From: Enterocloster clostridioformis
Lineage (GTDB): Bacteria > Bacillota > Clostridia > Lachnospirales > Lachnospiraceae
Length of the DNA: 64,000 bases
Assembly (NCBI RefSeq): GCF_020297485.1
Contig: NZ_JAIWZC010000001.1
Location: 868,001-932,000 of the forward strand
Reading direction: 5' to 3'
A model generated the notes under the pieces. The model saw only the letters and a program-made list of their open reading frames with translations, did no database searches and was not told the origin of the DNA. A program made the translations under genes and the position numbers. Positions 1 to 64,000 of the stretch are shown one piece after another (positions within the stretch are counted from its first letter, which is position 1; each line of letters opens with the position of its first letter).

Positions 1-431
1 GCCAGGTCACATTCCAGAAGGGAGTGAAGCCTTGCCTTATAGGAGGCATCACGGATTTTCGCAGAAAAACCGATTCCGGTCTTTCCCACAGTCAGCACAC
101 AGTACCGCCCTGTAAAGGAAAGACGTTCCGTAACCACCGGGGCCTTTGTCTTTACAGCATCCTTGCTGACCTGCACCACCAGCTCATCGCCGGTCTTAAG
201 CCGTTCCGGCTTCCAGCGCTCCTGCAGGCTGTAGTATCCGGTGCATCCCGGTCCTATGTCAATAAAGGCGGCATTGATATTGCTTACCACCTTCTGTACT
301 TTGCCAATATAGATATTGCCCAACAGGGAGTCCGCGGTATCCGGCTCCAGCATAAGCTGGCTTACCTTTCCATCTGATACCACGGCCGTACAGACCTTAT
401 CCCCCCGCCGGGTCACTACTAATTTGTCCAT
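1..431 (-). CDS. rng: Ribonuclease E/G, N-terminal part (cut by window edge)
   Basis: RNase E/G family endoribonuclease acting on rRNA and mRNA in the cytoplasm; only the first ~143 residues are inside the window. The protein begins MDKLVVTRRGDKV and shows the S1-like RNA-binding segment typical of the family (GNIYIGKVQKVVSNINAAF, then IDIG and GYYSLQE). The start codon overlaps the stop of the upstream DUF2344 gene by one base, so the two are translationally coupled. In Clostridia this order (TIGR03960 radical SAM, DUF2344, rng) commonly precedes the L21/L27 ribosomal protein genes, so I expect those just outside the window. Family assignment is confident; the catalytic half is not visible. 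Confidence 0.88.
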   Translation of the reverse strand, partial: MDKLVVTRRGDKVCTAVVSDGKVSQLMLEPDTADSLLGNIYIGKVQKVVSNINAAFIDIGPGCTGYYSLQERWKPERLKTGDELVVQVSKDAVKTKAPVVTERLSFTGRYCVLTVGKTGIGFSAKIRDASYKARLHSLLECDL

Positions 432-1186
432 TATCTGATTTCCTCACCCAGCTGTTCCAGAGAGATAAAGGAGTGTATACCGGCTTCCTTCTCAGCCTCA
501 GAGGCCCTGTCTGTATATACTTCTTCCCGCTGCACCATAAAGGCAAAGGGCGGGCGCTCCTTCCCCAGGAACCCGTAATACGCATCCAACACCTGTTCCG
601 GTTTCACATTGGCAGCGCTGCCCGTGGATATTTTCATAAACAGGCGGGGCCCTTCCATTTCACCATCCCCCTCGGGACAGATGCTCAGCCCATAAACCAG
701 GGGCTTTAAGTCCATCTTCTTTTCCCCGCGCTTGGTTTTCTTTGTCACCATGACGCTGGGACGCTCAAAAAAGGCAATAAGCCCCTGAAACCACTGTTCC
801 TTATCCATGTCCTCAGGCTCGTATCCCGGCCTAAAGGCCAGGGTATAATCCCCGGCCCCGACTATGGACATGGCATTGGCCGCATCATCCGGCAGAATCC
901 GGTAGCTTACGATCTCAAAGCCCTCTGACATCACCTCATTCAGACATCTCTTCATGGTTTCCGAATCTTTGGTAGAGGCCGCCTCTATGTCCACATATTC
1001 CCCGTTGCTGGTAATTCCCACTCCCAGGGGCGCCGCAAAGGACATGATCTGGTGTGGGGAAAATCCCCCGCTGTAACAGACATCCACATCCGCCCTGCGT
1101 ATGGCCTTCTGGAAGTAACGCATAACGTCCAGATGACCGATGAATTTCATTGTTCCATATTTTCTGAATTTAATTCGAATTTTCAT
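431..1186 (-). CDS. TIGR03936 / DUF2344 family radical-SAM-associated protein
   Basis: Protein of 251 residues that starts MKIRIKFRKYGTMKFIGHLD and carries the YSGGFSPHQIMSFAAPLGVG segment characteristic of DUF2344 (TIGR03936). The molecular function is not established; the family is found next to, or fused to, the TIGR03960 radical SAM protein, as here. It sits 5 bases downstream of the radical SAM gene and overlaps the start of the RNase G gene by one base, so the three form one leftward operon. Length is normal and I see no lesions. Confidence 0.85.
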   Translation of the reverse strand: MKIRIKFRKYGTMKFIGHLDVMRYFQKAIRRADVDVCYSGGFSPHQIMSFAAPLGVGITSNGEYVDIEAASTKDSETMKRCLNEVMSEGFEIVSYRILPDDAANAMSIVGAGDYTLAFRPGYEPEDMDKEQWFQGLIAFFERPSVMVTKKTKRGEKKMDLKPLVYGLSICPEGDGEMEGPRLFMKISTGSAANVKPEQVLDAYYGFLGKERPPFAFMVQREEVYTDRASEAEKEAGIHSFISLEQLGEEIR

Positions 1187-1191
1187 TTGTC

Positions 1192-3060
1192 CTATTCCTT
1201 TACGGTTTCATAACAGACGCCGCAGCCAAAATCACTGGCTCCGCAGCCTGAACATCTCTGACGGCAGTTAGGCGTCACTTCTTCCTTCACGGCATGGTTC
1301 CACTCACGAATCAGGAATTCCTTTGACACGCCTGCATCAATAAAGTCCCAAGGGAACACCTCGTCCAGACTTCTCTCCCTGGTGGTATAAAACCCGATAT
1401 CCACGCCGCAGGTCTCAAACGCCCGCATCCACACATCATTTTTAAAATACTCAGACCAGGAGTCATAGATGGCCCCTGTGCGGTAGGCCTCTTCTATCAC
1501 CGCGCCGACCCTGCGGTCGCCTCTGGCCAGCACTCCTTCCAGCACGGTAAGCTCTGCCTCATGCCAGTTATATTTAAGGCTCTTGAAATTCTTCATCTCA
1601 CGGAACTTGCCGCGGACAATATTGGCTCTCTCAATGAATTCTTCCTTTGTACACATCCTGGCCCACTGAAACGGCGTGAAGGGCTTCGGCACAAAGAAGG
1701 AGGAGCTGGCCACAATCTGTACTTTTCCATTTCTCTGGTCCTTGGGAATATCATAATATGCTTCCGCAATCTTTTCAGAAAGCAGCGCGATTCCCTCCAT
1801 ATCCTCCACGGTCTCCGTGGGAAGACCCAGCATAAAATACAGCTTCACCCGGTTCCACCCTGACTCAAAGGCATCGGCGGCTCCCTTCAGAATCACTTCT
1901 TCGGTCAGTCCCTTGTTGATGACGTCCCGCAGCCTCTGGGATCCCGCCTCCGGCGCAAAGGTCAGGCTGCTCTTTTTCACATCCTGCACCTTGCTCATGA
2001 CGTCCAGTGAAAATGCGTCGATACGCAGGGAAGGCAGGGATATGTTCACGCCCTTTCCCTTGAATTCGTCAATAAGGAAATTGACCAGGCCCTCTAACTG
2101 GCTGTAATCGCTGGAGCTTAAGGAGCTTAGGGATATCTCCTCATGCCCCGTGCTCCTCAGCATGCCGTAAGCATAGTGCTTCAGATATTCCAGGCTGTGC
2201 TCTCTGAGGGGCCTGTACACATCCCCGGCCTGGCAGAACCGGCAGCCGCGGATACAGCCGCGCTGAATCTCCAGCACCACCCTGTCCTGGGTCACTTTGA
2301 TGAATGGCACCAGCGGTTTTTCGATATAGCCCACACTGTCAATGTCCGTTACGATTTGTTTTGTAACCACCGGCATGGCATGTTCATTATTTGGCCGAAA
2401 ACATTCAATGGTCCCGTCTTTCTTATAGGTCACATCATAAAAAGCCGGCACATAGATGCCCGGTATCTCTGCCGCCCTTTCCAAGAACTGCTTTCTGGTG
2501 CCGCCGGCCTTTTTATTTTCCTTGTAGCGGTCCATCAGCTCAAAATATACGGTTTCACCCTCTCCGATATAAAACAGATCAAAAAAATCGGCCAGCGGCT
2601 CCGGATTGTAAGCGCAGGGCCCTCCTCCAATGACAATGGGGTCATTCTCCGTTCTGTCACAGGTATGAAGCGGAATCTGTGAAAGATCCAGAATCTGAAG
2701 TACGTTGGTATAGCACATCTCGTACTGAAGAGTAATTCCCAGAAAATCAAAATTCTTTACCGGCTCCTGGGTTTCCAGGGTAAAGAGCGGTATCTTATTC
2801 TCCCTGAGTATGGGGTCCAGGTCCGTCCACGGGGAATAAACGCGCTCGCAGTAGATGTCCTCCCTGTTGTTGAACATGGAATACAGAATCTGAATGCCCA
2901 GATGGGACATTCCGATTTCGTAGACGTCGGGAAAGCACATGGCGAAGCGGATATCCGCTTTCTTTGGATCCTTTACACGCATGTTGACCTCGCCGCCAAT
3001 GTAGCGGGCCGGCTGCTGTACCGATAATAATATCTCATCACTTAACGCTAATTTTCTCAT
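1192..3060 (-). CDS. TIGR03960 family B12-binding-domain radical SAM protein
   Basis: Predicted radical SAM enzyme of about 622 residues. The SAM iron-sulfur motif is visible as CIRGCRFCQAG (CxxxCxxC) in the middle of the protein, preceded by a B12-binding-like N-terminal domain (PDVYEIGMSHLGIQILYSMF, then VIGGGPCAYNPEPLADFFDLF). The C-terminus has a cysteine cluster (CRQRCSGCGASDFGCGVC) that may bind a further metal centre. The substrate is unknown. I chose the ATG at 3060 (MRKLALSDEILLS) because AGAGG lies 5 bases upstream and the family usually starts this way; an in-frame ATG at 3123 would add 21 lysine-rich residues. First gene of the rng operon. Confidence 0.85.
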   Translation of the reverse strand: MRKLALSDEILLSVQQPARYIGGEVNMRVKDPKKADIRFAMCFPDVYEIGMSHLGIQILYSMFNNREDIYCERVYSPWTDLDPILRENKIPLFTLETQEPVKNFDFLGITLQYEMCYTNVLQILDLSQIPLHTCDRTENDPIVIGGGPCAYNPEPLADFFDLFYIGEGETVYFELMDRYKENKKAGGTRKQFLERAAEIPGIYVPAFYDVTYKKDGTIECFRPNNEHAMPVVTKQIVTDIDSVGYIEKPLVPFIKVTQDRVVLEIQRGCIRGCRFCQAGDVYRPLREHSLEYLKHYAYGMLRSTGHEEISLSSLSSSDYSQLEGLVNFLIDEFKGKGVNISLPSLRIDAFSLDVMSKVQDVKKSSLTFAPEAGSQRLRDVINKGLTEEVILKGAADAFESGWNRVKLYFMLGLPTETVEDMEGIALLSEKIAEAYYDIPKDQRNGKVQIVASSSFFVPKPFTPFQWARMCTKEEFIERANIVRGKFREMKNFKSLKYNWHEAELTVLEGVLARGDRRVGAVIEEAYRTGAIYDSWSEYFKNDVWMRAFETCGVDIGFYTTRERSLDEVFPWDFIDAGVSKEFLIREWNHAVKEEVTPNCRQRCSGCGASDFGCGVCYETVKE

Positions 3061-3150
3061 GACTGCCTCTTTTTTCTTTGATTTTACGGGCTTTTTTGAT
3101 AGATGAAACGAAACTGTTTCCATATTCCGTATAAAACATCATTCTGAATA

Positions 3151-3179
3151 ATTATACGGTATTTTCGTGTGCGTGGCAA
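3151..3179 (-). promoter_or_regulatory. Sigma-A type promoter of the radical SAM - DUF2344 - rng operon
   Basis: On the minus strand TTGCCA (3179-3174) is followed after exactly 17 bases by a consensus TATAAT (3156-3151). It lies about 90 bases upstream of the chosen start at 3060. Confidence 0.75.
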
Positions 3180-3246
3180 GGTGTTTTTCGTTCTCTCCTA
3201 CCGCTTCTCTCTGACCGTTTACCCATTTTCCAAATTAGATTATCCA

Positions 3247-3288
3247 ATAAAAAACCTGAAAACATGTTTCCCGCAACATATTTTCAGG
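3247..3288 (-). terminator. Rho-independent terminator after the GH42 remnant
   Basis: On the minus strand a CCTGAAAA / TTTTCAGG stem (with further pairing of ATGTT and AACAT) is followed by TTTTTTATT. It lies just past the stop of the beta-galactosidase remnant and would end the leftward sugar operon. Confidence 0.85.
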
Positions 3289-3304
3289 CCTTTTAACATC
3301 TGTT

Positions 3305-4689
3305 TTACATCTTCCTATCCTCAATTTTTCTTTTCAAAATCAAAGTTCCAAAAGGCTCCAGCATTTCCCCCTTCTCACCCAAAATCTCCTCTCCATAAAG
3401 CTTCATTTCCTTTATCTCCACTGCCTCACTGTGAAAATTCTGAACAAACACATACTCCGTATCCCCGGACTCCCTGGAACACACTTCCACACTCTCAGGA
3501 ATCTCCCCAGCCACAATGGGAACCACCCCGGCCGTATCAGCCAGTTCCTTAAGCAAATCGTCATACAACCTCTGTTCTCCGTCCGCCGCCACATAGCAAA
3601 CCGTCCCCCGTCCATAGCAGTTCTTTGTCACAGCCGGCGTTCCGCCATAAAAGTCCTCCCCGTACACAAGTAGCGTCCGGGCGTTCCACACATCCAGAAT
3701 CTCGTAGAGGTTTGCACACGCATATCCCTTTTGTCCCTTACTTCCTGGTTCACCATTTTTCCCGGAATCCTTTTTCCACTTGTTCTCCGGCACCATAACA
3801 TTCGATTCCCCATCATAAAGCCCGTCAATCTCTTTGCGCCTAAGCCCAAGCATATCTGTAAGCCCATAAGGAGTCTTACCCAGGAAACACCGGTCATTCT
3901 CATCAACCACACCGGACCAATAAGATTCTGGTAATCATACATTAGATTGGTGGTAATGGGTTGGGTAATTCCCCCTTCCTTTAAAGCCCTGATTTCATTC
4001 TCCGCGAAATCCGCCGTCTGCTCCGTGATAAACCGTTTCCAGTCCAGCGTCAGGCCGTGAAGCTCCTGTTCTCCTATAGAAGACGGCGGTTCCACCTGTT
4101 GGAAAGACTGATATCTGTGGCTCCAGAACGTTGTACACCATTTCTCATTTAACTCCTCAATGGTCTTATATCTTCTCTGAAGCCACTCTTGAAAGGCTGC
4201 CTTGCACAGTGCACAATAACAGGCCGGTTGTCCCTCATACTCATTGGAAATATGCCATAAGATTACAGCCGGATGCTTATGAAAACGCTCTGCCAGGGCT
4301 TTATCGATAGCTCTTACCTTTTCCCGGTACACAGGCGAGGTATAACAATGATTATGCCGTTTTCCAAACAAAAACCGCACCCCGTCCTCTCGCACCCGCA
4401 GCACCTCCTCATAAGCGTCCGCCAGCCACTTAGGTCTTGCCCCGGAAGGAGTTCCCATAATCACGGAAATCCCATTTTGGTACAGATTGTCCACAATCCT
4501 CTCCAGCCAGCCGAACTCATACCTCCCCTCCTCAGGCTCCAGCACTGACCAGGCAAACATGCCGACAGTCACCGTGTTGATTCCCGCCGCTTTCATGTAT
4601 TCAATATCCTTCTCCAGAATATCCGGACGTTCCAGCCACTGCTCTGGATTATAATCCCCTCCATAGAGGACTTTTCCCTGTTTCATCAT
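3305..4689 (-). pseudogene. GH42 beta-galactosidase with large internal deletion
   Basis: The first ~260 residues are a normal GH42 TIM-barrel start (GKVLYGGDYNPEQW, AGINTVTVGMFAWSVLEP, PSGARPKWLADAYEEVLRV) and include the acid/base region HISNEYEG. After TTNLMYDYQNLIG the frame jumps near 3915-3925 into SGVVDENDRCFLGKTPYG, a segment that normally lies about 200 residues further on. The original reading frame then runs out of frame to a stop near 3628, while the correct C-terminal frame continues to 3305. The lost piece normally carries the catalytic nucleophile glutamate and much of the trimerisation domain, so the product should be inactive. Start chosen at 4689 with GGGAG upstream. It follows two sugar ABC permeases, which fits a former galactoside operon. 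Confidence 0.87.
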
Positions 4690-4705
4690 AATAAAAACTC
4701 CCTTA

Positions 4706-5524
4706 TTACTTAATAGCGCCAGTAATTCCTTCTGCAAAGTTTTTCTGCAGTACAAAGAACACAACAGCCGTAGGTAACGTGGTGATTAACACCGCCAGCA
4801 TCAACATCCCATAATCCGTAGTATACCCTGCAGTCAGGCTGGAAATCATCATGGGCATGGTCTGGGAACTTCCCTTGGTCATAATCACCTTGGGCCACAG
4901 ATAATTATTCCAGGCATTCATAAACGAAATCGTAACCGCCGCCGCATAGGTTGACTTCATCATAGGAACAAACATGCGGAAAAAAATCTGAATCTCACTT
5001 AAACCGTCAATTCTGGCCGCCTCAATAATCTCCCCGGGAAAAGACTTAGCTGCCTGCCGAAACATCATAATCAGCAAAGGCGCAGACAGAGAAGGCAGAA
5101 GAAATCCCAACGTGGAATTCAAAAGCCTCGCCTTGGAAAACATTTGAAACAGCGGCACCATAAGGGCCACAAACGGCAGCATCATGGTCATAAGAATCAC
5201 CGTAAAAAGCCTGTCTTTCCACTTGTCATGGTAGATCTCAAAAGCATATCCGGCCAAAGAACACACGAAAAGGGACAGTACTGTAGTTAAAACCGCGTAT
5301 TTTGCGGAGTTGAAGAAAAACTTCCACACATTCTGAGAAGAAGTAAGGTTTAAATAATTCCGAAACAAATTTCCTCCTATAGTCAGCTTTCCCGCAACCA
5401 CATCCACGCTCCGATTGGTAGCCGCGATCACCATCCACACCAACGGAAAAATCGAGATCAGAGAAGCAATGTTCAGAAATCCATACATAAAAAATATTGT
5501 ACTCTTTTTAGTCACGGCCGTCAC
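4706..5524 (-). CDS. Carbohydrate ABC transporter permease (MalG/AraQ type)
   Basis: Inner-membrane subunit of 272 residues with about six hydrophobic segments. The cytoplasmic EAA loop that contacts the ATPase is visible as EIIEAARIDGLSEIQIFFRMFVPMM, followed by the typical MNAWNNYLWPKVIM. It overlaps the partner permease gene by 17 bases and is followed 16 bases later by the GH42 remnant, so it was part of a glycoside uptake operon. Translation may start at the GTG at 5524 or the GTG at 5515, which has a better-spaced AGCAGG. The gene looks intact, but its binding protein is missing from the locus. Confidence 0.85.
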   Translation of the reverse strand: MTAVTKKSTIFFMYGFLNIASLISIFPLVWMVIAATNRSVDVVAGKLTIGGNLFRNYLNLTSSQNVWKFFFNSAKYAVLTTVLSLFVCSLAGYAFEIYHDKWKDRLFTVILMTMMLPFVALMVPLFQMFSKARLLNSTLGFLLPSLSAPLLIMMFRQAAKSFPGEIIEAARIDGLSEIQIFFRMFVPMMKSTYAAAVTISFMNAWNNYLWPKVIMTKGSSQTMPMMISSLTAGYTTDYGMLMLAVLITTLPTAVVFFVLQKNFAEGITGAIK

Positions 5525-6380
5525 CTGCTTTCATTTGAACCAAGGCAAGAAATGCCACCATAATCAGTATCACAAAAGACATTGCCGATGTATAACCAAA
5601 GTTTGGAACGCCCTGAAAAGCTCTGTTAAAAATGTAATGAGACATGGTAATGCTGGCATTAGCCGGTCCTCCCATGGTCAGATTCACCGACTCGTCAAAC
5701 AGCTGAAGCGTACCATTGGTGGAAGTAATTAAAGTCAGAAGTATGGTAGGCTTTAACAGAGGCGCGTTAATCTTAAAAAATGTCTGAAACATGTTGGCTC
5801 CGTCAATCTTGGCCGCTTCATAAACAGAATACTCAATGTTCTGAAGCCCGGCAAGATAAAACACCATATTGTACCCGGTCCACCGCCAAATCAGCGCAAT
5901 AATAATCACAATCCTGGCGCTGGCGGGGTGAGACAAAAAGTTATAACCGGTCTCCAAAATTCCCTGCTTTACCAGCACCATGTTCACAAACCCGTCATTG
6001 GCAAACAGGGATCGGAATATAATGGCATATGCTACCAGGGATGTGGCACAAGGCAGGAAAATGGCTGTTCTGAAAAATCCTATAAACCGCAGTTTCGGAT
6101 TATTTAACAGGGAGGCAAAAGCCATTCCAAGAACCAGCATAATAGGAACCTGGATAATCAGATATAAAAAACAGTTCTTGATGGACTGGATAAACACCTG
6201 ATCCTGAAAGATCCTGATATAGTTGCCAAACCCGCACCATCTCATGTTGGTTCCCGTCCCTGTTTTAAACGATATCAAAAGTGCCTGAATGGCAGGTACA
6301 AAACTTAAGACCACAATCAGCAGAACCCCTGGAGCCAGAAAAAGCCAGCCTGTAAACCTTTGCTTCTGCTGCAGCGTCAT
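5508..6380 (-). CDS. Carbohydrate ABC transporter permease (MalF/UgpA type), 5' end at a rearrangement junction
   Basis: Permease of about 290 residues with membrane segments throughout and the EAA loop YEAAKIDGANMFQTFFKINAPLL. It pairs with the MalG-type permease encoded by the overlapping next gene. The ATG used here has no spaced ribosome-binding site (AAGGA abuts it). The frame continues upstream as KSKKKG before hitting a stop exactly where mobile-element DNA begins (~6399). I infer that the native start codon and the upstream solute-binding protein gene were removed when the mobile element arrived, so expression is doubtful. Confidence 0.8.
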   Translation of the reverse strand: MTLQQKQRFTGWLFLAPGVLLIVVLSFVPAIQALLISFKTGTGTNMRWCGFGNYIRIFQDQVFIQSIKNCFLYLIIQVPIMLVLGMAFASLLNNPKLRFIGFFRTAIFLPCATSLVAYAIIFRSLFANDGFVNMVLVKQGILETGYNFLSHPASARIVIIIALIWRWTGYNMVFYLAGLQNIEYSVYEAAKIDGANMFQTFFKINAPLLKPTILLTLITSTNGTLQLFDESVNLTMGGPANASITMSHYIFNRAFQGVPNFGYTSAMSFVILIMVAFLALVQMKAGDGRD

Positions 6381-6402
6381 TCCTTTTTTCTTACTCTTTC
6401 AG

Positions 6403-6592
6403 GAGATAGAGAAAACGGAGAAAAAGCTGCGTTGGACGGAGCAAGAGGAAAAACGCCTTATCCATCAGGCAAAGGCGCTTACCCGGATTGAAGCTGCTGT
6501 TCCATCAGGACAGTACCCGTCAGCTTATGGAAAAAGTGTTCGCCGGAAACGGCTATTTTGGAGGACAGGACGCAGGCCGGGAACGGCCATGA
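6403..6592 (+). pseudogene. DUF3847-like mobilisation-region protein, deleted remnant
   Basis: Two pieces of one protein in different frames: EIEKTEKKLRWTEQEEKRLI followed by HQAKALTR (6403-6486), then LKLLFHQDSTRQLMEKVFAG to a stop at 6592. I read these as the start and end of a small DUF3847-type protein, a family usually encoded beside MobA/MobL relaxases in Firmicutes mobile elements, with the middle deleted. A decayed MobA gene is present at 12797, in keeping with this. The family call is from memory of the motif and is moderate. Confidence 0.5.
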
Positions 6593-6634
6593 TTGCTTCC
6601 AGAGCCGCAGCCCGTGGAACTACCCCTCTGAAAG

Positions 6635-6726
6635 AGGGCGCATTATCCGAGATTTTCAATTATCCGAGGAAATTCATAAAAAGTCCCATTCGTAAAGGCT
6701 TTCAAGAAGATTTCCTCGGATAATGT
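6635..6726. repeat. Left terminal inverted repeat of the RIT element
   Basis: This 92-base stretch is the reverse complement of 9761-9852 with a single mismatch (in the ggctttcaagaag part). Inside each copy there are shorter inverted TTATCCGAGGAAA / TTTCCTCGGATAA and CTCGGATAAT motifs, likely recombinase binding sites. Confidence 0.9.
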
Positions 6727-6731
6727 AAGCG

Positions 6732-7760
6732 CTATTTCAGGAAGTCGGGCAACGGATTCTCCTTTTTCTGATTAGCATGAGTTTCCTTTTGATGGGAAAA
6801 CCATTTCTCGTTCCAATCCCGGATATGCCTGTTCACTGCTCCCTGTGAAAGTTCAGCGTACCGTTCCGTTGTGGAAATCGAGGAATGTCCGAGGAAATTT
6901 TTGATTGCCACAATCGGAACACCGGCCTCTAACATATGTGTGGCGGTTGTGTGCCTCATGGTATGCGGGGTATAGCTTTTCTCCAAAAACATTCCCGGAT
7001 GCTCTGCCCTTGCGATGGCGATATATTTTTTGTAAATCTCCTCAATGCAGGAAATAGTCATCTGTGGATGTGTCTGGCTGGAAAAGATATAGGCTTCCAA
7101 CTGTCCGGCATGGCCTGTTTCCTCCAGATACCGTTTCAGGAGAATTCCACTGGGTTTGGCAAGCACAATCCGGCGTGCCTTGTTCCCTTTTCCTGTGACC
7201 GTCAGCTTATAAAGGTTTTTCTCCACAAAAAAGTCCCTGACTTTCAGGTCGCAGATTTCCTGCGCCCTCGCACCGCTGGCATACATCAGGTTTAAAAGAA
7301 CCTGGTCACGCAGTCCCAGACGTTTTTCGGGATCAGGGAGCCGGAGCAGGGCTGACACCTCATCAAGGTAAAAGGCAATCCTTGGCTGTACGGATTGCTT
7401 TTTTGCAGGAATTCTCCTGACTGCGTTGGCAAACACCGTCGCAGCTTCAAAATTTCTGTTCTGTGCATAAGCGGCAAAAGAGGAAAGTGCCGACAGCCGG
7501 AGGTTCCTTGTAGACACGGAGCAGCCCCGTTCTGTCTCAATCCATTTCAGGAACCCATCAACTGTCTCAAAATCCAGATCCCGGAACCGGATCTCACCAG
7601 CCTCTTTCTTTTTCGTCTGGTAAACATACTGGAACAGAAGCCGGAAAGAATGTTTGTATGACCTGACGGTGTTCTGGGAAAGCCCTGATGAGAGCGGCAT
7701 GTATTCCGTAAAAAACTGCTCCAGGAGAAGCATGAATTCAGGGAGTTTATTTTTCCTCAC
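6732..7760 (-). CDS. ritC: RIT tyrosine recombinase C
   Basis: Site-specific tyrosine recombinase of about 342 residues, third in the trio. An N-terminal SAM-like core-binding domain (SQNTVRSYKHSFRLLFQYV) is followed by the catalytic domain with ASGARAQEIC (first Arg), HTMRHTTATHML (His-x-x-Arg) and LGHSSISTTERYAEL (His and nucleophile Tyr). I place the start at the GTG at 7760 because GGAGG lies 6 bases upstream; it overlaps the end of the preceding recombinase gene. The gene ends 5 bases inside the left inverted repeat boundary. All catalytic residues are present, so it could be active. Confidence 0.85.
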   Translation of the reverse strand: MRKNKLPEFMLLLEQFFTEYMPLSSGLSQNTVRSYKHSFRLLFQYVYQTKKKEAGEIRFRDLDFETVDGFLKWIETERGCSVSTRNLRLSALSSFAAYAQNRNFEAATVFANAVRRIPAKKQSVQPRIAFYLDEVSALLRLPDPEKRLGLRDQVLLNLMYASGARAQEICDLKVRDFFVEKNLYKLTVTGKGNKARRIVLAKPSGILLKRYLEETGHAGQLEAYIFSSQTHPQMTISCIEEIYKKYIAIARAEHPGMFLEKSYTPHTMRHTTATHMLEAGVPIVAIKNFLGHSSISTTERYAELSQGAVNRHIRDWNEKWFSHQKETHANQKKENPLPDFLK

Positions 7761-8736
7761 AGGCCACCTCCGTGAATACGCCGACGGCATACTCCTCAAA
7801 CAGCCCCGAATATTCAGGGAACATGTCCCCGCTGAATTTCAGGTATTTCTCCGTCTCGTCCATGTCATGGTGCCCAAGATAGACAGATAAAAATGGCACG
7901 GAATCGTCTGCCGGACGCCCATTCTTCTCAGCCCGCGCAAAGGAATGAATGGCGAAATAATGGCGGAAGCAGTGGAGGCACTGGCCTCTGGAATGGGGTT
8001 TCCCAGGTACATACAGGCCGGTTTCCCGCAAAAGGTTCCTGAACCGTAAATCAAAAGTCCCTTTGCTGACGGCAGCCCCCTCGTTTCTGGATGCCGGGAA
8101 CAGGTAGCTTTCCGGGTCTGTCCTGATGCCCATTGCAATGCAGTACCTTTCCAGAATCTGCGTCAGGGTCTGGTCCATCGGGACGGCACGCTGCTTGTCA
8201 TTTTTTGCATGGCGGATCAGGATGGTCCCGGCATGGAAATTCACATCCTTTACTTTGGCGGCAAGCGGCTCGCCCAACCGGAACCCGCACCCAAGGAGCA
8301 TCCGCAGCAGCATACAGAACTCCATGTCCGTCTGGCGGGTTTTCGGGTCTGGATGCCTGTCAGCCCATTTGTCAGCACCTTCCAGAAGCGTCTGTATCTC
8401 ATCGTCTGAAAAGATGTACGGGACATAGCTGTCTGATGTTTTGGGGCAGTCAGGCATGAAAACACAGTATCCCTCATACCGGAGATACCGCAGGAATTTG
8501 CGGAGATAACTCACCTTGTCGCTGACCGTTTTTGGGGCGTTTGCCTGATGGAGCGCCCTGATCCATTGGTTGATAAACGTTTCCGATATCTCTTTGGCAT
8601 TTTCTCCTGCCAGCAGTGAATCGAATGAAAGCAATACTCTGTGCGTATTCCGCAAGGTATCCTTGCTGATTGTCCCTTGGCTGATTTCAATATATTCTGC
8701 AAGCTCATTTTTGAAAATGGATTGAAATTCTTTCAT
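7747..8736 (-). CDS. ritB: RIT tyrosine recombinase B
   Basis: Middle recombinase of the trio, about 329 residues. Catalytic motifs are GCGFRLGEPL, HCFRHYFAIH and LGHHDMDETEKYLKF, giving the expected Arg, His-x-x-Arg, His and Tyr. The start ATG at 8736 forms an ATGA overlap with the stop of recombinase A, and its own end overlaps the start of recombinase C by 14 bases. This strict coupling suggests the three proteins are made in fixed ratio and act as a complex, as proposed for RIT and Tn554-like systems. Confidence 0.85.
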   Translation of the reverse strand: MKEFQSIFKNELAEYIEISQGTISKDTLRNTHRVLLSFDSLLAGENAKEISETFINQWIRALHQANAPKTVSDKVSYLRKFLRYLRYEGYCVFMPDCPKTSDSYVPYIFSDDEIQTLLEGADKWADRHPDPKTRQTDMEFCMLLRMLLGCGFRLGEPLAAKVKDVNFHAGTILIRHAKNDKQRAVPMDQTLTQILERYCIAMGIRTDPESYLFPASRNEGAAVSKGTFDLRFRNLLRETGLYVPGKPHSRGQCLHCFRHYFAIHSFARAEKNGRPADDSVPFLSVYLGHHDMDETEKYLKFSGDMFPEYSGLFEEYAVGVFTEVACEEK

Positions 8737-9704
8737 GACAGGCCCCACCTCCCCTCCAGGAATGCGGCAAAGATGCCCGTCGCCTCCATGACCGGGAGTG
8801 CATACCCACGGAGCTGTTCCAGATCAAGTCTGGCATAGGAGCGGATGGCGTTCTGGTCTGTATGCCCAAGGGTTTTTCTTACTGCTTCATAAGGGATGTT
8901 GTCATTGACCATGGAGCTTGCAAGGGATGAACGAAAAGCATGTGCTCCCTGTTTGCGCCCGTCCGGGTCAATCCCGGCTGCCGCTATGGCAGTCCTTACA
9001 ATCTTAGTGATTGCCTGCACGGAGATATGGCTGTATGGAGGGACAATGCGGAGGAACACATATGGACTGCCATGACCGGCACGTTCTTCCCGCAGATACC
9101 GCTCCAATGCGGTTTTTACATCGGGAACCATGGGAAATTCCATGGCGATTCCGGTTTTATGCTGTGTAATCCGAATCAGGTTCCTGTCAAAGTACAGACA
9201 TTCAAGTGTCATGGATGAAATATCACCGCTCCGGATCCCCAGCCGTGTCGCAAGGAGCAGGGCTGCATAATCACGCTTCCCATGTGGAGAATCCTGGTTT
9301 ATGCTGCTCTCAATTTTCAGGATTTCCTCTGTGGTGTAAACCGAGGGGTATGGCTGCGGCCTTTTAAACCGAGGGACGATACCGCTGTAATCCCTGTCGG
9401 TATAGCCGGACTGGTAAGCATACCGGAGGAATGTCCGGATGTGTGAAAGATACCACTTGCTACTGATGGTCAGGCAGGCAGTCCCTATATTCCGGGCATT
9501 CATTTCCTGCGGTTTCATACAGCCTGTTTCAGCCATGGCGGATAAGAAGTAGTGCCCAATCTTATCATGCAGATGGATAGAGCTTTCCCGAAGCCCCCTG
9601 CGCCACCCATCTTCAAGATACGTTCTCAGGAAAGCATCCATCTCCGGATTCAGTTCCTGATACCTGCACAGTGTAGGTGTGTTTTCATTTGTCTGTTGAT
9701 TCAT
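8733..9704 (-). CDS. ritA: RIT tyrosine recombinase A
   Basis: First recombinase of the trio, about 323 residues from MNQQTNENTP. It shows TRLGIRSGDISSMTL (first catalytic Arg), HAFRSSLASSMV (His-x-x-Arg) and LGHTDQNAIRSYARL (His and Tyr). The ATG at 9704 has AGGAGG upstream but at a long spacing of 14 bases; an in-frame ATG at 9764 lies inside the inverted repeat and would add 20 residues with no ribosome-binding site. Stop overlaps the start of recombinase B. Confidence 0.83.
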   Translation of the reverse strand: MNQQTNENTPTLCRYQELNPEMDAFLRTYLEDGWRRGLRESSIHLHDKIGHYFLSAMAETGCMKPQEMNARNIGTACLTISSKWYLSHIRTFLRYAYQSGYTDRDYSGIVPRFKRPQPYPSVYTTEEILKIESSINQDSPHGKRDYAALLLATRLGIRSGDISSMTLECLYFDRNLIRITQHKTGIAMEFPMVPDVKTALERYLREERAGHGSPYVFLRIVPPYSHISVQAITKIVRTAIAAAGIDPDGRKQGAHAFRSSLASSMVNDNIPYEAVRKTLGHTDQNAIRSYARLDLEQLRGYALPVMEATGIFAAFLEGRWGLS

Positions 9705-9760
9705 GGTTATGGTTAAAGCCTCCTTTTTGTTTGATGACTTTAATGTACCATGCGGGTAAA

Positions 9761-9852
9761 ACATTATCCGAGGAAATCTTCTTAAAAGCCTTTACGAATG
9801 GGACTTTTTATGAATTTCCTCGGATAATTGAAAATCTCGGATAATGCGCCCT
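9761..9852. repeat. Right terminal inverted repeat of the RIT element
   Basis: Reverse complement of 6635-6726 with one mismatch. It lies upstream of the first recombinase gene and therefore probably also holds the promoter and binding sites of the trio. Confidence 0.9.
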
Positions 9853-9902
9853 ATCCCAGAACTCGGATAGGGCGCAATTATACACCACTTAGGGAAGTGG
9901 TG
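9846..9902. repeat. Pair of hairpins upstream of the old relaxase region (possible oriT part)
   Basis: Two perfect stems lie back to back: GCGCCCTATCC (9846-9856) with GGATAGGGCGC (9865-9875), and CACCACTT (9883-9890) with AAGTGGTG (9895-9902). The first overlaps the RIT end. Such hairpins are common at transfer origins near MobA relaxase genes, but no nick site can be assigned from sequence alone. The stretch 9903-10108 holds no gene that I can support. Confidence 0.45.
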
Positions 9903-10108
9903 CATTGCGCCCTGCCGGGGGCGTCCTGCGGACAGCAGATGATTTCCGCAGATTTTCAATCTGTTCCAATCATCACAGGGGAAGCTGCCCTTCCCCTGCG
10001 CTGGCTTCGCCAGCTACCCCATTGTGGCTTTGCCGCCCGAAAATCTTTCAGAAAGCGTATTCCATTTAGCAAGTTAAAGCTGTATAATAGTGTCAGCGAT
10101 AAATTCTT

Positions 10109-10200
10109 TAGGTTAGAATCGATGATGGGGTAAACGAAAAAGCAGTTTTGGCATTCCAGTGAACTGCCCCTTCGTTTACACCATTTTCGATTTGACCTAA
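10109..10200. repeat. Imperfect 30 bp inverted repeat, likely IS91-side element end
   Basis: The sequence 10109-10138 is an imperfect inverted copy of 10171-10200 (about 24 of 30 positions; core TGTAAACGAA versus GGTAAACGAA). It lies downstream of the IS91-type transposase gene and could be the replication-terminus end of that element or part of another relic. Confidence 0.45.
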
Positions 10201-10379
10201 TTGAACAAAGTGAGCGTCTGGGTAGCTGTTGCTTATGGACTTTCAATCTTTTTTCTTACCCATGATTATACAGGATTTCCCATGCAGAAGCTACAGAAAT
10301 CAAGTGTTTCCAGATAAATAGGTACGACAACAAAACCTCAAACTTTGAGGCTTCAGAAAACGTATGAAAGAATAAGATT

Positions 10380-11531
10380 TTAACATCTTTGTGGTATTCG
10401 AAGCTGTGGTTTTCCAAGATGACCACCGCAGGATTTACATACACAAATGTTTATCCCATAAAGCTGTTTCAGTATTTCCGGCATCTCCTTATTCCGGAGC
10501 TTCGAAAGATACTTTTGGCATCCAAGGAGATTCCGGCATAAAGTGAGCTTCCTGTGTTTGCTGCGGGTACAAAGAAGTCCGTAATGCCGAATCCTGACAA
10601 AACGTTTGGGTGGTACATGCATCAGAAAACGCCGTATAAATTCAACACCGGAAAGTGTCAGTTCTTTCCATTGTCCTTTATTCCGGTAATCCTTGACAGA
10701 AAAAGTAACATTTTCATCGTCCATACGGATGATACGGTGATTGCTGATGGCAATCCTATGGGTATATTTTCCAAGGTAATCAATCACAGACTGTGCACCG
10801 TTAAAAGTTTTCTTGCAGCAAGGAATCCATTCTGTATCATAACAGGAATCCATCAGCTCTTTGAAAGCATAATGATTACGATATTTTTCTGCACTTCCAT
10901 GGAACTCAAGCTGATCTGTATTCCAGAGATTTTTCAGCTCATCCATATATTTCCCGCGGAAGACTTTAGAGATAGCCCATATGGGAAGAAAAAACCCCGT
11001 ACCATTGTCTTTCCACTCGTTTTTCGGTGTCAGACCACCGCCAAGCAGTATTGTATGGATATGTGGATGAAAGTTCATTTCAGTTCCCCATGTATGCAGG
11101 ATGCAGATGTAACCAACAGAAGCGCCAAGGTGCTTTGAGTCAGCAGTCAGTTCACGGATTGTAGCAGAAGCCGCATGATACAGGGTGTCATATAACAGTT
11201 TCTGATTATTGTAAATGACTGGGTTCAGAATATCAGGAACTGTAAACACCAGGTGGAAATAAGGTGCATCAAGCACATCCTCCCTGCGTGCATCCATCCA
11301 CATTTCCTTTGGAACAGCCTGACACATGGGACAGCAACGATTACGGCAGGAGTTGTAGTGGATATGAACTGCACCACAGTCTTCACATACGCTGACGTTT
11401 GCACCATAAGCTCCCGTTTTGCAGTTCAGGATGTTCCGGGCAACTTTTGTCTGTTCCGGAGAAGGGAAATACTTTTCGAGGTATGCCGGATAAAAACACC
11501 GGAAAATATCCTGGACGGTGGGCTTATTCAT
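10380..11531 (-). CDS. IS91 family transposase (HUH rolling-circle type)
   Basis: Transposase of about 383 residues. The N-terminal zinc-binding domain shows CEDCGAVHIHYNSCRNRCCPMC; the HUH metal-binding motif is HPHIHTILLGGG; an aromatic-rich catalytic helix follows (GAQSVIDYLGKYTHRIAISN, with a tyrosine in the expected place). The C-terminus has a final CVCKSCGG. It would nick and transfer single-stranded DNA by rolling-circle transposition. The ATG at 11531 has GAAGG 8 bases upstream and overlaps the integrase gene by 8 bases. Confidence 0.88.
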   Translation of the reverse strand: MNKPTVQDIFRCFYPAYLEKYFPSPEQTKVARNILNCKTGAYGANVSVCEDCGAVHIHYNSCRNRCCPMCQAVPKEMWMDARREDVLDAPYFHLVFTVPDILNPVIYNNQKLLYDTLYHAASATIRELTADSKHLGASVGYICILHTWGTEMNFHPHIHTILLGGGLTPKNEWKDNGTGFFLPIWAISKVFRGKYMDELKNLWNTDQLEFHGSAEKYRNHYAFKELMDSCYDTEWIPCCKKTFNGAQSVIDYLGKYTHRIAISNHRIIRMDDENVTFSVKDYRNKGQWKELTLSGVEFIRRFLMHVPPKRFVRIRHYGLLCTRSKHRKLTLCRNLLGCQKYLSKLRNKEMPEILKQLYGINICVCKSCGGHLGKPQLRIPQRC

Positions 11532-12375
11532 AATCAGCACCTTCTTTCCTGTCAAAGGGGCTTTGGATTCCCATGATAGATTTGTTGCTGACATGAAGAT
11601 AAACTTCCGTGGATTTTGGGTCACGGTGCCCAAGCAGTGCCTGAATATTTTGCCGTTCTACGCCCTGCTCCATCAGATGAGTTGCAAAGCTATGGCGGAG
11701 ACAGTGCGGGGACGCTTCCTTTGGAAGTTCAGCATCAGCTACTGCCCGCCGCATTACTTGCTCCAGAGTACTGACTGTCAGGTAATTGCCGGTAAATTTA
11801 TTAGGAAACAGGATGCCACGTGGACGTCCTTTTTCAAACCAGTATTGTGTAAGGATATCCAGACAACGCTTAGACAGAATGGTATAGCGGTCCATCCTGT
11901 TCTTCGTATCCCGGACATGGATCTGCATATTTGAGCGGGAAATGTCATCATAATGAAGATGAATTACTTCAGAAACCCGCATGCCGGAAGAATACATGAC
12001 TGCAAGCATAGCCTTATATTTGATATCGTCAACAGCGTCTAACAAACGGTCAATTTCATCAGCAGTCAGTACAGTCGGAAGCCTGTGTTCTTGGATCATA
12101 CGTGGAACTGTGATATCATCCCAAAGGATATGCAGGACATTCCGATAGAAAAAACGGATAGCTGAATTATAAAGGTTCAGAGTTGTGGCTTTTAATCCTT
12201 CTTCTTTTTTTGCAAGCAGAAAAGTCCTGACATCCTGACAGGTAAGTTCTTCAGGACACTTGCCCTGATATTTCAGAAAGTAAGAGACATAGTTTTTATA
12301 ACAGTTGATGGAACGTTCTTTGAGGTTACGGATTTTTCCGGCTTCCTCAAGCTGTTCTAAATATTTTTCATACAT
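11524..12375 (-). CDS. Tyrosine recombinase/integrase coupled to the IS91 transposase
   Basis: Integrase of about 283 residues. A SAM-like N-terminal domain (SINCYKNYVSYFLKY) precedes a catalytic domain with SSGMRVSEVIHLHY, HCLRHSFATHLME and LGHRDPKSTEVYLHV, so all catalytic residues are present. The ATG at 12375 (MYEKYLEQLEE) has GGAGG 8 bases upstream. Such XerD-like genes accompany IS91-family transposases in several Firmicutes and may resolve or integrate transposition products; that role is inferred from the pairing. Confidence 0.87.
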   Translation of the reverse strand: MYEKYLEQLEEAGKIRNLKERSINCYKNYVSYFLKYQGKCPEELTCQDVRTFLLAKKEEGLKATTLNLYNSAIRFFYRNVLHILWDDITVPRMIQEHRLPTVLTADEIDRLLDAVDDIKYKAMLAVMYSSGMRVSEVIHLHYDDISRSNMQIHVRDTKNRMDRYTILSKRCLDILTQYWFEKGRPRGILFPNKFTGNYLTVSTLEQVMRRAVADAELPKEASPHCLRHSFATHLMEQGVERQNIQALLGHRDPKSTEVYLHVSNKSIMGIQSPFDRKEGADYE

Positions 12376-12449
12376 AATAAAATCCTCCATATAAAATCAG
12401 TAGTCATCAAAAACACTGCTTTATATGGAGGTGCATTTGGGTCATAAAA

Positions 12450-12468
12450 CCGCTTGCCAACCAAGCGG
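12450..12468. repeat. Hairpin at the integrase side of the IS91-like element
   Basis: CCGCTTG (12450-12456) and CAAGCGG (12462-12468) form a perfect 7 bp stem with a 5-base loop. A subterminal hairpin is expected near an IS91 end. The stretch 12469-12796 holds no supported gene. Confidence 0.5.
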
Positions 12469-12796
12469 AAGGGTGGTATTCTTTTCATAGGCAGTGGGAA
12501 GGTCGATCCTGTTTGATTGTTTGGTTGTGGTGACTTAACAATACTACTTTTAGGACTTGCTTTCCACTGTTTTGTTATAGAAAACAGAAAATCGCTATGC
12601 CACAGCCTTGGCAGGCCATCGCGCAGCGATTTTGTTCAATCCCAGTTTATCGAGTTGTCCATCATCGGGCCATCTTGCCCCGAACTTTCAAAACTGAATA
12701 CCAGCCGCCCACCGGCGGCACCACCGAGCAGGAAATCAGAAAAACGGTTTCCTGCTTTTTCTTTGCCCCAATGCCGGGAGAAAGGAGGTTTTTTTC

Positions 12797-14062
12797 TTGC
12801 AATGCCCACACTTTGATGTGAAAATCATTCAGCGAAGCAAACGCCAGTCAGCCGTTGCTTCCGCCGCCTACCAAAGCGGGGAACGGCTGTTCTCCGAATA
12901 CGACCAGAAGCAGAAATACCATTCCCATAAAAGCGAGATTGTCCACACTGAAATCATGCTGCCGCCCCATGCCCCGCCAGAGTACGCCGACCGCAATACC
13001 TTGTGGAACGCCGCCGAAGCCATAGAGAAACAATGGAACTCCCAACTTGCCCGGAGGTTCGTGCTTGCCATTCCGAGGGAACTCCCTAAGGAACAGTACG
13101 CCGACCTTATCCGGGACTACTGCCGGGAGTTTTTCGTTTCCAAAGGCATGCTTGCCGATTTTGCCATCCATGACAAGGTGGACGGGAACCCACACGCCCA
13201 TATCCTGCTTACTATGCGGGCGATGGACGAACAGAGCAAGTGGCTCCCCAAGAGCCGGAAGGTGTACGACCTTGATGAGAACGGCGAGCGTATCCGGCTT
13301 GCGTCAGGCAGATGGAAAAGCCACAAGGAGGACACCGTGGACTGGAACGCCCAGAAGTACGGGGAAATCTGGCGGCAGGGATGGGCGGACACAACCAACC
13401 GCTATCTGGAAGCCATCGGCAGCCCGGAACGCCTTGACCTTCGTTCCTTTGCCCGACAGGGGATTGATAAAATCCCCACCGTTCACATGGGGCCTGCGGT
13501 CAGCCAGTTGGAGAAACAAGGCATACAGACCAACATCGGCAACCTGAACCGGGACATCAAAGCTGCTAATGGACTTATGCAGTCTATCCGGCAGATGGTA
13601 CGGAACCTAAAGAGCTGTCTGTCTGACCTGAAGAAAAAGGCGGCGCTGCCGGAAACAGGCCAAGGAACCGACCATCCCGGAACTTCTTTCCCGGTATCTG
13701 GATATGCGGAGCGAGGAACGCACCGGCTGGACTTCCAAAGGGAAGTTAAAAGGAACTGTTGGGGATTTCAACAAGGTTATGGAAGCCCTTGACTTCCTGC
13801 GGCAGAAAGAGATTTCCACCGTGGAGAGCCTTGACGCCTATCTGGATGAAACCAGCGCACAGGCTGTTTCCATCCGTGAGGAAATCAGACCGATGGAAAA
13901 ACGTGCAAAAGAGATTGACCGGCTGCTTTTCCATATCGGGAACTTTGAAGCAAACAAGCCGGTTCATGCGAAATATACTGCTATCCGATGGACGAAACCA
14001 CAGTCCGTTGCCGCCCCCGTTGCTATCCCGTTGCCGAGCCAGTTGCCGGGGAAAATCCCGTA
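12797..14062 (+). pseudogene. MobA/MobL (MobQ) family relaxase, frameshifted and truncated
   Basis: Relaxase that would nick a transfer origin. Translation begins at a TTG (12797) with AAAGGAGG 8 bases upstream. The N-terminal domain is complete: CPHFDVKIIQRS, SAVASAAYQSGERL, HTEIMLPPHAP and the metal-binding DGNPHAHILLTMRAM. A small deletion near 13645-13660 shifts the frame; the first frame stops at 13792, while the proper continuation (KEPTIPELLSRYLDMRSEERTGW, then GKLKGTVGDFNKVMEALDFL) runs on in another frame to 14062. The C-terminus is replaced by unrelated sequence after FEANKPVHAKYTAIRW. The product would be a truncated nicking domain at best. Confidence 0.83.
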
Positions 14063-14144
14063 ACTGCGGGCTTTTCTCCCCTTTGACAACCAAAACAACA
14101 GAAAATTAAAAAAGTATAAAATAACCCAACCGCCAGACAGACTG

Positions 14145-14938
14145 AATCCCGTCTACACCGGCGCAATCGCTTCCCAAAAGAAGGAATACCGCTTCAAAAT
14201 CGGCACTATCGGGAAAAGAAGCCGGAGGAATGGATTGTTGTGGAAAACCAGCATGAGCCGCTTATCGACCGCAAGAGTTTTGACACCCTAGGGCGCAAGC
14301 TGAAATCCCGGCAGCGTCCAAGGCAGACCGGGGAATGCAGCCTGTTTGCGGGGCTGTTAAAATGCGGCGAGTGCGGGAAATCCTTGACTATCCGCTACAC
14401 CAACGACAAACACCCGAAGCAGATTTATTCCTGTAAGACGTACAACGCCTACGGCAAGAACCATTGCACACAGCACCGCATTGAATACGAAACCCTTTAC
14501 CGCTTTGTGCTGAACAAAATCCGGGAGTGCGCCAGAGCCGCCCTGATAGACGGGGAAGCCGTTGCCGGTAAGCTGTCCGACACTTGCGAAGCCGAGCAGA
14601 AAGGCCAGCGGGAAGCGTTGGAGCGTTCCCTTGCGAAAGACGGGGAACGGATTGACGTTCTGGAAAAGACGGTTTTGCGGCTGTATGAGGACACGGTTGA
14701 CGGACGCATCAGCGAAGCGAACTTCAATCTGCTGATGGAAAAGACGCAGAAGGAACAGGCAGAGTTAAAGGCGAAGGTGGAGGAAAGCCGGAAGGAGCTG
14801 GACGCAGCCACCCTAAACCGCCTGATTAAAGAAATCGTTGTCCATGAAACCATAGACAGCGACAAAACAAGACAAATTTCTATCGAAATTCATTTCAATC
14901 TCAAACCCATCCCGGAGGTGGAGCAGGTCACAGGCTGA
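14145..14938 (+). pseudogene. Large serine recombinase (TnpX/TndX-like), C-terminal fragment with frameshift
   Basis: Only the C-terminal half survives. It opens with NPVYTGAIASQKKEYRFKIG, loses one base in an A-run near 14215, and then continues in another frame from VENQHEPLIDRKSFDTLGRK. The zinc ribbon is clear (CGECGKSLTIRY, then CKTYNAYGKNHCTQH) and is followed by a long coiled coil ending in KTRQISIEIHFN. The N-terminal resolvase domain with the catalytic serine is absent, so it is inactive. This enzyme type drives excision of Tn4451/Tn5397-like elements, consistent with the MobA relic just upstream. Confidence 0.82.
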
Positions 14939-15021
14939 CCGCTCCCCCGCTCCGGGGAGGTTCTTAAAAAACTCCATATATATATATCTTGACGTGCCGC
15001 CGCCCGCCAGAAAGCCGCAAA

Positions 15022-15331
15022 TGGGAAGCAGGCCATTGTCAAAGTTTTTAAGGAAGCGGTCAAAAGTCCAATAGGAAGGCAGTGGACGGGATATATCAAA
15101 ACCGCAGTAATGAGCAATGAGAAGGTTGTTGTTCAGATAATCGACAAGGTCGGAAACCATGGAAAAACCTTCACATTTCATAACAATGAAGGAACAAATC
15201 ATGGCATGATTAGAAAAGCCTTTTCTTCCCGTATGAGGGAACTCCTGAACAAAAGATAAATCAAGCCGGAGGAATAACGAGTCATAAAATTTGGCAACAG
15301 GCTGAGAGGTAAAAAGACGGATGTCTTTCAA
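15022..15331 (-). pseudogene. IS transposase, N-terminal fragment
   Basis: About 100 residues resembling the N-terminal DUF772-like region of a DDE transposase (FVQEFPHTGRKGFSNHAMIC, HYCGFDISRPLPSYWTFDRF). The similarity ends near 15022, where the frame runs into the opposite-strand end of the serine recombinase fragment. No catalytic domain is present. The start ATG at 15331 lies near an AT-rich stretch without a clear ribosome-binding site. Confidence 0.6.
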
Positions 15332-15471
15332 AATTTCTTAACGGTAGATAACAATCAGCTCCTTTTGTGTGAATTGATTTTGACAACTTCATTATATCAA
15401 AGGGAGCTGGTTGTTTCTATAAATTTGGAGTGATAAAGAGGTTTGCCATGCCTCACAAACCCGCATAAATA

Positions 15472-15576
15472 CTAAATATTTGGAGTTTTGTCATGGCTAT
15501 CAGGCGGTTTGCTATATACGTGGTTTTCCTTGAGCATATAGGCGCTCTGCCCTTTCTTAAATTGTTTAATATCCAT
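15472..15576 (-). CDS. Small 34-residue protein of unknown function
   Basis: Short reading frame MDIKQFKKGQSAYMLKENHV ending in SHDKTPNI, with AAGGAAGG 7 bases before the ATG. The opening resembles the start of small accessory proteins of Tn916-like elements (an impression only), and it may be a truncated one. Located between the IS fragment and the toxin-antitoxin pair. Confidence 0.35.
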   Translation of the reverse strand: MDIKQFKKGQSAYMLKENHVYSKPPDSHDKTPNI

Positions 15577-15665
15577 TTTATATCCTTCCTTTGCTCGTTT
15601 TTCTATATGTGTCGTAGAAATTATGTGAGGCGGTAGACGGATATTAGGGATGAATTGCCGGGAAA

Positions 15666-16064
15666 TTATGTCCAGTCTTCTATCCGCAGCCCCGTGACGC
15701 GGGCAAACTCCCTGGTATTGTTTGTCACAAGTATCAGGCCTTGTGACCTAGCGTGCCCTGCGATTAACAGGTCCATGGGACCGATTGGCGTACCTTTCCT
15801 CTCCAGTTCCGCTCTTATCTGTCCATAGACTTCCGCTGCCTCGCCATCAAAATCCAAAACTGTAATTGCGGAGAGAAACAGCGACATCGCAATGCGGTTC
15901 TTTTCTACAGCCTGGCTTTTCTCCACGCCATGCATGAGTTCTGCATAAGTCACCACAGAAATGCACAGGTCTTCGGGATTCTGTGACAGGATTTTTCTGA
16001 TTACTGATTCCGGTTTGTTTTTAATGGCATAAATGCAGATATTCGTATCCATCATATATTTCAT
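15666..16064 (-). CDS. vapC: VapC-like PIN-domain toxin ribonuclease
   Basis: PIN-domain protein of 132 residues. Conserved acidic residues are visible in MMDTNICIYAIKNK (first Asp), VVTYAELMHGVEKS (Glu), and GPMDLLIAGHA (Asp), with TNNTREFARVTGLRIEDW at the end. VapC toxins cleave tRNA or rRNA using Mg2+. It overlaps the upstream antitoxin gene by 4 bases (ATGA), the usual type II toxin-antitoxin layout. It looks intact and may explain retention of this otherwise decayed DNA. Confidence 0.88.
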   Translation of the reverse strand: MKYMMDTNICIYAIKNKPESVIRKILSQNPEDLCISVVTYAELMHGVEKSQAVEKNRIAMSLFLSAITVLDFDGEAAEVYGQIRAELERKGTPIGPMDLLIAGHARSQGLILVTNNTREFARVTGLRIEDWT

Positions 16065-16291
16065 AGTTCTTCCCGCTCCTGCCCGGCCGTCTCTCCACGT
16101 CCTTCTTCCATGAAATCATCGGAAAACAGGTTCAAAGCGCTTAGGAATCCGGACCATTTATCCCCTTTCGGCATTAAGAGGACCACGTCGCCTATTTTAT
16201 TGACCATGACCTCATCCCCCTGGAAGCGGTATTCCTTTGGCAGCCTTACAGCCTGGCTCCGGCCATTTTCGAATAATTTTGCAGTCATCAT
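16061..16291 (-). CDS. vapB: VapB-like antitoxin (AbrB/MazE fold)
   Basis: Antitoxin of 76 residues with a swapped-hairpin DNA-binding start (TAKLFENGRSQAVRLPKEYRF, then GDEVMVNKIGDVVLLMPKG) and a C-terminal tail that should wrap the toxin. AGGAGG lies 9 bases before the ATG. The AT-rich repeat region 16308-16342 (TATATACTATGATATATAC) just upstream is a likely autoregulated promoter/operator. Confidence 0.87.
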   Translation of the reverse strand: MMTAKLFENGRSQAVRLPKEYRFQGDEVMVNKIGDVVLLMPKGDKWSGFLSALNLFSDDFMEEGRGETAGQEREEL

Positions 16292-16375
16292 AGTGAGACA
16301 CCTCCTTTATATCCTTAGTATATACTATGATATATACCGTGTCAAGGATGCGCTTTCCAATTATTTTAAAACGGT

Positions 16376-16383
16376 GAGGTAAA
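16376..16383. repeat. 8 bp target duplication, left copy
   Basis: GAGGTAAA directly precedes the left inverted repeat of the IS4-type element and is repeated at 18071-18078 directly after the right one. Confidence 0.8.
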
Positions 16384-16595
16384 GTTACAGTTCACAGGTC
16401 AATGTCATTTAGTTAACTTTTTGTAAAAGAAAGAATGTTTTTTTAAAATAGAGATCTGACGTTCCAAACGGATAGATTGAAGAGAAGGATATAGGGATTA
16501 TTTATCAGAAGTAGTTTTGTAAATATTTTACCGCAAGGCAAACAAACAGATTTACATCTGCTTCAAAAAGGGTATTATAGATATTGATGAAACTG

Positions 16596-17847
16596 TTACT
16601 TATGCTGCTCGATAAAATATCGAGGTTTTCGGAAGTGTGCCGTTTGGAGTCGTGGATACTGTCGATCATTCCGTATCGGAATCAGCTCTTTTGTCAGCAG
16701 GGACATCACATCTATGGAGTCTTTCCCTGTGTTCGGACGGAGAAAGACTCTACAAATATGAGCAGCCATACTGAAATTTACTTTGTATTCATATTTCGTG
16801 TTTCCCTTTTCTATGTTTGTAGGCATGGAAGTTACTCAATCCGACCGTATATTTCAGCTTACGGAAAGACCCCTCAATGGCCCATCTGGCATAGTATAGA
16901 AGTTTTATTTGTTCCGACGGGAATTCATCTGAAGGCAGATTAGTGACGATGCATTCATAAGAATCATCCGATATCGGAAACCGTACGATTCTAAAAGATA
17001 AATCGTAGGTATCCAAGGAACCATATGCAACGTAATCAAACGATGCAGCCGCATCCACAAAGCGTTTGTAATAACCTTCTTTAATCGATATCTTCTTTTT
17101 ATGACTGCGGACCAGAGTTACATTCACCTGAATATCAAAGGAGTCTGCATCTGGAAACTCAAAATTTCCAACAAGTCCTTTGGAATGGATATCTTTGGTG
17201 CGAAATAAAAAATACTGGCCTTTTTCCTTCACATGTACCATGTTGTTGTAAGAACAATAGCCTCTGTCACCGATAAAAACATCTTTTGTACCAGTCAGTA
17301 AATCGTGGCGGTCGACCATTTCACAGAAAGCACTAAATTCATCTTTCTGATGGATCGGCTGGATCAGCGCATCGGAATAAGTGTGCTTCTGTAAGTCGTA
17401 AAAAGCATTCAGATGCATACTGTAAAAGCCCTTTATTGAATGTCCATCAGAGACATGATACTCTTCTGGGGCGAAAGCAGGTTTACTGAAAAAGGTAAAG
17501 GTGGAGCCATCTGCAGCAAGAAAGCGGTAGCGTAGCTTTTTTTGGTCATAAAAGGAAGCAAAATGGTTAAAATGCCGAAATACAGCTTCCAGGGCATCCG
17601 GGCTAAGCTTTGCGCGTTGCTGGTTGAGTGCCGAAGCAGTTGGCGACTGTGGATCCATGTCGAAGAAGTCCAGCAATTCATTTTTTGTGCTGGAGGAGCC
17701 TTGGGAAACAAGGAAAGTGATAAGCTTATCGGCGGGGAACTTCCTGTTCCTTGTCAGATCGGTGTCCGAATAGGTAAATTCGGAGATTACGGATGAAACA
17801 AGATGGACGGAATGGGAAAAGCATTGTTTAATTTTTTGATGGAACAT
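16596..17847 (-). pseudogene. IS4 family transposase, internal deletion and frameshift near the C-terminus
   Basis: DDE transposase that starts at 17847 with AGGAGG upstream. Visible parts are YRFLAADGSTFTFF (first Asp), TKDVFIGDRGYCSYNN (second Asp) and YARWAIEGSFRKLKYTVGLS (Glu in the YREK-like region). After SNFHAYK the sequence jumps and changes frame; the rest (KGNTKYEYKVNFSMAAHICR to the end at 16596) continues in another frame, with roughly 25-30 residues missing by comparison with the expected family pattern. Catalytic residues survive but the protein is interrupted. Confidence 0.8.
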
Positions 17848-17894
17848 TGTGTGTACCTCCTTGAATTAGAATGAATTTATGATTCTAATCCAAG

Positions 17895-17940
17895 GGCCGC
17901 TCTCGCTACCTATTAAAGTCAATCAGTAGCGAGAGCGGCC
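17895..17940. repeat. Perfect 15 bp stem inside the IS
   Basis: GGCCGCTCTCGCTAC pairs exactly with GTAGCGAGAGCGGCC around a 16-base loop, about 50 bases upstream of the transposase start. A structure in this position can block readthrough transcription from outside promoters; that role is inferred. Confidence 0.7.
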
Positions 17941-18078
17941 GCACATTTTGTGGTGTATGTCAACTGTTTTTATGAAAAAAGGGAAAAATATGGTTAGACA
18001 CCCTTCATTAAGAATCTAACCATAATATTGCAAAGCGTTAACTAAATGACATTGACCTGTGAACTGTAACGAGGTAAA

Positions 18079-18335
18079 GGAAGAGGGCCATCCTGCACAG
18101 GATACAAACACCAGTATTCGTGGTGCATCTATCGGAAAACCGGCGGCTCCTGTATCAGTATTCGTGATATAATGCCGGAGGATGAGGCCGTGAAATGCGT
18201 TTTGGTCATCCGCAAAACAAAGAAGCGCGGGTGGCGTAGCGGCGCGTGCGAAAGGCGCTGATAACCTGATATGGCCGCCACCGCCCTGCTGGGCGCCCAT
18301 GCTGCCTCAATGCGTGGGCCGTTTCCAGCACCGCT
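18079..18335. other. Gene-free junction between mobile relics and the orotate operon
   Basis: GC-richer stretch that continues the sequence interrupted by the IS. A rightward frame reads CIYRKTGGSCISIRDIMPED and KCVLVIRKTKKRGW, perhaps a scrap of a mobile-element gene, but I cannot name it. I see no terminator for the operon that ends at 18336. Confidence 0.4.
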
Positions 18336-19526
18336 CTATAAAGAAATTGTCAATAGCGCAGACCTTGCTATTCCTTCCCTCTTCGCTGTTTCCGCCACGG
18401 CCCTGGCCACCACATCTGCCACCTGCCTGTTAAGGGGCGAGGGAATGATATAATCAGCTCTCAACTCTTCCTCCGGTATCATTTTTGCGATTGCATAAGC
18501 AGCCTCACGCTTCATCGCCTCTGTAATCTCCCTTGCTCTGACAGACAGCGCGCCTTTGAAAATTCCCGGAAATACAAGCACATTGTTAATCTGGTTCGGA
18601 AAATCCGAGCGACCGGTGCCTACCACTGCCGCGCCTCCCTTTAGCGCCTCCTCCGGCATGATTTCCGGCACAGGATTAGCCATAGCAAAGACGATTCCCT
18701 TATTCATAGTACCTACCATTTCCTTTGTTACCAGGCCGGGTCGCGAAACGCCTACAAATGCATCCGCCCCTTTCATTGCATCTGCCAGGCTTCCATGCTC
18801 CTTATTCCTGTTGCTTACATGAGAAATCTCCTCCTGCCCCGGATTCAGTCCCGCATCCCCCTCGCAGATAATCCCGTTGATATCGCACATGATGATATTG
18901 CCGAATCCCATACTGATTAACAGCTTTCCAATCGCAATGCCTGCTGCGCCGGCTCCATTAACCACAATCCGCATCTGCCCCATTTCCTTCCCGGTTATTT
19001 TCAGGGCATTCAGCATAGCAGCGGCAGCCACAATGGCTGTTCCATGCTGATCATCATGGAACACCGGAATATCACACAATTCCTTTAACCGCTTTTCTAC
19101 TTCAAAGCATCTGGGCGCGGCTATATCTTCAAGATTGATTCCGCCAAAGCTCTGTGAAATCAGATAAATGGTCTGCACAATGGTATCTACATCCTTTGAA
19201 TTAATACAGATGGGAAATGCATCTACATCAGCAAACTCCTTAAACAGAGCGCATTTTCCCTCCATCACCGGCATGCCTGCCGCCGGACCGATATCTCCCA
19301 GTCCCAGGACTGCGCTTCCATCTGTAATGACAGCTACCAGGTTATTTCTTCTGGTAAGCTCAAAGGACTTATTATAGTCTGCGGCAATCTCCCGGCACGG
19401 TTGTGCAACTCCCGGTGTGTATAACAGGGATAAGTCTTCCTTTGTCTCTATCTTTTTCCGGGATATCACCTCGATCTTGCCCTGAAGCTTATAGTGAAGA
19501 TTCAATGATTCCTGATTAATGTCCAT
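18336..19526 (-). CDS. Malic enzyme (malate -> pyruvate + CO2)
   Basis: NAD(P)-dependent malic enzyme of about 396 residues. The N-terminal domain shows [14 protein letters not shown] and [17 protein letters not shown]; the substrate/metal region is [20 protein letters not shown]; the nucleotide-binding domain is [16 protein letters not shown]. The ATG at 19526 ([13 protein letters not shown]) has GGGAG 6 bases upstream; the longer in-frame start at 19574 lacks a good site. It is the last gene of the operon, 51 bases after fumarase, and in this context turns malate from orotate breakdown into pyruvate. Confidence 0.9.
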
Positions 19527-19577
19527 CTTTTTCTCCCTTCTGGTATGTCGTATTCCTCCACATGGTATAATCATCTG

Positions 19578-20951
19578 CTATTGTGATGAAACCATCTGCT
19601 CCGGATGAAATACCCTGTCAAACTCCTCCCCTGTCAGAAAGCCCAGGGAAATACATGCTTCCTTTAAAGAAATATCCTCTTTATAAGCCTTCTTAGCTGT
19701 CTGCGCCGCGTGATCATAGCCTATATAGGGGGCTAATGCTGTCACCAGCATAAGGGAACGGTTAAGGTTCTCATTCATTTTCCTGCGGTTTGCCTTGATT
19801 CCTCTGGCACAATGCAGCTCAAAGGAACGCAGGGAATCAGACAGCAGACGCACGGACTGTAAAAAATTATAAATGATTACAGGCATGAATACATTCAGTT
19901 CAAAATTTCCCTGGGAGGCCGCAAAACCGATGGCGCAGTCATTGCCCATGACCTGCACTGCTACCATAGTAACGGACTCACATTGGGTGGGATTTACCTT
20001 ACCAGGCATAATGGAACTGCCTGGCTCATTTTCAGGTATCTGAATCTCCCCCAGTCCGCACCGTGGCCCGCTGGACAGCCAGCGCACATCATTGGCAATT
20101 TTCATCATATTGGCCGCCAGGGCCTTTAACGCGCCGTGGGCAAATACGGTCGCGTCCTTGCTGGTCAGGGAATGGAACTTATTATCCGCAGTCCTAAAAT
20201 CAATTCCGGTCAGCTCAGACACTGCCGCTGCCGCCGCCGTGTCAAATCCTTTAGGGGCATTTAAGCCAGTCCCTACGGCTGTGCCTCCTAAGGCAAGCTC
20301 CTTTAATCCTGTCAGAGAAGAAACCACCATTTCTCTGTTTTTTTCCAGCATGCTCCTCCAGCCGCTTATCTCCTGTGAGAACTGTATGGGAGTCGCATCC
20401 TGCAGATGGGTCCTCCCACTCTTTATAATCCCTTCATTTTCCTTCTCCAGACGCAGGAAAGTCCTGATAAGCTGATCGATGGAGGGCAGCAGCTTTTCCT
20501 GAACCTCCATTACCGCCGCTATATGCATAGCTGTTGGAAATGTGTCATTGGAGCTCTGGGACATGTTTACATGATCGTTGGGATGTAAAAGCTTCTCACC
20601 TGCAATCTCATTGCCCCGGTTAGCAATCACCTCATTCACATTCATGTTGGATTGGGTGCCGCTTCCTGTCTGCCAGACAGACAGAGGGAAATGATCGTCC
20701 AGTTTCCCGGACAGAATCTCGTCACATACCTGGCTGATCGATTTCAGGCGCTGTTCATCCAGTTTTCCCAGCCGGTTATTGGCAACAGCCGCGGATTTTT
20801 TAAGAATTGCGAATGCCCGTATGACCTCCATTGGGATTTTTTCAATACCTATCTTAAAATTCTGGAAGCTTCGCTGTGTCTGAGCGCCCCAGTACCGGTC
20901 GGACGGAACTTCAATCTCTCCCATGGAATCATGCTCCAGCCTGTAATCCAT
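19578..20951 (-). CDS. fumC: Fumarate hydratase class II
   Basis: Aspartase/fumarase superfamily enzyme of 457 residues. It shows the fumarase-type [56 protein letters not shown] and the signature [15 protein letters not shown]. Compared with the neighbouring aspartase, GSGTQSNMN (rather than [10 protein letters not shown]) supports fumarase. It would hydrate fumarate to malate. The start lies one base after the stop of the aspartase gene, so both are co-translated. Confidence 0.9.
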
Positions 20952-20952
20952 C

Positions 20953-22389
20953 TTAAAGCCCTCCCATCTTATTCATCGCTTCAATCCCTGAAATTCCCGG
21001 TTCCGTCATGGAAACAGGGTTCAGTATAATGTCCAGCTGCTCCTTTGTCAGAAGCTTGTCCCTGATTACCAGTTCCCTTACGGACTTGCCTGTCCGAATG
21101 GCCTCCTTTGCCACATTGGCAGCCTTTTCATAACCCACATAAGGACAGATTGCCGTGATGATTCCCACACTGTTTTCCACCATATCTTTGCAATGCTGTT
21201 CATTTGCCGTAATTCCGGAGATACAGTTGTCAACCAGCGTATGTACCGCACAGGCAATGGTCTCAACCGACTGGAACAATTTATAAAAAATGATCGGTTC
21301 AAATGCGTTCAGCTCCAGCTGCCCCGCCTCTGCTGCCATGGCTACGGTCATGTCATTGCCAATGACATGGAACGCTACCTGGTTCACCACCTCCGGAATG
21401 ACCGGATTGACCTTCCCTGGCATAATGGAGGAGCCGTTCTGCTTTGCAGGCAGGTTAATTTCTCCCAGCCCGGTTCTGGGGCCTGACGACATAAGCCTTA
21501 AATCATTGCACATCTTAGATAAATTCACCGCGCAAGACTTGGCGATTCCTGAACAGGCTACATAACCGTCCAGATTCTGGGTTGCGTCAATTAAGTCATA
21601 TGCCTGAATCAGCTCCAAACCGGAAATCAAAGAAATATTCTTAACAACCCGCTGTAAATACTTTACATCCGCATTTAATCCGGTCCCAATGGCAGTCCCG
21701 CCCAGATTCAGATGCCTCATCTCCTCCTTGGCCCTGTCAAAGCGGTTAATATCCCTGCGTATGGCTGTAGCATAGGCATGGAACTCCTGTCCCAGCCGGA
21801 TGGGAACCGCATCCTGGAGCTGAGTCCGTCCCATCTTAATGACATGGTTAAATTCTTCCGACTTCTCCATCAGCGCATGGTACAGCCGTTCCAGCTCTGC
21901 CTGAGCCTTGTAAAGCAGCTTCAGTGTGGTAAGCTTTCCACAGGAGGGGAACACATCATTGGTGGACTGCCCATAATTTACATGATCATTTGGATTCACC
22001 ACGGAATAATCGCCCTTTTCCCCTCCCAGAATTTCGATAGCCCGGTTGGCAATCACCTCATTGGCATTCATATTGAGGGAAGTTCCAGCGCCGCCCTGGA
22101 TGGGGTCAACAATAAACTCATCATGCAGCTTGCCCGACATGATTTCATCACATGCCTGCACAATGGCGTCAGCACGCTTTTTGTCCAGTCTCCCCACCTC
22201 AAAATTAGTGATGGCCGCCGCCTTTTTGATTTGGGCAAAGCTATTGATAAACTCCGGATGCATCTTCAGACCGGTGATGAAAAAATTCTCTGCAGCGCGA
22301 AGGGTCTGCACCCCATAATACGCGTCCTTTGGTATCTGCTTTTCACCAATAGAATCATGTTCGATACGATACTCTGTCTCTTTTGACAT
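20953..22389 (-). CDS. aspA: Aspartate ammonia-lyase
   Basis: Aspartase of about 478 residues, converting L-aspartate to fumarate and ammonia. Key segments are [77 protein letters not shown] and the signature [15 protein letters not shown]. The GGAGTS form of the loop is typical of aspartase rather than fumarase. The ATG at 22389 has GGGAGG upstream. It follows the dihydroorotate dehydrogenase gene by 17 bases. Confidence 0.92.
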
Positions 22390-22406
22390 TTTGTTCTCCC
22401 TCCCTG

Positions 22407-23312
22407 TCACAGAATCCCTCTGATTTCTGAAATATTGGAAATACGATTCTTTTCAAGATAATCTTCCATTCCATCTATGATATCCATGGATATGGATGGA
22501 TTCATGAAAGAAGCTGCCCCTACCTGAAGTGTTGTCGCTCCCGCCATAATAAATTCGATTGCATCCTGCCATGTTGCAATACCACCGATTCCCATAACCG
22601 GAATCTTAACAGCATGTGCAACCTGGTGTACCATGCGCAGGGCGATAGGCTTGATTGCAGGACCGGAAAGCCCGGCATACACATTGTCAAACACAGGCTT
22701 GCCCCGTTTGATATCAATCGCCATCGCAAGAAACGTGTTGGTAAGAGATACGCCGTCCGCGCCCTCTTCCTCACAGGCCCTGGCCAGTGCCACGATATCC
22801 TCTGCGTTAGGTGAAAGCTTGATTACAAGCTTATGTTTACATACCTTCCGGATTTCCCGGACCACCTGGCGGGCAAGCTCTGTCTTCACCCCAAAATTCA
22901 TCCCTCCGGCCTTTACATTAGGACAGGAGATATTCAGTTCGAGAAGATCCAACTCACATCCGTTCAGCAGTTCCACTGCCTCTAAGTAGTCTTCCATAGA
23001 ATGTCCCCCAAGGTTTACTATGTTAACTAAATCAAGTGCGTTCATCCGCTTGGCATCACATTCGATGAAATGTTTTACTCCCGGATTTTCAAGCCCTACG
23101 CTGTTCATTACACCACTTGGCGTCTCCCAGACACGGATCCCATCGTTGCCGCCTCTCGGATGTAATGTCAGCCCTTTGGAACAGAGTCCTCCCAATCTCT
23201 GAATATCAAAATATTCACTCATCTCTTTTCCGAATCCACAGGTGCCGGATGCCAGCGCAACCGGATTCTTAAAATGCACGCCTGCATAGTTCACTTCTAA
23301 TCTCTTACTCAT
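22407..23312 (-). CDS. pyrD: Dihydroorotate dehydrogenase B, catalytic subunit
   Basis: Class 1B FMN enzyme of 301 residues that interconverts dihydroorotate and orotate. Visible are [20 protein letters not shown], the active-site loop [18 protein letters not shown] with the catalytic cysteine typical of class 1, and the FMN phosphate region [20 protein letters not shown]. The ATG at 23312 ([14 protein letters not shown]) has GAGG upstream and overlaps pyrK by 8 bases. Paired with PyrK it would be NAD-linked, able to reduce orotate to dihydroorotate, the first step of orotate fermentation. Confidence 0.92.
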
Positions 23313-24018
23313 TTCCAAACACCTCACTTCCCAACATGACCGGACCATCTTTGCACGCTCTCTTATTACCGGCGGAAGTCTTGCAAGTACACACCAGACA
23401 TGCTCCAATTCCACAGGCCATACGGTTTTCCATGGATACATAAACCGGCGCCTGAACCCCAAGGGATTTGCATTTCTTACACAGAACCTTCATCATAATT
23501 TCCGGTCCGCAGGTCATGATGCAGTCATATTTCAGAGGGTCAATATCATCCGTGACAAATCCTCCTATATTTACAGTAACCTTATCCGCCACCTTCTCAT
23601 AGAGGTCAACCAGAAGAGCCTCATCACTGAATCCAAGATAGATATCCACGATTGTATCGGGATTTAACTCTTTCAGTTTCTTTGCAGTAAGATACAGTGG
23701 TGCAATTCCCACGCCGCCGCCTACAAGGGCAACCGTTCCTTTTGCTTCCGGAAATCCGTTTCCATGAGGCCCATCCAGAGTAATTTCATCACCAGGCTTA
23801 AGCGTTGCAAAAATCTCCGTGCCTTTTCCCACTACCTTATAGAGGAAGCTGACAGTCTGTCCATCCGCATCGAACACGCTGATTGGTCTGGAGAGCAGCG
23901 GATATTCTCCCCATGCCCGGAGCATATAGAACTGCCCCATGGCAGCCGTATTTTCAGCCTTTACTTTCATCAAATAAAAATCCTTTGAAATCCTTTCATT
24001 ATGTAAAATCTCCGACAT
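23305..24018 (-). CDS. pyrK: Dihydroorotate dehydrogenase B, electron transfer subunit
   Basis: FAD and 2Fe-2S protein of about 237 residues in the ferredoxin reductase family. The FAD-binding site is [14 protein letters not shown], the NAD-binding region is [20 protein letters not shown], and the iron-sulfur cysteines are in [20 protein letters not shown]. It moves electrons between NAD(H) and PyrD. The ATG at 24018 has AAGGAGG upstream; the gene lies 10 bases after the symporter gene and overlaps pyrD. Confidence 0.92.
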
Positions 24019-24028
24019 CTTGTCCTCC

Positions 24029-25477
24029 TTATTCAACGCAAAGTTTTCTTTGCCTCGTCATTAGTGAAACTAAAACCGTCAGCAGGATATTGGTGAAAAA
24101 TCCCCACATGAATCCCGGCCATCCAAGAGGCGCTACATTCATGATTCTTGTTCCGAACAGAATTGCGATTCCAGCCGTCATACCACAGGCAGCTCCTGTT
24201 TTTGTACAGCCTTTCCAGTACATACCAAGCAGGAATGCCGGCGCCAGCTGAGCCAATCCTGTATACGCTACGTCCTGAACAATCTGAACCAGGGTCTCCG
24301 GCGGGTTAAGCGCCATAATTCCACAGATTGCCGCAATGGTGAATACAATCGTTCTGGATAAAATCATATTTTTCTTTTCTGATATCCTGCCCTTTCCGTT
24401 AATCAGAATCAAATCCTGGGAAACAATCTGGGAAGATACCAGCAGCATGGCATTGATGGTGGAAATACCGGCTGCTATGGCCGCTGCCATAACCAGGGCT
24501 GCAATAAACCATTTGGATCGGGTAGTCATAAGCAGAGGCAGAACATTATCAGCCGCCCCCACCTGTTGGGGCTGTAACAGCAAATGTCCTGCAAGGCCGA
24601 TGAACAGAGTGGCAAAGCCATAAATCAGTATCTGGGATACCGGAATACTGATGGCTGATTTTGCCAAAGCGTCTTCATCCTTTGCCATCAAAGATTTCAT
24701 CCATATATGAGGGCAGAACCAGATTCCAAAAGGCAGTACAATAAACTGCATAATCCAGTATTTATCCGTATATGTTCCCTGTGGCCCCGGCCTTGAAAGC
24801 AATTCCGGCATCTTGTCAATGATCTGGGTGAATAGAGCCTGTATACCTCCCACAGGCGCAATGGCAATCCATGCAGCTACTACAATTCCCACCAGGAGGA
24901 TCACTGCCTGCACGGCATCCAGCAATACCACACCACCAGCTCCTCCAATCAGTACATATAGCAGAGAAAAGACTACCGATATCAGAATAGCCGCCGGGTA
25001 GGAAATCGCATCCCCGCTCACTATATTCATTGCTCTGGCATTTCCCACATATTGCATAGCTAAAAACACCATGGTCATAAGAACGGAGATGCAGGATGCC
25101 AGCACCTTTAAATACTTACTGTCAAACCGGTCCTGTAGATAATCTCCCAGAGACATGTAGCCATTTTTGTTTGCCAGTTTACGAATCTTGTTTCCAAAAT
25201 AAACTACCATGAGGGCAACCCATACCTGACTTAAAACAATGGAAATATAAGATATTCCATGTGTATAGTACATTCCCGGCGCTCCTAAAAAAGCGAATGT
25301 GCTCTGCATGGCCGCAATCATGGTCAGTGGAAGAAGCACGGAGCTGACGCCGCGGTTAGCAAGAAAGAACCCCTCCGCATTCTTCTGTTTTTTCTTTCTG
25401 CCATTTAAGACGGTAATAGCCAGCATGAAACACAGATAAGCCAGTATGATTCCAAGACTGATTTGTCCTGTATTCAT
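24029..25477 (-). CDS. Sodium:solute symporter (PanF-like SSS family), candidate orotate transporter
   Basis: Membrane protein of 482 residues with about 13 hydrophobic segments. SSS-family hallmarks include GFFLANRGVSSVLLPLTMIA, YMSLGDYLQDRFDSKYLK and GGAGGVVLLDAVQAVILLVG. Its start overlaps the small YhdT-like gene by 4 bases, and it is embedded between dihydroorotase and PyrK. The family imports organic anions, vitamins or nucleobases with Na+. Uptake of orotate (or dihydroorotate) is inferred purely from the operon. Confidence 0.85.
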   Translation of the reverse strand: MNTGQISLGIILAYLCFMLAITVLNGRKKKQKNAEGFFLANRGVSSVLLPLTMIAAMQSTFAFLGAPGMYYTHGISYISIVLSQVWVALMVVYFGNKIRKLANKNGYMSLGDYLQDRFDSKYLKVLASCISVLMTMVFLAMQYVGNARAMNIVSGDAISYPAAILISVVFSLLYVLIGGAGGVVLLDAVQAVILLVGIVVAAWIAIAPVGGIQALFTQIIDKMPELLSRPGPQGTYTDKYWIMQFIVLPFGIWFCPHIWMKSLMAKDEDALAKSAISIPVSQILIYGFATLFIGLAGHLLLQPQQVGAADNVLPLLMTTRSKWFIAALVMAAAIAAGISTINAMLLVSSQIVSQDLILINGKGRISEKKNMILSRTIVFTIAAICGIMALNPPETLVQIVQDVAYTGLAQLAPAFLLGMYWKGCTKTGAACGMTAGIAILFGTRIMNVAPLGWPGFMWGFFTNILLTVLVSLMTRQRKLCVE

Positions 25478-25692
25478 TCTTCCTCTTCCCCCTTCCTTTT
25501 ATTGGAATCTACAAAGCATTTACAAACCCATAAAACAAACAGCAGGTTCACAACCATTAATATCCACCAGTATGCCAGTGATGAAGGCAGCCACCCAAAT
25601 AAGTATACCGGCGCCCCCTTTGTAAAGGGGAATGGTATCACACACAAAAGATACAGTACCGCAAAGATACCTCCAATTAATTTATGGTTCAT
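25474..25692 (-). CDS. YhdT-like (DUF997) small membrane protein
   Basis: Protein of 72 residues with two membrane segments (IGGIFAVLYLLCVIPFPF and YWWILMVVNLLFVLWVC) and a charged tail. Small DUF997/YhdT proteins accompany PanF-type symporters and are thought to be accessory subunits. The ATG at 25692 has GGAGG 6 bases upstream, within the end of pyrC, and the stop overlaps the symporter start by 4 bases. Confidence 0.8.
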   Translation of the reverse strand: MNHKLIGGIFAVLYLLCVIPFPFTKGAPVYLFGWLPSSLAYWWILMVVNLLFVLWVCKCFVDSNKRKGEEEE

Positions 25693-26968
25693 GGTTTTCC
25701 TCCTCATCCATATACACCACCTGTCCGCTGCATATGGTATATTTTATCTTTCCAACCAGCTCAGCTCCAATAAATGGGGAATTTTCTGATTTTGAATGAA
25801 ACCGTTCTGCCACCCATTTTTCCCGTTCATCAAACACAATTAAGTCTGCCCTGGCTCCAACTTTTAAGCTTCCACCGTCCAGCTGGTACAGCTCTGCTGG
25901 TTTCACCGTCATCTTCTCCAGCAGATGCGGCAGAGTCATATGACCTTTCCTGACAAGATAGGTAATCCCCAAAGCCAATGCAGTTTCAAGTCCAATCATA
26001 CCGCTGGGCGCTTCCTCAATCCCCTTCGCCTTTTCCTCTCTGCTGTGAGGCGCATGATCCGTGGCAATCATATCAATCACATCGTCCTTTAAGCCTTGAA
26101 TCAAGGCGTATCGATCCTCCTCGGTTCTCAAAGGCGGGTTCACCTTTGCCAGGGTTCCTTTTTCCAGAACAGCCTCTTCGTTAAGAGAAAAATGCTGCGG
26201 GGTCACTTCCGCATATACCCTTGCTCCCAGTCCTTTCATCATCCGAATCAGCTCTACAGATACCTTGCTGCTTATGTGCTGAATATTGATGATAGCCCCT
26301 GTCTTAAGGGCCAGAAGACAGTCCCTCGCAATCAATGTCTCCTCAGCCAGGGAGGAAGCTCCCTCAACTCCCATCGCCTGCGCAATCTTCCCTGCGTTAA
26401 TGCCGGGGCTTCCCACCAGATCCGGGTCCTCTTCATGGAAGCTTAAAGGCACTCCAAGCTGTTTCGACTTCCTCATGGCCTCCAGAACCAGCTGTACATT
26501 TTTGATTGGTATTCCATCATCCGTAAAGCCCACTGCTCCAGCCTGCTTAAGCGCTTCCATATCTGTCAGTCTCTGGCTTTTTAGCCCCACTGTTACCGCC
26601 GCCGCATTGAGCACCCGGATTGGCAGGGATGCCGCTCTCTTTCTTAAATCCCAAAGGACCTCTTTGCAGTCAACCACCGGATTGGTATTCGCCATACAGA
26701 CTACGGTAGTATATCCTCCCGCTGCCGCAGCACGGGCTCCGCTTTCCAGGTCTTCTTTATAGGTAAAACCCGGATCGCGGAAATGAACATGGGCATCAAT
26801 CAGTCCTGGAGCAACAACCTTTCCTCTTGCGTCAATCACAGTGTCATAATCATCACTCTTCTGGAATTTTCCCATGCCCGCAATGATCCCGTCACGGATA
26901 ATAATATCCAGAGGCTCATCCATACCTGATTTCGGATCAATTACACGGCCGTCTTTTATCAGAATCAT
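25682..26968 (-). CDS. pyrC: Dihydroorotase
   Basis: Class I (long) dihydroorotase of 428 residues. The metal-binding HVHFRDPG starts at His60, followed by YKEDLESGARAAAAGGYTTV and the substrate-binding MANTNPVVD. VGFTDDGIPIKNVQL and IATDHAPHSREEK supply the remaining active-site residues. MANTNP and the DHAPH form favour dihydroorotase over allantoinase or hydantoinase. In this operon it would open dihydroorotate to N-carbamoyl-L-aspartate. It overlaps the upstream hydrolase gene by 4 bases. Confidence 0.9.
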   Translation of the reverse strand: MILIKDGRVIDPKSGMDEPLDIIIRDGIIAGMGKFQKSDDYDTVIDARGKVVAPGLIDAHVHFRDPGFTYKEDLESGARAAAAGGYTTVVCMANTNPVVDCKEVLWDLRKRAASLPIRVLNAAAVTVGLKSQRLTDMEALKQAGAVGFTDDGIPIKNVQLVLEAMRKSKQLGVPLSFHEEDPDLVGSPGINAGKIAQAMGVEGASSLAEETLIARDCLLALKTGAIINIQHISSKVSVELIRMMKGLGARVYAEVTPQHFSLNEEAVLEKGTLAKVNPPLRTEEDRYALIQGLKDDVIDMIATDHAPHSREEKAKGIEEAPSGMIGLETALALGITYLVRKGHMTLPHLLEKMTVKPAELYQLDGGSLKVGARADLIVFDEREKWVAERFHSKSENSPFIGAELVGKIKYTICSGQVVYMDEEENHEP

Positions 26969-28179
26969 GCTGCTCCCCCTTTCAGGTATTCATAGATTAC
27001 CCTTGCCCCATCGCAAATATGAAAGATAGACGCAAATTCCGCCCGGTTATGAGATACCCCTTTCATACAGGGGATGAACACCATCCCGGTATCACAGATA
27101 CCCGCGAAAGACATGGCATCATGACCTGCCCCGCTTATAATCTTCCTGCTGCCGATTCCCAGCCGCCTGGCGGCCTGCTCCAAACCGGTCTGTACCTCAG
27201 AGCTCATATCAACAGGGGGAATGTCGCTGGTCTTTTCCTCCAGATATTCAATTCCACGTTTCTCACAAATTCGTCTCGCCACCTCCCGCATGCTTTTCTC
27301 GATTCGGTCAAGACTGGCGCTTTCAATTCCGCGTATATCAACCCCCAGCTCCACCTCGCCGGGAATTACGTTCAGCACGTTGGGATGATTATTCACCACT
27401 CCTACCGTAGCAACTGACTGGTATACTGCTTCCTTATTGCCGATCCGCTCTAATTCCAGTATGATTTCCGCGGCTGCGCACATTGCATCATTGCGCATAC
27501 ACATAGGTGTCGCACCGGAATGCTCTGCCATTCCCCTAAGATACATCTTAAACCGTCTCGGCCCGGCTATGGTCTGAACAATTCCAACGGTAGTCCCCGA
27601 TTCTTCCAGAACCTTCCCCTGCTCAATGTGCAGTTCCAGATATTGGCGTATCCCCGTGATTTTTGCCGGATGCAGGTTCAGCTTCCGTCTGCAAAAGATC
27701 GCTTCCAGCGTTTCCCCTTCTTTGGAAACCAGCCCCCCGATATCCTGCTTGTATATCTCCCTCGTGATAAGCCCGCTTCCTATGGTGCAGCAGCCAAAAT
27801 TACTGGACTCCTCACACCGGAACGCACCCACCCGGATCGGCACTTTCATTCCTTCTTCTTTGGCCCATTTCATAACCATAAGCCCTGCAATGATTCCCGC
27901 CACCCCGTCATACCTTCCGCCTTCAATTACGGAATCCAGATGTGAGCCAATCAAATAGTAATCCGAGTCCTGATTGTTCATCACATATGTATTCCCTGCC
28001 TCATCCTCTTCAACCTGGCACTGCAGTTCTCTCCCCAGCTTTGTGAGCACAGCATGCATCCTGTCTTCCTGCTCCGTATAGCCCAACCTTGTGACTCCGC
28101 CATTTTCCGTACTGCCTATATCATAGAAACTGTCAAACAGCTTTTCACAATATCGGATGTCAGCAATACAATGCTCCAT
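26965..28179 (-). CDS. M20-family N-carbamoyl-L-amino acid hydrolase, likely N-carbamoylaspartate hydrolase (ureidosuccinase)
   Basis: Zinc amidohydrolase of 404 residues in the hydantoinase/carbamoylase branch of M20. Metal ligands sit in GSHLDSVIEGGRYDGVAGI, the glutamate pair in RCEESSNFG, ELHIEQGKVLEESG, and the C-terminal GAGHDAMSFAG. Relatives hydrolyse N-carbamoyl amino acids, beta-ureidopropionate or allantoate. Here the adjacent dihydroorotase, PyrDK and aspartase make N-carbamoyl-L-aspartate the best substrate, giving aspartate, CO2 and ammonia. First gene of the operon, with GGGAGG 7 bases upstream of the ATG. Confidence 0.85.
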   Translation of the reverse strand: MEHCIADIRYCEKLFDSFYDIGSTENGGVTRLGYTEQEDRMHAVLTKLGRELQCQVEEDEAGNTYVMNNQDSDYYLIGSHLDSVIEGGRYDGVAGIIAGLMVMKWAKEEGMKVPIRVGAFRCEESSNFGCCTIGSGLITREIYKQDIGGLVSKEGETLEAIFCRRKLNLHPAKITGIRQYLELHIEQGKVLEESGTTVGIVQTIAGPRRFKMYLRGMAEHSGATPMCMRNDAMCAAAEIILELERIGNKEAVYQSVATVGVVNNHPNVLNVIPGEVELGVDIRGIESASLDRIEKSMREVARRICEKRGIEYLEEKTSDIPPVDMSSEVQTGLEQAARRLGIGSRKIISGAGHDAMSFAGICDTGMVFIPCMKGVSHNRAEFASIFHICDGARVIYEYLKGGAA

Positions 28180-28208
28180 TGAAACACCTCCCTCGCCTTG
28201 ATATATTC

Positions 28209-28214
28209 ATTATA
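28209..28214 (-). promoter_or_regulatory. -10 element of the orotate operon promoter
   Basis: Consensus TATAAT on the minus strand, about 30 bases upstream of the first start codon. No good -35 hexamer lies 17 bases further upstream (TAGAAA-like), which fits an activator-dependent promoter, possibly served by the neighbouring PucR protein. Confidence 0.55.
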
Positions 28215-28291
28215 ATTGCGTTAGAATCCTGTTTCTATATCCTGGGAGTCAAGGTTTTTCTGTATAATTTGTCCAAATAAACAAAAGGATC

Positions 28292-28323
28292 AAAAAACGG
28301 CATAGACAATACCAACTATGCCG
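28292..28323 (-). terminator. Terminator of the PucR regulator gene
   Basis: On the minus strand CGGCATAG pairs with CTATGCCG around a 10-base loop and is followed by a run of T. It separates the regulator gene from the orotate operon. Confidence 0.85.
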
Positions 28324-28357
28324 CATGCTATCAAACCACTCTGTTCTATTCATTTTT

Positions 28358-29542
28358 TCAAAAACTTATTTTAAAATTCATCTTCAACGCCAGCACCGCC
28401 AAATATAGTCTGAAGTTATCATCGGGATTTCTAAGGTCAAGTCCCGTCAGTTCCTGAAGCCGGTTCAGCCTGTATTTCACCGTATTTTTGTGGGTATACA
28501 TCCGGTCTGATACACGTTCCATGTTGGCCCCGCACTCGTAATACATAACCAATGTATCCAGCAGCTCCTGATTTTTGACAGCCCCTAAGACACTGGTAAA
28601 TACATGTTCGGACGGCGAAACCAATATCTTTTCCAACTCACAGTATGGTTCCAGCTTCTTATAAAAATGCAGAAACTGGTTTCTGGAAAGGGTATACCCC
28701 ACCTTCATTGCCTTAAACGACAGGCTGTAAGAATCCCGGATTCCTTTTAAGCCTTTTTTTACAGGACCAACGCCGCACACAATCCCCTTACCCTCTGCCT
28801 TCCATATTTTTTTTAAATAATCCTCATCCAAATAATTTTCCAGATACTGCTCCAGCCTTTTTGCTTCCTTCGCCTCCGCCAGTAATAAGAAGCCCTTCTC
28901 CAGACGGATCATGGGACATCCTTGGATTGAACCGCTGTCCAGCAGGTAGCGCTGTAAGGTTTGGCATAAAAAACGGATTGCTTTCTTTTCCTGTTCCGAA
29001 GGTATGTATTTTTTCCTGAAGCAGATATTAACTGCTGAAAAATAGTCCTCATCCGCTTCAAAGCCAAAGAGGCGTCCTCTCTCAGCCATAAGAATTTCAT
29101 CGGTATAGTTTTCATAGATAATATCCTTTACATATTTTTCCAGGATAGATGAGGTGTTTTCCTCTTCAAAAATCAGGTTCATTACATTCATCAGCAAATC
29201 AATATATGGCGTTTCAAAGGGAATTTCAAGCAGAGGAAGGCTGCATCTGTCCGCGGTCTCTTTTACTCTTTCTGAAATAACATTAACATATTGCCCTGTT
29301 TTGACAGCAACACAGCAGCACGTATCTGCCAAATCCTCAATCAGCCGGCACTGAGCTTCCTCGCTTTTGCGTACAGAGTAAAAGCTTGTAATCAGAAAGT
29401 CATTTCCTTTCAGCCATCGTTTAATATCCGGCACTTCCATGACAGTCACGTGCTCTACCTTCCTTTGAAGTCCATTTTCCCCAGACAATACATGGATTCC
29501 CCTAAATGCCGGAAGACGTAATAAGTCGCTCACCTTCGCCAT
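28358..29542 (-). CDS. PucR family transcriptional regulator
   Basis: Regulator of 394 residues with the PucR layout: an N-terminal purine-catabolism regulatory domain (VSDLLRLPAFRGIHVLSGEN, VTVMEVPDIKRWLKGNDFLI), a GGDEF-like middle, and a C-terminal helix-turn-helix (TLVMYYECGANMERVSDRMY, then THKNTVKYRLNRLQELTGLD). Such proteins sense catabolic intermediates and activate adjacent degradation operons. It is transcribed in the same direction as, and upstream of, the orotate operon but has its own terminator. Control of that operon is inferred. Confidence 0.87.
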   Translation of the reverse strand: MAKVSDLLRLPAFRGIHVLSGENGLQRKVEHVTVMEVPDIKRWLKGNDFLITSFYSVRKSEEAQCRLIEDLADTCCCVAVKTGQYVNVISERVKETADRCSLPLLEIPFETPYIDLLMNVMNLIFEEENTSSILEKYVKDIIYENYTDEILMAERGRLFGFEADEDYFSAVNICFRKKYIPSEQEKKAIRFLCQTLQRYLLDSGSIQGCPMIRLEKGFLLLAEAKEAKRLEQYLENYLDEDYLKKIWKAEGKGIVCGVGPVKKGLKGIRDSYSLSFKAMKVGYTLSRNQFLHFYKKLEPYCELEKILVSPSEHVFTSVLGAVKNQELLDTLVMYYECGANMERVSDRMYTHKNTVKYRLNRLQELTGLDLRNPDDNFRLYLAVLALKMNFKISF

Positions 29543-29793
29543 AATTCCTTCCCCCTATCCTTTTGTTAAGTAGAGTAAAAAATTTATTATAATAATATCT
29601 TTTATAAAATGCAATCCGTTTTCTTTGTTATTTTTAACAAATTTGTAATTAATAATTTGTTGTTTTTAATAAACTTCCTATTTTCTCTTGACTTTCTCAA
29701 TGTGAAGATATATTATAAGATTTTCCCATTTAGGTTCAGTTTTACTTTACCATATTTTAGTATTTTCTCACAATTTAAAGGAGGATATGCTTT
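29543..29793. promoter_or_regulatory. AT-rich divergent intergenic region between two PucR-type genes
   Basis: About 250 bases of strongly AT-rich sequence between the divergently oriented regulator genes, presumably holding both promoters. AAAGGAGG precedes the ATG at 29794. I see no RNA gene in it. Confidence 0.5.
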
Positions 29794-30609
29794 ATGAACA
29801 AAAATGATACCAATATTACATTTTCCTCATACTTTAATGATATTACAATTCATTTCTATGAGGACATTGCTTTCATGGAATCTGTCGGAAAAAAATTCGG
29901 CATTGATGTTAACAAGGACTACTTTCTTGCGATGTCGTTTCTCTATCCCTCTGACATGATTGTCGCCTACGAAGATAAGCATGCATTAATGGAACTGTTA
30001 ACCCCAATTGTGGCATATGGTCCTTTAAATAAGTCCGTTGATTCCCCGCAGTTCATTACATGCGATAAGGGAACCGCACTCTTTTTGGCGGCACACACAA
30101 AGGAAGAATTATTAAATGCCAGCACCATGGCATGTGATAAAGCTCTGGAACTTTTAAAGAAGAGCCTGCCAGACGTCTTTATCCGTATCGGCATCGGCAC
30201 TTTAGAAAACGGTTTGACCGGCATTGAGCGCACATACCAAAACAGCCTGCGAGCCGTTAATGCCGGAGAAAAATTCAAAAAAGAACGCCGTGTTCTGGAT
30301 TTTATCGGAATGGAGATATACAGCGCAATTAATGCCATGGTTCTGGCTCACGGACAGTCTTTAATCAGTACCATTTTACTGCAGTTAACCGATGAGGAAC
30401 AGACGATTCTTGGAAAATACTATAAGTGTAAGGAACAGGTTCCTGCTGTCGCTGCGGCATTACACATCAGTGAGGCTGAAGTCCGGAATGCATTATGCAG
30501 AGTGAAAGAAAAAACCGGCCTGGATGTCAATGATACGGAAGACAATTTTAAATTAAATTTTATTATGATTGCAAAAAGAGTGCTGGAAAAAGAGAAGAAG
30601 CGACGCTGA
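29794..30609 (+). CDS. PucR/CdaR-like transcriptional regulator without the N-terminal sensor domain
   Basis: Protein of 271 residues. The middle resembles the GGDEF-like region of PucR/CdaR proteins (IRIGIGTLENGLTGIERTYQ, NSLRAVNAGEKF). The C-terminus is their helix-turn-helix (KEQVPAVAAALHISEAEVRN, then ALCRVKEKTGLDVNDTEDNFKL). It lacks the N-terminal purine-catabolism domain. It is divergent from the full PucR gene and ends before a strong terminator. Its effector and targets are unknown; control of the orotate genes is possible. Confidence 0.7.
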   Translation: MNKNDTNITFSSYFNDITIHFYEDIAFMESVGKKFGIDVNKDYFLAMSFLYPSDMIVAYEDKHALMELLTPIVAYGPLNKSVDSPQFITCDKGTALFLAAHTKEELLNASTMACDKALELLKKSLPDVFIRIGIGTLENGLTGIERTYQNSLRAVNAGEKFKKERRVLDFIGMEIYSAINAMVLAHGQSLISTILLQLTDEEQTILGKYYKCKEQVPAVAAALHISEAEVRNALCRVKEKTGLDVNDTEDNFKLNFIMIAKRVLEKEKKRR

Positions 30610-30747
30610 CAATCACACCACATAGTTGAGCCGATGACCAGGGCGTGTCCGAAAATTGCTTTCCGCCAGCTGTGCGTTCCGCTTTGTGGGAGATTTGGCT
30701 CAAATGAAGGGCGCATAGCGGGCTAAGTAATCTGAATTTGAGCCCAT

Positions 30748-30790
30748 AAGTCATAGTTCTCCAGTATCGGAGGCTATGACTTTTCTTTTT
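30748..30790 (+). terminator. Terminator between the regulator and the fic remnant
   Basis: AAGTCATAG (30748-30756) pairs with CTATGACTT (30774-30782), followed by TTCTTTTT. The preceding 130 bases (30615-30745) hold no supported gene. Confidence 0.75.
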
Positions 30791-30818
30791 AAAACTCAAG
30801 TATCTTTTCTTAAGATTT

Positions 30819-32040
30819 TTAATACTCTTCATATGCAAATACTCGGTTTCTGGAAGCATTGGTTGTTTCTTTTAAAATTCCAATCTCCACTAATTTATTT
30901 ACCGCATTTGACACCGTATTATAACTTAACTCCAAAGCACTCGCTGTTTTTTTGATATCAATGATTGGGTACTGTTCGATATAATCAAAAAGTGATCTCA
31001 CATTATCTTTTTTACGAGTTGTTTTTGGTAATATTCCAAGATTTTTCTCATGAAGTTTTGACAGTGCTTCAATTGTTATCAAGGAGTCTTTCGCTGCCGC
31101 TGATACTGCTTCTAAAAAGAACGTTACCCATTGTTCATAATTACCGCTTCGTCTTACTTCTGAAATCCTGTCATAATACTCAATCTGATTTTTCTTCAGA
31201 AAATAAGAAATATATATGACTGGCTTGTCCAACAAATCTTGTTCCATCAAATATAATAAAATCATCATTCTCCCAACGCGGCCATTTCCGTCCAAAAAAG
31301 GATGGATTGTTTCAAATTGATAATGAATCAATGCAATCCAGATCAGCGGATCATAATCATCCCCTTCGTTCATATACTTTTCCAGTTCTGACATTGCCTG
31401 ATTCATATCTTCTACATTCGGTGGAATATACCTGGCTTCCAATAAGGAGCAATTCGCAGCTCCAATCCAGTTTTGGGATCTTCTGAATTCCCCTGGATTT
31501 TTTTCCTGTCCACGAACACCCGATAACAATTTCTCGTGTATTTCTCTAAATAATCGTCCGCACAAAGGTAATTTCTTAATTCTCTCCAATGCATAGGAAC
31601 ATGCATCCACATAATTGATGACATCGATAACATCCAGATTCGCTGTATTGTCTAGCTCTGGATCTAGCACATCATCCAAGGTACACTGTGTTCCTTCAAT
31701 CTGGGAAGAAATCAAGGCTTCTTTTCGAACGTACATAGAAATAAATAGTTCAACGTTTGGTATCAGTTTTGAAGCTGTGTCCAATTTCACCAGTTCTCGA
31801 TTCGCTTCTACTAGTATAACTCGATTTAAATAAGCTTACAATTTAAGCATTGGTAGTAATCTGATTTCTTGGCTTACGTGTCCGTGCTTTGGGCGCACGT
31901 TTCCCTTGGTTTTCAGGATAATAATGTAAACTTATTAAAATCGAGTTATACTAGTTTTTTTACCATATCACTGCCTATTTCTAAGACAGGGTCTGGTGGT
32001 AACGCTGCAGGCTTAAACGATTTATATTGTGCATTTCCTG
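30819..32040 (-). pseudogene. Fic-domain protein gene split by a small inverted-repeat element
   Basis: The main frame (to 31790, GTG) encodes the Fic core HPFLDGNGRVGRMMILLYL (FIC motif for AMP transfer) and a C-terminal winged helix (IDIKKTASALELSYNTVSNA). The N-terminal Fic_N region is interrupted: SFKPAALPPDPVLEIGSDMV lies at about 31960-32020 and should join directly to EANRELVKLDTASKLIPN, but 134 bases plus a 6 bp duplication intervene and give an immediate in-frame stop. The extreme N-terminus also lacks a start codon before a stop near 32043. Some product could still start at the GTG inside, keeping the FIC motif. Confidence 0.82.
31816..31949. mobile_element. 134 bp MITE inserted in fic
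   Basis: The ends are inverted repeats: ATAACTCGATTT (31816-31827) and AAATCGAGTTAT (31938-31949), with similarity continuing for about 30 bases. ACTAGT directly flanks both sides (31810-31815 and 31950-31955) as a 6 bp target duplication. It contains no reading frame. Removing element plus one ACTAGT copy restores the fic frame (KKLVEANREL), which confirms the insertion. Confidence 0.85.
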
Positions 32041-32057
32041 TTAGGTTATTTTATTGT

Positions 32058-32552
32058 TCAAATAGCTTCCTTTACCATATTACTGACATCAAGCAATGGA
32101 TGCAGTTCCCCGTTTTGGGCCATACGGAACAGCTCACGTTTTGTCACCCATTTAACATCTATAACTTCTGTTTCCTGAAGTATGATATCCGAAATATCAA
32201 TATTTTTATAGAATATCCACACATCATATAGATCCTGAGTCTCCTCACGGCATATCTGAGAAATCCTCCGTCCTTTTGCCGGATTCAGTTTTATCCCCAG
32301 CTCTTCTTTTACTTCCCGAACGGCGCCAATCAAGCTGTTTTCTCCTGCCAGGACGGAACCACCAGTACATTCCCAGCAGAGAGGATACTGTTTATTCGGA
32401 TGCCTTCGGGATAGGAGATACTCTCCCCGGTCATTTTGTATCCATACGCTTACAACAAGATGATAGTACCCCTTGGGTATGGCCATTCCCCGCATCCACG
32501 TAAGTCCTGCTTTATTTCTTTTCACATCATACAGATCCCATTTCTCTTTCAT
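32058..32552 (-). CDS. NUDIX hydrolase
   Basis: Protein of about 164 residues. The Nudix box is visible as GGSVLAGENSLIGAVREVKE followed by ELGI, with the REVKEEL metal-binding core. The start (MKEKWDLYDVKRNKAG) resembles NUDIX proteins that act on isopentenyl-like or nucleoside diphosphates; the substrate is unknown. The ATG at 32552 has AGAGG 6 bases upstream, preferred to the one at 32573. It ends where the fic remnant begins. Confidence 0.85.
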   Translation of the reverse strand: MKEKWDLYDVKRNKAGLTWMRGMAIPKGYYHLVVSVWIQNDRGEYLLSRRHPNKQYPLCWECTGGSVLAGENSLIGAVREVKEELGIKLNPAKGRRISQICREETQDLYDVWIFYKNIDISDIILQETEVIDVKWVTKRELFRMAQNGELHPLLDVSNMVKEAI

Positions 32553-32578
32553 AGTAGACCTCTTTAGTTTCAAGTTTT

Positions 32579-33126
32579 TTACAAGCTCTGATTCAAACCC
32601 TTTTCGGTATTAATCAGTCTCCTCAAACGCTTGTGTCCTTCCTGCATCCGCTTCTCAGTATTTTCAAGCCAGTTTTCTTCCACATATTCCCAGAATGGAA
32701 GCAAGGTTTCCTCCCCCTCCTGTACAAAGGGGTAAAACAGCTCAAACGTTTCGTTTTCCAGAGAAATTTTTGCAACGAACTTTGTTTCTATTCTTTCCGA
32801 TTCCGGCTCACTATTCATTTCCACGATATATCCATCTATGATATTCCTTGCTGCCTCTTTCTCCTCAGACAATTCCAGCTCATCCATGGCCTGAAGCATT
32901 CCTTTTATCAATGGGTCATCCTCTGGTTCCCTGATCCGCTTCCAGTCTGCCTGAAATGTCATTCTCCTGACTACATCCCCGTCTTCTTTGCTTTCTTCTG
33001 TAACGACAACCTCGCAATTCTTCAGGTCATACAGTTATCAACAAAATCATTATTTCTCGTACATCCCGACAGGCATATGGCTACCATGATTGAAATTACC
33101 CCAAGCCTGGTCCCTGATATTTTCAA
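32579..33126 (-). pseudogene. Lipoprotein gene with a frameshift after the signal peptide
   Basis: A TTG at 33126 with AGGAG upstream starts MKISGTRLGVISIMVAICLS-GC, a clear lipoprotein signal peptide with lipobox LSGC, then TRNNDFVDN. Near 33035 the frame shifts (the first frame ends CMT-stop), and the body continues as LYDLKNCEVVVTEESKEDGD VVRRMTFQADW to the end at 32579. The body is acidic with no family I recognise. One base change would restore a ~180-residue lipoprotein, so this could be a true mutation or a sequencing error. Confidence 0.65.
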
Positions 33127-33133
33127 TTTAAAT

Positions 33134-34514
33134 TCACTCCTTTTTACACAAGTATTCCAGCCTGGCCAGATTCTCTTCCATTTTGTCCAGTACTCTTTTC
33201 TTCTGCGCTTCTGTCAAAAATCCATCTGCCGCTGCATCTTCCAAAATCTCTGGCACTTCTTCCATATCATTTCTGTATGTTTCAGCAGTCAAAGGCGTAT
33301 TCCGGTTCACAAGTTCCGGCCGCATGACAATAGTTGGGTTGAAGGCTACCATGACCGTTTCTGTTTCTATCGGAAACGCTCCTTTATAGATGACAAACTC
33401 CCCTTTTTCTCTGTCAGCCTTCAGACGGGCCAAATCCCGTTCCATGGCTATGACATCCGGATCCCCCTCTCCTCTGTCCTCTTTAACAACTTCTACAATC
33501 CTCTGATACTCTTCCACCGAATACATCTCAAAAATCCCTCCAAGGGTCGGGTCATCATCCCAAGATTCCAGAGTAAAAGCACTGGATGGCACCACACCGT
33601 AGACTGCTATGCAGCTTATGGTCATTGCAATGGACAGCATGATTCCCAAAAGGGAGATTTTTTCTTTTATATGCATGATATGAAGAATACGTTCCTTCAT
33701 AAGACTTTGACCCAGGCCGGAAGTCAGAAGATTAATCCCTGCCCTCTTTGCTTCCAGCTCTACCAGCAAATTGGCATAAGTTTTTCGTTTATCCCTCCCC
33801 ACTGCCCGAACCACCGCTTCATCGCAGGCCAGTTCCATATCCCTGCTAGCCAATGCATACATAATCCACACCAGGGGATTGAACCAGTGGCAGACGCAGG
33901 CAGCAGCCAGACACAGCTTTTTCAGGGCGTCCAGGTGCCGGATATGAGCCAGTTCATGTTCCAAAATCAGCTCCAAGCTTTCCCTGTCCCTCCAGTCTGT
34001 CTGTTTTGGAAGCAGAATAACCGGGAATAAGATGTTGTAGGTTAAGGGGGAATCAATCTCGTCCGAAATCCGGACTGTGATTCTGCGAAAAAAGTTCTTA
34101 TATTCTAGCCAACTGTGGATCCAGGAAGATTTCTCTATAAGAACTGCGGTGCGGTATTTCTTCATGCCTGCAAAATGAACATGGCCTAAATACAGGCCGA
34201 AAATCAAAGCGCCGGTAGACCACTAAATTTTTAATATATTCCGGTCAAAATCCGGCCATGCCTTGGCTGCCTGCCAGGTCCCTGCCGGGAGGGACATGCG
34301 GGTGGGAGGGGGGTATATCCGGTATAAATTCGGCTAATCCATCCGCCACAGGAATGGGAATCCCAGCTGATATGGGAATCATCAGCTTACACCAGGCAAG
34401 TATCCAGAGAAAGGAAAAAACTTGCCTGGGCATTCTTGCAGAAAAAAGCTTCCGAAAAAGCATGATAACTAGAATCAGGAAAGAAGCCGCAAGGCTCATC
34501 TGCAATACTTTCAT
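33134..34514 (-). pseudogene. BlaR1-like M56 membrane metallopeptidase, two lesions
   Basis: Antirepressor-type sensor protease. The N-terminus (MKVLQMSLAASFLILVIMLF, then FLWILAWCKLMIPISAGIPI) is membrane-spanning. A frame change occurs near a C-run at about 34310, and after it WQAAKAWPDFDRNILKI meets an in-frame TAG near 34225. The remaining frame carries the zinc protease motif LEHELAHIRHLDALKK and CHWFNPLVWIMYALASRDME. A second half with an extracellular domain follows. The normal partner BlaI repressor survives only as a tail fused to the next gene, so the pair is dead. Confidence 0.8.
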
Positions 34515-34518
34515 AGAC

Positions 34519-35184
34519 TCACTCCACCTCGTTAATCATTCGCTTTAACTCCTCCAACTCCTCTTTTGACAAGGATTTCTGGGATAACAAGGCTGAAAAC
34601 AGCATGGGAACAGAGCCGTCAAAGACACTGTTTATAAATTCCCGGTAATCTGCTTTCGTCATGCCGTATAAATAGTAATCACACCAGGTATTAACCATTT
34701 TCCCCTCATGGATATGGCCCTCCCGCCTGAATCCGGCCTTTTCCAGTGTTTTATATGACGCAATATTCTGAATGTGGACATCCGACCAGAGCCTTTGCAG
34801 TTGCGTTTCCTCAAAACAGAAGACCACCACTTTTGCCAGCGCCTCTGCCATAAGGCCTTTTCCCTGATAAGCCGGGGACAGGCGGAATGCCACTTTTGCC
34901 ATACGGTCCTTTTCAATGAGATAGACCCACATCTCCCCCACCACTTTATCGTCTTTTTTATGGACGATACCCCAGTGCAGGCTTTTTGTTGGTTTCTCTT
35001 TTTTCTGGAACAACAGCTCCGGGTTCAGGTCACCTTTACCAGGACGCTTTCCCCAGTATTGATACAGCGAAGGAGCACCCATCCATTCCTTCAAATCCGC
35101 AACATCACTGACTTGCAATGGACGCAGTATCAGCTGACCGGTTTCCAGAACAGGCTTTTTATCCATGTAATCCTGCAGTTTCAT
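34519..35184 (-). CDS. GNAT acetyltransferase fused to the C-terminal tail of a BlaI-type repressor
   Basis: Residues 1-~177 are a complete RimJ/RimL-like GNAT protein (LILRPLQVSDVADLKEWM, FRLSPAYQGKGLMAEALAKV with the acetyl-CoA loop, NIASYKTLEKAGFRREG). The last ~44 residues, SVFDGSVPMLFSALLSQKSL followed by SKEELEELKRMINE, match the dimerisation tail of BlaI/MecI repressors. The gene is followed 4 bases later by the blaR1 remnant, exactly where blaI should be. A deletion apparently removed most of blaI and joined its end to this gene in frame. Confidence 0.8.
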   Translation of the reverse strand: MKLQDYMDKKPVLETGQLILRPLQVSDVADLKEWMGAPSLYQYWGKRPGKGDLNPELLFQKKEKPTKSLHWGIVHKKDDKVVGEMWVYLIEKDRMAKVAFRLSPAYQGKGLMAEALAKVVVFCFEETQLQRLWSDVHIQNIASYKTLEKAGFRREGHIHEGKMVNTWCDYYLYGMTKADYREFINSVFDGSVPMLFSALLSQKSLSKEELEELKRMINEVE

Positions 35185-35192
35185 AAAGCCTC

Positions 35193-35672
35193 CTATGAAA
35201 AATTGAAAACCTGCCCCCAGTCAAAATAGCCCGATTCCTCAGTACTTTTCGGCCACTTACTACACCATACGGGAACACCCAGCGTTTCCACCCTGTCCAG
35301 ACTGGGGGTATAAGGCTTGATATCAAGTACCGGCGTACCATTGTCTGCGTCAAGGAAAGTAACCCGGATAAGCCCTTTCTCCTGATCAGTATGAATGATT
35401 TCCGCTGCTGTCAGGGCAATGGGATTAGGACGCAGCGGCGATCTTGTGGCAAAAACGCCCATTACCTCCGGCCCATCCCTGTAAGGCTTCTCTGTCAGCA
35501 GCACACTTCGGTCTTTTTCTCTGTCATGGCCGCTGAACCACCAGATCACGTTGATATGGCTGAATCCTTCCAACGCTTCCAGACCCGGAATATACTCCGG
35601 CTCTAACACAATCCATGTCCCGCTTTCGTCATTTCTTACCGTTCCAATCGGTTTCAACTGATATTGTTCCAT
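35193..35672 (-). CDS. trmO: TrmO-like tRNA (t6A37) N6-methyltransferase
   Basis: Protein of about 159 residues of the TrmO/YaeB (UPF0066) family, which uses SAM to methylate t6A at position 37 of tRNAs. Hallmarks are LKPIGTVRND, GLEALEGFSHINVIWWFSGH and FATRSPLRPNPIALTAAEI (SAM site). LDIKPYTPSLD also fits the family. The C-terminal extension of enterobacterial TrmO is absent, as in many Firmicutes. The ATG at 35672 has AGGAGG 6 bases upstream. Confidence 0.87.
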   Translation of the reverse strand: MEQYQLKPIGTVRNDESGTWIVLEPEYIPGLEALEGFSHINVIWWFSGHDREKDRSVLLTEKPYRDGPEVMGVFATRSPLRPNPIALTAAEIIHTDQEKGLIRVTFLDADNGTPVLDIKPYTPSLDRVETLGVPVWCSKWPKSTEESGYFDWGQVFNFS

Positions 35673-35894
35673 ACCGTACCTCCTGCTTTTAAATCCCGCA
35701 GACATTCTTACATGCACTCCATCTGGAAGAATTTACAGCTGCCCATGCATCCGCAAACTGCTCCGTGCATGTTAGAACATTTGCCATTTCTGTTTACAAT
35801 AGCAGTATAATACCTCACACCATGTAAGATACAAGAGGAAAAATAAGCTGCAGCTCTGCAAACTACCCATTTATTCAAAAATGCCCTGTATGTT

Positions 35895-36719
35895 TCACAG
35901 GACATTTTGTAAAGGCTCAACCGGAATCTGGAGCTCGGTCAGATACTTTGCCGGGTCGTTTTCATTCCAGGGGCCCCTGTGTACAATCTGACGTACCGGG
36001 GCAGACATTTGATAATTGCTGTTTTTCTGCAGCCATTTGGCAAAAGCCAGATACGCTTTTTTGATATTTGAAAATTCCCCATATACCATGGTGCTGGCCA
36101 TGGCCGGTACCGCCTCCGTCATGCGAAAACAGAACGGCTCTCTGTTTTCACCCGCTTTTTTTACAGGGGCGCATAATTCCATGTCAACATCCTGCTCCCG
36201 ATACTCCGTATCATGATAAATGGTAAAGGTATCACTGGATATTTCTATCTCCTCTTTTTCTGCAAAAGCAGAAAGCTCCTTCCATAAATCGCCCTCTGAG
36301 TAATAGGTCGGTACAGTCCTGCGCAGGGAGAGTACCTGGCAGGCCGGTATTGATTTCATGGAAATATGGTAATGCAGCTCGCTTTTACTCCCCTGTATTT
36401 CTTCTTTCGCAACTGCGATTTTCAGAAGCCTCTCCTGCTCTTTTTGTATGGCCTGCTCAATCTCCAGACATTTTTTATTAAGAGATACCAGAAGTGCATG
36501 GTCATCCATTTCCAGCGCCAGGGCAATTTCAGAAACCTGAAAGCCGCTGTCACGCAGATACCGGATTCTGTCAAGCCGTGGTATCTGCTCTACCGAATAC
36601 AGACGGTGCCCCGTCCACCTGTCAACCTCTGCCGGCTTCAAAAGCCCTGCTTCGTCATAATATCGCAGCATCCGGACAGATACCTGTGTCAATTTTGAAA
36701 ATTCGCCAATCCGAAACAT
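35895..36719 (-). CDS. MerR family regulator with GyrI-like effector domain
   Basis: Regulator of 274 residues, BmrR-like. The N-terminal MerR helix-turn-helix is FRIGEFSKLTQVSVRMLRYY followed by DEAGLLKPAEVDRWTGHRLY; a coiled-coil dimerisation helix follows; the C-terminal ~150 residues form a GyrI-like ligand-binding domain (SMKSIPACQVLSLRRTVPTY). Such proteins respond to toxic small molecules. The stretch 35673-35894 upstream of trmO holds no gene I support. Confidence 0.85.
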   Translation of the reverse strand: MFRIGEFSKLTQVSVRMLRYYDEAGLLKPAEVDRWTGHRLYSVEQIPRLDRIRYLRDSGFQVSEIALALEMDDHALLVSLNKKCLEIEQAIQKEQERLLKIAVAKEEIQGSKSELHYHISMKSIPACQVLSLRRTVPTYYSEGDLWKELSAFAEKEEIEISSDTFTIYHDTEYREQDVDMELCAPVKKAGENREPFCFRMTEAVPAMASTMVYGEFSNIKKAYLAFAKWLQKNSNYQMSAPVRQIVHRGPWNENDPAKYLTELQIPVEPLQNVL

Positions 36720-36758
36720 CCTCTATCACCACCTGTATATGATTATACCGGATGTTTT

Positions 36759-36918
36759 TTATACTTCAAGGCTTTTGAAATGGCCATGCACCGTCACCAG
36801 TTCTTCAAAACTCTCTGCCTCAATTCCGCAGACAATATATTCCCCGGTCGAAAGTTCCCTTTCTATAAAGCCCTCCGACATCTTTTCCGGAACAATTTCA
36901 GCAAATCCTCCTGCATTA
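36759..36918 (-). pseudogene. Fragment of an AraC/GyrI-like effector-binding domain
   Basis: About 50 residues (AEIVPEKMSEGFIERELSTG, then EYIVCGIEAESFEELV) closely parallel part of the effector domain of the AraC protein at 47430-48359 (ENFEDLV, AAGDYIVCRIEAE). Neither start nor end of the domain is present. Confidence 0.6.
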
Positions 36919-36924
36919 TCTGCT

Positions 36925-37836
36925 TTAAATGAAAGGCGCCTTTCGGGGTTCAATGGCCAGTTCCCCCTCTATTCCTGCCATCCTTCCGTGGCCCACAAGA
37001 AACTCGGCCCCCAGTGTTTCCACCACCAGCCTGTATACCCCCGGTTCCAGCGTGCCATATATATCAAGATTGTATGTCTCGCTGGCACTCTCCCCATCCG
37101 GAAGGATATTGGCAATATCCTGGAAACCAACGTTATCCGCCCTTACCGGTATCGTATACCACTGTCCGTCTATCTGCTTCTGGAGGGAGAAGTATTCCCC
37201 ATAGGAAAAATCCTCCCCGCTTCTATTCGTAATCCGTACCGTGATTTCACTTGTCCCGATGTCCTCGACTGTCATAGTCAGACCCTCCGGGCCTTCTTCC
37301 GTCTGCTCATCCGCTTTCAGAAGGAAGATACTGTGATATGCAGACAAGCGCCCTGCATTGGGAAAATCCAGGACATTCAGGGTATCGTCCTCATCATTGC
37401 CTTCCATCTGTTCCCACAAAAGAGACAACTCCGTATCCCCATTATAAACCGTCCCGTCATTCTTAAGCCAGACACCGCCGGATGCTGCCACGGAAATATC
37501 ATGGCCGTCCTTATCGCTGCTCCAGAACCCGTAAAAAGGAATATCCATCTGGGAGAGGGCGCTTTCCTCTGCCTCCAGAAGAGGAATAGCATTGATTTTT
37601 TTAATCAGTTCCTTTTCTTTACCTCTGTCATACAACGTCCTGACCGCAACCGTTTCCCCATCAAAATAATACATCTGGAAGGCGCTTGTATCCGGGCTTG
37701 CACCGGCAAGGATGTTACCACCTTTGCCATTACTTCTGCCGTTTCGTATTCCATACAGAATCGCTGTCAAAACAAGCAGAACGATAATCAGAACTGGTGT
37801 ATATGTTTTCATCCAAAGCTGTTTATATGTTTTCAC
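36925..37836 (-). CDS. Membrane-anchored protein with Ig-like domain
   Basis: Protein of 303 residues. An N-terminal membrane anchor (TPVLIIVLLVLTAILYGI) is followed by an extracellular region. The C-terminal part (TMTVEDIGTSEITVRITNRS, GEYFSLQKQIDGQWYTIPVR, YGTLEPGVYRLVVETL) resembles the bacterial Ig-like domain (Big_9) often encoded near M56 sensor genes in Firmicutes. The function is unknown; an envelope sensor or accessory role is inferred. Intact, with possible start at 37836. Confidence 0.6.
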   Translation of the reverse strand: MKTYKQLWMKTYTPVLIIVLLVLTAILYGIRNGRSNGKGGNILAGASPDTSAFQMYYFDGETVAVRTLYDRGKEKELIKKINAIPLLEAEESALSQMDIPFYGFWSSDKDGHDISVAASGGVWLKNDGTVYNGDTELSLLWEQMEGNDEDDTLNVLDFPNAGRLSAYHSIFLLKADEQTEEGPEGLTMTVEDIGTSEITVRITNRSGEDFSYGEYFSLQKQIDGQWYTIPVRADNVGFQDIANILPDGESASETYNLDIYGTLEPGVYRLVVETLGAEFLVGHGRMAGIEGELAIEPRKAPFI

Positions 37837-38247
37837 TGACGTTCTCCTTTCCGGTGATTTCCTTTATAAGGCGTTGTTCCTTTCCATGCTCGATGAAACC
37901 ATCAACCTTGATGAAATTCCAACGACATCCAGCGTCCATGCTGCTCTTTGACACCTCCGGCATTTAGGCATGGGTTACAAACAATCCCAAGTATGCCAAC
38001 CGTGCTTCCGCCAATCCGGCTATCCAACAGATGTACATTAACGGATACTTCTGTTATTTCTATCTGCTTTAACTTCATGCCCTAAAATCCTGTTTGTTAC
38101 ATACACCTTCTTCGGTTGGATGCTGTTATACCTATGACACGCATTGGAGATGCGAAAAGGTGACCTTTTTGGAATATTTTTCAGACATGCCGGTTTTTTG
38201 GTGAAAGAAATGCAGGGTTCATAAATGTTTCACGAAAAAGAGGACAT
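37837..38247. other. Intergenic stretch without a supported gene
   Basis: About 410 bases. Short open frames exist on both strands but none has a ribosome-binding site plus recognisable product. Probably decayed coding DNA. Confidence 0.4.
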
Positions 38248-38808
38248 TTATGCCACTTTTACAATACAGATCCGGGTTGCTTTCAGGCCGCTGCCTGAAG
38301 GACTTCCCCATACCTGAATGTGCTGGCCGGATGCCAGGTCTGCCGCTGTTGCTGCTGACATTTCAGCTCTGGCCCCTCCATCGTAGATCGTTTGTATGGC
38401 AAACAGCGTATTTTCATCGTATGTAACTGCAACCTTATTAAAATCAGAATCATCCCCGCTGCCAGGCGATACCATGATATCCCCGCCGTTATCTGATTTT
38501 TCCGTAACAGATTCAACCACCGTTAACTGTCCGTCCTTCAGGTCTTTGGCATCTCCTTCCAGATTAGGAGTGCTGTCAACCCACTCCGCAGATGTACCGG
38601 TTGTAGTTTGCGCTTCCAGCTGTTCCGCAGATGGTTCCGGAGTAGAAACATCATCTTTTATATCATCCTCCTGAATCGGTTCTCCTTGAAACATCCGCGG
38701 TTCCTCTGCATCCGGCGCTTCCTCCGTCTTTCCACAGGCGCATACGGCAAGGCTCAGGATGCACAGCACCCCTGTCAATAAGATCATTTTTCCTGCTTTC
38801 TTTTTCAT
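38248..38808 (-). CDS. Secreted lipoprotein of unknown function
   Basis: Protein of 186 residues with a lipoprotein signal peptide (KMILLTGVLCILSLAVCAC, lipid attachment at the Cys near position 25). A long acidic, low-complexity linker (EEPRMFQGEPIQEDDIKDDV...) leads to a small C-terminal beta-rich domain (DGQLTVVESVTEKSDNGGDI, LASGQHIQVWGSPSGSGLKA). That domain has the look of a DUF5666-like OB-fold, which is only an impression. ATG at 38808 with AGGAG upstream. Confidence 0.7.
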   Translation of the reverse strand: MKKKAGKMILLTGVLCILSLAVCACGKTEEAPDAEEPRMFQGEPIQEDDIKDDVSTPEPSAEQLEAQTTTGTSAEWVDSTPNLEGDAKDLKDGQLTVVESVTEKSDNGGDIMVSPGSGDDSDFNKVAVTYDENTLFAIQTIYDGGARAEMSAATAADLASGQHIQVWGSPSGSGLKATRICIVKVA

Positions 38809-39077
38809 TTCGTTCTCCTCTCATATAAAATACAAATCCACAGTTTATCCAAATTTTCTGCGAATTTTTTATCCATTCTATCAGAGTAGTCTCTAAAAAA
38901 CCTCTAAAAAATCTTAAAAAAGAATGAACTTCTTTATTTTTTCATTGACCGATTTTAAGAAGGCTTTTGTTTTCAGGTCTTTCCGAAATCGGTCAATGGC
39001 GGTAAAATTGACAGTAGAGGATAAAGGAATACAGATGAAACCAGTTTTTGATTTTCGCATATCCCGTTCAATTTTCA

Positions 39078-39426
39078 AACGTTCCCGTCATGGTAAAAGA
39101 TTTTATCAAAGCCAATCCGGATCTTTGGAAGGATAAAAAAGTACTTTGTGTTGCTACTATGGGATTGTTTAGCGGAGACGGCGCGGGCTGCTCGGCACGG
39201 TTATTAAAAAAATGACGTAAAGCTGATGAAAAAGTCCCCCGAAGAGAATCAGGAAATCATCCGGGAAGCAGACAGAAAGATTGAAAAATGTGCAGAGGAA
39301 ATCAGGAAAGGCAGTTATCCCAGGAACGGTCTGCATCTTTATAACAGAATCGCCGGATTACTCTGCCAGCGTTTATGGTACTATGGCAGGACAAAGAATT
39401 ACTCGGATAAATTGATTGAGTGTTGA
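39078..39426 (+). pseudogene. EFR1-family flavodoxin-ferredoxin protein, decayed fragment
   Basis: The first piece reads FSNVPVMVKDFIKANPDLWK and KVLCVATMGLFSGDGAGCSA, a flavodoxin-domain part. It then breaks at LLKK near 39215 and resumes in another frame as DVKLMKKSPEENQEIIREAD, GSYPRNGLHLYNRIAGLLCQ, RLWYYGRTKNYSDKL. The N-terminus, a middle segment and the C-terminal 4Fe-4S ferredoxin cysteines are missing. The stretch 38809-39077 upstream holds no gene that I recognise. Confidence 0.65.
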
Positions 39427-39453
39427 ACATAAAGCGAAAGGAATGACAAATCA

Positions 39454-39915
39454 ATGAAAATCGAAAGATGCAAAAAAGAGTCCTTTATTGTAATAAGAAA
39501 AGAGGGGGCAACAACAGACGGAGCTGGCTTTATTCAGAAGCTATGGGATGAAGCGAATTCCCATTTTGGAGAAATTCAGAATTTGGCACAGAAAGATGAA
39601 AATGGGAACATTAGCGGAATATGGGGTGCAATGTCTGATTTTTCCCGTTCCTTTCAACCTTGGGAAGACTTTAATAAAGGACTTTACCTTGCGGGAGTGG
39701 AGTGCAATGATGACGCAGAAGCCCCTGATGGTTGGACAAAGTGGGTAATTCCCGGCTATGAATATATCTATGTAGAACGTGAAAACGGTGGTATTTTTCC
39801 AGAAGTAATACAATATCTGGCGGATAATAATATTACATTGGTCGGGGCAGTTCACGAGTTTACCTGTCCACAGACCGGGAAGGGATATATGTTTTTCCCG
39901 ATTAAAAAATTGTAA
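39454..39915 (+). CDS. GyrI-like / AraC effector-binding domain protein
   Basis: Single-domain protein of 153 residues: MKIERCKKESFIVIRKEGAT, IWGAMSDFSRSFQPW, KGLYLAGVECNDDAEAPDGW, then FTCPQTGKGYMFFPIKK. It matches stand-alone GyrI-like small-molecule-binding proteins, possibly hydrolases or sequestering proteins for xenobiotics. The gene has GAAAGGA upstream and looks intact among decayed neighbours. Confidence 0.75.
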   Translation: MKIERCKKESFIVIRKEGATTDGAGFIQKLWDEANSHFGEIQNLAQKDENGNISGIWGAMSDFSRSFQPWEDFNKGLYLAGVECNDDAEAPDGWTKWVIPGYEYIYVERENGGIFPEVIQYLADNNITLVGAVHEFTCPQTGKGYMFFPIKKL

Positions 39916-39943
39916 AAATAAGAGTTTACGGAGGAAAATAGAA

Positions 39944-40057
39944 TGAATTTCTATCTGCGGAATTGATTGTACGAAATGCGAATTAAACAGCACTTGTAAT
40001 TCAGCTACAAGAAACAAGGAGGGGTGTGGGTTTGAAAAAATGTCTCCTTTTTGGTAA
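39944..40057 (+). pseudogene. DUF3795-like cysteine-rich protein, fragment
   Basis: ISICGIDCTKCELNSTCNSA then CGFEKMSPFW and a stop. The CGxDCxxCxxxxxC pattern is the start of DUF3795 proteins. GGAGG precedes an ATG that is one base out of frame with this reading, so both a frameshift and a large 3' deletion occurred. Confidence 0.5.
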
Positions 40058-40144
40058 GAATCCAGATATGACAATTCTTATCGAATAGGAGGGTATGACG
40101 GAAGATGCCAACAAGGGCCTGTTGAAGACCACCGCCCGGAGTCT

Positions 40145-40345
40145 TCAAACCATACAGATAAAGACCCGCTGGCAGGCTGTCTGATGGACCTTGCCGGTAT
40201 CCTGTATTGGTTCAATCCTCTGGTATGGCGGGCCCTGCGGGAAATGCTCAGTGACCGGGAGATTGCCCGCGGTGCTTCCTGTCTGCTTGCTTCTGCCGGC
40301 CTGCAAATAAACTTCCGACTGCCACTACTAAAAATAACAGGATAA
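40145..40345 (+). pseudogene. M56 (BlaR1-like) fragment
   Basis: LMDLAGILYWFNPLVWRALR then EMLSDREIARGASCLL matches the segment just after the zinc-binding helix of M56 proteases (compare CHWFNPLVWIMYALASRDME of the remnant at 33134-34514). The HExxH helix itself and everything else are absent. Confidence 0.55.
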
Positions 40346-40383
40346 ACGAGTCCCCTTTCTGAATAACCATCTTAAATCTTCAA

Positions 40384-41631
40384 CTAATCATTCCCTCCAT
40401 ATACCTCTTTCCACTGGTCTTCTGACAGCCGTTCCGAATGCCACCATGGTTCAAAGCCGACCTCTGGAAAAATGATCTGATTTGATACATATTGAAAACC
40501 ACCATCGTCAAGGGGACGGACCACCGTTTTATGGGTGAATGCTCTGGAGGTGTTCTCTTCCGGGTATACGGCGTTCACGGTAAGGGTTATGGTTCCATCG
40601 TTTTTTTCTTCATAGCTTACCACTTCCGGATATGGAATATCTGGATACTCAGCCTCATAAAATCCTCTCGGCCTGTATTCATAGTTTTGATCTTCCGGAA
40701 TATAGGTTGTCTTTTTCCGCAGCTCCTCATGGTCTATTCTGAAATGGACCTCAACGACATGTTCAAATATCTCTGCCGATATCCTGTAAACGGCCCCGAC
40801 ACCTGAATCATCATTGGCCTCAAAAGGAACCGGCAGTTCATAAATATCAGGATAGAACCTGTCGAACAAATCGTAAAAATCCAAATTTCCAAAATTCTGT
40901 TCGCTCCAGTCAACAAGGAAAAGATTATTTCCTCCATACCCCACTGGCAACAGATAAGCTCTGTTTAATTTCCTGCATGTTTCATCCAGCGGCAGCACCC
41001 TTAGAGCCGTATGTTCCGGCTCATCACTAAGTGAAAGTGCATAATAGATTTCGGAATAATGACTTCCCTCAAACAGCAGATAGCCTTCTTTTGTATATTC
41101 CCATGAATCTACAGGATAGCTCACTGTGCTCATGTTTTCCAGTCTCCCATTTACATACTGATAATATCCTCTGACCACATCCACTGTACCATCTACTGTA
41201 TGGAGGTTATATTTAATGAATCCACCGGAACTGGTGACCACTATCATTGTCAGCTCGGCCTCCTGTTTCCCGTCTACCGACCTGCAAAAACGTAAAACCT
41301 GTTCCGGGCCAGCCATATCAATCTGATTTTCTTCGTCTGCCACAACGTAACCATGTTCCCCAATCCTTTCAACGATACTTCTCACCACCTCCTTGTTACT
41401 TAAGGTTCCCATCCCAGCTGCCTGATTGTAAATATCACGATAAAGGGCAGCAATATGTTCTGCATCGGAATCAAGGTTCTCTTTCGGTTGTTCTCTTTCC
41501 AAATGTTCTTCGCTGACCGCTGCTTGTTGCGGCATATCATGATTTTCCTGTGTTTTTCTGCCGCATCCGTTCACTGCTAGAATAAGGATACCTGCAGCAA
41601 TAAACAGCCTCTGTTTTCCCGCCTTTTTCAT
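40384..41631 (-). CDS. Large lipoprotein of unknown function
   Basis: Lipoprotein of about 415 residues. The signal peptide is KQRLFIAAGILILAVNGCG with lipobox VNGC; the mature part is acidic and tyrosine-rich with no domain I recognise (KEVVRSIVERIGEHGYVVAD, YYQYVNGRLENMSTVSYPVD). I prefer the ATG at 41631 because the hydrophobic signal then lies properly near the N-terminus; an in-frame ATG at 41667 overlaps a possible promoter TTGACA. Ribosome-binding sites are weak for both. Confidence 0.65.
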   Translation of the reverse strand: MKKAGKQRLFIAAGILILAVNGCGRKTQENHDMPQQAAVSEEHLEREQPKENLDSDAEHIAALYRDIYNQAAGMGTLSNKEVVRSIVERIGEHGYVVADEENQIDMAGPEQVLRFCRSVDGKQEAELTMIVVTSSGGFIKYNLHTVDGTVDVVRGYYQYVNGRLENMSTVSYPVDSWEYTKEGYLLFEGSHYSEIYYALSLSDEPEHTALRVLPLDETCRKLNRAYLLPVGYGGNNLFLVDWSEQNFGNLDFYDLFDRFYPDIYELPVPFEANDDSGVGAVYRISAEIFEHVVEVHFRIDHEELRKKTTYIPEDQNYEYRPRGFYEAEYPDIPYPEVVSYEEKNDGTITLTVNAVYPEENTSRAFTHKTVVRPLDDGGFQYVSNQIIFPEVGFEPWWHSERLSEDQWKEVYGGND

Positions 41632-41965
41632 CTCTGTCAGACCAGCCTTTCTGGACAATTTTCTCATGCAGGATGCACATATGTCAATACTTTGGACAAA
41701 AAAAGTTGAAAGTCTATGCCACTTTTTTTAATTCTTCCTCCTTATTTACTTCCCGCAGCTCAGAATGGTAACTTATTTATCTAATCCCTGCGCCTTCGTC
41801 CCGTCGGCGTTTCTGCCTACAGTATGTCCCATAGTCCGTATTTCCAAGCAAGAGCTTTTTATCTGGCAGATTCTTATATGAATTATTATCAAGAGAGGCG
41901 CCCTCTCTAAACGGGGTGCCTCTCTTGTGCTGTCTGCTGACTTTGAATGTGACAGACTGATTCCA
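41632..41965. other. Intergenic region with promoter-like and terminator-like sequence
   Basis: No gene seen. It holds a possible leftward promoter (TTGACA at the 41690s) for the lipoprotein and the hairpin listed separately at 41891-41926. Confidence 0.4.
41891..41926 (-). terminator. Hairpin after the SIS gene, likely terminator
   Basis: On the minus strand AAGAGAGGCACCCC pairs with GGGCGCCTCTCTT. The T-run after it is poor (TTGATAATAATT), so termination may be weak. Confidence 0.55.
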
Positions 41966-42709
41966 TCAAAATTTATACCGTATCACTTCTCTATACTCTT
42001 GGTACATTCTCTGATTTAGCTCATCTCCCCCGTCCAGATTGGCACTGTAAAAAATTGGGGGCTTTTCGATCCCTGAATCTACCATTTTCTGGGCGAGTTC
42101 TGCTACAATAGTGTTGAGCATAGCTGCTCCGATCACGGTGGATGTGGGCGATACTTTCTGTTCTAATCCGCTGATTTTAACACAGGCGTCACCGATATCA
42201 CCGTGGTTGTCAAGTATGATATCTGCAAGCTCAAATACCCGCTTCCCGGAAGGGTGCCTGGAGGTTACTGATTTTGAATAGGAAAGGTTTGTGACAGCAA
42301 TCACATGGGATTTCTTTTCTTTTGCCTCAGCAGCAATTTCTATTGCTACGGGATTGCGTCCGGACACGGAGTGCACAATCAGCACGTCGCCGGATTGAAA
42401 ATCAGCTCTGCTTTCTGCCAGCATTTTTCCATAGCCAGTACAGCGCTCCATTTTACTCGTCAGGGTGATGGGGCTTGAGTCGAGCATAAGCTCTCTTCCG
42501 AATATGGGATTAAAAAGCATAAGTCCGCCAGCGCGGTAATACAGTTCTTCACTTAAAATACCGGCATGACTTGCGCCAAAAGTGTAAATGGTAGATTTGT
42601 TTTTCACACATTCATAGAGCATATCAACTGCCTTTTTAATATTTTCACATTCTTCGGTCTCAATCGTCTTGAGAAGCTCGTAAATACGATCTATATATTT
42701 GAAACTCAT
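41966..42709 (-). CDS. SIS-domain sugar isomerase-like protein (UPF0309 type)
   Basis: Protein of 247 residues with one SIS phosphosugar-binding domain: NKSTIYTFGASHAGILSEEL, SGDVLIVHSVSGRNPVAIEI and KKSHVIAVTNLSYSKSVTSR. Relatives isomerise or sense phosphosugars such as N-acetylhexosamine phosphates. It is the last gene after the PTS operon, in the same direction, separated by a ~200-base gap that contains a repeat. It probably handles the phosphorylated product of that PTS. Confidence 0.82.
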   Translation of the reverse strand: MSFKYIDRIYELLKTIETEECENIKKAVDMLYECVKNKSTIYTFGASHAGILSEELYYRAGGLMLFNPIFGRELMLDSSPITLTSKMERCTGYGKMLAESRADFQSGDVLIVHSVSGRNPVAIEIAAEAKEKKSHVIAVTNLSYSKSVTSRHPSGKRVFELADIILDNHGDIGDACVKISGLEQKVSPTSTVIGAAMLNTIVAELAQKMVDSGIEKPPIFYSANLDGGDELNQRMYQEYREVIRYKF

Positions 42710-42731
42710 AAAATATCCACCTTTTTATTGT

Positions 42732-42901
42732 CAATTGGTAACTGTTCAGTAGGTCTGCGCACTTGCTGCGCTGACCGTAAGAAAACGTAGTACAGACAGG
42801 CAGAAGTCCATCGATGAAGTCGGCGCGGACCGAAACGGAATGCAGATTTTAGGACGGACTTTTGCCCGGAACTATGAAGGTACTGAACCGTTACGTCAAT
42901 T
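42732..42901. repeat. ~170 bp unit with inverted ends (MITE- or IS-remnant-like)
   Basis: TCAATTGGTAACTGTTCAGTA-like sequence at 42732-42751 is repeated in inverted, slightly altered form at 42881-42901 (TACTGAACCGTTAC then GTCAATTG). The inside contains further GC-rich inverted parts but no gene. It fills the gap between the SIS and PTS IIC genes. Confidence 0.5.
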
Positions 42902-42918
42902 GCAGTTTATGTTATGGC

Positions 42919-44193
42919 TTATCCGATCAAACGGGCGATCAGTCCTTCAATAATTCCCCACAAGGAGAAATCCTGTCCTCCATAAACCAGCATCCACTGT
43001 TGAATCGTGTTGTTGAAGAAATAAGAACCAAAGCCCACGAGGAATACCATGATAATACCGGAAACCGCAGCACCGATCACGCAGCCTCGAACTCCTCCGG
43101 TGGCATTTCCAATGATAGCGGCACATCCAATCTCAAAGAAGCATGTGGAGACAAGCGGAATAACAACTGTCGGAAACATGCCAGCAGTAAGCAGAATTGT
43201 GATTATTGAAGTCACCATTGCCACTAAGAAGCCGATCACAAGGGCATTTGGCGCGTATGGGAAAATTACAGGTACGTCGAGCGCAGGGATTGCATTTGGA
43301 ACGAATTTATCTGCTATTCCTTTGAAGGCAGGAACAATCTCTGCTATTAACATACGTACACCCTGGAGCATGATCGTGATACCAACTCCGAAGTAGATAG
43401 CGTGGGTGAAAATGTATGTAAAGATGCCGGTTTTCCCCTCAGCATATTCCCATACCTGTGCTGGATCGTAGCCGTTGGCAATCAGGATGCAGTACATGAC
43501 AATATATGTAACCGCAATCGCGAAGGAACCAGTGATAGCAATTTCCCGCAAAAATCCAAGTGATGAGGGTATTTTAAGGTCCTCAGTAGATTTTTCCTTG
43601 TTCCCCACAGCTCTTCCGAGAAGACCGGAAAGTACGGACAAGCAGGTTGTCGGGTGTCCGATTGTGAAGGAATCATCCCCTGTTACCTTTTTTACAAATG
43701 GTCTCATAAGATTTGGTGAAACTACCATATAAAGCGCTGTGAAAGCGGCGGCAAGAATGATCAGCTTTCCGCCTGTGAGACCTGCATCAACTCCAGCTGC
43801 GATAAAAACGTATGGGAACCAATATAACATATGCCCTGTCAGGAAAATGGATTTCCAGCGTGTGAAGCGCGCGATGAACAGGTTGATGGCAAAGGCTGCG
43901 ATCATAACGATTCCGATCTCAGTGCCATACATTGTGCCGATGTCAACTGTTTTTGATTCTACTGCCCGCGGCACAATCGTGTTAAAAGCAGTAGATATAC
44001 CGTCAATAGAACTTCCGGTGATAAGGCCTGTCCCAGTGGACAGAATAAAAAAGCCAACTGCTGTCATGACGGTTCCGCGGATAATCTCAGAAAAGGATTT
44101 TTTCTGAAGGATCAGTCCGATACATGCAATCAATGCGATAAAAATTGCCCCCTGGCCAAAAATCTCATTGATGATAAAATTGAAGACTCCCAT
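42919..44193 (-). CDS. PTS IIC component, UlaA/SgaT (ascorbate-type) family
   Basis: Membrane transporter of 424 residues with about 10-11 hydrophobic segments. The N-terminus (FNFIINEIFGQGAIFIALIA, CIGLILQKKSFSEIIRGTVM) and ITRWKSIFLTGHMLYW-like segment (ARFTRWKSIFLTGHMLYWFP) are typical of UlaA-type IIC proteins. It forms one system with the IIB and IIA genes just upstream (18 bases to IIB). The family transports ascorbate and related sugars or sugar acids; the true substrate is not evident because no ulaD/E/F-type enzymes are present. Confidence 0.85.
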   Translation of the reverse strand: MGVFNFIINEIFGQGAIFIALIACIGLILQKKSFSEIIRGTVMTAVGFFILSTGTGLITGSSIDGISTAFNTIVPRAVESKTVDIGTMYGTEIGIVMIAAFAINLFIARFTRWKSIFLTGHMLYWFPYVFIAAGVDAGLTGGKLIILAAAFTALYMVVSPNLMRPFVKKVTGDDSFTIGHPTTCLSVLSGLLGRAVGNKEKSTEDLKIPSSLGFLREIAITGSFAIAVTYIVMYCILIANGYDPAQVWEYAEGKTGIFTYIFTHAIYFGVGITIMLQGVRMLIAEIVPAFKGIADKFVPNAIPALDVPVIFPYAPNALVIGFLVAMVTSIITILLTAGMFPTVVIPLVSTCFFEIGCAAIIGNATGGVRGCVIGAAVSGIIMVFLVGFGSYFFNNTIQQWMLVYGGQDFSLWGIIEGLIARLIG

Positions 44194-44210
44194 AACATCC
44201 TCCTGTTTAA

Positions 44211-44498
44211 CTATTTTAATGTCTCGAAATAAGTGAGTGTTTTCTCTTCCACTTCTTGTTTGTTCATGAAGTTGTTGAAAACGACGATAGGAACTTTTGC
44301 GCGCCCTTCAATGCGCTGTGCGAGCTCTTTTGAGATAAAGATAACATCGCAATCATTTGCGCAACAGGTTGCCACGTCTCCGCAGAAGGCTTCAATCTCT
44401 ACGTTGTGCTGTTTTGCAATGGTCTCAACGTTCATGCGCAGCATGAGGGAAGAACCGCAGCCGTAGCCGCATACTGTCTGAATCTTTGGCTTTTTCAT
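44211..44498 (-). CDS. PTS IIB component
   Basis: Phosphotransfer protein of 95 residues. The phospho-cysteine loop is QTVCGYGCGSSLMLRMNVE near the N-terminus. A second part (GDVATCCANDCDVIFISKEL) fits the Rossmann-like IIB fold of the ascorbate/galactitol group. GGAGG precedes the ATG. It passes phosphate from IIA to the sugar in IIC. Confidence 0.85.
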   Translation of the reverse strand: MKKPKIQTVCGYGCGSSLMLRMNVETIAKQHNVEIEAFCGDVATCCANDCDVIFISKELAQRIEGRAKVPIVVFNNFMNKQEVEEKTLTYFETLK

Positions 44499-44531
44499 AA
44501 TGTGTCACCTCCATTTTGTTTCATCATTTTT

Positions 44532-44966
44532 TTATTCCCGAAATAAAGAAAATAATTCTTCTTTATTTTTACAGGCTGCTATTTTATCAATACTGCTGCT
44601 TTCCATCAGCTTTTCAGCGATTACCTGAAGCTGTTCGATGTGGGATGTGCGGTCAGTGCAGGCCAGACACATCACGACGGAGACAGGTCCGTTTTCACTG
44701 TGGAAATCAATCGGTTCTCTGAATGTTGCGATTGATATGTCTGTGTGGAGAACAAAGTTTCCGGGTGAAGCGTGAGCCAATGCAAAGCCGGGCATTAATA
44801 CAATGTATGGACCGAGCTTATCAACGCTCTCGATCATCTGATGAATATACTCTTCTGTGATTGACTTGTTCGTGACAAGCGGGGCTGCTGCTGTCTGGAT
44901 GGCTTCCTGCCAGGTGGAGGCTGTCTGCCCGATTAGGATATTGTTTAAAGATATATTGGCTGACAT
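44532..44966 (-). CDS. PTS IIA component (fructose/mannitol/UlaC type)
   Basis: Protein of 144 residues with the phospho-histidine region MPGFALAHASPGN (His at about position 64) and the IIA fold marks IQTAAAPLVTNKSITEEYIH. It takes phosphate from HPr. It lies between the PRD regulator (23-base gap) and IIB. Confidence 0.85.
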   Translation of the reverse strand: MSANISLNNILIGQTASTWQEAIQTAAAPLVTNKSITEEYIHQMIESVDKLGPYIVLMPGFALAHASPGNFVLHTDISIATFREPIDFHSENGPVSVVMCLACTDRTSHIEQLQVIAEKLMESSSIDKIAACKNKEELFSLFRE

Positions 44967-44989
44967 AAGTTTCTCCTTTCAGATGAATG

Positions 44990-46903
44990 TTAATCGTGTA
45001 GTTCTAAAATATCTTTAATTGTGATATCTTTTTCTTTTAGGCGTTTTAGGTTTTCCTCTTTCCCAAGAATATAGGCAAGATTGAGCAGGTCACTGTCTTC
45101 TTTGCGATTGTTTATTCCAAGGACAACTACTGCACAGATCTTCTTTTTATTAAAGTTGCCGAAGATCACCGGCTTTTTTAAGAGAAGCAGCGCAGAGCAG
45201 TTTCTGTGGATACCATCGTTCACACCAGCGTGCACATAGGCAATTTCCGGGGTGAGTACCATGTAAGTACCATAATTGCTTACTGCATTTATCATTTCCT
45301 CGATATATCTCTGCTCAATATCTCCCTTTTTTAGCAGTGGAGACGAGGCGATCCGTATGGCTTCATTCCAAGAATCACACGCATCAAGTATCTGTATATC
45401 CTGAGGTGAGATGTAGTTTCCGATGCAATGTCTGTCTACTTGGAGTGAGTAAGACTTCAAAAAAGTGGAGCACATCAAAGAATAAGAATCGTGATATAAT
45501 TTTTGACGTATTTGCTCCAAATCTTTTTGAGTCAATAAAGGCTCTACAACGATTACTGGGATGTGGTCGTGAGTGTAATCGTTGGCTGATACAATCAGAT
45601 CAATTTTGTTTGCCTGTAGATACTCATCCGCATCAATCAGTGAGCATGGCCCCCATATATTGCAATCAGGGAGAGCACGTTCAAGACGCAGCTTTAACAC
45701 TGCACTTGTGGCCACTCCATAGGAGCAGATAATAAGTATATCAAGCGATACAGTTTCCTTAATGCTTGTCTCGTAGATTGAAGTCAGATACATGGCAATG
45801 TATGCGATTTCGTTTTCATCAAAAACAATGCCGTATTTTTCTTCTACTTTACACATTTCATGCAGAGTAAATTCAAACATTAAAGAGACAGACATCTTGA
45901 CCTCATTTAGCAATTCGTTGCGGATATGGATTTTACTGCGACTGCGGTAAATGGCAGCTCTTAGGTGGACCGTCAATCCGTCTATGATCTCACGGAGAGA
46001 ATCACGCTCAATGGGGTATACTTGAGCGAGTGATGAGATCAGCTCCTGGGATATCATTTGTGCTTCATCCCGCGTACTCATGTTTAATATAGGCTGGTTT
46101 GTTCTCTCAGCCTGAATAAGAGAGCATATAAAATACTGCTCAGAGTCAGTTGAAATATATTTTTCAATGACCTTTTTGAGATCGGAATCATCTTTGTATA
46201 CCCAATTTTTCCTCAGGGAGTGACCGTTTTCAATACGGCTTAAAATGTATGAGAGTATGAGCTGTATTCTTTTAAAGTCCACGAACTGTATCTTTTTTAG
46301 CTCCTGTATGTCATTGACAATTGCCGTAGCAGTCGGGAAATTTGCCTGGATGGATTTGTCCTCTGAGAAGAGGCTGTATATTTCTTCTTTGCAAAGCTCC
46401 ATTCCAAGAAGCTCTAAAAACTGAAAGCGGATACTTTTTTCCTCACCTTTTAAATGCAGTCCTCTGCCGGGCACCTTCTCAATCGCCAGCGTATTCCTGC
46501 GAAGCCGCTGTTCCAGGGAATCAAATTGATTGATTACAGTCTGCTTGCTCACAAGGCATACTTCTGCTAATTCCTGGAAGGTCGTGGTCTCACTGATGAG
46601 CAGCAGGGCAATGACCAGATTTTCTCGTTCTCTTCTGTTGTAAAACCTGGTGTCAGCTGTTTTTAAAAGCTCAGATATTTTTCGCTTTTCTTCGGGTGTA
46701 CAGTTCAGAAAAACGCCTTTCCCAGTCTTTCTTGAGAGAGAAAGTCCTGATTCTTTTAAAAATGTTCCGATGGAGGACAGATCATTTCTACATGTGCGGT
46801 CGCTTATAGAAAATTTCATGGCAATATCGCAGATCGTTACATAATCGGTCTGTTTTATCAGGTATTCTACAATCTCCTTTTGTCTTTTTGAAACAGTAAT
46901 CAT
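44990..46903 (-). CDS. PRD-containing BglG/LicR-type transcriptional regulator
   Basis: Regulator of 637 residues. In order: an N-terminal helix-turn-helix (DYVTICDIAMKFSISDRTCR), a second Mga-like helix-turn-helix (TFQELAEVCLVSKQTVINQF), two PRDs with histidines, a IIB-like domain (DILIICSYGVATSAVLKLRL), and a C-terminal IIA-like domain (VLTPEIAYVHAGVNDGIHRN). PTS-dependent phosphorylation of PRD and IIA histidines would adjust its activity. It heads the PTS operon and most likely activates it. AAGGAG precedes the ATG. Confidence 0.88.
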   Translation of the reverse strand: MITVSKRQKEIVEYLIKQTDYVTICDIAMKFSISDRTCRNDLSSIGTFLKESGLSLSRKTGKGVFLNCTPEEKRKISELLKTADTRFYNRRERENLVIALLLISETTTFQELAEVCLVSKQTVINQFDSLEQRLRRNTLAIEKVPGRGLHLKGEEKSIRFQFLELLGMELCKEEIYSLFSEDKSIQANFPTATAIVNDIQELKKIQFVDFKRIQLILSYILSRIENGHSLRKNWVYKDDSDLKKVIEKYISTDSEQYFICSLIQAERTNQPILNMSTRDEAQMISQELISSLAQVYPIERDSLREIIDGLTVHLRAAIYRSRSKIHIRNELLNEVKMSVSLMFEFTLHEMCKVEEKYGIVFDENEIAYIAMYLTSIYETSIKETVSLDILIICSYGVATSAVLKLRLERALPDCNIWGPCSLIDADEYLQANKIDLIVSANDYTHDHIPVIVVEPLLTQKDLEQIRQKLYHDSYSLMCSTFLKSYSLQVDRHCIGNYISPQDIQILDACDSWNEAIRIASSPLLKKGDIEQRYIEEMINAVSNYGTYMVLTPEIAYVHAGVNDGIHRNCSALLLLKKPVIFGNFNKKKICAVVVLGINNRKEDSDLLNLAYILGKEENLKRLKEKDITIKDILELHD

Positions 46904-47084
46904 AACGCTTCTCCTTTATCTGATTATCTATAAAAATGCTCTGTTTATCAATAAAAAATGTATTCAATTGTTCTGGCAATTTTTTTATTATCATCTCTCA
47001 GAGCAGATGCTATTTCTAATCGCTGAAAAGCTTGTGTGTCAGGGTGTATTCTGTATTAGTGTTACCAACCGCGTCACCTACTTT

Positions 47085-47222
47085 TTTGTATTTGAGGGAC
47101 GTTCATTGTCCATTAAATACATGAATCGGATATTTACTTTGCAGCTGTCTTCGAGTTCTCTGAGTGACATATATCCGCTTGTCAAAAAGCCGAAAAGTAC
47201 CGTATCAATACTTAGGAACGCA
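47085..47222 (-). pseudogene. IS transposase fragment (IS1182-like N-terminal part)
   Basis: Minus-strand frame SIDTVLFGFLTSGYMSLREL then EDSCKVNIRFMYLMDNERPS. This is the typical early segment of IS1182-type transposases (…REIE…CKVNIRYMWL…). It is about 45 residues long with no flanking parts. The rest of 46904-47429 holds only the promoter region of the PRD regulator gene and no supported gene. Confidence 0.6.
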
Positions 47223-47429
47223 TAATCTGGAAACAGAAAAGAGCATTATTACAGACGTGACAGACCGGACGCGGACTTCCAAAATTGAACATAGTATAAA
47301 AAGCCAGCGGAGCCGCCAAAAGCCGCCCCGCTAATCTGGATATTATTTATTTGTTTTTATTAACTCAATCTTCCGGTATAGAGATTTCCCGCTGTATAAA
47401 GCATATTCCAATCCATCCCAATATCCCTC

Positions 47430-48359
47430 CTATCTTTTATTTTCCAACGGTAAGGGCTTGACCCAAATTTCCATACAGGCCATATCTTTTAGGTCACGAT
47501 AATACTTTTCTGCTGAGAAAGGCTCCGTTGTTAAGTTGTGATGCGGCAGCCATGTACCGAAAAGGTATTTTCCACCCTGATTCAAGGCATCCGTTACCAA
47601 ATCCTCAAAATTTTCTGCCTCGATTCTGCAAACGATGTAATCTCCTGCCGCGAGTTTCCTCTTTACAAAGTATTCCTGCTGATGATGCGGGATATTTTGA
47701 ATAAGACCACCCGCAAAATACGTGAAAAGACCCTGTGCCGTATCTTGGGTATGGGACATTCCCATTTCTACGTTTGTATTGATATTTGCTGCGATTGACG
47801 CCTTCTCCATATGATAGCGTCTCCAAAGCTGTCCCGGCACGTCTACACCTGTGCTTTCACCAACCGGAATTTGTTCAGAAATACGAACTTCCGTTTCCAA
47901 GCCGAGGTAAATTTCCGGTTCCGCCAACGTTTTTCTCTGGATTTCCAAGACGATATTTCCTACCACCAGCGGAACCCCTTCATCTACTAAGACATAATTC
48001 ATGGAGACTTCCGGCTTGTCGAATGTGTTGAGCATTGGTAAATCTCTCCTGTACTCTTCGGGTGTGATTCCATACGTTTCCTTGAAGGCCCGCGTAAAAT
48101 TTGCATGGCTTGTAAAGCCATAGTCCAGGGCAACGTCAAGTATTCTCTGTTCGGTATTACCCAGATTTTCAATCACCTTTGCCAGGCGGCGGAGCTTCAC
48201 ATATTCCTGAATCGGTTTATTTACCAGCCGCTTGAACAAACGCTGAAAGTAGAAAGGGGACAGGCCAACTATATTAGCCAGTTCTTCCGTATAAATTTCT
48301 TCTGTTAAGTGTTCCTCGATAAAAGTTAAGGATTGTTCGATTGCTTCCCATGCGTACAT
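47430..48359 (-). CDS. AraC family regulator with GyrI-like effector domain
   Basis: Regulator of 309 residues. The N-terminal AraC DNA-binding domain has both helix-turn-helix units (EELANIVGLSPFYFQRLFKR and ILDVALDYGFTSHANFTRAF followed by YGITPEEYR). The C-terminal ~180 residues are an effector-binding domain (AAGDYIVCRIEAENFEDLV). No terminator or partner gene is obvious; it is divergent from the TetR-ABC locus. Confidence 0.88.
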   Translation of the reverse strand: MYAWEAIEQSLTFIEEHLTEEIYTEELANIVGLSPFYFQRLFKRLVNKPIQEYVKLRRLAKVIENLGNTEQRILDVALDYGFTSHANFTRAFKETYGITPEEYRRDLPMLNTFDKPEVSMNYVLVDEGVPLVVGNIVLEIQRKTLAEPEIYLGLETEVRISEQIPVGESTGVDVPGQLWRRYHMEKASIAANINTNVEMGMSHTQDTAQGLFTYFAGGLIQNIPHHQQEYFVKRKLAAGDYIVCRIEAENFEDLVTDALNQGGKYLFGTWLPHHNLTTEPFSAEKYYRDLKDMACMEIWVKPLPLENKR

Positions 48360-48489
48360 TGTTGTACCTCCTGTATTTGATGTTCACATTATATCATCTT
48401 ATTTTTTGCCGGGCTTATCACACAATGCGCTTTTTTTCAGGAAATCGCTAGGGCACTGTGGCATTTTTTTTAATTACTTTAGATAATAA

Positions 48490-48546
48490 TTGACAATGCG
48501 GACCATAAGTGATATATTCTATATGACTATATTGAACATTTAGTCA
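48490..48546 (+). promoter_or_regulatory. Promoter and palindromic operator of the TetR-ABC locus
   Basis: TTGACA (48490-48495), a 17-base spacer and TATATT (48513-48518) form a good promoter. Just downstream TGACTA (48524-48529) and TAGTCA (48541-48546) form an inverted repeat, a likely binding site for the TetR protein it precedes. TGACTATAT recurs before the ABC genes. Confidence 0.7.
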
Positions 48547-48562
48547 CTAGGAGGTGATAAAA

Positions 48563-49144
48563 GTGCCGCGCTTTACTGAAAAAGAAAAAGCATTTATTAG
48601 TGATAAACTACTGGCCGAAGGCGAAAAACTTTTTTCCCTGCATGGATTAAAGAAAGTGACTGTTGATGATTTAGCTGTTGCCGCCAATATTTCCAAAGGC
48701 TCCTTTTATGCGTTTTATCCCAGCAAGGAACACCTGTATATCGAAATCAACTTTCAATTACAGCAGAAACTTTTTGAAAATATTGAAACAGTGGTGAAGA
48801 AGAAGCATTATCCTACGCAAAAGGCTTTAACCAAAGACGTCATTATGATGAGTCTTACCGGAATCATTACTTCTCCCATCCTGTCGCAGATTGATTTATC
48901 CATAATGGATTATCTGCAACGGAAGTTGTCCCCTGATATTTTCAGTAATCATATGTACAATGATATCCGCATATTGGAAATGTTGCAGCAAATGGGAGTA
49001 CAGTTTACCGTTCCTCATACTGTATTGATTAAATCTCTATATTCTGTGTTGACCTGCCTGGAGCAGTTCAGGGAAGATGAAGAATTAGAACAGATACAAA
49101 CACTTTTAGTTGATGGTATCGTGGAACAGGTTGTTAAAAAATAG
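48563..49144 (+). CDS. TetR/AcrR family repressor
   Basis: Repressor of 193 residues starting at GTG 48563 (MPRFTEKEKAFISDK) with AGGAGG 8 bases upstream. The helix-turn-helix is VTVDDLAVAANISKGSFYAF followed by YPSKEHLYIE. The C-terminal ligand domain is variable, as usual. It precedes an ABC export operon and probably represses both itself and that operon through the TGACTA sites. A terminator separates the two transcription units. Confidence 0.88.
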   Translation: MPRFTEKEKAFISDKLLAEGEKLFSLHGLKKVTVDDLAVAANISKGSFYAFYPSKEHLYIEINFQLQQKLFENIETVVKKKHYPTQKALTKDVIMMSLTGIITSPILSQIDLSIMDYLQRKLSPDIFSNHMYNDIRILEMLQQMGVQFTVPHTVLIKSLYSVLTCLEQFREDEELEQIQTLLVDGIVEQVVKK

Positions 49145-49161
49145 CAGCACTTGTTTGGTTA

Positions 49162-49191
49162 TTTGGCTGACAGGTAGCCAAACATTTTTTT
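49162..49191 (+). terminator. Terminator of the TetR gene
   Basis: TTTGGCT (49162-49168) pairs with AGCCAAA (49176-49182), followed by CATTTTTTT. Confidence 0.85.
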
Positions 49192-49201
49192 AATCGTCAT
49201 G

Positions 49202-49225
49202 TGACTATATTTTATAAATCGTCAT
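49202..49225 (+). promoter_or_regulatory. Second TetR operator candidate, upstream of the ABC operon
   Basis: TGACTATATTTTATAAATCGTCA resembles the operator before the repressor gene: the same TGACTATAT half and a CGTCAT/TAGTCA-like inverted half. It lies 25-48 bases upstream of the ATPase start. Confidence 0.5.
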
Positions 49226-49249
49226 ATATCCAAAAAGGAGGAAGTAAAA

Positions 49250-50095
49250 ATGATTGAAGTCAACAAATTATGTTTCAGCTACACAAACAAGCCTTTTGTC
49301 GAAAATGTGAGTTTTCACGTAGGACGGGGGGAAATCTTCGGTTTTCTGGGGCCATCAGGCGCCGGTAAATCAACCATACAAAAAGTCCTGACCGGTCTTA
49401 ACACAAGATATAAAGGGAGTGTCAAAGTAGCTGGAACGGAAATCCGCGAAAGGACTAACAGATTTTACGAGCGTATCGGCGTTGATTTTGAGTTTTCCAC
49501 CTGTTATGAGAAATTCACCGCACGCGAAAATCTGAAATACTTTGGTTCCCTGTATGACCGGCCGCTCCGTTCCACTGAAGAACTTTTAAGAATGGTGGGG
49601 CTGGAAAATGACGGTGATAAAAAGGTTTCCGATTTTTCAAAAGGTATGCGTTCCAGGCTGAACTTTATAAAAGCCCTGGTCCACAATCCGGATATTCTTT
49701 TTCTTGATGAACCCACCAGCGGCCTTGATCCTACCAACAGCAGGCTCATGAAAGATATTATCCTTGCCGAGAAAAAACGCGGGAAGACGATTATTATTAC
49801 CACGCACAATATGTTTGACGCAACTGAACTGTGCGATCAGGTTGCTTTTATCGTATCAGGAAAGGTCAGCGCCCTGGATACCCCTCATAATCTTATCATG
49901 TCAAGAGGTGCCGCTAAAATCCGGTACGCCTATTTTGAAAATGGAGAAAAGACGGGTGAATGCATGCTTACACAAACTGCGGATGATAAACGGCTAAATG
50001 AACTTATCCGAAGCAATAGTCTTCGCTCTGTCCACAGCAGTGAGCCGACATTAAATGATATTTTCGTGGATATAACAGGGAGGACGCTGCAATGA
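49250..50095 (+). CDS. ABC transporter ATP-binding protein
   Basis: ATPase of 281 residues. Walker A is GPSGAGKST, the signature is DFSKGMRSRLNF (FSKGM instead of LSGGQ), Walker B is ILFLDEPTSGLDP, and the switch histidine is in IITTHNM. A C-terminal regulatory extension follows. It powers the two ABC-2 type permeases encoded next, probably as an exporter of a drug, bacitracin-like compound or fluoroquinolone-like substrate. AAGGAGG precedes the ATG; it overlaps the first permease by 4 bases. Confidence 0.9.
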   Translation: MIEVNKLCFSYTNKPFVENVSFHVGRGEIFGFLGPSGAGKSTIQKVLTGLNTRYKGSVKVAGTEIRERTNRFYERIGVDFEFSTCYEKFTARENLKYFGSLYDRPLRSTEELLRMVGLENDGDKKVSDFSKGMRSRLNFIKALVHNPDILFLDEPTSGLDPTNSRLMKDIILAEKKRGKTIIITTHNMFDATELCDQVAFIVSGKVSALDTPHNLIMSRGAAKIRYAYFENGEKTGECMLTQTADDKRLNELIRSNSLRSVHSSEPTLNDIFVDITGRTLQ

Positions 50096-50775
50096 AATTA
50101 AGAAGATTAGTCCGCGGCGATATTCACTTCCAATGGAAATATGGCTTTTACTTTATTTATTTTGTTTTGACCGTGATTTATATCTTCGGCATTACAGCTT
50201 TACCGGATAACTGGAAACACAATGCAGCCGCCATTATGATTTATTCCGATCCGGCGGCCATGGGGCTGTTCTTCATGGGAGCGATTGTTTTACTTGAAAA
50301 AAGTCAAAAGGTACTCCATGCGATTGCCATATCGCCGGCAAAAGTATCCGAGTACATCCTTGCCAAGGTATTTTCACTGATGTTTATATCCTGTGTAGTC
50401 GCATTGATACTGGGAATTGCGGCAGGAAATAAGAACCTATCAGGTATCATAATCGGGACAGCATTAACATCATCGATTTTTACTATGCTCGGTATCATGG
50501 CTGCCACGAAGATTGCGAACCTGAATCAGTTTTTAATTGTAATTATGCCCATTGAGATTTTATGCTTTGCTCCGCCCATTGCAGGATTATTTACAGACCT
50601 GCCGGAAATTTTACGGTTCTTTCCATTTATGGCCTGCATGAATTTAATAACAGGGTACAGCCAGAACCCGTTTTTGGATTTGGTTCTGGTTCTTGCAGCA
50701 AATTTTGTATTATATCCGGCAGCACATAAAATGGTATCAAAAATGTGGCGGAGTATTGGAGGTGTGAAGATATGA
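50092..50775 (+). CDS. ABC-2 type permease, subunit 1
   Basis: Membrane protein of 227 residues with six hydrophobic segments (FYFIYFVLTVIYIFGI, GLFFMGAIVLLEKSQK, VFSLMFISCVVALILGIAAG). It overlaps the ATPase gene and the second permease gene by 4 bases each, so the exporter is a heteromer translated in a coupled way. It resembles the FQ-export permease type; the substrate is unknown. Confidence 0.82.
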   Translation: MKLRRLVRGDIHFQWKYGFYFIYFVLTVIYIFGITALPDNWKHNAAAIMIYSDPAAMGLFFMGAIVLLEKSQKVLHAIAISPAKVSEYILAKVFSLMFISCVVALILGIAAGNKNLSGIIIGTALTSSIFTMLGIMAATKIANLNQFLIVIMPIEILCFAPPIAGLFTDLPEILRFFPFMACMNLITGYSQNPFLDLVLVLAANFVLYPAAHKMVSKMWRSIGGVKI

Positions 50776-51470
50776 AAAAGGTATTTAACAGCATAGGGCA
50801 GGTATTCCAACAGATAAAAAAGGATCCCATGATGCTTGCAGCTTGTTTCACCCCGTTTCTGGTTGGCGCCCTTATTAAATTTGGAATCCCATTGATAGAA
50901 AAAGCGGCAAAATTTTCTTTACAGCCCTATTATCCGATGTTTGACTTATTTCTTTCTATCATGGCGCCAGTGCTTCTTTGTTTTGCTTTTGCCATGATTA
51001 CCTTAGAAGAAATTGATGATAAAGTTTCCAGGTATTTTTCAATAACTCCGCTTGGAAAATCAGGATATATTTTTTCAAGGCTTGGAATACCTGCAATTCT
51101 GTCAACGGTTGTTACATTTATTGTGATGTTAATCTTTTCATTGGAAAAACGGTCCGTCATCATGGTTTTAGGCTTGTCCGTTTTAGGGGCGGTCCAGGCT
51201 ATTATGGTAGCCCTGATGATCATTACCCTTTCAGCTAATAAACTGGAGGGAATGGCAGTTACAAAACTGGCTGCACTTACATTACTAGGAATACCAGCCC
51301 CATTCTTGATTGATAGTTACTGCCAGTTTGCGGTTGGCTTCCTTCCATCATTTTGGGCAGCTAAAGCCGTACAGAATGAGGCGGTTCTTTATTTTCCCAT
51401 GGCTTTGGCGGCAGCTTTAATCTGGTATTATTTCCTTACAAAACGTCTGTTTCAGAAGCTGGCAGGATAA
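50772..51470 (+). CDS. ABC-2 type permease, subunit 2
   Basis: Membrane protein of about 232 residues with six hydrophobic segments (MMLAACFTPFLVGALIKFGI, MAPVLLCFAFAMITLEEIDD). The ATG at 50772 has GGAGG upstream and overlaps the stop of subunit 1 (ATGA). It completes the exporter. Intact. Confidence 0.82.
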   Translation: MKKVFNSIGQVFQQIKKDPMMLAACFTPFLVGALIKFGIPLIEKAAKFSLQPYYPMFDLFLSIMAPVLLCFAFAMITLEEIDDKVSRYFSITPLGKSGYIFSRLGIPAILSTVVTFIVMLIFSLEKRSVIMVLGLSVLGAVQAIMVALMIITLSANKLEGMAVTKLAALTLLGIPAPFLIDSYCQFAVGFLPSFWAAKAVQNEAVLYFPMALAAALIWYYFLTKRLFQKLAG

Positions 51471-51538
51471 TGAACTTCTCCATTCTGCATAGGACGGGGC
51501 AGATGATTTAAGACAACTGAAAGGGGGTGAAGTAGGTT

Positions 51539-51667
51539 ATGGAGCAATACTGGTGGATTATCATTGCCGCGGTTTTGATTGTCGTTGGCTTACTAAAAAT
51601 GGTTATTATGAAAAAATACAATGATAAAAAGAATCCCAAAAAGCGTCCACATAATGATGGAGATTAG
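51539..51667 (+). CDS. 42-residue single-span membrane peptide
   Basis: Short gene MEQYWWIIIAAVLIVVGLLK followed by MVIMKKYNDKKNPKKRPHND-GD. It has one membrane helix and a strongly basic tail, with AGGGGGTG 9 bases before the ATG. It follows the permease by 68 bases and precedes a terminator, so it likely belongs to the ABC operon, perhaps as an accessory subunit. Homology is not recognised. Confidence 0.65.
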   Translation: MEQYWWIIIAAVLIVVGLLKMVIMKKYNDKKNPKKRPHNDGD

Positions 51668-51779
51668 TGAGGATTAACAAAAAAGAAAATGCTATTTGTG
51701 CAGCAACATAAAACGGCTGTTTTGAGAAATCAAAGACGCTGCTTTCCGTTTTGTGTCACAGCAGCGGGTGCTGTTTCCT

Positions 51780-51810
51780 GCGTCCTGTCACTCGATAGGA
51801 CGCTGTTTTT
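51780..51810 (+). terminator. Terminator of the ABC exporter operon
   Basis: GCGTCCT (51780-51786) pairs with AGGACGC (51797-51803), followed by TGTTTTT. Confidence 0.88.
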
Positions 51811-51853
51811 GATGGAAAAGGTACAATCGTGACAGTCTGGATTGACGTGGCAT

Positions 51854-52393
51854 TTACAGCAAATAATCTGTACTTGACATAACCGTTGCAAATTTACCAT
51901 TCAGTGAAGCCATGTATACATCATTGATAAGACTTGCAGGCAGCTTTCGGCCGTTCCATTCTAGGTCTTTTGTTGCACAAGCGTCAGATATGAGAGTAAC
52001 CAAATGACCAAGGTCTTTTGCTGCTCTCACAGTCGTATCTACACACATATGTGTCATCATACCACACATTACCAAATTTTTTATTGACAATGAGGTTAAT
52101 TTTTCTTGCAATGTTGTTTCATGAAAGCTATTAGGCGTATGCTTTACAATAATATATTCTGAACTTAAAGGTTCTATCTCCTTGTGAAGTTGAACGCCTT
52201 TCGTATTTGGAAGAAAAAAAGCTGCGCCCTCTGATGATATGTGTTGTACATAAAAAATGGGGAGTTTCCTTTCTCTAAAATGTTCCAGCAATCTTTTTGT
52301 GACCTTTAGTGCCTGTTCTGATTGAAAAAGCTCACATTTCCCTTGTGGAAAATAGTCATTTTGAATGTCAATTATTACTAATGCAGTATTCAT
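51854..52393 (-). CDS. Isochorismatase-like cysteine hydrolase
   Basis: Hydrolase of 179 residues in the isochorismatase/nicotinamidase superfamily. Catalytic Asp is in LVIIDIQNDYFPQGK, the Lys in YIIVKHTPNSF, and the nucleophile Cys in VMCGMMTHMCVDTTVRAAKD. The substrate is unknown. An HxlR regulator gene lies directly upstream in the same direction and may control it. Confidence 0.85.
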   Translation of the reverse strand: MNTALVIIDIQNDYFPQGKCELFQSEQALKVTKRLLEHFRERKLPIFYVQHISSEGAAFFLPNTKGVQLHKEIEPLSSEYIIVKHTPNSFHETTLQEKLTSLSIKNLVMCGMMTHMCVDTTVRAAKDLGHLVTLISDACATKDLEWNGRKLPASLINDVYMASLNGKFATVMSSTDYLL

Positions 52394-52481
52394 TTTATCA
52401 AATCCCTTCTACATTTCTGTTTGATAAAATAATACACGAAAGCCGCCAGCAAGTAAATTACTTACTTTTTTGTGTATAGCG

Positions 52482-52853
52482 TCAATAACAAATTCCTTTT
52501 TCATCAAGAATTTCTGACATTCCGTGTTTTACCATATATTCTATACCAATGCCTTGCATTATCTCAATCGCTGATAGCATTTTTAGGCCCATAGCGGTTA
52601 GAAAATATGTTACTTTGAGAGGATAACCAGCGTAGGATTTTTTCTCGACCAAGCCAAACTGTTTTAATTCATTCAGTTGCTCCAAAAGCATTTTTTGACT
52701 TATTCCCTCAATGCTATGTAACAAACCAGAAAATGAGCAAGAGCCTTTCCTCAAATTAAAAATTATAATAAGTTTCCATTTGCCCTTTACCATATCGTGA
52801 ACCAATTCTAACGGACAAGTAAATTCGCTGCGAATTTTCAAGATAATCACCAC
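52482..52853 (-). CDS. HxlR family winged-helix regulator
   Basis: Regulator of 123 residues: CPLELVHDMVKGKWKLIIIF, the HxlR core FSGLLHSIEGISQKMLLEQL, and ELKQFGLVEKKSYAGYPLKV (the wing). The N-terminal cysteine in FTCPLE could sense electrophiles, as in several HxlR proteins. AAGGTGG-like sequence precedes the ATG. It probably controls the isochorismatase-like gene. Confidence 0.85.
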   Translation of the reverse strand: MVIILKIRSEFTCPLELVHDMVKGKWKLIIIFNLRKGSCSFSGLLHSIEGISQKMLLEQLNELKQFGLVEKKSYAGYPLKVTYFLTAMGLKMLSAIEIMQGIGIEYMVKHGMSEILDEKGICY

Positions 52854-52941
52854 CTTTGTATGGTAAGCAAGCCCGAGGCCGGAGCCTCCTGTTTCGCTTA
52901 ATACCGCATTACTTAAACGGCAGAATTTATCAAAATCAATG

Positions 52942-52981
52942 AAAATAAAAAGGCGGCTTGAAAATCAATTTCAAAACCACC
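52942..52981 (-). terminator. Terminator after the PNPOx-like gene
   Basis: On the minus strand GGTGGTTTTGA pairs with TCAAGCCGCC and is followed by TTTTTATTTTC. Confidence 0.85.
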
Positions 52982-52997
52982 AGTTGAATTTAAATGG

Positions 52998-53414
52998 CTA
53001 AAACTCATATCTAGCACCATGCGAGAGTAACAGGCCATCTGTTAATTCTACACATAGAATAACGGTATTTTCATCATCGAAATTATTATGTCCATTATCA
53101 ATCCACTCCGCAAAGACATTTTTCAGCTTTTCAGCAATTATACAATTCTCTTTTTTTCCGAAATACCCCAGGCTGACGCCTTTCCCATGCGCTGTAAACC
53201 ACTCGCCGGCGATTGCAACAACAGGGTTATCCTTTATATGTTTCATTTTATTTGAGAGTGCGTATGTAATGATATAAAATGCACCATTTTCGTAATAGGC
53301 ATTTACATATCGCACATAAGGCGTTTCATTTTCCGTTGTTGCCAATGCTATTATTGTGTCTTTTCCGAAACGCTCAATCATTATCTGTTCTGCTTCCCGA
53401 CTAATTTTTTTCAT
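52998..53414 (-). CDS. Pyridoxamine 5'-phosphate oxidase-like flavin-binding protein
   Basis: Protein of 138 residues with the split-barrel flavin fold: IIALATTENETPYVRYVNAY, AFYIITYALSNKMKHIKDNP, VAIAGEWFTAHGKGVSLGYF. Such small proteins bind FMN, F420 or heme and act in reduction or detoxification; the substrate is unknown. Good length and no lesions. Confidence 0.8.
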   Translation of the reverse strand: MKKISREAEQIMIERFGKDTIIALATTENETPYVRYVNAYYENGAFYIITYALSNKMKHIKDNPVVAIAGEWFTAHGKGVSLGYFGKKENCIIAEKLKNVFAEWIDNGHNNFDDENTVILCVELTDGLLLSHGARYEF

Positions 53415-53505
53415 TCTATCCTTCCCTTTTTAACTTCTATAATTTTCCGCTTTTCAATTCCGGATTTAAATTTTCTCTACAATTTCTGAAAAGGGAACAT
53501 ATGGC

Positions 53506-54258
53506 TTACAGCAGCTTTAACAGCTCAACATGAATACATCCGTTTGTTCCCGCTACGCTGCTGCCCTTTTTCGGATCAAGCGGTTTCCCCATAAAATCAG
53601 TTACCTGACCGCCAGCCTCCTGAATTAAAAGCATACCGGCAGCATAATCCCAGGGATTAAGGTATATCTCGAAATAGCCTCCCTGTCTGCCGCAGGCGGT
53701 ATATGCCAGTTCCAGAGCGGCAGATCCAATCCTGCGGACATCCTGGCACTGACCAAACACCCTGCGGAACCGGGCAAAGTTTTCATCGGCCAGCTCTCTT
53801 TTTGCTGTTCCCAGCCCAATCATTGTATCGGATAGTTTTTCTGCGTTTGATACATGTATGGGGTGTCCATTTAGAAAACTGCCCTTTCCCTTAATCGCTG
53901 AAAACACTTCTTCACGGAAGGGATCGTATACAATTCCCATAACAATTTCCCCCTGGCGGCAGAGGGCTAAAGATACAACGCTGTGCTGATAGTCGTGCAT
54001 AAGGTTTGTAGTCCCGTCAACCGGGTCTAAAATCCAAAAGCTATCCCCTTTTATTTCCTGTAATCCGGTTTCCTCTCCAAGAAATTGAATATTCGGTGCA
54101 AGGGCAAACAGTTCCTTCTTTAAGAAATTTTGCACGGCAATATCTACCTGCGTTACATAGTCTGCAAGACCCTTCTCCTTCACATGAGCGGCCATTTCAC
54201 GGTTCTTTATTAACCCCTGCGTCTTTGTTACTAAGCTGATAATTTTCTGAATATCCAT
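53506..54258 (-). CDS. Inositol monophosphatase family protein
   Basis: Mg2+-dependent phosphatase of about 250 residues. Metal-binding motifs are FLGEETGLQE, ILDPVDGTTNLMHDYQHSVV and the C-terminal PWDYAAGMLLIQEAGGQVTD. Members act on inositol phosphate, fructose-1,6-bisphosphate or PAP. The ATG at 54258 (MDIQKIISLVTK) has GGAGG 8 bases upstream. Confidence 0.88.
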   Translation of the reverse strand: MDIQKIISLVTKTQGLIKNREMAAHVKEKGLADYVTQVDIAVQNFLKKELFALAPNIQFLGEETGLQEIKGDSFWILDPVDGTTNLMHDYQHSVVSLALCRQGEIVMGIVYDPFREEVFSAIKGKGSFLNGHPIHVSNAEKLSDTMIGLGTAKRELADENFARFRRVFGQCQDVRRIGSAALELAYTACGRQGGYFEIYLNPWDYAAGMLLIQEAGGQVTDFMGKPLDPKKGSSVAGTNGCIHVELLKLL

Positions 54259-54389
54259 ATACGTTTCCTCCATCGGTTTCAATCATCTGGTTACAAAGCT
54301 TTTGAAAAGGGAAACCAAAATTTATTTGCAAAAAATCTGAGTTATAATGTGACTTACAAATCCATATTTGCTTATTCATCCACAGCGTA

Positions 54390-54854
54390 TTAACGATTCA
54401 GAAGTTTTGTCAAATCCTCCATGGAAGCATCCATTTTCACAGAGACTTCTTCCATAGTCATGCCAGAGGCAAGAAAACGCTTTATCACCATTTTCATATC
54501 CTCCCCAACCTCTATGATATGTCCGTCTAAATCGTAAAACCGAATAACCCGCTGGCCCCAACTATGCTCGATAACTTCTCCCAGATATTCAATGTCCGGG
54601 TATTTTTTCAATTTGTTCAGAAAGCCGTCAAAGTCCTGTTCCTCAAAGACAATTTCCGCATTGTTGGATTTCTTTAATACCTTTTCTTTCGGCAGATTCA
54701 CAAGCCAGTCAAAATCCTGCTGCAATGCCAGGCCGCAGGTAAAAGCGATGTTTCTTCCGTAATCCTGAAATACTTCCAATCCAAACAAATCCTCATAAAA
54801 TTTTTTTGCAGCATTAATGTCGGCCACCGAAATAAGCATACACGTGTACTTCAT
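54390..54854 (-). CDS. VOC (glyoxalase/bleomycin resistance) family protein
   Basis: Protein of about 154 residues: MKYTCMLISVADINAAKKFY, EDLFGLEVFQDYGRNIAF, and IRFYDLDGHIIEVGEDMKMV, the paired beta-alpha-beta units of the VOC fold. A C-terminal helix pair (LASGMTMEEVSVKMDASMED) extends it. Function unknown; related proteins bind or modify small toxic compounds. The ATG at 54854 has AAAGGA upstream; the longer frame start lies in the neighbouring remnant. Confidence 0.82.
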   Translation of the reverse strand: MKYTCMLISVADINAAKKFYEDLFGLEVFQDYGRNIAFTCGLALQQDFDWLVNLPKEKVLKKSNNAEIVFEEQDFDGFLNKLKKYPDIEYLGEVIEHSWGQRVIRFYDLDGHIIEVGEDMKMVIKRFLASGMTMEEVSVKMDASMEDLTKLLNR

Positions 54855-54892
54855 ATAAATATTCCTTTCAGTTTTGCTTTTCTCAATCCTTT

Positions 54893-55033
54893 TTATTGCT
54901 GTTTGTCTCTGACAAATAACGGACAGGAGCATGTCCAGTATTCTTCCCATGCCTGGTTTCCTTCACCGCGGCCGCAGCCGGGGCAGTTTTTATTCAAAAA
55001 CATGGGACAAAGCCCGCAATTCAATCCACACAT
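54893..55033 (-). pseudogene. DUF3795-like cysteine-rich fragment
   Basis: MCGLNCGLCPMFLNKNCPGC then GRGEGNQAWEEYWTCSCPLF, 46 residues. It matches the opening of DUF3795 proteins but is cut short. AGAGGGG precedes an ATG (MEHV...) that is one base out of frame with this reading, suggesting a frameshift at the very start. It could alternatively be a short functional zinc-ribbon peptide. Confidence 0.5.
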
Positions 55034-55120
55034 GTTCCATGATATTTATCCCCTCTAACATTATATTGGGTCTGTAGAATTATTGTATTATTTAATGCTA
55101 AAGAATTTATTAATTATTTC

Positions 55121-55696
55121 CTAAGGTGTATGCGTTTTCCCACTACCGGAAGCCTCTTCGGCCGGAACCGCATCCTCCCCAGGCAGCCATGCCTGCCCAA
55201 ACTTCACATCGCGGAACAGGGCAGCCAGGCCAGTAATCTGCTTGAGCCTCAAAATCTCATCCCGGTCCATCCCCAGGTGTTTGGAAATCCACGCGTCAGA
55301 ACGTCCTAACTCGTGCAGTTCCTTAATGATATTACTCATTAAGTCCACATCATGTATTCCACGGGCGCGGTTATGCCGGATGGTACTGGCCATACGGTCG
55401 GACAGCGGCTTATCGATTATCGAAACCGGCATCATCCCCTTCTCACGCTCATAAATATCCGGGTAATCCCGCATCACCCGCCAACGATGAAAGCCATCTA
55501 CAATCACATACTTATCACTGCCTTTTGCATAATAACAGACAATCGGCATAGTATAACCGTCCTCCTTGATGCTGTCGTACAACAACCGCATTTCCGGTGG
55601 GGCCACGTTGTTCGGGTTATATGTATTGGGTACAATGTTTTCAAATGGTACCGCAATGATATGGTATACCGGGCTTCTGAATTCCTTATTTACCAT
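55121..55696 (-). CDS. ibrB: ParB-like nuclease domain protein, IbrB type
   Basis: Protein of 191 residues with a ParB/sulfiredoxin-like domain: IIAVPFENIVPNTYNPNNVA, DSIKEDGYTMPIVCYYAKGS, VIVDGFHRWRVMRDYP (the G-x-H-R box), then IRHNRARGIHDVDLMSNIIK. A short helix-turn-helix-like part follows (ISKHLGMDRDEILRLKQITG). It overlaps the PAPS-reductase-like gene by 11 bases; this pairing defines the IbrA/IbrB family found on prophages and islands. IbrAB was first linked to expression of immunoglobulin-binding proteins in E. coli; the biochemical role is unknown. Confidence 0.75.
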   Translation of the reverse strand: MVNKEFRSPVYHIIAVPFENIVPNTYNPNNVAPPEMRLLYDSIKEDGYTMPIVCYYAKGSDKYVIVDGFHRWRVMRDYPDIYEREKGMMPVSIIDKPLSDRMASTIRHNRARGIHDVDLMSNIIKELHELGRSDAWISKHLGMDRDEILRLKQITGLAALFRDVKFGQAWLPGEDAVPAEEASGSGKTHTP

Positions 55697-57011
55697 CTAT
55701 CATCCCTCCGTACTTGCGTCTAATAATATCCACACGTTTTTGTTGCTGCCGCGTAAGCCCAAACCCCATAAACCGACAGGTATGGTCATTTTTCAGAATA
55801 CAGTAGCACATCCGTTTCCAGCTTGGTATATCTTTCGTGCTTTTGATATCATCGGTATGATCGGGAATCGGTCCAAGAAAAATAATACGGGAATTTTTAT
55901 TGATTGTATAGTTAGAGATACCATTCCTCCGTATATGATATCCCTTTTCCACAAGCTCACGGATTGTTTCCTCCGGCAGCCCTCCTCCGGTCTCACGCCA
56001 GAAATGGATGGAGGTGTTAAACTTTTTCACATAATTATTCCGCAGCCGGGCAGGCAATGTATCCAGCAAAAATTGAGTGTAGGATTTCCAGGTATGACCT
56101 TCCGGTAACGTAATACTGCGGTAACCCATCGCTTTTGTCTTGCCATAAATAGCGCCAAAATTTGCTCCGCGCACCCGCCCCACCAGTTTTGTCCATATTT
56201 CCGGGTCGATGACCCGGTACAGATTCAAAGCGTCTTTGGAGTAATCATTAAAAGGCGATGCTACCCGCATCTGGTCTATTTTTAATCCTGCCTTATAATA
56301 CAGATCATATAAATTGTTGTAATCATAATCGAAGCGATAATTCGCGCACCATACGTCAGAATTTGACCAGTCGTATAAAGGTGAAGCACACCATACGTCT
56401 TTAAACTGCCTGGAAATCCAGCACTCGTTTTGATATCCGTATTTCTTATTGACAAATCCGCTGTACCGCTGCAGAGATTCATCCGCCCGCATACCAAGCA
56501 GGCAGACCGTCCTGCCATTCCCATGCTCCTCCTTGTAGAATCGGCCAAACTGCTTTGCCAAATCTTCCTGATGCATCCTGTAACGATAGTGGGTAAAAGG
56601 CTTCGTCAGATTAATGACATAGGGATACTCCGGTATCGGACGCACCCATATATCCTGTTTGGTATCATCCCAAGGATACCAATACATCTCATAGCTACTC
56701 AGTGCTGTCCTGGTTGCCATGGGAAGGCAGACCCAGTAAAGGTCTATGCCAGATTCGTTTTCCAATCGCTTAAAAGTGCGGGTAATATAGTCCGTGGTCA
56801 CGGTATACTGCGCCTCAAAATCCTGATGGAATACGCCAATCACACGATCTGAAGCATACTTATTCCGGTAATCCAGCAGCAAATTCAAAAGAACACCACT
56901 ATCCTTGCCGCCACTGAATGAGATATAAATATTTTTAAATTCCTGAAACAAAAACGCAAATCTCTTCTGCAATGCATCGAATACATTCATATTAATGTAT
57001 TCTTTTTTCAT
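55686..57011 (-). CDS. ibrA: PAPS reductase / DUF3440 family protein, IbrA type
   Basis: Protein of about 441 residues. The PP-loop ATP pyrophosphatase motif is NIYISFSGGKDSGVLLNLLL. A middle region (FHQDFEAQYTVTTDYITRTF, KQDIWVRPIPEYPYVINLTK) and a DUF3440-like C-terminus (KSTKDIPSWKRMCYCILKND) follow. It probably adenylates or transfers sulfur to a substrate with its ParB-like partner. The ATG at 57011 has AAGGAG about 12 bases upstream; a TTG at 57038 would add 9 residues. Modest AT bias and island-like partner suggest horizontal origin. Confidence 0.75.
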   Translation of the reverse strand: MKKEYINMNVFDALQKRFAFLFQEFKNIYISFSGGKDSGVLLNLLLDYRNKYASDRVIGVFHQDFEAQYTVTTDYITRTFKRLENESGIDLYWVCLPMATRTALSSYEMYWYPWDDTKQDIWVRPIPEYPYVINLTKPFTHYRYRMHQEDLAKQFGRFYKEEHGNGRTVCLLGMRADESLQRYSGFVNKKYGYQNECWISRQFKDVWCASPLYDWSNSDVWCANYRFDYDYNNLYDLYYKAGLKIDQMRVASPFNDYSKDALNLYRVIDPEIWTKLVGRVRGANFGAIYGKTKAMGYRSITLPEGHTWKSYTQFLLDTLPARLRNNYVKKFNTSIHFWRETGGGLPEETIRELVEKGYHIRRNGISNYTINKNSRIIFLGPIPDHTDDIKSTKDIPSWKRMCYCILKNDHTCRFMGFGLTRQQQKRVDIIRRKYGGMIDGK

Positions 57012-57290
57012 GTCTCTAATAAACTCCTTATCTTTCAAGTAAAAAACTTACAATGGCGTCTGTTGGACAGCCGAATATCCTTCTAATTTTCCCGGACCAT
57101 GACTGCCACCATCATTTTTGTCTTGTCTCATTTATCATGTACTTTACTAAAATAATAATATGGAGAACAGAAAAATTCAATATAATATATACTCAAATTG
57201 TTAATAATAACATTGGAGAAAATGCTGAAATTCAATATTTTTTTTCTGTCCTTTAGTCAGTCAATCGGTACTGATAACGACTTGGCTTGG

Positions 57291-57421
57291 AACACCATAA
57301 TAAAAAACGCGGTTTGTCATCCCGCCAGTCCACCGCCTACAACCACGGTAGTCTGTCCGCAGTCCTTTGCTCCGGTTAATACGTCTGCCGCCGGATAAAC
57401 CCGCGCATCGTCACCCAGAGA
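57291..57421 (-). pseudogene. NADH:flavin oxidoreductase / enoate reductase fragment
   Basis: Minus-strand frame DARVYPAADVLTGAKDCGQT then TVVVGGGLAG-stop-QTAFF. This is the second FAD/NAD-binding part of old yellow enzyme-type 2-enoate reductases (…VVVIGGGLVGCETA…), with a TGA where the conserved Cys should be. Nothing else of the gene remains. The rest of 57052-57589 holds no supported gene. Confidence 0.6.
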
Positions 57422-57564
57422 ACGCTGAATTTTCCTCTATAAATTCCTGAATCAGAGGAAAAGAAAGTACATTAATTACACCGCAGGTCTCCCCAAATTC
57501 CCGAATTAGGATTCCTGCTAAGGCCCTGAGCATTCATGATAGTTCCACACTGATAAAAAAAGCC

Positions 57565-57591
57565 GAAGCTCTCAAAAAAAATCAAGAGCTC
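57565..57591 (-). terminator. Possible terminator after the split transketolase genes
   Basis: On the minus strand AGCTCT and AGAGCT form a stem overlapping the stop codon, and GGCTTTTTTTAT follows a few bases later. Confidence 0.5.
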
Positions 57592-58525
57592 AAGTCTCTG
57601 CCACTTCTTTCAGACGGCGGTAAATCTGGTTTTCACTTAATCCATATTCCTCCAGCAATTCCTCAGGTTTACCAGACTGACCGAAGATATCATTTACACC
57701 TATCTTTTTAAATTTCACACCGCGGCCCTCTGCCAGCAGCACTTCTCCCACCGCGTCCCCAAGACCGCCAATGACACTATGTTCCTCCACAGTCACCACC
57801 TTGCTGCATTTTCCTGCGTATTTTATGATACAATCCCTGTCAATGGGTTTGATGGTATGCATATTGACTACTGTTATGAAGATGCCCTCAGCTTCCAGCT
57901 TCTCAGCGCATTCAAGTACAGTGGCAACCATAATCCCGCAGGCAAATACCACTACGTCTTTGCCCTCTCTCAGCACATTGGCCTTGCCGATTGTAAAGGG
58001 CATCTTCTCCTCAAATACAGGAGATGGCAGGCGTGCCAGACGCAGATAGGCAGGTCCCTGCATATCTGCCAGCGCCATCACGGCCCGGCGAGTTTCCTCT
58101 GCATCACAGGGAACCACCACTGTCATTCCGGGGATTACCCGCATGAGAGCCAGGTCCTCAATTGCCTGATGACTGCCGCCGTCTTCGCCCAGGGTGATTC
58201 CGGCATGGGTCATGCACAGCTTCACATTAAAATCGGGGTATGCACAGCCGTTTCTCACCTGATCGTAGGCGCGGCCTGCGCCAAATAATGCAAATGTGCT
58301 GGCAAACGGTATGTATCCCATGGTAGAAAGGCCCGCTGCCATATCTACCATATTGGCCTCAGCAATTCCCGCATTGAAAAAACGTTCCGGGAATTTATCT
58401 GCAAATGTAGCAGTCATAGTGGCATGAGCCAGATCCGAATCCAACACTACTGCCTTTTTATTCTTCTCTCCTAATTCAGCCAGCGCCTCTCCATAGGCGG
58501 CGCGAATTGCTTTTAACTCGCTCAT
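57590..58525 (-). CDS. Transketolase, C-terminal subunit
   Basis: Half-transketolase of about 311 residues carrying the pyrimidine-binding and C-terminal domains: SDLAHATMTATFADKFPERF, NAGIAEANMVDMAAGLSTMG (with the catalytic Glu), GITLGEDGGSHQAIEDLALM, then VVTVEEHSVIGGLGDAVGE. It forms the active site with the N-terminal subunit encoded 2 bases upstream. The ATG at 58525 has GGAGG 7 bases upstream. The pair sits under a FadR-type operator, unlike a housekeeping enzyme, so it likely serves a particular sugar or sugar-acid pathway. Confidence 0.9.
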   Translation of the reverse strand: MSELKAIRAAYGEALAELGEKNKKAVVLDSDLAHATMTATFADKFPERFFNAGIAEANMVDMAAGLSTMGYIPFASTFALFGAGRAYDQVRNGCAYPDFNVKLCMTHAGITLGEDGGSHQAIEDLALMRVIPGMTVVVPCDAEETRRAVMALADMQGPAYLRLARLPSPVFEEKMPFTIGKANVLREGKDVVVFACGIMVATVLECAEKLEAEGIFITVVNMHTIKPIDRDCIIKYAGKCSKVVTVEEHSVIGGLGDAVGEVLLAEGRGVKFKKIGVNDIFGQSGKPEELLEEYGLSENQIYRRLKEVAET

Positions 58526-58527
58526 GA

Positions 58528-59337
58528 TTAATCCTCCAATTCCTTTAATGCCTGCTGACGCTCCCATTCGCTAGGCGCTTTGCCATGCCAGCCCACCTGG
58601 TTCTCCATAAATGACACGCCTTTGCCTTTCACTGTCCGTGCGATGATGCATTTTGGCCTGCCATCAGTTTCTGTGTCAAGAGCCTTGGATACAGCCTCCA
58701 CATCGTTTCCATCTATCTCCAGAACATAGAATCCAAAAGATGTAAACTTGGCATTTAAATCTCCCAGCCCCATTACCTGGTCATTCGTACCATCGATTTG
58801 AAGGCCATTGTTGTCAATAATAACTGTCAGATTGTCCAGCTTATAATGTGAAGCTGCCATGGAAGCCTCCCACACCTGCCCCTCCTGAAGTTCCCCGTCT
58901 CCCAGCAGCGTATAGACCTTAACGCCGCTGTGATCCAGTTTCTTAGCACCCAAAGCCATGCCGACAGCAATGGAAATCCCCTGTCCCAGAGATCCGGTGG
59001 ATGCCTCCACACCAGGACATTTCTTAGCATCCGGGTGGCCCTGAAGGAAACTGTGAAGCTGCCTAAAGTTTTTAAACTCCGCCTTGTCAAAAAAGCCCTT
59101 CTCCCCCAGTACCGCATAGTAACAGGGCGCTGCATGTCCTTTAGACAGCACAAAACGGTCTCTGTCCGCCTTCTTTGGATTAGCTGGGTCAATATTCATC
59201 TTTCCAAAAAACAGGGTCGTAATAATTTCCACAGCAGATAATGACCCACCCGGATGGCCAGATGCTGCATCGGCTGTCATGTTAATAATATCACGGCGTA
59301 CTGCCCGGCAAGTTTTTTCCATACTTGCAATATCCAT
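58528..59337 (-). CDS. Transketolase, N-terminal (thiamine diphosphate-binding) subunit
   Basis: Half-transketolase of about 269 residues. GHPGGSLSAVEIITTLFFGK, DRFVLSKGHAAPCYYAVLGE and the ThDP motif LGDGELQEGQVWEASMAASH ending in IIDNNGLQIDG are clear. The ATG at 59337 has GGAGG 8 bases upstream. First gene of the leftward unit; its promoter region shares operator sequence with the divergent fadR-type gene and the TRAP operon. Confidence 0.9.
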   Translation of the reverse strand: MDIASMEKTCRAVRRDIINMTADAASGHPGGSLSAVEIITTLFFGKMNIDPANPKKADRDRFVLSKGHAAPCYYAVLGEKGFFDKAEFKNFRQLHSFLQGHPDAKKCPGVEASTGSLGQGISIAVGMALGAKKLDHSGVKVYTLLGDGELQEGQVWEASMAASHYKLDNLTVIIDNNGLQIDGTNDQVMGLGDLNAKFTSFGFYVLEIDGNDVEAVSKALDTETDGRPKCIIARTVKGKGVSFMENQVGWHGKAPSEWERQQALKELED

Positions 59338-59379
59338 TTGTTTTTCCTCCATACAATCAGTAAGTTATAGTTTTACCGA

Positions 59380-59398
59380 CATCATACAATCATACAAT
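59380..59398. promoter_or_regulatory. FadR/GntR-type operator upstream of the transketolase genes
   Basis: catcatacaatcatacaat, identical over 19 bases to 60449-60467 before the TRAP operon. It contains two tandem ATCATACAAT-like units. A related ATTGTATGATGTA, the inverse orientation, lies at 59508-59520 before the regulator gene. Confidence 0.75.
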
Positions 59399-59465
59399 AT
59401 AGCCAAAGAATAGCAGACGCATTCAAATATGTCAATAGTTACAAACATTATTAAATGATTCCATA

Positions 59466-59520
59466 TTGACAAAACCATGCTTTGGTATTAGGATATAAAG
59501 ACATTAAATTGTATGATGTA
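59466..59520 (+). promoter_or_regulatory. Promoter and autoregulatory operator of the FadR-type gene
   Basis: TTGACA (59466-59471), 17-base spacer, TAGGAT (59489-59494), then ATTGTATGATGTA (59508-59520), an inverted copy of the operator unit found before the target operons. Confidence 0.65.
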
Positions 59521-59564
59521 TTACTCTAAGACAATTAAAGTACATAACATAAAGGGGGATTCTT

Positions 59565-60260
59565 ATGGAGTCAGTAAAACGGGTTCCTGTTGTTCAGCAG
59601 GTAGTTGAAAAGATAAAAGAATATCTGTTTTCCGGTGAAGTATCCGTAGGAGATAAATTACCTGTGGAAAAAGAATTGTGCGAACAATTGGAAGTGGGCC
59701 GTGGTACTGTGAGAGAAGCCTTCCGGATGCTGGAAGCCACTGGCTATGTGGAATTAAGACCCGGCAAGGGTACATTTGCCGCAAGGACTTCTGAAGTGGA
59801 ACTGGACGACATTATGCAGTGGTTCACAGAACATGAGGTAGAGACTAAAGATTTTCTGGAAGTCCGTATGGCCATTGAACCTCTGTCCGTGCGTCTTGCC
59901 ATAGAGCGCTGCTCCGACGAGGACGTAGCCCATCTTGAACGTCTTCACCAGAAGTTCATCACCGCAGTGAATAACAAGGACGTTCCCAACATCGTGATTT
60001 ATGATGAGAAGTTTCATGCTGATATTGTGGAATACAGCCGCAACCAACTGCTGATTAGCATCAGCAAGCAAGTTGAAAAGAATATGAAGAATTTCCGAAG
60101 CAGAACCTTCTATATCCCTCAGAATGCGGAAAATGCAATCCTTCCCCATCAGATGATTCTGGATGCCTTTAAGACGAAAGATGCAGCGGCAGGCGAGCGA
60201 AATATGCAGGAACATTTGAGCCTGATTGCAACTGATCTGGAAAAATCCACTACAAAATAA
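59565..60260 (+). CDS. FadR-subfamily GntR transcriptional regulator
   Basis: Regulator of 231 residues. The N-terminal winged helix is VSVGDKLPVEKELCEQLEVG followed by RGTVREAFRMLEATGYVELR and PGKGTFAA. The C-terminal FCD domain (EVRMAIEPLSVRLAIERCSD, FHADIVEYSRNQLLISISKQ, HQMILDAFKTKDAAAGERNM) binds a metal and often a sugar acid or organic acid. Shared operators indicate that it controls the transketolase genes, itself and the TRAP operon. AAAGGGGG precedes the ATG. Confidence 0.88.
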   Translation: MESVKRVPVVQQVVEKIKEYLFSGEVSVGDKLPVEKELCEQLEVGRGTVREAFRMLEATGYVELRPGKGTFAARTSEVELDDIMQWFTEHEVETKDFLEVRMAIEPLSVRLAIERCSDEDVAHLERLHQKFITAVNNKDVPNIVIYDEKFHADIVEYSRNQLLISISKQVEKNMKNFRSRTFYIPQNAENAILPHQMILDAFKTKDAAAGERNMQEHLSLIATDLEKSTTK

Positions 60261-60262
60261 TG

Positions 60263-60307
60263 AATCCCAGTGATATGGCAATGATGCCAATATCGCTGGG
60301 ATTTTTT
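60263..60307 (+). terminator. Terminator of the FadR-type regulator gene
   Basis: AATCCCAGTGATAT pairs with ATATCGCTGGGATT, followed by TTTTTG. Confidence 0.88.
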
Positions 60308-60366
60308 GTTATGGGCTTTAGCCTGTTGGATGTGAGTCTTTATGCTGACACGTTTTTGTGCATATC

Positions 60367-60402
60367 GCATAAAATATACAGGTATTTTTATATCTTTTAT
60401 GC
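60367..60402. promoter_or_regulatory. Palindromic site upstream of the TRAP promoter
   Basis: GCATAAAATATA (60367-60378) and TATATCTTTTATGC (60389-60402) form an imperfect palindrome just upstream of the -35 region. It differs from the FadR-type operator and could bind a second regulator. Confidence 0.45.
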
Positions 60403-60403
60403 A

Positions 60404-60467
60404 TAGACAACCAATCTTATCATGTTATAATATTGTTAGTACATCAGACATCATACAATCATACAAT
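60404..60467 (+). promoter_or_regulatory. TRAP operon promoter with downstream FadR-type operator
   Basis: TAGACA (60404-60409) and a consensus TATAAT (60426-60431) at 16-base spacing, followed by the 19-base operator catcatacaatcatacaat (60449-60467). An operator placed after the -10 fits repression. Confidence 0.7.
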
Positions 60468-60490
60468 TTACTACTTACAGGAGGGTTACA

Positions 60491-61576
60491 ATGAAAAAAA
60501 TGTTATCTATTGCTCTATCCACTGCCATGGTGCTGTCCTTAGCAGGCTGCGGCGGATCAAACAAAAACGCGAGCACTACTGATTCCACCACTACCGCTAC
60601 AGAAGCTGACAAACCTGCCGATGGATCCAGCGAAGCTGCATCCAATCCAGATGCATTAGAACCTGTTACACTGACATTATATTCTCCCGGTAACGAAAAT
60701 TCCGTTCCTACTAAGACCATACTCGAATACAAAAAGCTGGTCGAGGAGGCTTCCGGCGGCAAAATCACCCTGGATGCGTACCACTCCGGTGAGCTGGGCA
60801 ACGATGCTGAAGCTCTTCAGTCCACGCGTATGGGTACTATTGATATCATTTTTGCAGGGACCTCCGGTTTTACAGAGTTCTATGACAAGGCCAAAATCCT
60901 GGATCTGCCCTTTATCTTTGACAGTGCAAAGCAGGCTTACGAGGTTGTAAACGGGAAAATCGGTGAAAAGATCTTCGCAGACCTTCCTTCCACCGGCCTG
61001 GTTTATTTGGCAGAGGGCGACAACGGAATGCGTCAGGTATCCACCACCAATCGAGCCGTACATACTGCTGCTGATGTAGAAGGACTGAAGCTGCGTGTTC
61101 CCACCAGCCAGATGTATCTGGACTGCTGGGAGACCCTGGGCGCCAACCCAGTAGCCCTGGCTTTAAACGAACTGGCAATTGCACTTTCCAACGGCACCGC
61201 AGAAGGCCAGGACAATGCCACCTATCATCTGGTAGCCAATGCCACCTACGATGATATCAAGTATTTCAGCTTTATCAACTATATGTGGATGGGCTGCACT
61301 ATGGCTGTCAACTCTGATTCATTCGACAAGCTTCCAGCCGAATATCAGAAGATCTTAAAAGAACAGGCTAAAGCTGCCGCCAAATACTCCTTTGATACCA
61401 TCGCTTCTGATAATGAAACTGCAACCAAAACTTTAAAAGAGGCGGGCGTGGAGTTTGACGAAAATCCTGATATCCAAAGTTTCAAGGATAAGCTGGGCGG
61501 CGAGGAATACTATGCGCGTTATGCCAACGAGCCTTGGTTCAACCAGGAGATCCTGGATGAAATCTTAGCTAAATAA
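60491..61576 (+). CDS. dctP: TRAP transporter substrate-binding lipoprotein (DctP)
   Basis: Extracytoplasmic binding protein of 361 residues. A lipoprotein signal (MLSIALSTAMVLSLAGCGGS, lipobox LAGC) is followed by a Thr/Ser/Ala linker and the DctP fold: TLTLYSPGNENSVPTKTILE, EEASGGKITLDAYHSGELGN, GLKLRVPTSQMYLDCWETLG (with the substrate-binding Arg) and QDNATYHLVANATYDDIKYF. Family members bind C4-dicarboxylates, sugar acids or related anions; the substrate is not clear from sequence. Confidence 0.9.
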   Translation: MKKMLSIALSTAMVLSLAGCGGSNKNASTTDSTTTATEADKPADGSSEAASNPDALEPVTLTLYSPGNENSVPTKTILEYKKLVEEASGGKITLDAYHSGELGNDAEALQSTRMGTIDIIFAGTSGFTEFYDKAKILDLPFIFDSAKQAYEVVNGKIGEKIFADLPSTGLVYLAEGDNGMRQVSTTNRAVHTAADVEGLKLRVPTSQMYLDCWETLGANPVALALNELAIALSNGTAEGQDNATYHLVANATYDDIKYFSFINYMWMGCTMAVNSDSFDKLPAEYQKILKEQAKAAAKYSFDTIASDNETATKTLKEAGVEFDENPDIQSFKDKLGGEEYYARYANEPWFNQEILDEILAK

Positions 61577-61596
61577 TAAGACTGACTGATAAAACA

Positions 61597-61628
61597 GGGG
61601 CTCCACTCCCGCCCGGGATGCAGCCCCT
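61597..61628 (+). promoter_or_regulatory. Hairpin between dctP and dctQ
   Basis: AGGGGCT (61597-61603) pairs with AGCCCCT (61622-61628); no long T-run follows. It may stabilise the upstream mRNA or partly terminate, giving more binding protein than permease, as often seen in transporter operons. Confidence 0.6.
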
Positions 61629-61652
61629 CTTAAATTCAAGGGAGTGATTACA

Positions 61653-62165
61653 GTGAATATATATAAGAAAATCACAGACATTTTCGTGAAAATTGTTTCC
61701 GCTGTCCTAATGCTTCTGGTGGCAGGCATTGTAGGAATCATGCTCTACGAGCTGTGTCTGCGCAACTTCTTGAACAAGTCTTTCCGCGCTTCAACGGAAG
61801 CCTGCGGATTCCTGTTTATGTGGATGGCATTTCTGGGCATCATTGTACTTTATGACAAGGATCGTCTGATCACTCTGGACATGCTCTATGTACGGGCTCC
61901 CAGGAATGTGCAGAACATATTCTGGTTCATCAACAAGATTTTCAGCCTGGGCCTGGGCCTTGTCATGATCGTGGCCTACGCAGGCATGTATAAGATCAAC
62001 AGTACCAGCCATTTTTCAACTATGCAGTTCTTATCGAAGGCCTGGCATTTTCTTCCTATGGCAATCGCAGGCGGATTCATTGCAGTAAAAACCATCTATC
62101 AGCTTCTGGAGCGGATTATGGTTAAAACACCAGAGGACAACAGCAAAGGAGGGATGGTAAAATGA
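61653..62165 (+). CDS. dctQ: TRAP transporter small permease (DctQ)
   Basis: Membrane protein of about 170 residues with four hydrophobic segments (VSAVLMLLVAGIVGIMLYEL, ACGFLFMWMAFLGIIVLYDK, FSLGLGLVMIVAYAGMYKIN, FLPMAIAGGFIAVKTIYQLL). I place the start at GTG 61653 with AAGGGAG 8 bases upstream. It overlaps the large permease gene by 4 bases. Confidence 0.87.
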   Translation: MNIYKKITDIFVKIVSAVLMLLVAGIVGIMLYELCLRNFLNKSFRASTEACGFLFMWMAFLGIIVLYDKDRLITLDMLYVRAPRNVQNIFWFINKIFSLGLGLVMIVAYAGMYKINSTSHFSTMQFLSKAWHFLPMAIAGGFIAVKTIYQLLERIMVKTPEDNSKGGMVK

Positions 62166-63430
62166 CAATATTTTTCATCACTTTTATAATATTACTGCTG
62201 ATAGGAGTACCCATCAGCATCTCCATCGGAGCCAGTGCGGTCCTGGGGTGTCTGGTACTGGATTACCCTTTGATGGTCATTGGCCAGAAGATGGTAACAG
62301 GTGTTGACTCCTATCTGCTGATTGCCATCCCTCTGTTTATCCTGGCAGGAAACCTGATGAACGCCGGTAAGATTACTGACAAGATTTTCAGTTTCGCCAA
62401 GGAACTGGTGGGCTGGATTCCAGGCGGCCTGGGTCATGCCAATATTGTGGCCAGTATCATTTTCGCAGGCATGTCAGGAAGCGCTGCTGCGGATGCTGGC
62501 GGCCTCGGCACCATTGAGATGGAAGCTATGACCAAGAATGGATACCGGGATAATTTTTCCGGCGCGGTAACGGCAGCCTCCTCAGTAATCGGGCCTATAT
62601 TTCCTCCCAGTATTCCGCTGATTATATACGGTGCTACTGCCAGTGTCAGTGTGGCAAAGCTGTTTATGGGCGGCGTACTGCCTGGCCTTCTCATGGGGGT
62701 TGCCCTGATGGTTCTGGTTTTTATCTTTGCAGTGAAATATAGGTTTGAGCGTCATCCTTTCGATATAATAGCGCTAATCAAGCAGTTTTTTGGCTCCATC
62801 CTGTCCCTGATCACTCCACTGATTATCCTGGCCGGATTCACCTCTGGAAGCTTCACTCCTACGGAAGCTTCCAGCATCGCTGTGGCCTACTCCCTGGTGA
62901 TTGCAGTGGTGGTATATCACACCATAGATTGGAAAGCATTCAAAAACTGTTTGCTGGAATCAGCTATCACCTCTGCCAACACCCTTTTTATCATCGGAAC
63001 CTCCACATTGTTCACTTATGTACTGGTGAAGGAGGGGGCTTCCAAGGCTATTGCAGACTTTATTCTGGGAATCAGCAGCAATCCTGAAGTGATTCTGCTT
63101 ATCATTAATGTGGTACTTCTGATACTGGGTATGTTCATGGAACCAGGGGCAATCCTAACCCTGATGCTTCCGGTACTGCTGCCTATTGTCAAGGATCTGA
63201 ATATTGATCTGGTACACTTTGGAGTTGTCATGGTACTGAATCTGATGATTGGCCAGGTAACCCCGCCCTTTGGTGTATGTCTGTTCGTCATATCCGACGT
63301 AGCTAAGATCAAGCTTGATAAGCTGTATAGATCCATTATACCGTTCCTGGCACCGTTAATCATTGTATTACTAATGTGTACCTATATCCCGGATATCGTT
63401 ATATGGCTACCCAACCTTCTGGTAAAATAA
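62162..63430 (+). CDS. dctM: TRAP transporter large permease (DctM)
   Basis: Na+-coupled transporter of 422 residues with about 12 membrane segments. Family marks are FVLIIPLFILAGNLM-like segment (LLIAIPLFILAGNLMNAGKI), GHANIVASIIFAGMSGSAAA, VIGPIFPPSIPLIIYGATAS and GQVTPPFGVCLFVISDVAKI. AAAGGAGG precedes the ATG. Works with DctP and DctQ. Confidence 0.92.
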   Translation: MTIFFITFIILLLIGVPISISIGASAVLGCLVLDYPLMVIGQKMVTGVDSYLLIAIPLFILAGNLMNAGKITDKIFSFAKELVGWIPGGLGHANIVASIIFAGMSGSAAADAGGLGTIEMEAMTKNGYRDNFSGAVTAASSVIGPIFPPSIPLIIYGATASVSVAKLFMGGVLPGLLMGVALMVLVFIFAVKYRFERHPFDIIALIKQFFGSILSLITPLIILAGFTSGSFTPTEASSIAVAYSLVIAVVVYHTIDWKAFKNCLLESAITSANTLFIIGTSTLFTYVLVKEGASKAIADFILGISSNPEVILLIINVVLLILGMFMEPGAILTLMLPVLLPIVKDLNIDLVHFGVVMVLNLMIGQVTPPFGVCLFVISDVAKIKLDKLYRSIIPFLAPLIIVLLMCTYIPDIVIWLPNLLVK

Positions 63431-63491
63431 TATTTAACAGAGAAACAAGAAGATTTTAGACAATATAAAGGAAATTACCCACAAAGATATT

Positions 63492-63626
63492 ATGACAATT
63501 TTAAAGACCATTGACCAGGAAGTTTTAAAAGCCGCAATCAGCGGCGAGAAATTTCAGGAATATTTCTTCAAAAACTGCCAGGTGAAGGAAATTGCGAAGT
63601 ATTTGAAGGGTGTACTGAGAAAATAA
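63492..63626 (+). CDS. 44-residue protein or fragment, unrecognised
   Basis: Frame MTILKTIDQEVLKAAISGEK then FQEYFFKNCQVKEIAKYLKG-VLRK, helical and charged. The same frame is open upstream as ILDNIKEITHKDI without a start codon, which suggests a truncated remnant. No clear ribosome-binding site. It lies between dctM and a terminator. Confidence 0.35.
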   Translation: MTILKTIDQEVLKAAISGEKFQEYFFKNCQVKEIAKYLKGVLRK

Positions 63627-63639
63627 ACTTTAAGTATAG

Positions 63640-63672
63640 AAAGGCGCTGAATGACACATATTTAGCGCCTTT
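63640..63672. terminator. Bidirectional terminator between the TRAP operon and the FtsX-like gene
   Basis: AAAGGCGCT (63640-63648) pairs with AGCGCCTTT (63664-63672), with A-rich and T-rich flanks; it could serve both converging units. Confidence 0.75.
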
Positions 63673-63779
63673 ACCGGATTTATTAAAAAATATAAAATCA
63701 GTGCTGCTTACGCTATATCCCTATCATGCTCAAAAGGCCATGTCATAGCGTGCCACCTTGTTTGGACATTTCCAATCGT

Positions 63780-64000
63780 TTATTCAATTTCGCGCAATCT
63801 CTCCACAATGGATTTCTTTTGGAGAAAATAGATTGCTGCCTTTGTAATAATCACTGGCATCACAAGAACAACAACCGCATACAAGAGTGCAAACCATATC
63901 GGATACGCCCAGTGCAAATAATTCATGCCAATACTGTTCAGTCCCCAAATAAGCATAAACCCTAAAAATCCACCTACTAACAGAGTGATAATGATATTCC
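63780..64000 (-). CDS. FtsX-like ABC permease, C-terminal end (cut by window edge)
   Basis: The last ~73 residues of a membrane protein: ITLLVGGFLGFMLIWGLNSI, AYPIWFALLYAVVVLVMPVI, then ITKAAIYFLQKKSIVERLRE-IE. The two last membrane helices and the SIVERLRE ending are typical of FtsX/BceB-like permeases. Most of the gene lies outside the window. Confidence 0.7.
   Translation of the reverse strand, partial: NIIITLLVGGFLGFMLIWGLNSIGMNYLHWAYPIWFALLYAVVVLVMPVIITKAAIYFLQKKSIVERLREIE

Follow-up and report, generated by a model that had tools for sequence, protein, structure and literature searches.

A nine-gene operon that probably encodes an orotate-fermenting pathway in Enterocloster clostridioformis

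In the window (the whole 64,000-nucleotide stretch of DNA analysed), nine intact open reading frames are tightly packed on the minus strand at 18336–28179. They encode an M20-family N-carbamoyl amidohydrolase, the dihydroorotase PyrC, a 77-aa protein, a sodium:solute symporter (SSF), PyrK, PyrD, aspartase, a class II fumarase, and malic enzyme. It is highly probable that this operon specifies a dedicated orotate-degrading (orotate-fermenting) pathway, which is complete in the sense that it leads from orotate to pyruvate.

Orotate fermentation was described biochemically in the 1950s, about seventy years ago, for Clostridium (Zymobacterium) oroticum, now Faecalicatena orotica. The reaction series of that fermentation is the same as the one proposed here, and F. 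orotica belongs to the Lachnospiraceae, as does the nearest named record to the window. The operon points to genes that may underlie this fermentation, which is familiar from early biochemical work. Among the literature matches listed, no description of a gene cluster for orotate fermentation was found in the open literature; the accessible part of PMC4016543 deals with other routes. F. orotica itself was not among the names in the best 120 of 7584, 7989, and 2403 protein matches, few of which are named, nor among the three named loci described below.

Enzymes of the proposed route

Based on the listed starts, the malic enzyme and fumarase genes are separated by 3 bases (51 bases if malic enzyme starts at its second Met, residue 17) and the fumarase and aspartase genes by 1 base, while from the aspartase/PyrD junction on to the M20 gene the neighbours overlap by 4, 8, 8, 4, 26, and 4 bases, in this order. 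Neither of two analyses revealed a terminator-like hairpin 3′ of the malic enzyme gene (18101–18345), and no Rfam family reached its gathering threshold in 16000–33000.

PyrD, the class 1B dihydroorotate dehydrogenase catalytic subunit (22407–23312; 398 bits against the NF005574 cut-off of 269), most likely starts at the ATG at 23312 rather than at the mechanically assigned TTG at 23462. Two of its loops, NISCPN and N..GL..NPG, can be aligned with their counterparts in the PyrD of DHODH B (1ep1). The FAD/2Fe-2S electron transfer subunit PyrK (23305–24036; NF000798, 311.5 bits vs 219) carries C208, C213, C216, and C228, which are invariant across nine aligned PyrKs, including the biosynthetic one. 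PyrC (25682–26968) exceeded the cut-off of the equivalog model NF006839 (611 bits vs 576), and its residues 2–421 align with the solved dihydroorotase 3d6n. On sequence grounds alone, PyrD and PyrK, with its 2Fe-2S cluster, make up an NAD-linked class 1B dihydroorotate dehydrogenase, and PyrC is a dihydroorotase. The enzyme of C. oroticum is likewise listed as class 1B in the accessible part of PMC10395836.

Among the remaining enzymes, the aspartate ammonia-lyase AspA (20953–22410; TIGR00839, 692 bits vs 681), which probably starts at Met8, and the fumarase FumC (19578–20951; TIGR00979, 744 bits vs 665) both passed their family cut-offs. In the genome of the window they are the sole copies found (AspA query, E ≤ 1e-30), so they may serve other metabolism too. 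Malic enzyme (18336–19574; the start may be 19526) scored above the cut-offs of two Pfam families, with 111.8 bits for malic and 87.4 bits for Malic_M; it passed no NCBIfam cut-off, and NCBIfam names were obtained for it only below the cut-offs.

The M20 enzyme (26965–28179) passed the broad hydantoinase/carbamoylase subfamily TIGR01879 (345 bits vs 204); of the 25 models listed, none of the narrower ones was passed. It is homologous to the N-carbamoyl-L-amino acid hydrolase 3n5f, with whose metal-site motifs its own line up, and to the allantoate amidohydrolase 1z2l, and its putative catalytic residues are invariant in 14 orthologs. However, it differs from the N-carbamyl-L-glutamate amidohydrolase ErtE and the allantoate amidohydrolase AllC in scoring below their equivalog cut-offs (300 vs 520 bits and 228 vs 598 bits, respectively) and in its linkage to PyrC and PyrDK. 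The M20 enzyme is a candidate for ureidosuccinase (EC 3.5.1.7), the N-carbamoyl-L-aspartate hydrolase that releases aspartate, CO2, and NH3, with its substrate predicted from the sequence. A relative of it at 79% identity, P0025, was found on at least 1000 contigs.

These assignments also bear on the idea that the operon breaks down some other cyclic ureide (hydantoin, dihydropyrimidine, or an allantoin-like compound) with a PyrD and a PyrC that have drifted in function. Such a role would fit the M20-PyrC pairs that occur without adjoining PyrDK in four loci (L032, L033, L035, and L036), one of which, L032, shares with L031 a neighbouring allantoinase/hydantoinase-like gene. Nevertheless, it is very unlikely, given that PyrD retains the loops common to the PyrD of DHODH B, that PyrC lies above and M20 below the respective equivalog cut-offs, and that aspartase follows PyrD in two families.

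In the orotate pathway that we propose, the symporter would import orotate, and PyrDK would work in the reducing direction, converting orotate and NADH to dihydroorotate. PyrC would open the ring to give N-carbamoyl-L-aspartate, from which the M20 enzyme would strip the carbamoyl group as CO2 and NH3. Aspartase would then form fumarate and NH3, fumarase would form malate, and malic enzyme would form pyruvate and CO2 and, with the cofactor that we infer for it, would give back the reducing equivalent spent by PyrDK. Conversion of pyruvate to acetate via genes elsewhere would yield ATP. By our own calculation, the overall balance would be orotate → acetate + 3 CO2 + 2 NH3 + 2[H].

Conservation of the gene order

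Three named Lachnospiraceae records (L038, L039, and L040) have all nine genes in the same order, with protein identities of 74–100%, and the arrangement is therefore not a chance one. The core M20-PyrC-PyrK-PyrD was found in five further genomes, two of them from other families. In one genome from another family (G693, probably Ruminiclostridium sufflavum), the core is accompanied by AspA, which again follows PyrD. The conserved order that the sequence-only reading had predicted was thus found. Among the 15 loci examined, M20 adjoins PyrC in all of the 14 testable ones (L037 ends at a contig end), and M20-PyrC-PyrK-PyrD form one gene run in 9 of the 13 loci whose downstream side is visible. 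Plasmid-borne relatives (E ≤ 1e-60) accounted for 9 of 72,556 records, every one of them below 36% identity.

Fumarase and malic enzyme are present in only four of the nine core loci. In G048, G283, G170, and G853, these two and aspartase are all absent beside the core, which would fit a different purpose for the pathway: orotate might be degraded mainly for nitrogen, or for the supply of aspartate and fumarate, and not for energy. The PucR domain of the regulator described below, named for purine catabolism, points the same way. On the other hand, the operon of the window's own clade adds the three enzymes from aspartate to pyruvate, which could re-make the reducing equivalent. We regard a role mainly in nitrogen or intermediate supply as possible, at less than even probability, and infer that the gain from the orotate-fermenting operon is one of energy over nitrogen.

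Separate genes for pyrimidine biosynthesis

The names pyrC, pyrD, and pyrK on three of the nine genes could be taken to indicate an ordinary pyrimidine biosynthesis operon. The M20 enzyme, aspartase, fumarase, and malic enzyme, however, have no place in synthesis, and the gene run contains no pyrB, pyrE, or pyrF, as had been noted from the sequence. Moreover, a biosynthetic pyrF-pyrK-pyrD-pyrE run is present on contig C2 of the same genome, and a second pyrC and a pyrB were also found in the genome. This second gene set, which the sequence-only reading had anticipated, means that the cluster copies of pyrC, pyrD, and pyrK are not the sole ones, and it contradicts an ordinary biosynthesis operon in this genome, a reading that we consider extremely unlikely. 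The cluster copies are homologous to the biosynthetic ones, yet only 46% (PyrD) and 35% (PyrK) identical to them, and the two runs differ in that no pyrB, pyrE, or pyrF lies beside the cluster PyrK and PyrD. In this genome, the enzymes of the operon accordingly stand apart from pyrimidine synthesis.

A phylogenetic tree parted the cluster-type PyrDs from the biosynthetic-type PyrDs with a support of 100/100, and six genomes have both. The tree left out the diverged PyrD-like L097 and L099 of G295; L097 also carries PyrK pieces (66–69% identity), so that a disrupted or misassembled PyrDK of the cluster type may lie elsewhere in this genome. The genomes of L038–L040 each contain two pyrD (E ≤ 1e-40), two pyrC, and one pyrB above the cut-off.

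Several genomes show a different picture. G170 (79% complete) and G853 have the core and pyrB with a single pyrD found, which is of the cluster type, so that PyrDK there may serve both directions. In G269, which has a cut M20 gene and pyrB, the only pyrD found is also cluster-type (79%) and lies on a different contig. G283, in contrast, speaks for the catabolic reading: beside the core it shows a single pyrC and a single pyrD in all, and nothing that matches pyrB. G294 and G098 carry a cluster-type PyrD and pyrB, but M20 was found in neither, whether by a search at E ≤ 1e-100 or in the flanking sequence; the PyrD type alone is therefore not a catabolic marker. Together with G269 and the four M20-PyrC pairs that lack adjoining PyrDK, these two genomes stand as counter-examples to the main reading. 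The single pyrD together with a pyrB in G170, G853, and G269 would suit an amphibolic set, in which PyrC and PyrDK also feed pyrimidine synthesis and M20 acts as an overflow control. This is unlikely, because the genome of the window and five other core genomes have a second, biosynthetic-type PyrD, and because an M20 enzyme beside PyrC would waste carbamoyl-aspartate in the synthetic direction. Taken together, the separate biosynthetic set, the conserved order, and the aspartase after PyrD in another family support the reading of the operon as a route from orotate to pyruvate.

Transport, regulation, and implications

The proposed orotate importer (24029–25477) belongs to the SSF family (PF00474, 172.9 bits, above the Pfam cut-off). 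No NCBIfam cut-off was passed, the top score being that of panF (194 bits vs 328). The 77-aa membrane-like protein (25474–25707) is encoded next to the SSF gene in L039, L040, and L090 too, and is a possible small partner of the symporter. Its best Pfam match, with an E of 0.09, fell short of the cut-off, and NCBIfam gave nothing at E ≤ 0.1; the label "YhdT-like" proposed from the sequence, which is based on size, hydrophobic look, and position, is thus without support from Pfam or NCBIfam. The transporter type varies among the core loci (SSF, DAACS, or ABC), and a DAACS carrier replaces SSF in G048 and G283. DctA, of the DAACS family, is an orotate importer of E. coli and Salmonella according to the accessible parts of PMC13328217 and PMC5703999. 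In the relatives L029 and L030, a DAACS carrier is encoded where the operon itself has its SSF symporter; the L029 carrier scored below the cut-offs of the DctA models (132 vs 513).

Upstream of the M20 gene, a promoter/operator-like region on the minus strand (28206–28275) contains GGACAAA..CCTTG..GGATATAGAA and a −10 TATAAT at 28209–28214. It was aligned in six genomes and also in L038, which is from the same species, and in a leave-one-out analysis with a 70-column profile the promoter-like region was the best match in all six; the motif is absent in L031 and L090. Next comes a gene for a PucR-family regulator (28358–29542, minus strand; PF07905, 114 bits; PF13556, 74.5 bits), followed by a terminator-like hairpin on the same strand (28292–28323: CGGCATAG, a 10-base loop, CTATGCCG, and T6). 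This hairpin is also present in L038, and one of different sequence in L040 and L089; the same test gave none in L039, L029, and L030. A PucR gene lies near or within the core in eight of the nine core loci, the exception being L090. The promoter at 28206–28275 is probably under the control of this neighbouring PucR-type regulator, and orotate may induce the operon. A short PucR-like protein that lacks the PucR N-terminal domain is encoded divergently (29794–30609, plus strand), with HTH_30 and GGDEF_2 just under the Pfam cut-offs; its relatives are 71–98.5% identical in L038–L040 and 48–50% identical in L031, L032, L033, and L035.

We think it rather likely that the operon provides the first description of orotate fermentation at the level of genes, in which the M20 gene is the missing ureidosuccinase gene, transporters are freely swapped around the conserved M20-PyrC-PyrK-PyrD core, a conserved promoter site is the target of a PucR-type regulator, members occur across families of Clostridia, and orotate is possibly a shared community substrate. 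If the proposed pathway is correct, genes would be assigned to orotate fermentation, including a candidate for ureidosuccinase, and orotate breakdown would become predictable from genomes and metagenomes. Annotations of pyrC, pyrD, and pyrK in Clostridia would then not always mean biosynthesis, and the occurrence of P0025 noted above suggests that orotate breakdown may be common in certain habitats.

Gene structure and enzyme assignments of the operon

The nine ORFs of the operon at 18336-28179 are all intact on the minus strand, and adjacent ones overlap or, by the listed starts, lie at most 3 bases apart, so that the tightly packed leftward run described by the sequence-only reading was confirmed. 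In the family scans, PyrC, PyrD, PyrK, AspA, and FumC exceed the curated family cut-offs, the M20 protein (the candidate ureidosuccinase) exceeds that of a broad carbamoylase subfamily only, the malic enzyme and the SSF symporter carry Pfam domains only, and no family matches the 77-aa protein. Upstream of the operon are two further genes: pucR, which encodes a PucR-type regulator and shares the operon's strand, and one for a short PucR-like protein, which lies on the opposite strand.

The cluster PyrD aligns over its full length with the PyrD of DHODH B (1ep1, which we take to be the Lactococcus enzyme) and retains NISCPN and the N..GL..NPG loop, both presumably binding orotate; four cysteines are retained in PyrK. 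Among the 155 positions of M20 invariant in 14 sequences are H80, D91, E123, E124, H184, H220, R229, N270, R283, and H377, for which we assume, from related structures, catalytic and carboxylate-binding roles. R209 is W in four solved relatives (3n5f, 5tp4, 4wjb, and 5thw; an alignment without solved allantoate amidohydrolases), and this replacement may bear on specificity. M20 falls below the cut-offs of the allantoate (AllC) and N-carbamyl-L-glutamate (ErtE) amidohydrolase models. Carbamoyl-aspartate is its candidate substrate mainly because M20 is co-encoded with the enzyme forming this compound from dihydroorotate and the enzyme using aspartate.

Conservation of the core and its surroundings

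M20 orthologs are rare: they were found in 9 of 299 family genomes (E ≤ 1e-100; up to six candidates scored per genome) and 3 of 391 class genomes (E ≤ 1e-130; up to four), the own genome included each time. Scanning named genomes with a single protein, an approach that detects only close relatives, yielded three loci. Fifteen M20 loci were examined. A dihydroorotase relative adjoins M20 in all 14 testable ones (L036 matching at only 43%), L037 being truncated by a contig end. The sequence-only reading had proposed a search for a conserved gene order, and such an order exists: among the 13 loci whose downstream side can be seen (L034 is cut), the M20 gene run includes PyrK and PyrD in nine (the window, L038, L039, L040, L029, L030, L031, L089, and L090) and lacks them in L032, L033, L035, and L036. 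AspA follows PyrD in five of the nine core loci (the window, L038, L039, L040, and L089), and fumarase and malic enzyme are present in four. L089 (genome G693) and L090 (genome G853) come from other families of the class.

Some M20-PyrC pairs have other neighbors. In L031 (4620-7322) and L032 (14632-17455), an allantoinase/hydantoinase-like amidohydrolase and a PGA_cap protein precede the pair, beside a branched-chain-type ABC set. The L031 amidohydrolase scored 350 bits, just below the allantoinase cut-off of 358, and PGA_cap was identified in the L031 copy; the L032 copies were named by likeness. Such a set might form a pathway for a related ring, carboxymethylhydantoin for instance. In L033 (9075-13455), L034 (1-3536), and L035 (4343-8685), the pair has no visible PyrDK and lies beside beta-lactamase-fold and glyoxalase-like genes, with a HAD-type hydrolase also nearby in L033 and L035 (confirmed by Pfam for the L033 copies and assigned by eye elsewhere); these pairs may act on some other ureide.

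Across 13,456 bases, the window (contig 1, 868001-932000) and [Clostridium] clostridioforme AGR2157 (L038) share 99.4% identity; this match ends at 18272 and includes a Fic/DOC-family protein gene upstream of the regulators (30819-31790). Downstream of the operon (12797-17847) lie MobA/MobL-type, PIN-domain, and DDE transposase genes and, by eye, a recombinase-like piece. Farther away (57590-63430) are two transketolase-half genes, one confirmed by family scan, a gene assigned by eye to a GntR-type regulator, and a TRAP-type transporter set with its DctM component confirmed.

Biosynthetic genes and the two PyrD types

The own genome (5.87 Mb, two contigs) carries a pyrF-pyrK-pyrD-pyrE group on contig 2 (ORFs; PyrK and PyrD by tblastn), where PyrF scored 274 bits against a cut-off of 111 and PyrE 155 against 107. 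A second dihydroorotase over the cut-offs and pyrB are also present. The second pyrDK/pyrC set, which the sequence-only reading had left to be looked for, therefore exists, and the operon is ruled out as the biosynthetic set. The cluster PyrD and PyrK are 46% and 35% identical to the contig 2 copies. Single copies of AspA and FumC in this genome were counted against a dedicated operon. Contig 2 also holds a partial DHO_dh match (184550-184981) and, about 11 kb away, an amidohydrolase below the dihydroorotase cut-off (196276-197544); the two may belong to a further locus for degrading pyrimidines or purines.

In the PyrD tree (22 rows, 21 different; midpoint root for drawing only), a split with 100/100 support separates 12 cluster-type from 10 biosynthetic-type rows; the biosynthetic-type label is based on linkage for L006 (pyrF, pyrE) and L032 (pyrE) and on kinship for the other rows. 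Both types occur in six genomes (the own genome, G633, G634, G635, G048, and G693). A search of 392 genomes from the order at E ≤ 1e-120 found cluster-type PyrD in three: the own genome, G294, and G098. The latter two carry pyrB, and no M20 was found there at E ≤ 1e-100 or around the PyrD locus; thus, catabolism cannot be read from cluster-type PyrD by itself, and the M20-containing core is the better indicator. The G294 locus (L046, 9875-13233) has cluster-type PyrD, PyrK, and PyrC, with one pyrD found in the genome, and this PyrD apparently serves biosynthesis.

Genomes with a single pyrD were also found. G170 (79% complete) and G853 carry pyrB and one pyrD. In G269, which also carries pyrB, the M20 gene is cut; the one pyrD found there belongs to the cluster type and lies next to a PyrK gene on another contig. 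G283 has one pyrC, one pyrD, and no pyrB match at E ≤ 1e-10, which points to purely catabolic use of its core; the pyrB search yielded no candidate at all in this genome, whose completeness is 95%, so pyrB may have been lost in assembly.

Promoter-like region, transport, and probable role

The stretch between pucR and M20 contains a terminator-like hairpin (28292-28323) and a promoter-like region (28206-28275). The sequence of the latter is common to the window, L039, L040, L029, L030, L089, and the same-species L038; an extra ORF separates it from pucR in L039. With a leave-one-out 70-column profile, whose rows were aligned by an anchor of our choice, the site was the best match of its locus or window in six of six cases; with the first 46 columns alone, this held in five, and L040 scored highest at a site between its pair of PucR-like genes. 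The full-profile score was 71.1 with the site itself in the profile and 47.5 when left out, against a best of 12.6 in 10 shuffles of the window. No match was found at the threshold used in L031, L090, L032-L036, L046, L047, or L006. Weaker copies between two PucR-like genes (L040, 8420; L039, 6642) suggest that the regulator may control itself. The protein acting at the promoter-like region would probably be the PucR-type regulator encoded by pucR.

In the window, L038, L039, L040, and L090, PyrC and PyrK are separated by the 77-aa gene and the SSF symporter gene; in L029 and L030, a DAACS carrier gene (PF00375) takes this place. L031 has the branched-chain-type ABC set (one permease confirmed, the remainder by eye), and the ABC set of L089 includes a binding protein of the NMT1 type. 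That one core is accompanied by such different carriers suggests that the loci import the same substrate, which would be orotate. As stated in excerpts of two papers, DctA, a DAACS carrier, imports orotate in E. coli and Salmonella (PMC13328217, PMC5703999).

The literature matches listed were mainly open-access, represented by titles and starts of abstracts, and no description of a gene cluster for such a pathway was found among them. Work of the 1950s on Zymobacterium oroticum dealt with orotate fermentation and ureidosuccinase, and reference titles exist on the dihydroorotase and DHODH of this organism. The pathway itself is already known, and it is the genetic unit and its conserved core that these matches leave undescribed. 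The operon is very probably a dedicated orotate-degrading operon; with less certainty, it would serve fermentation for energy.
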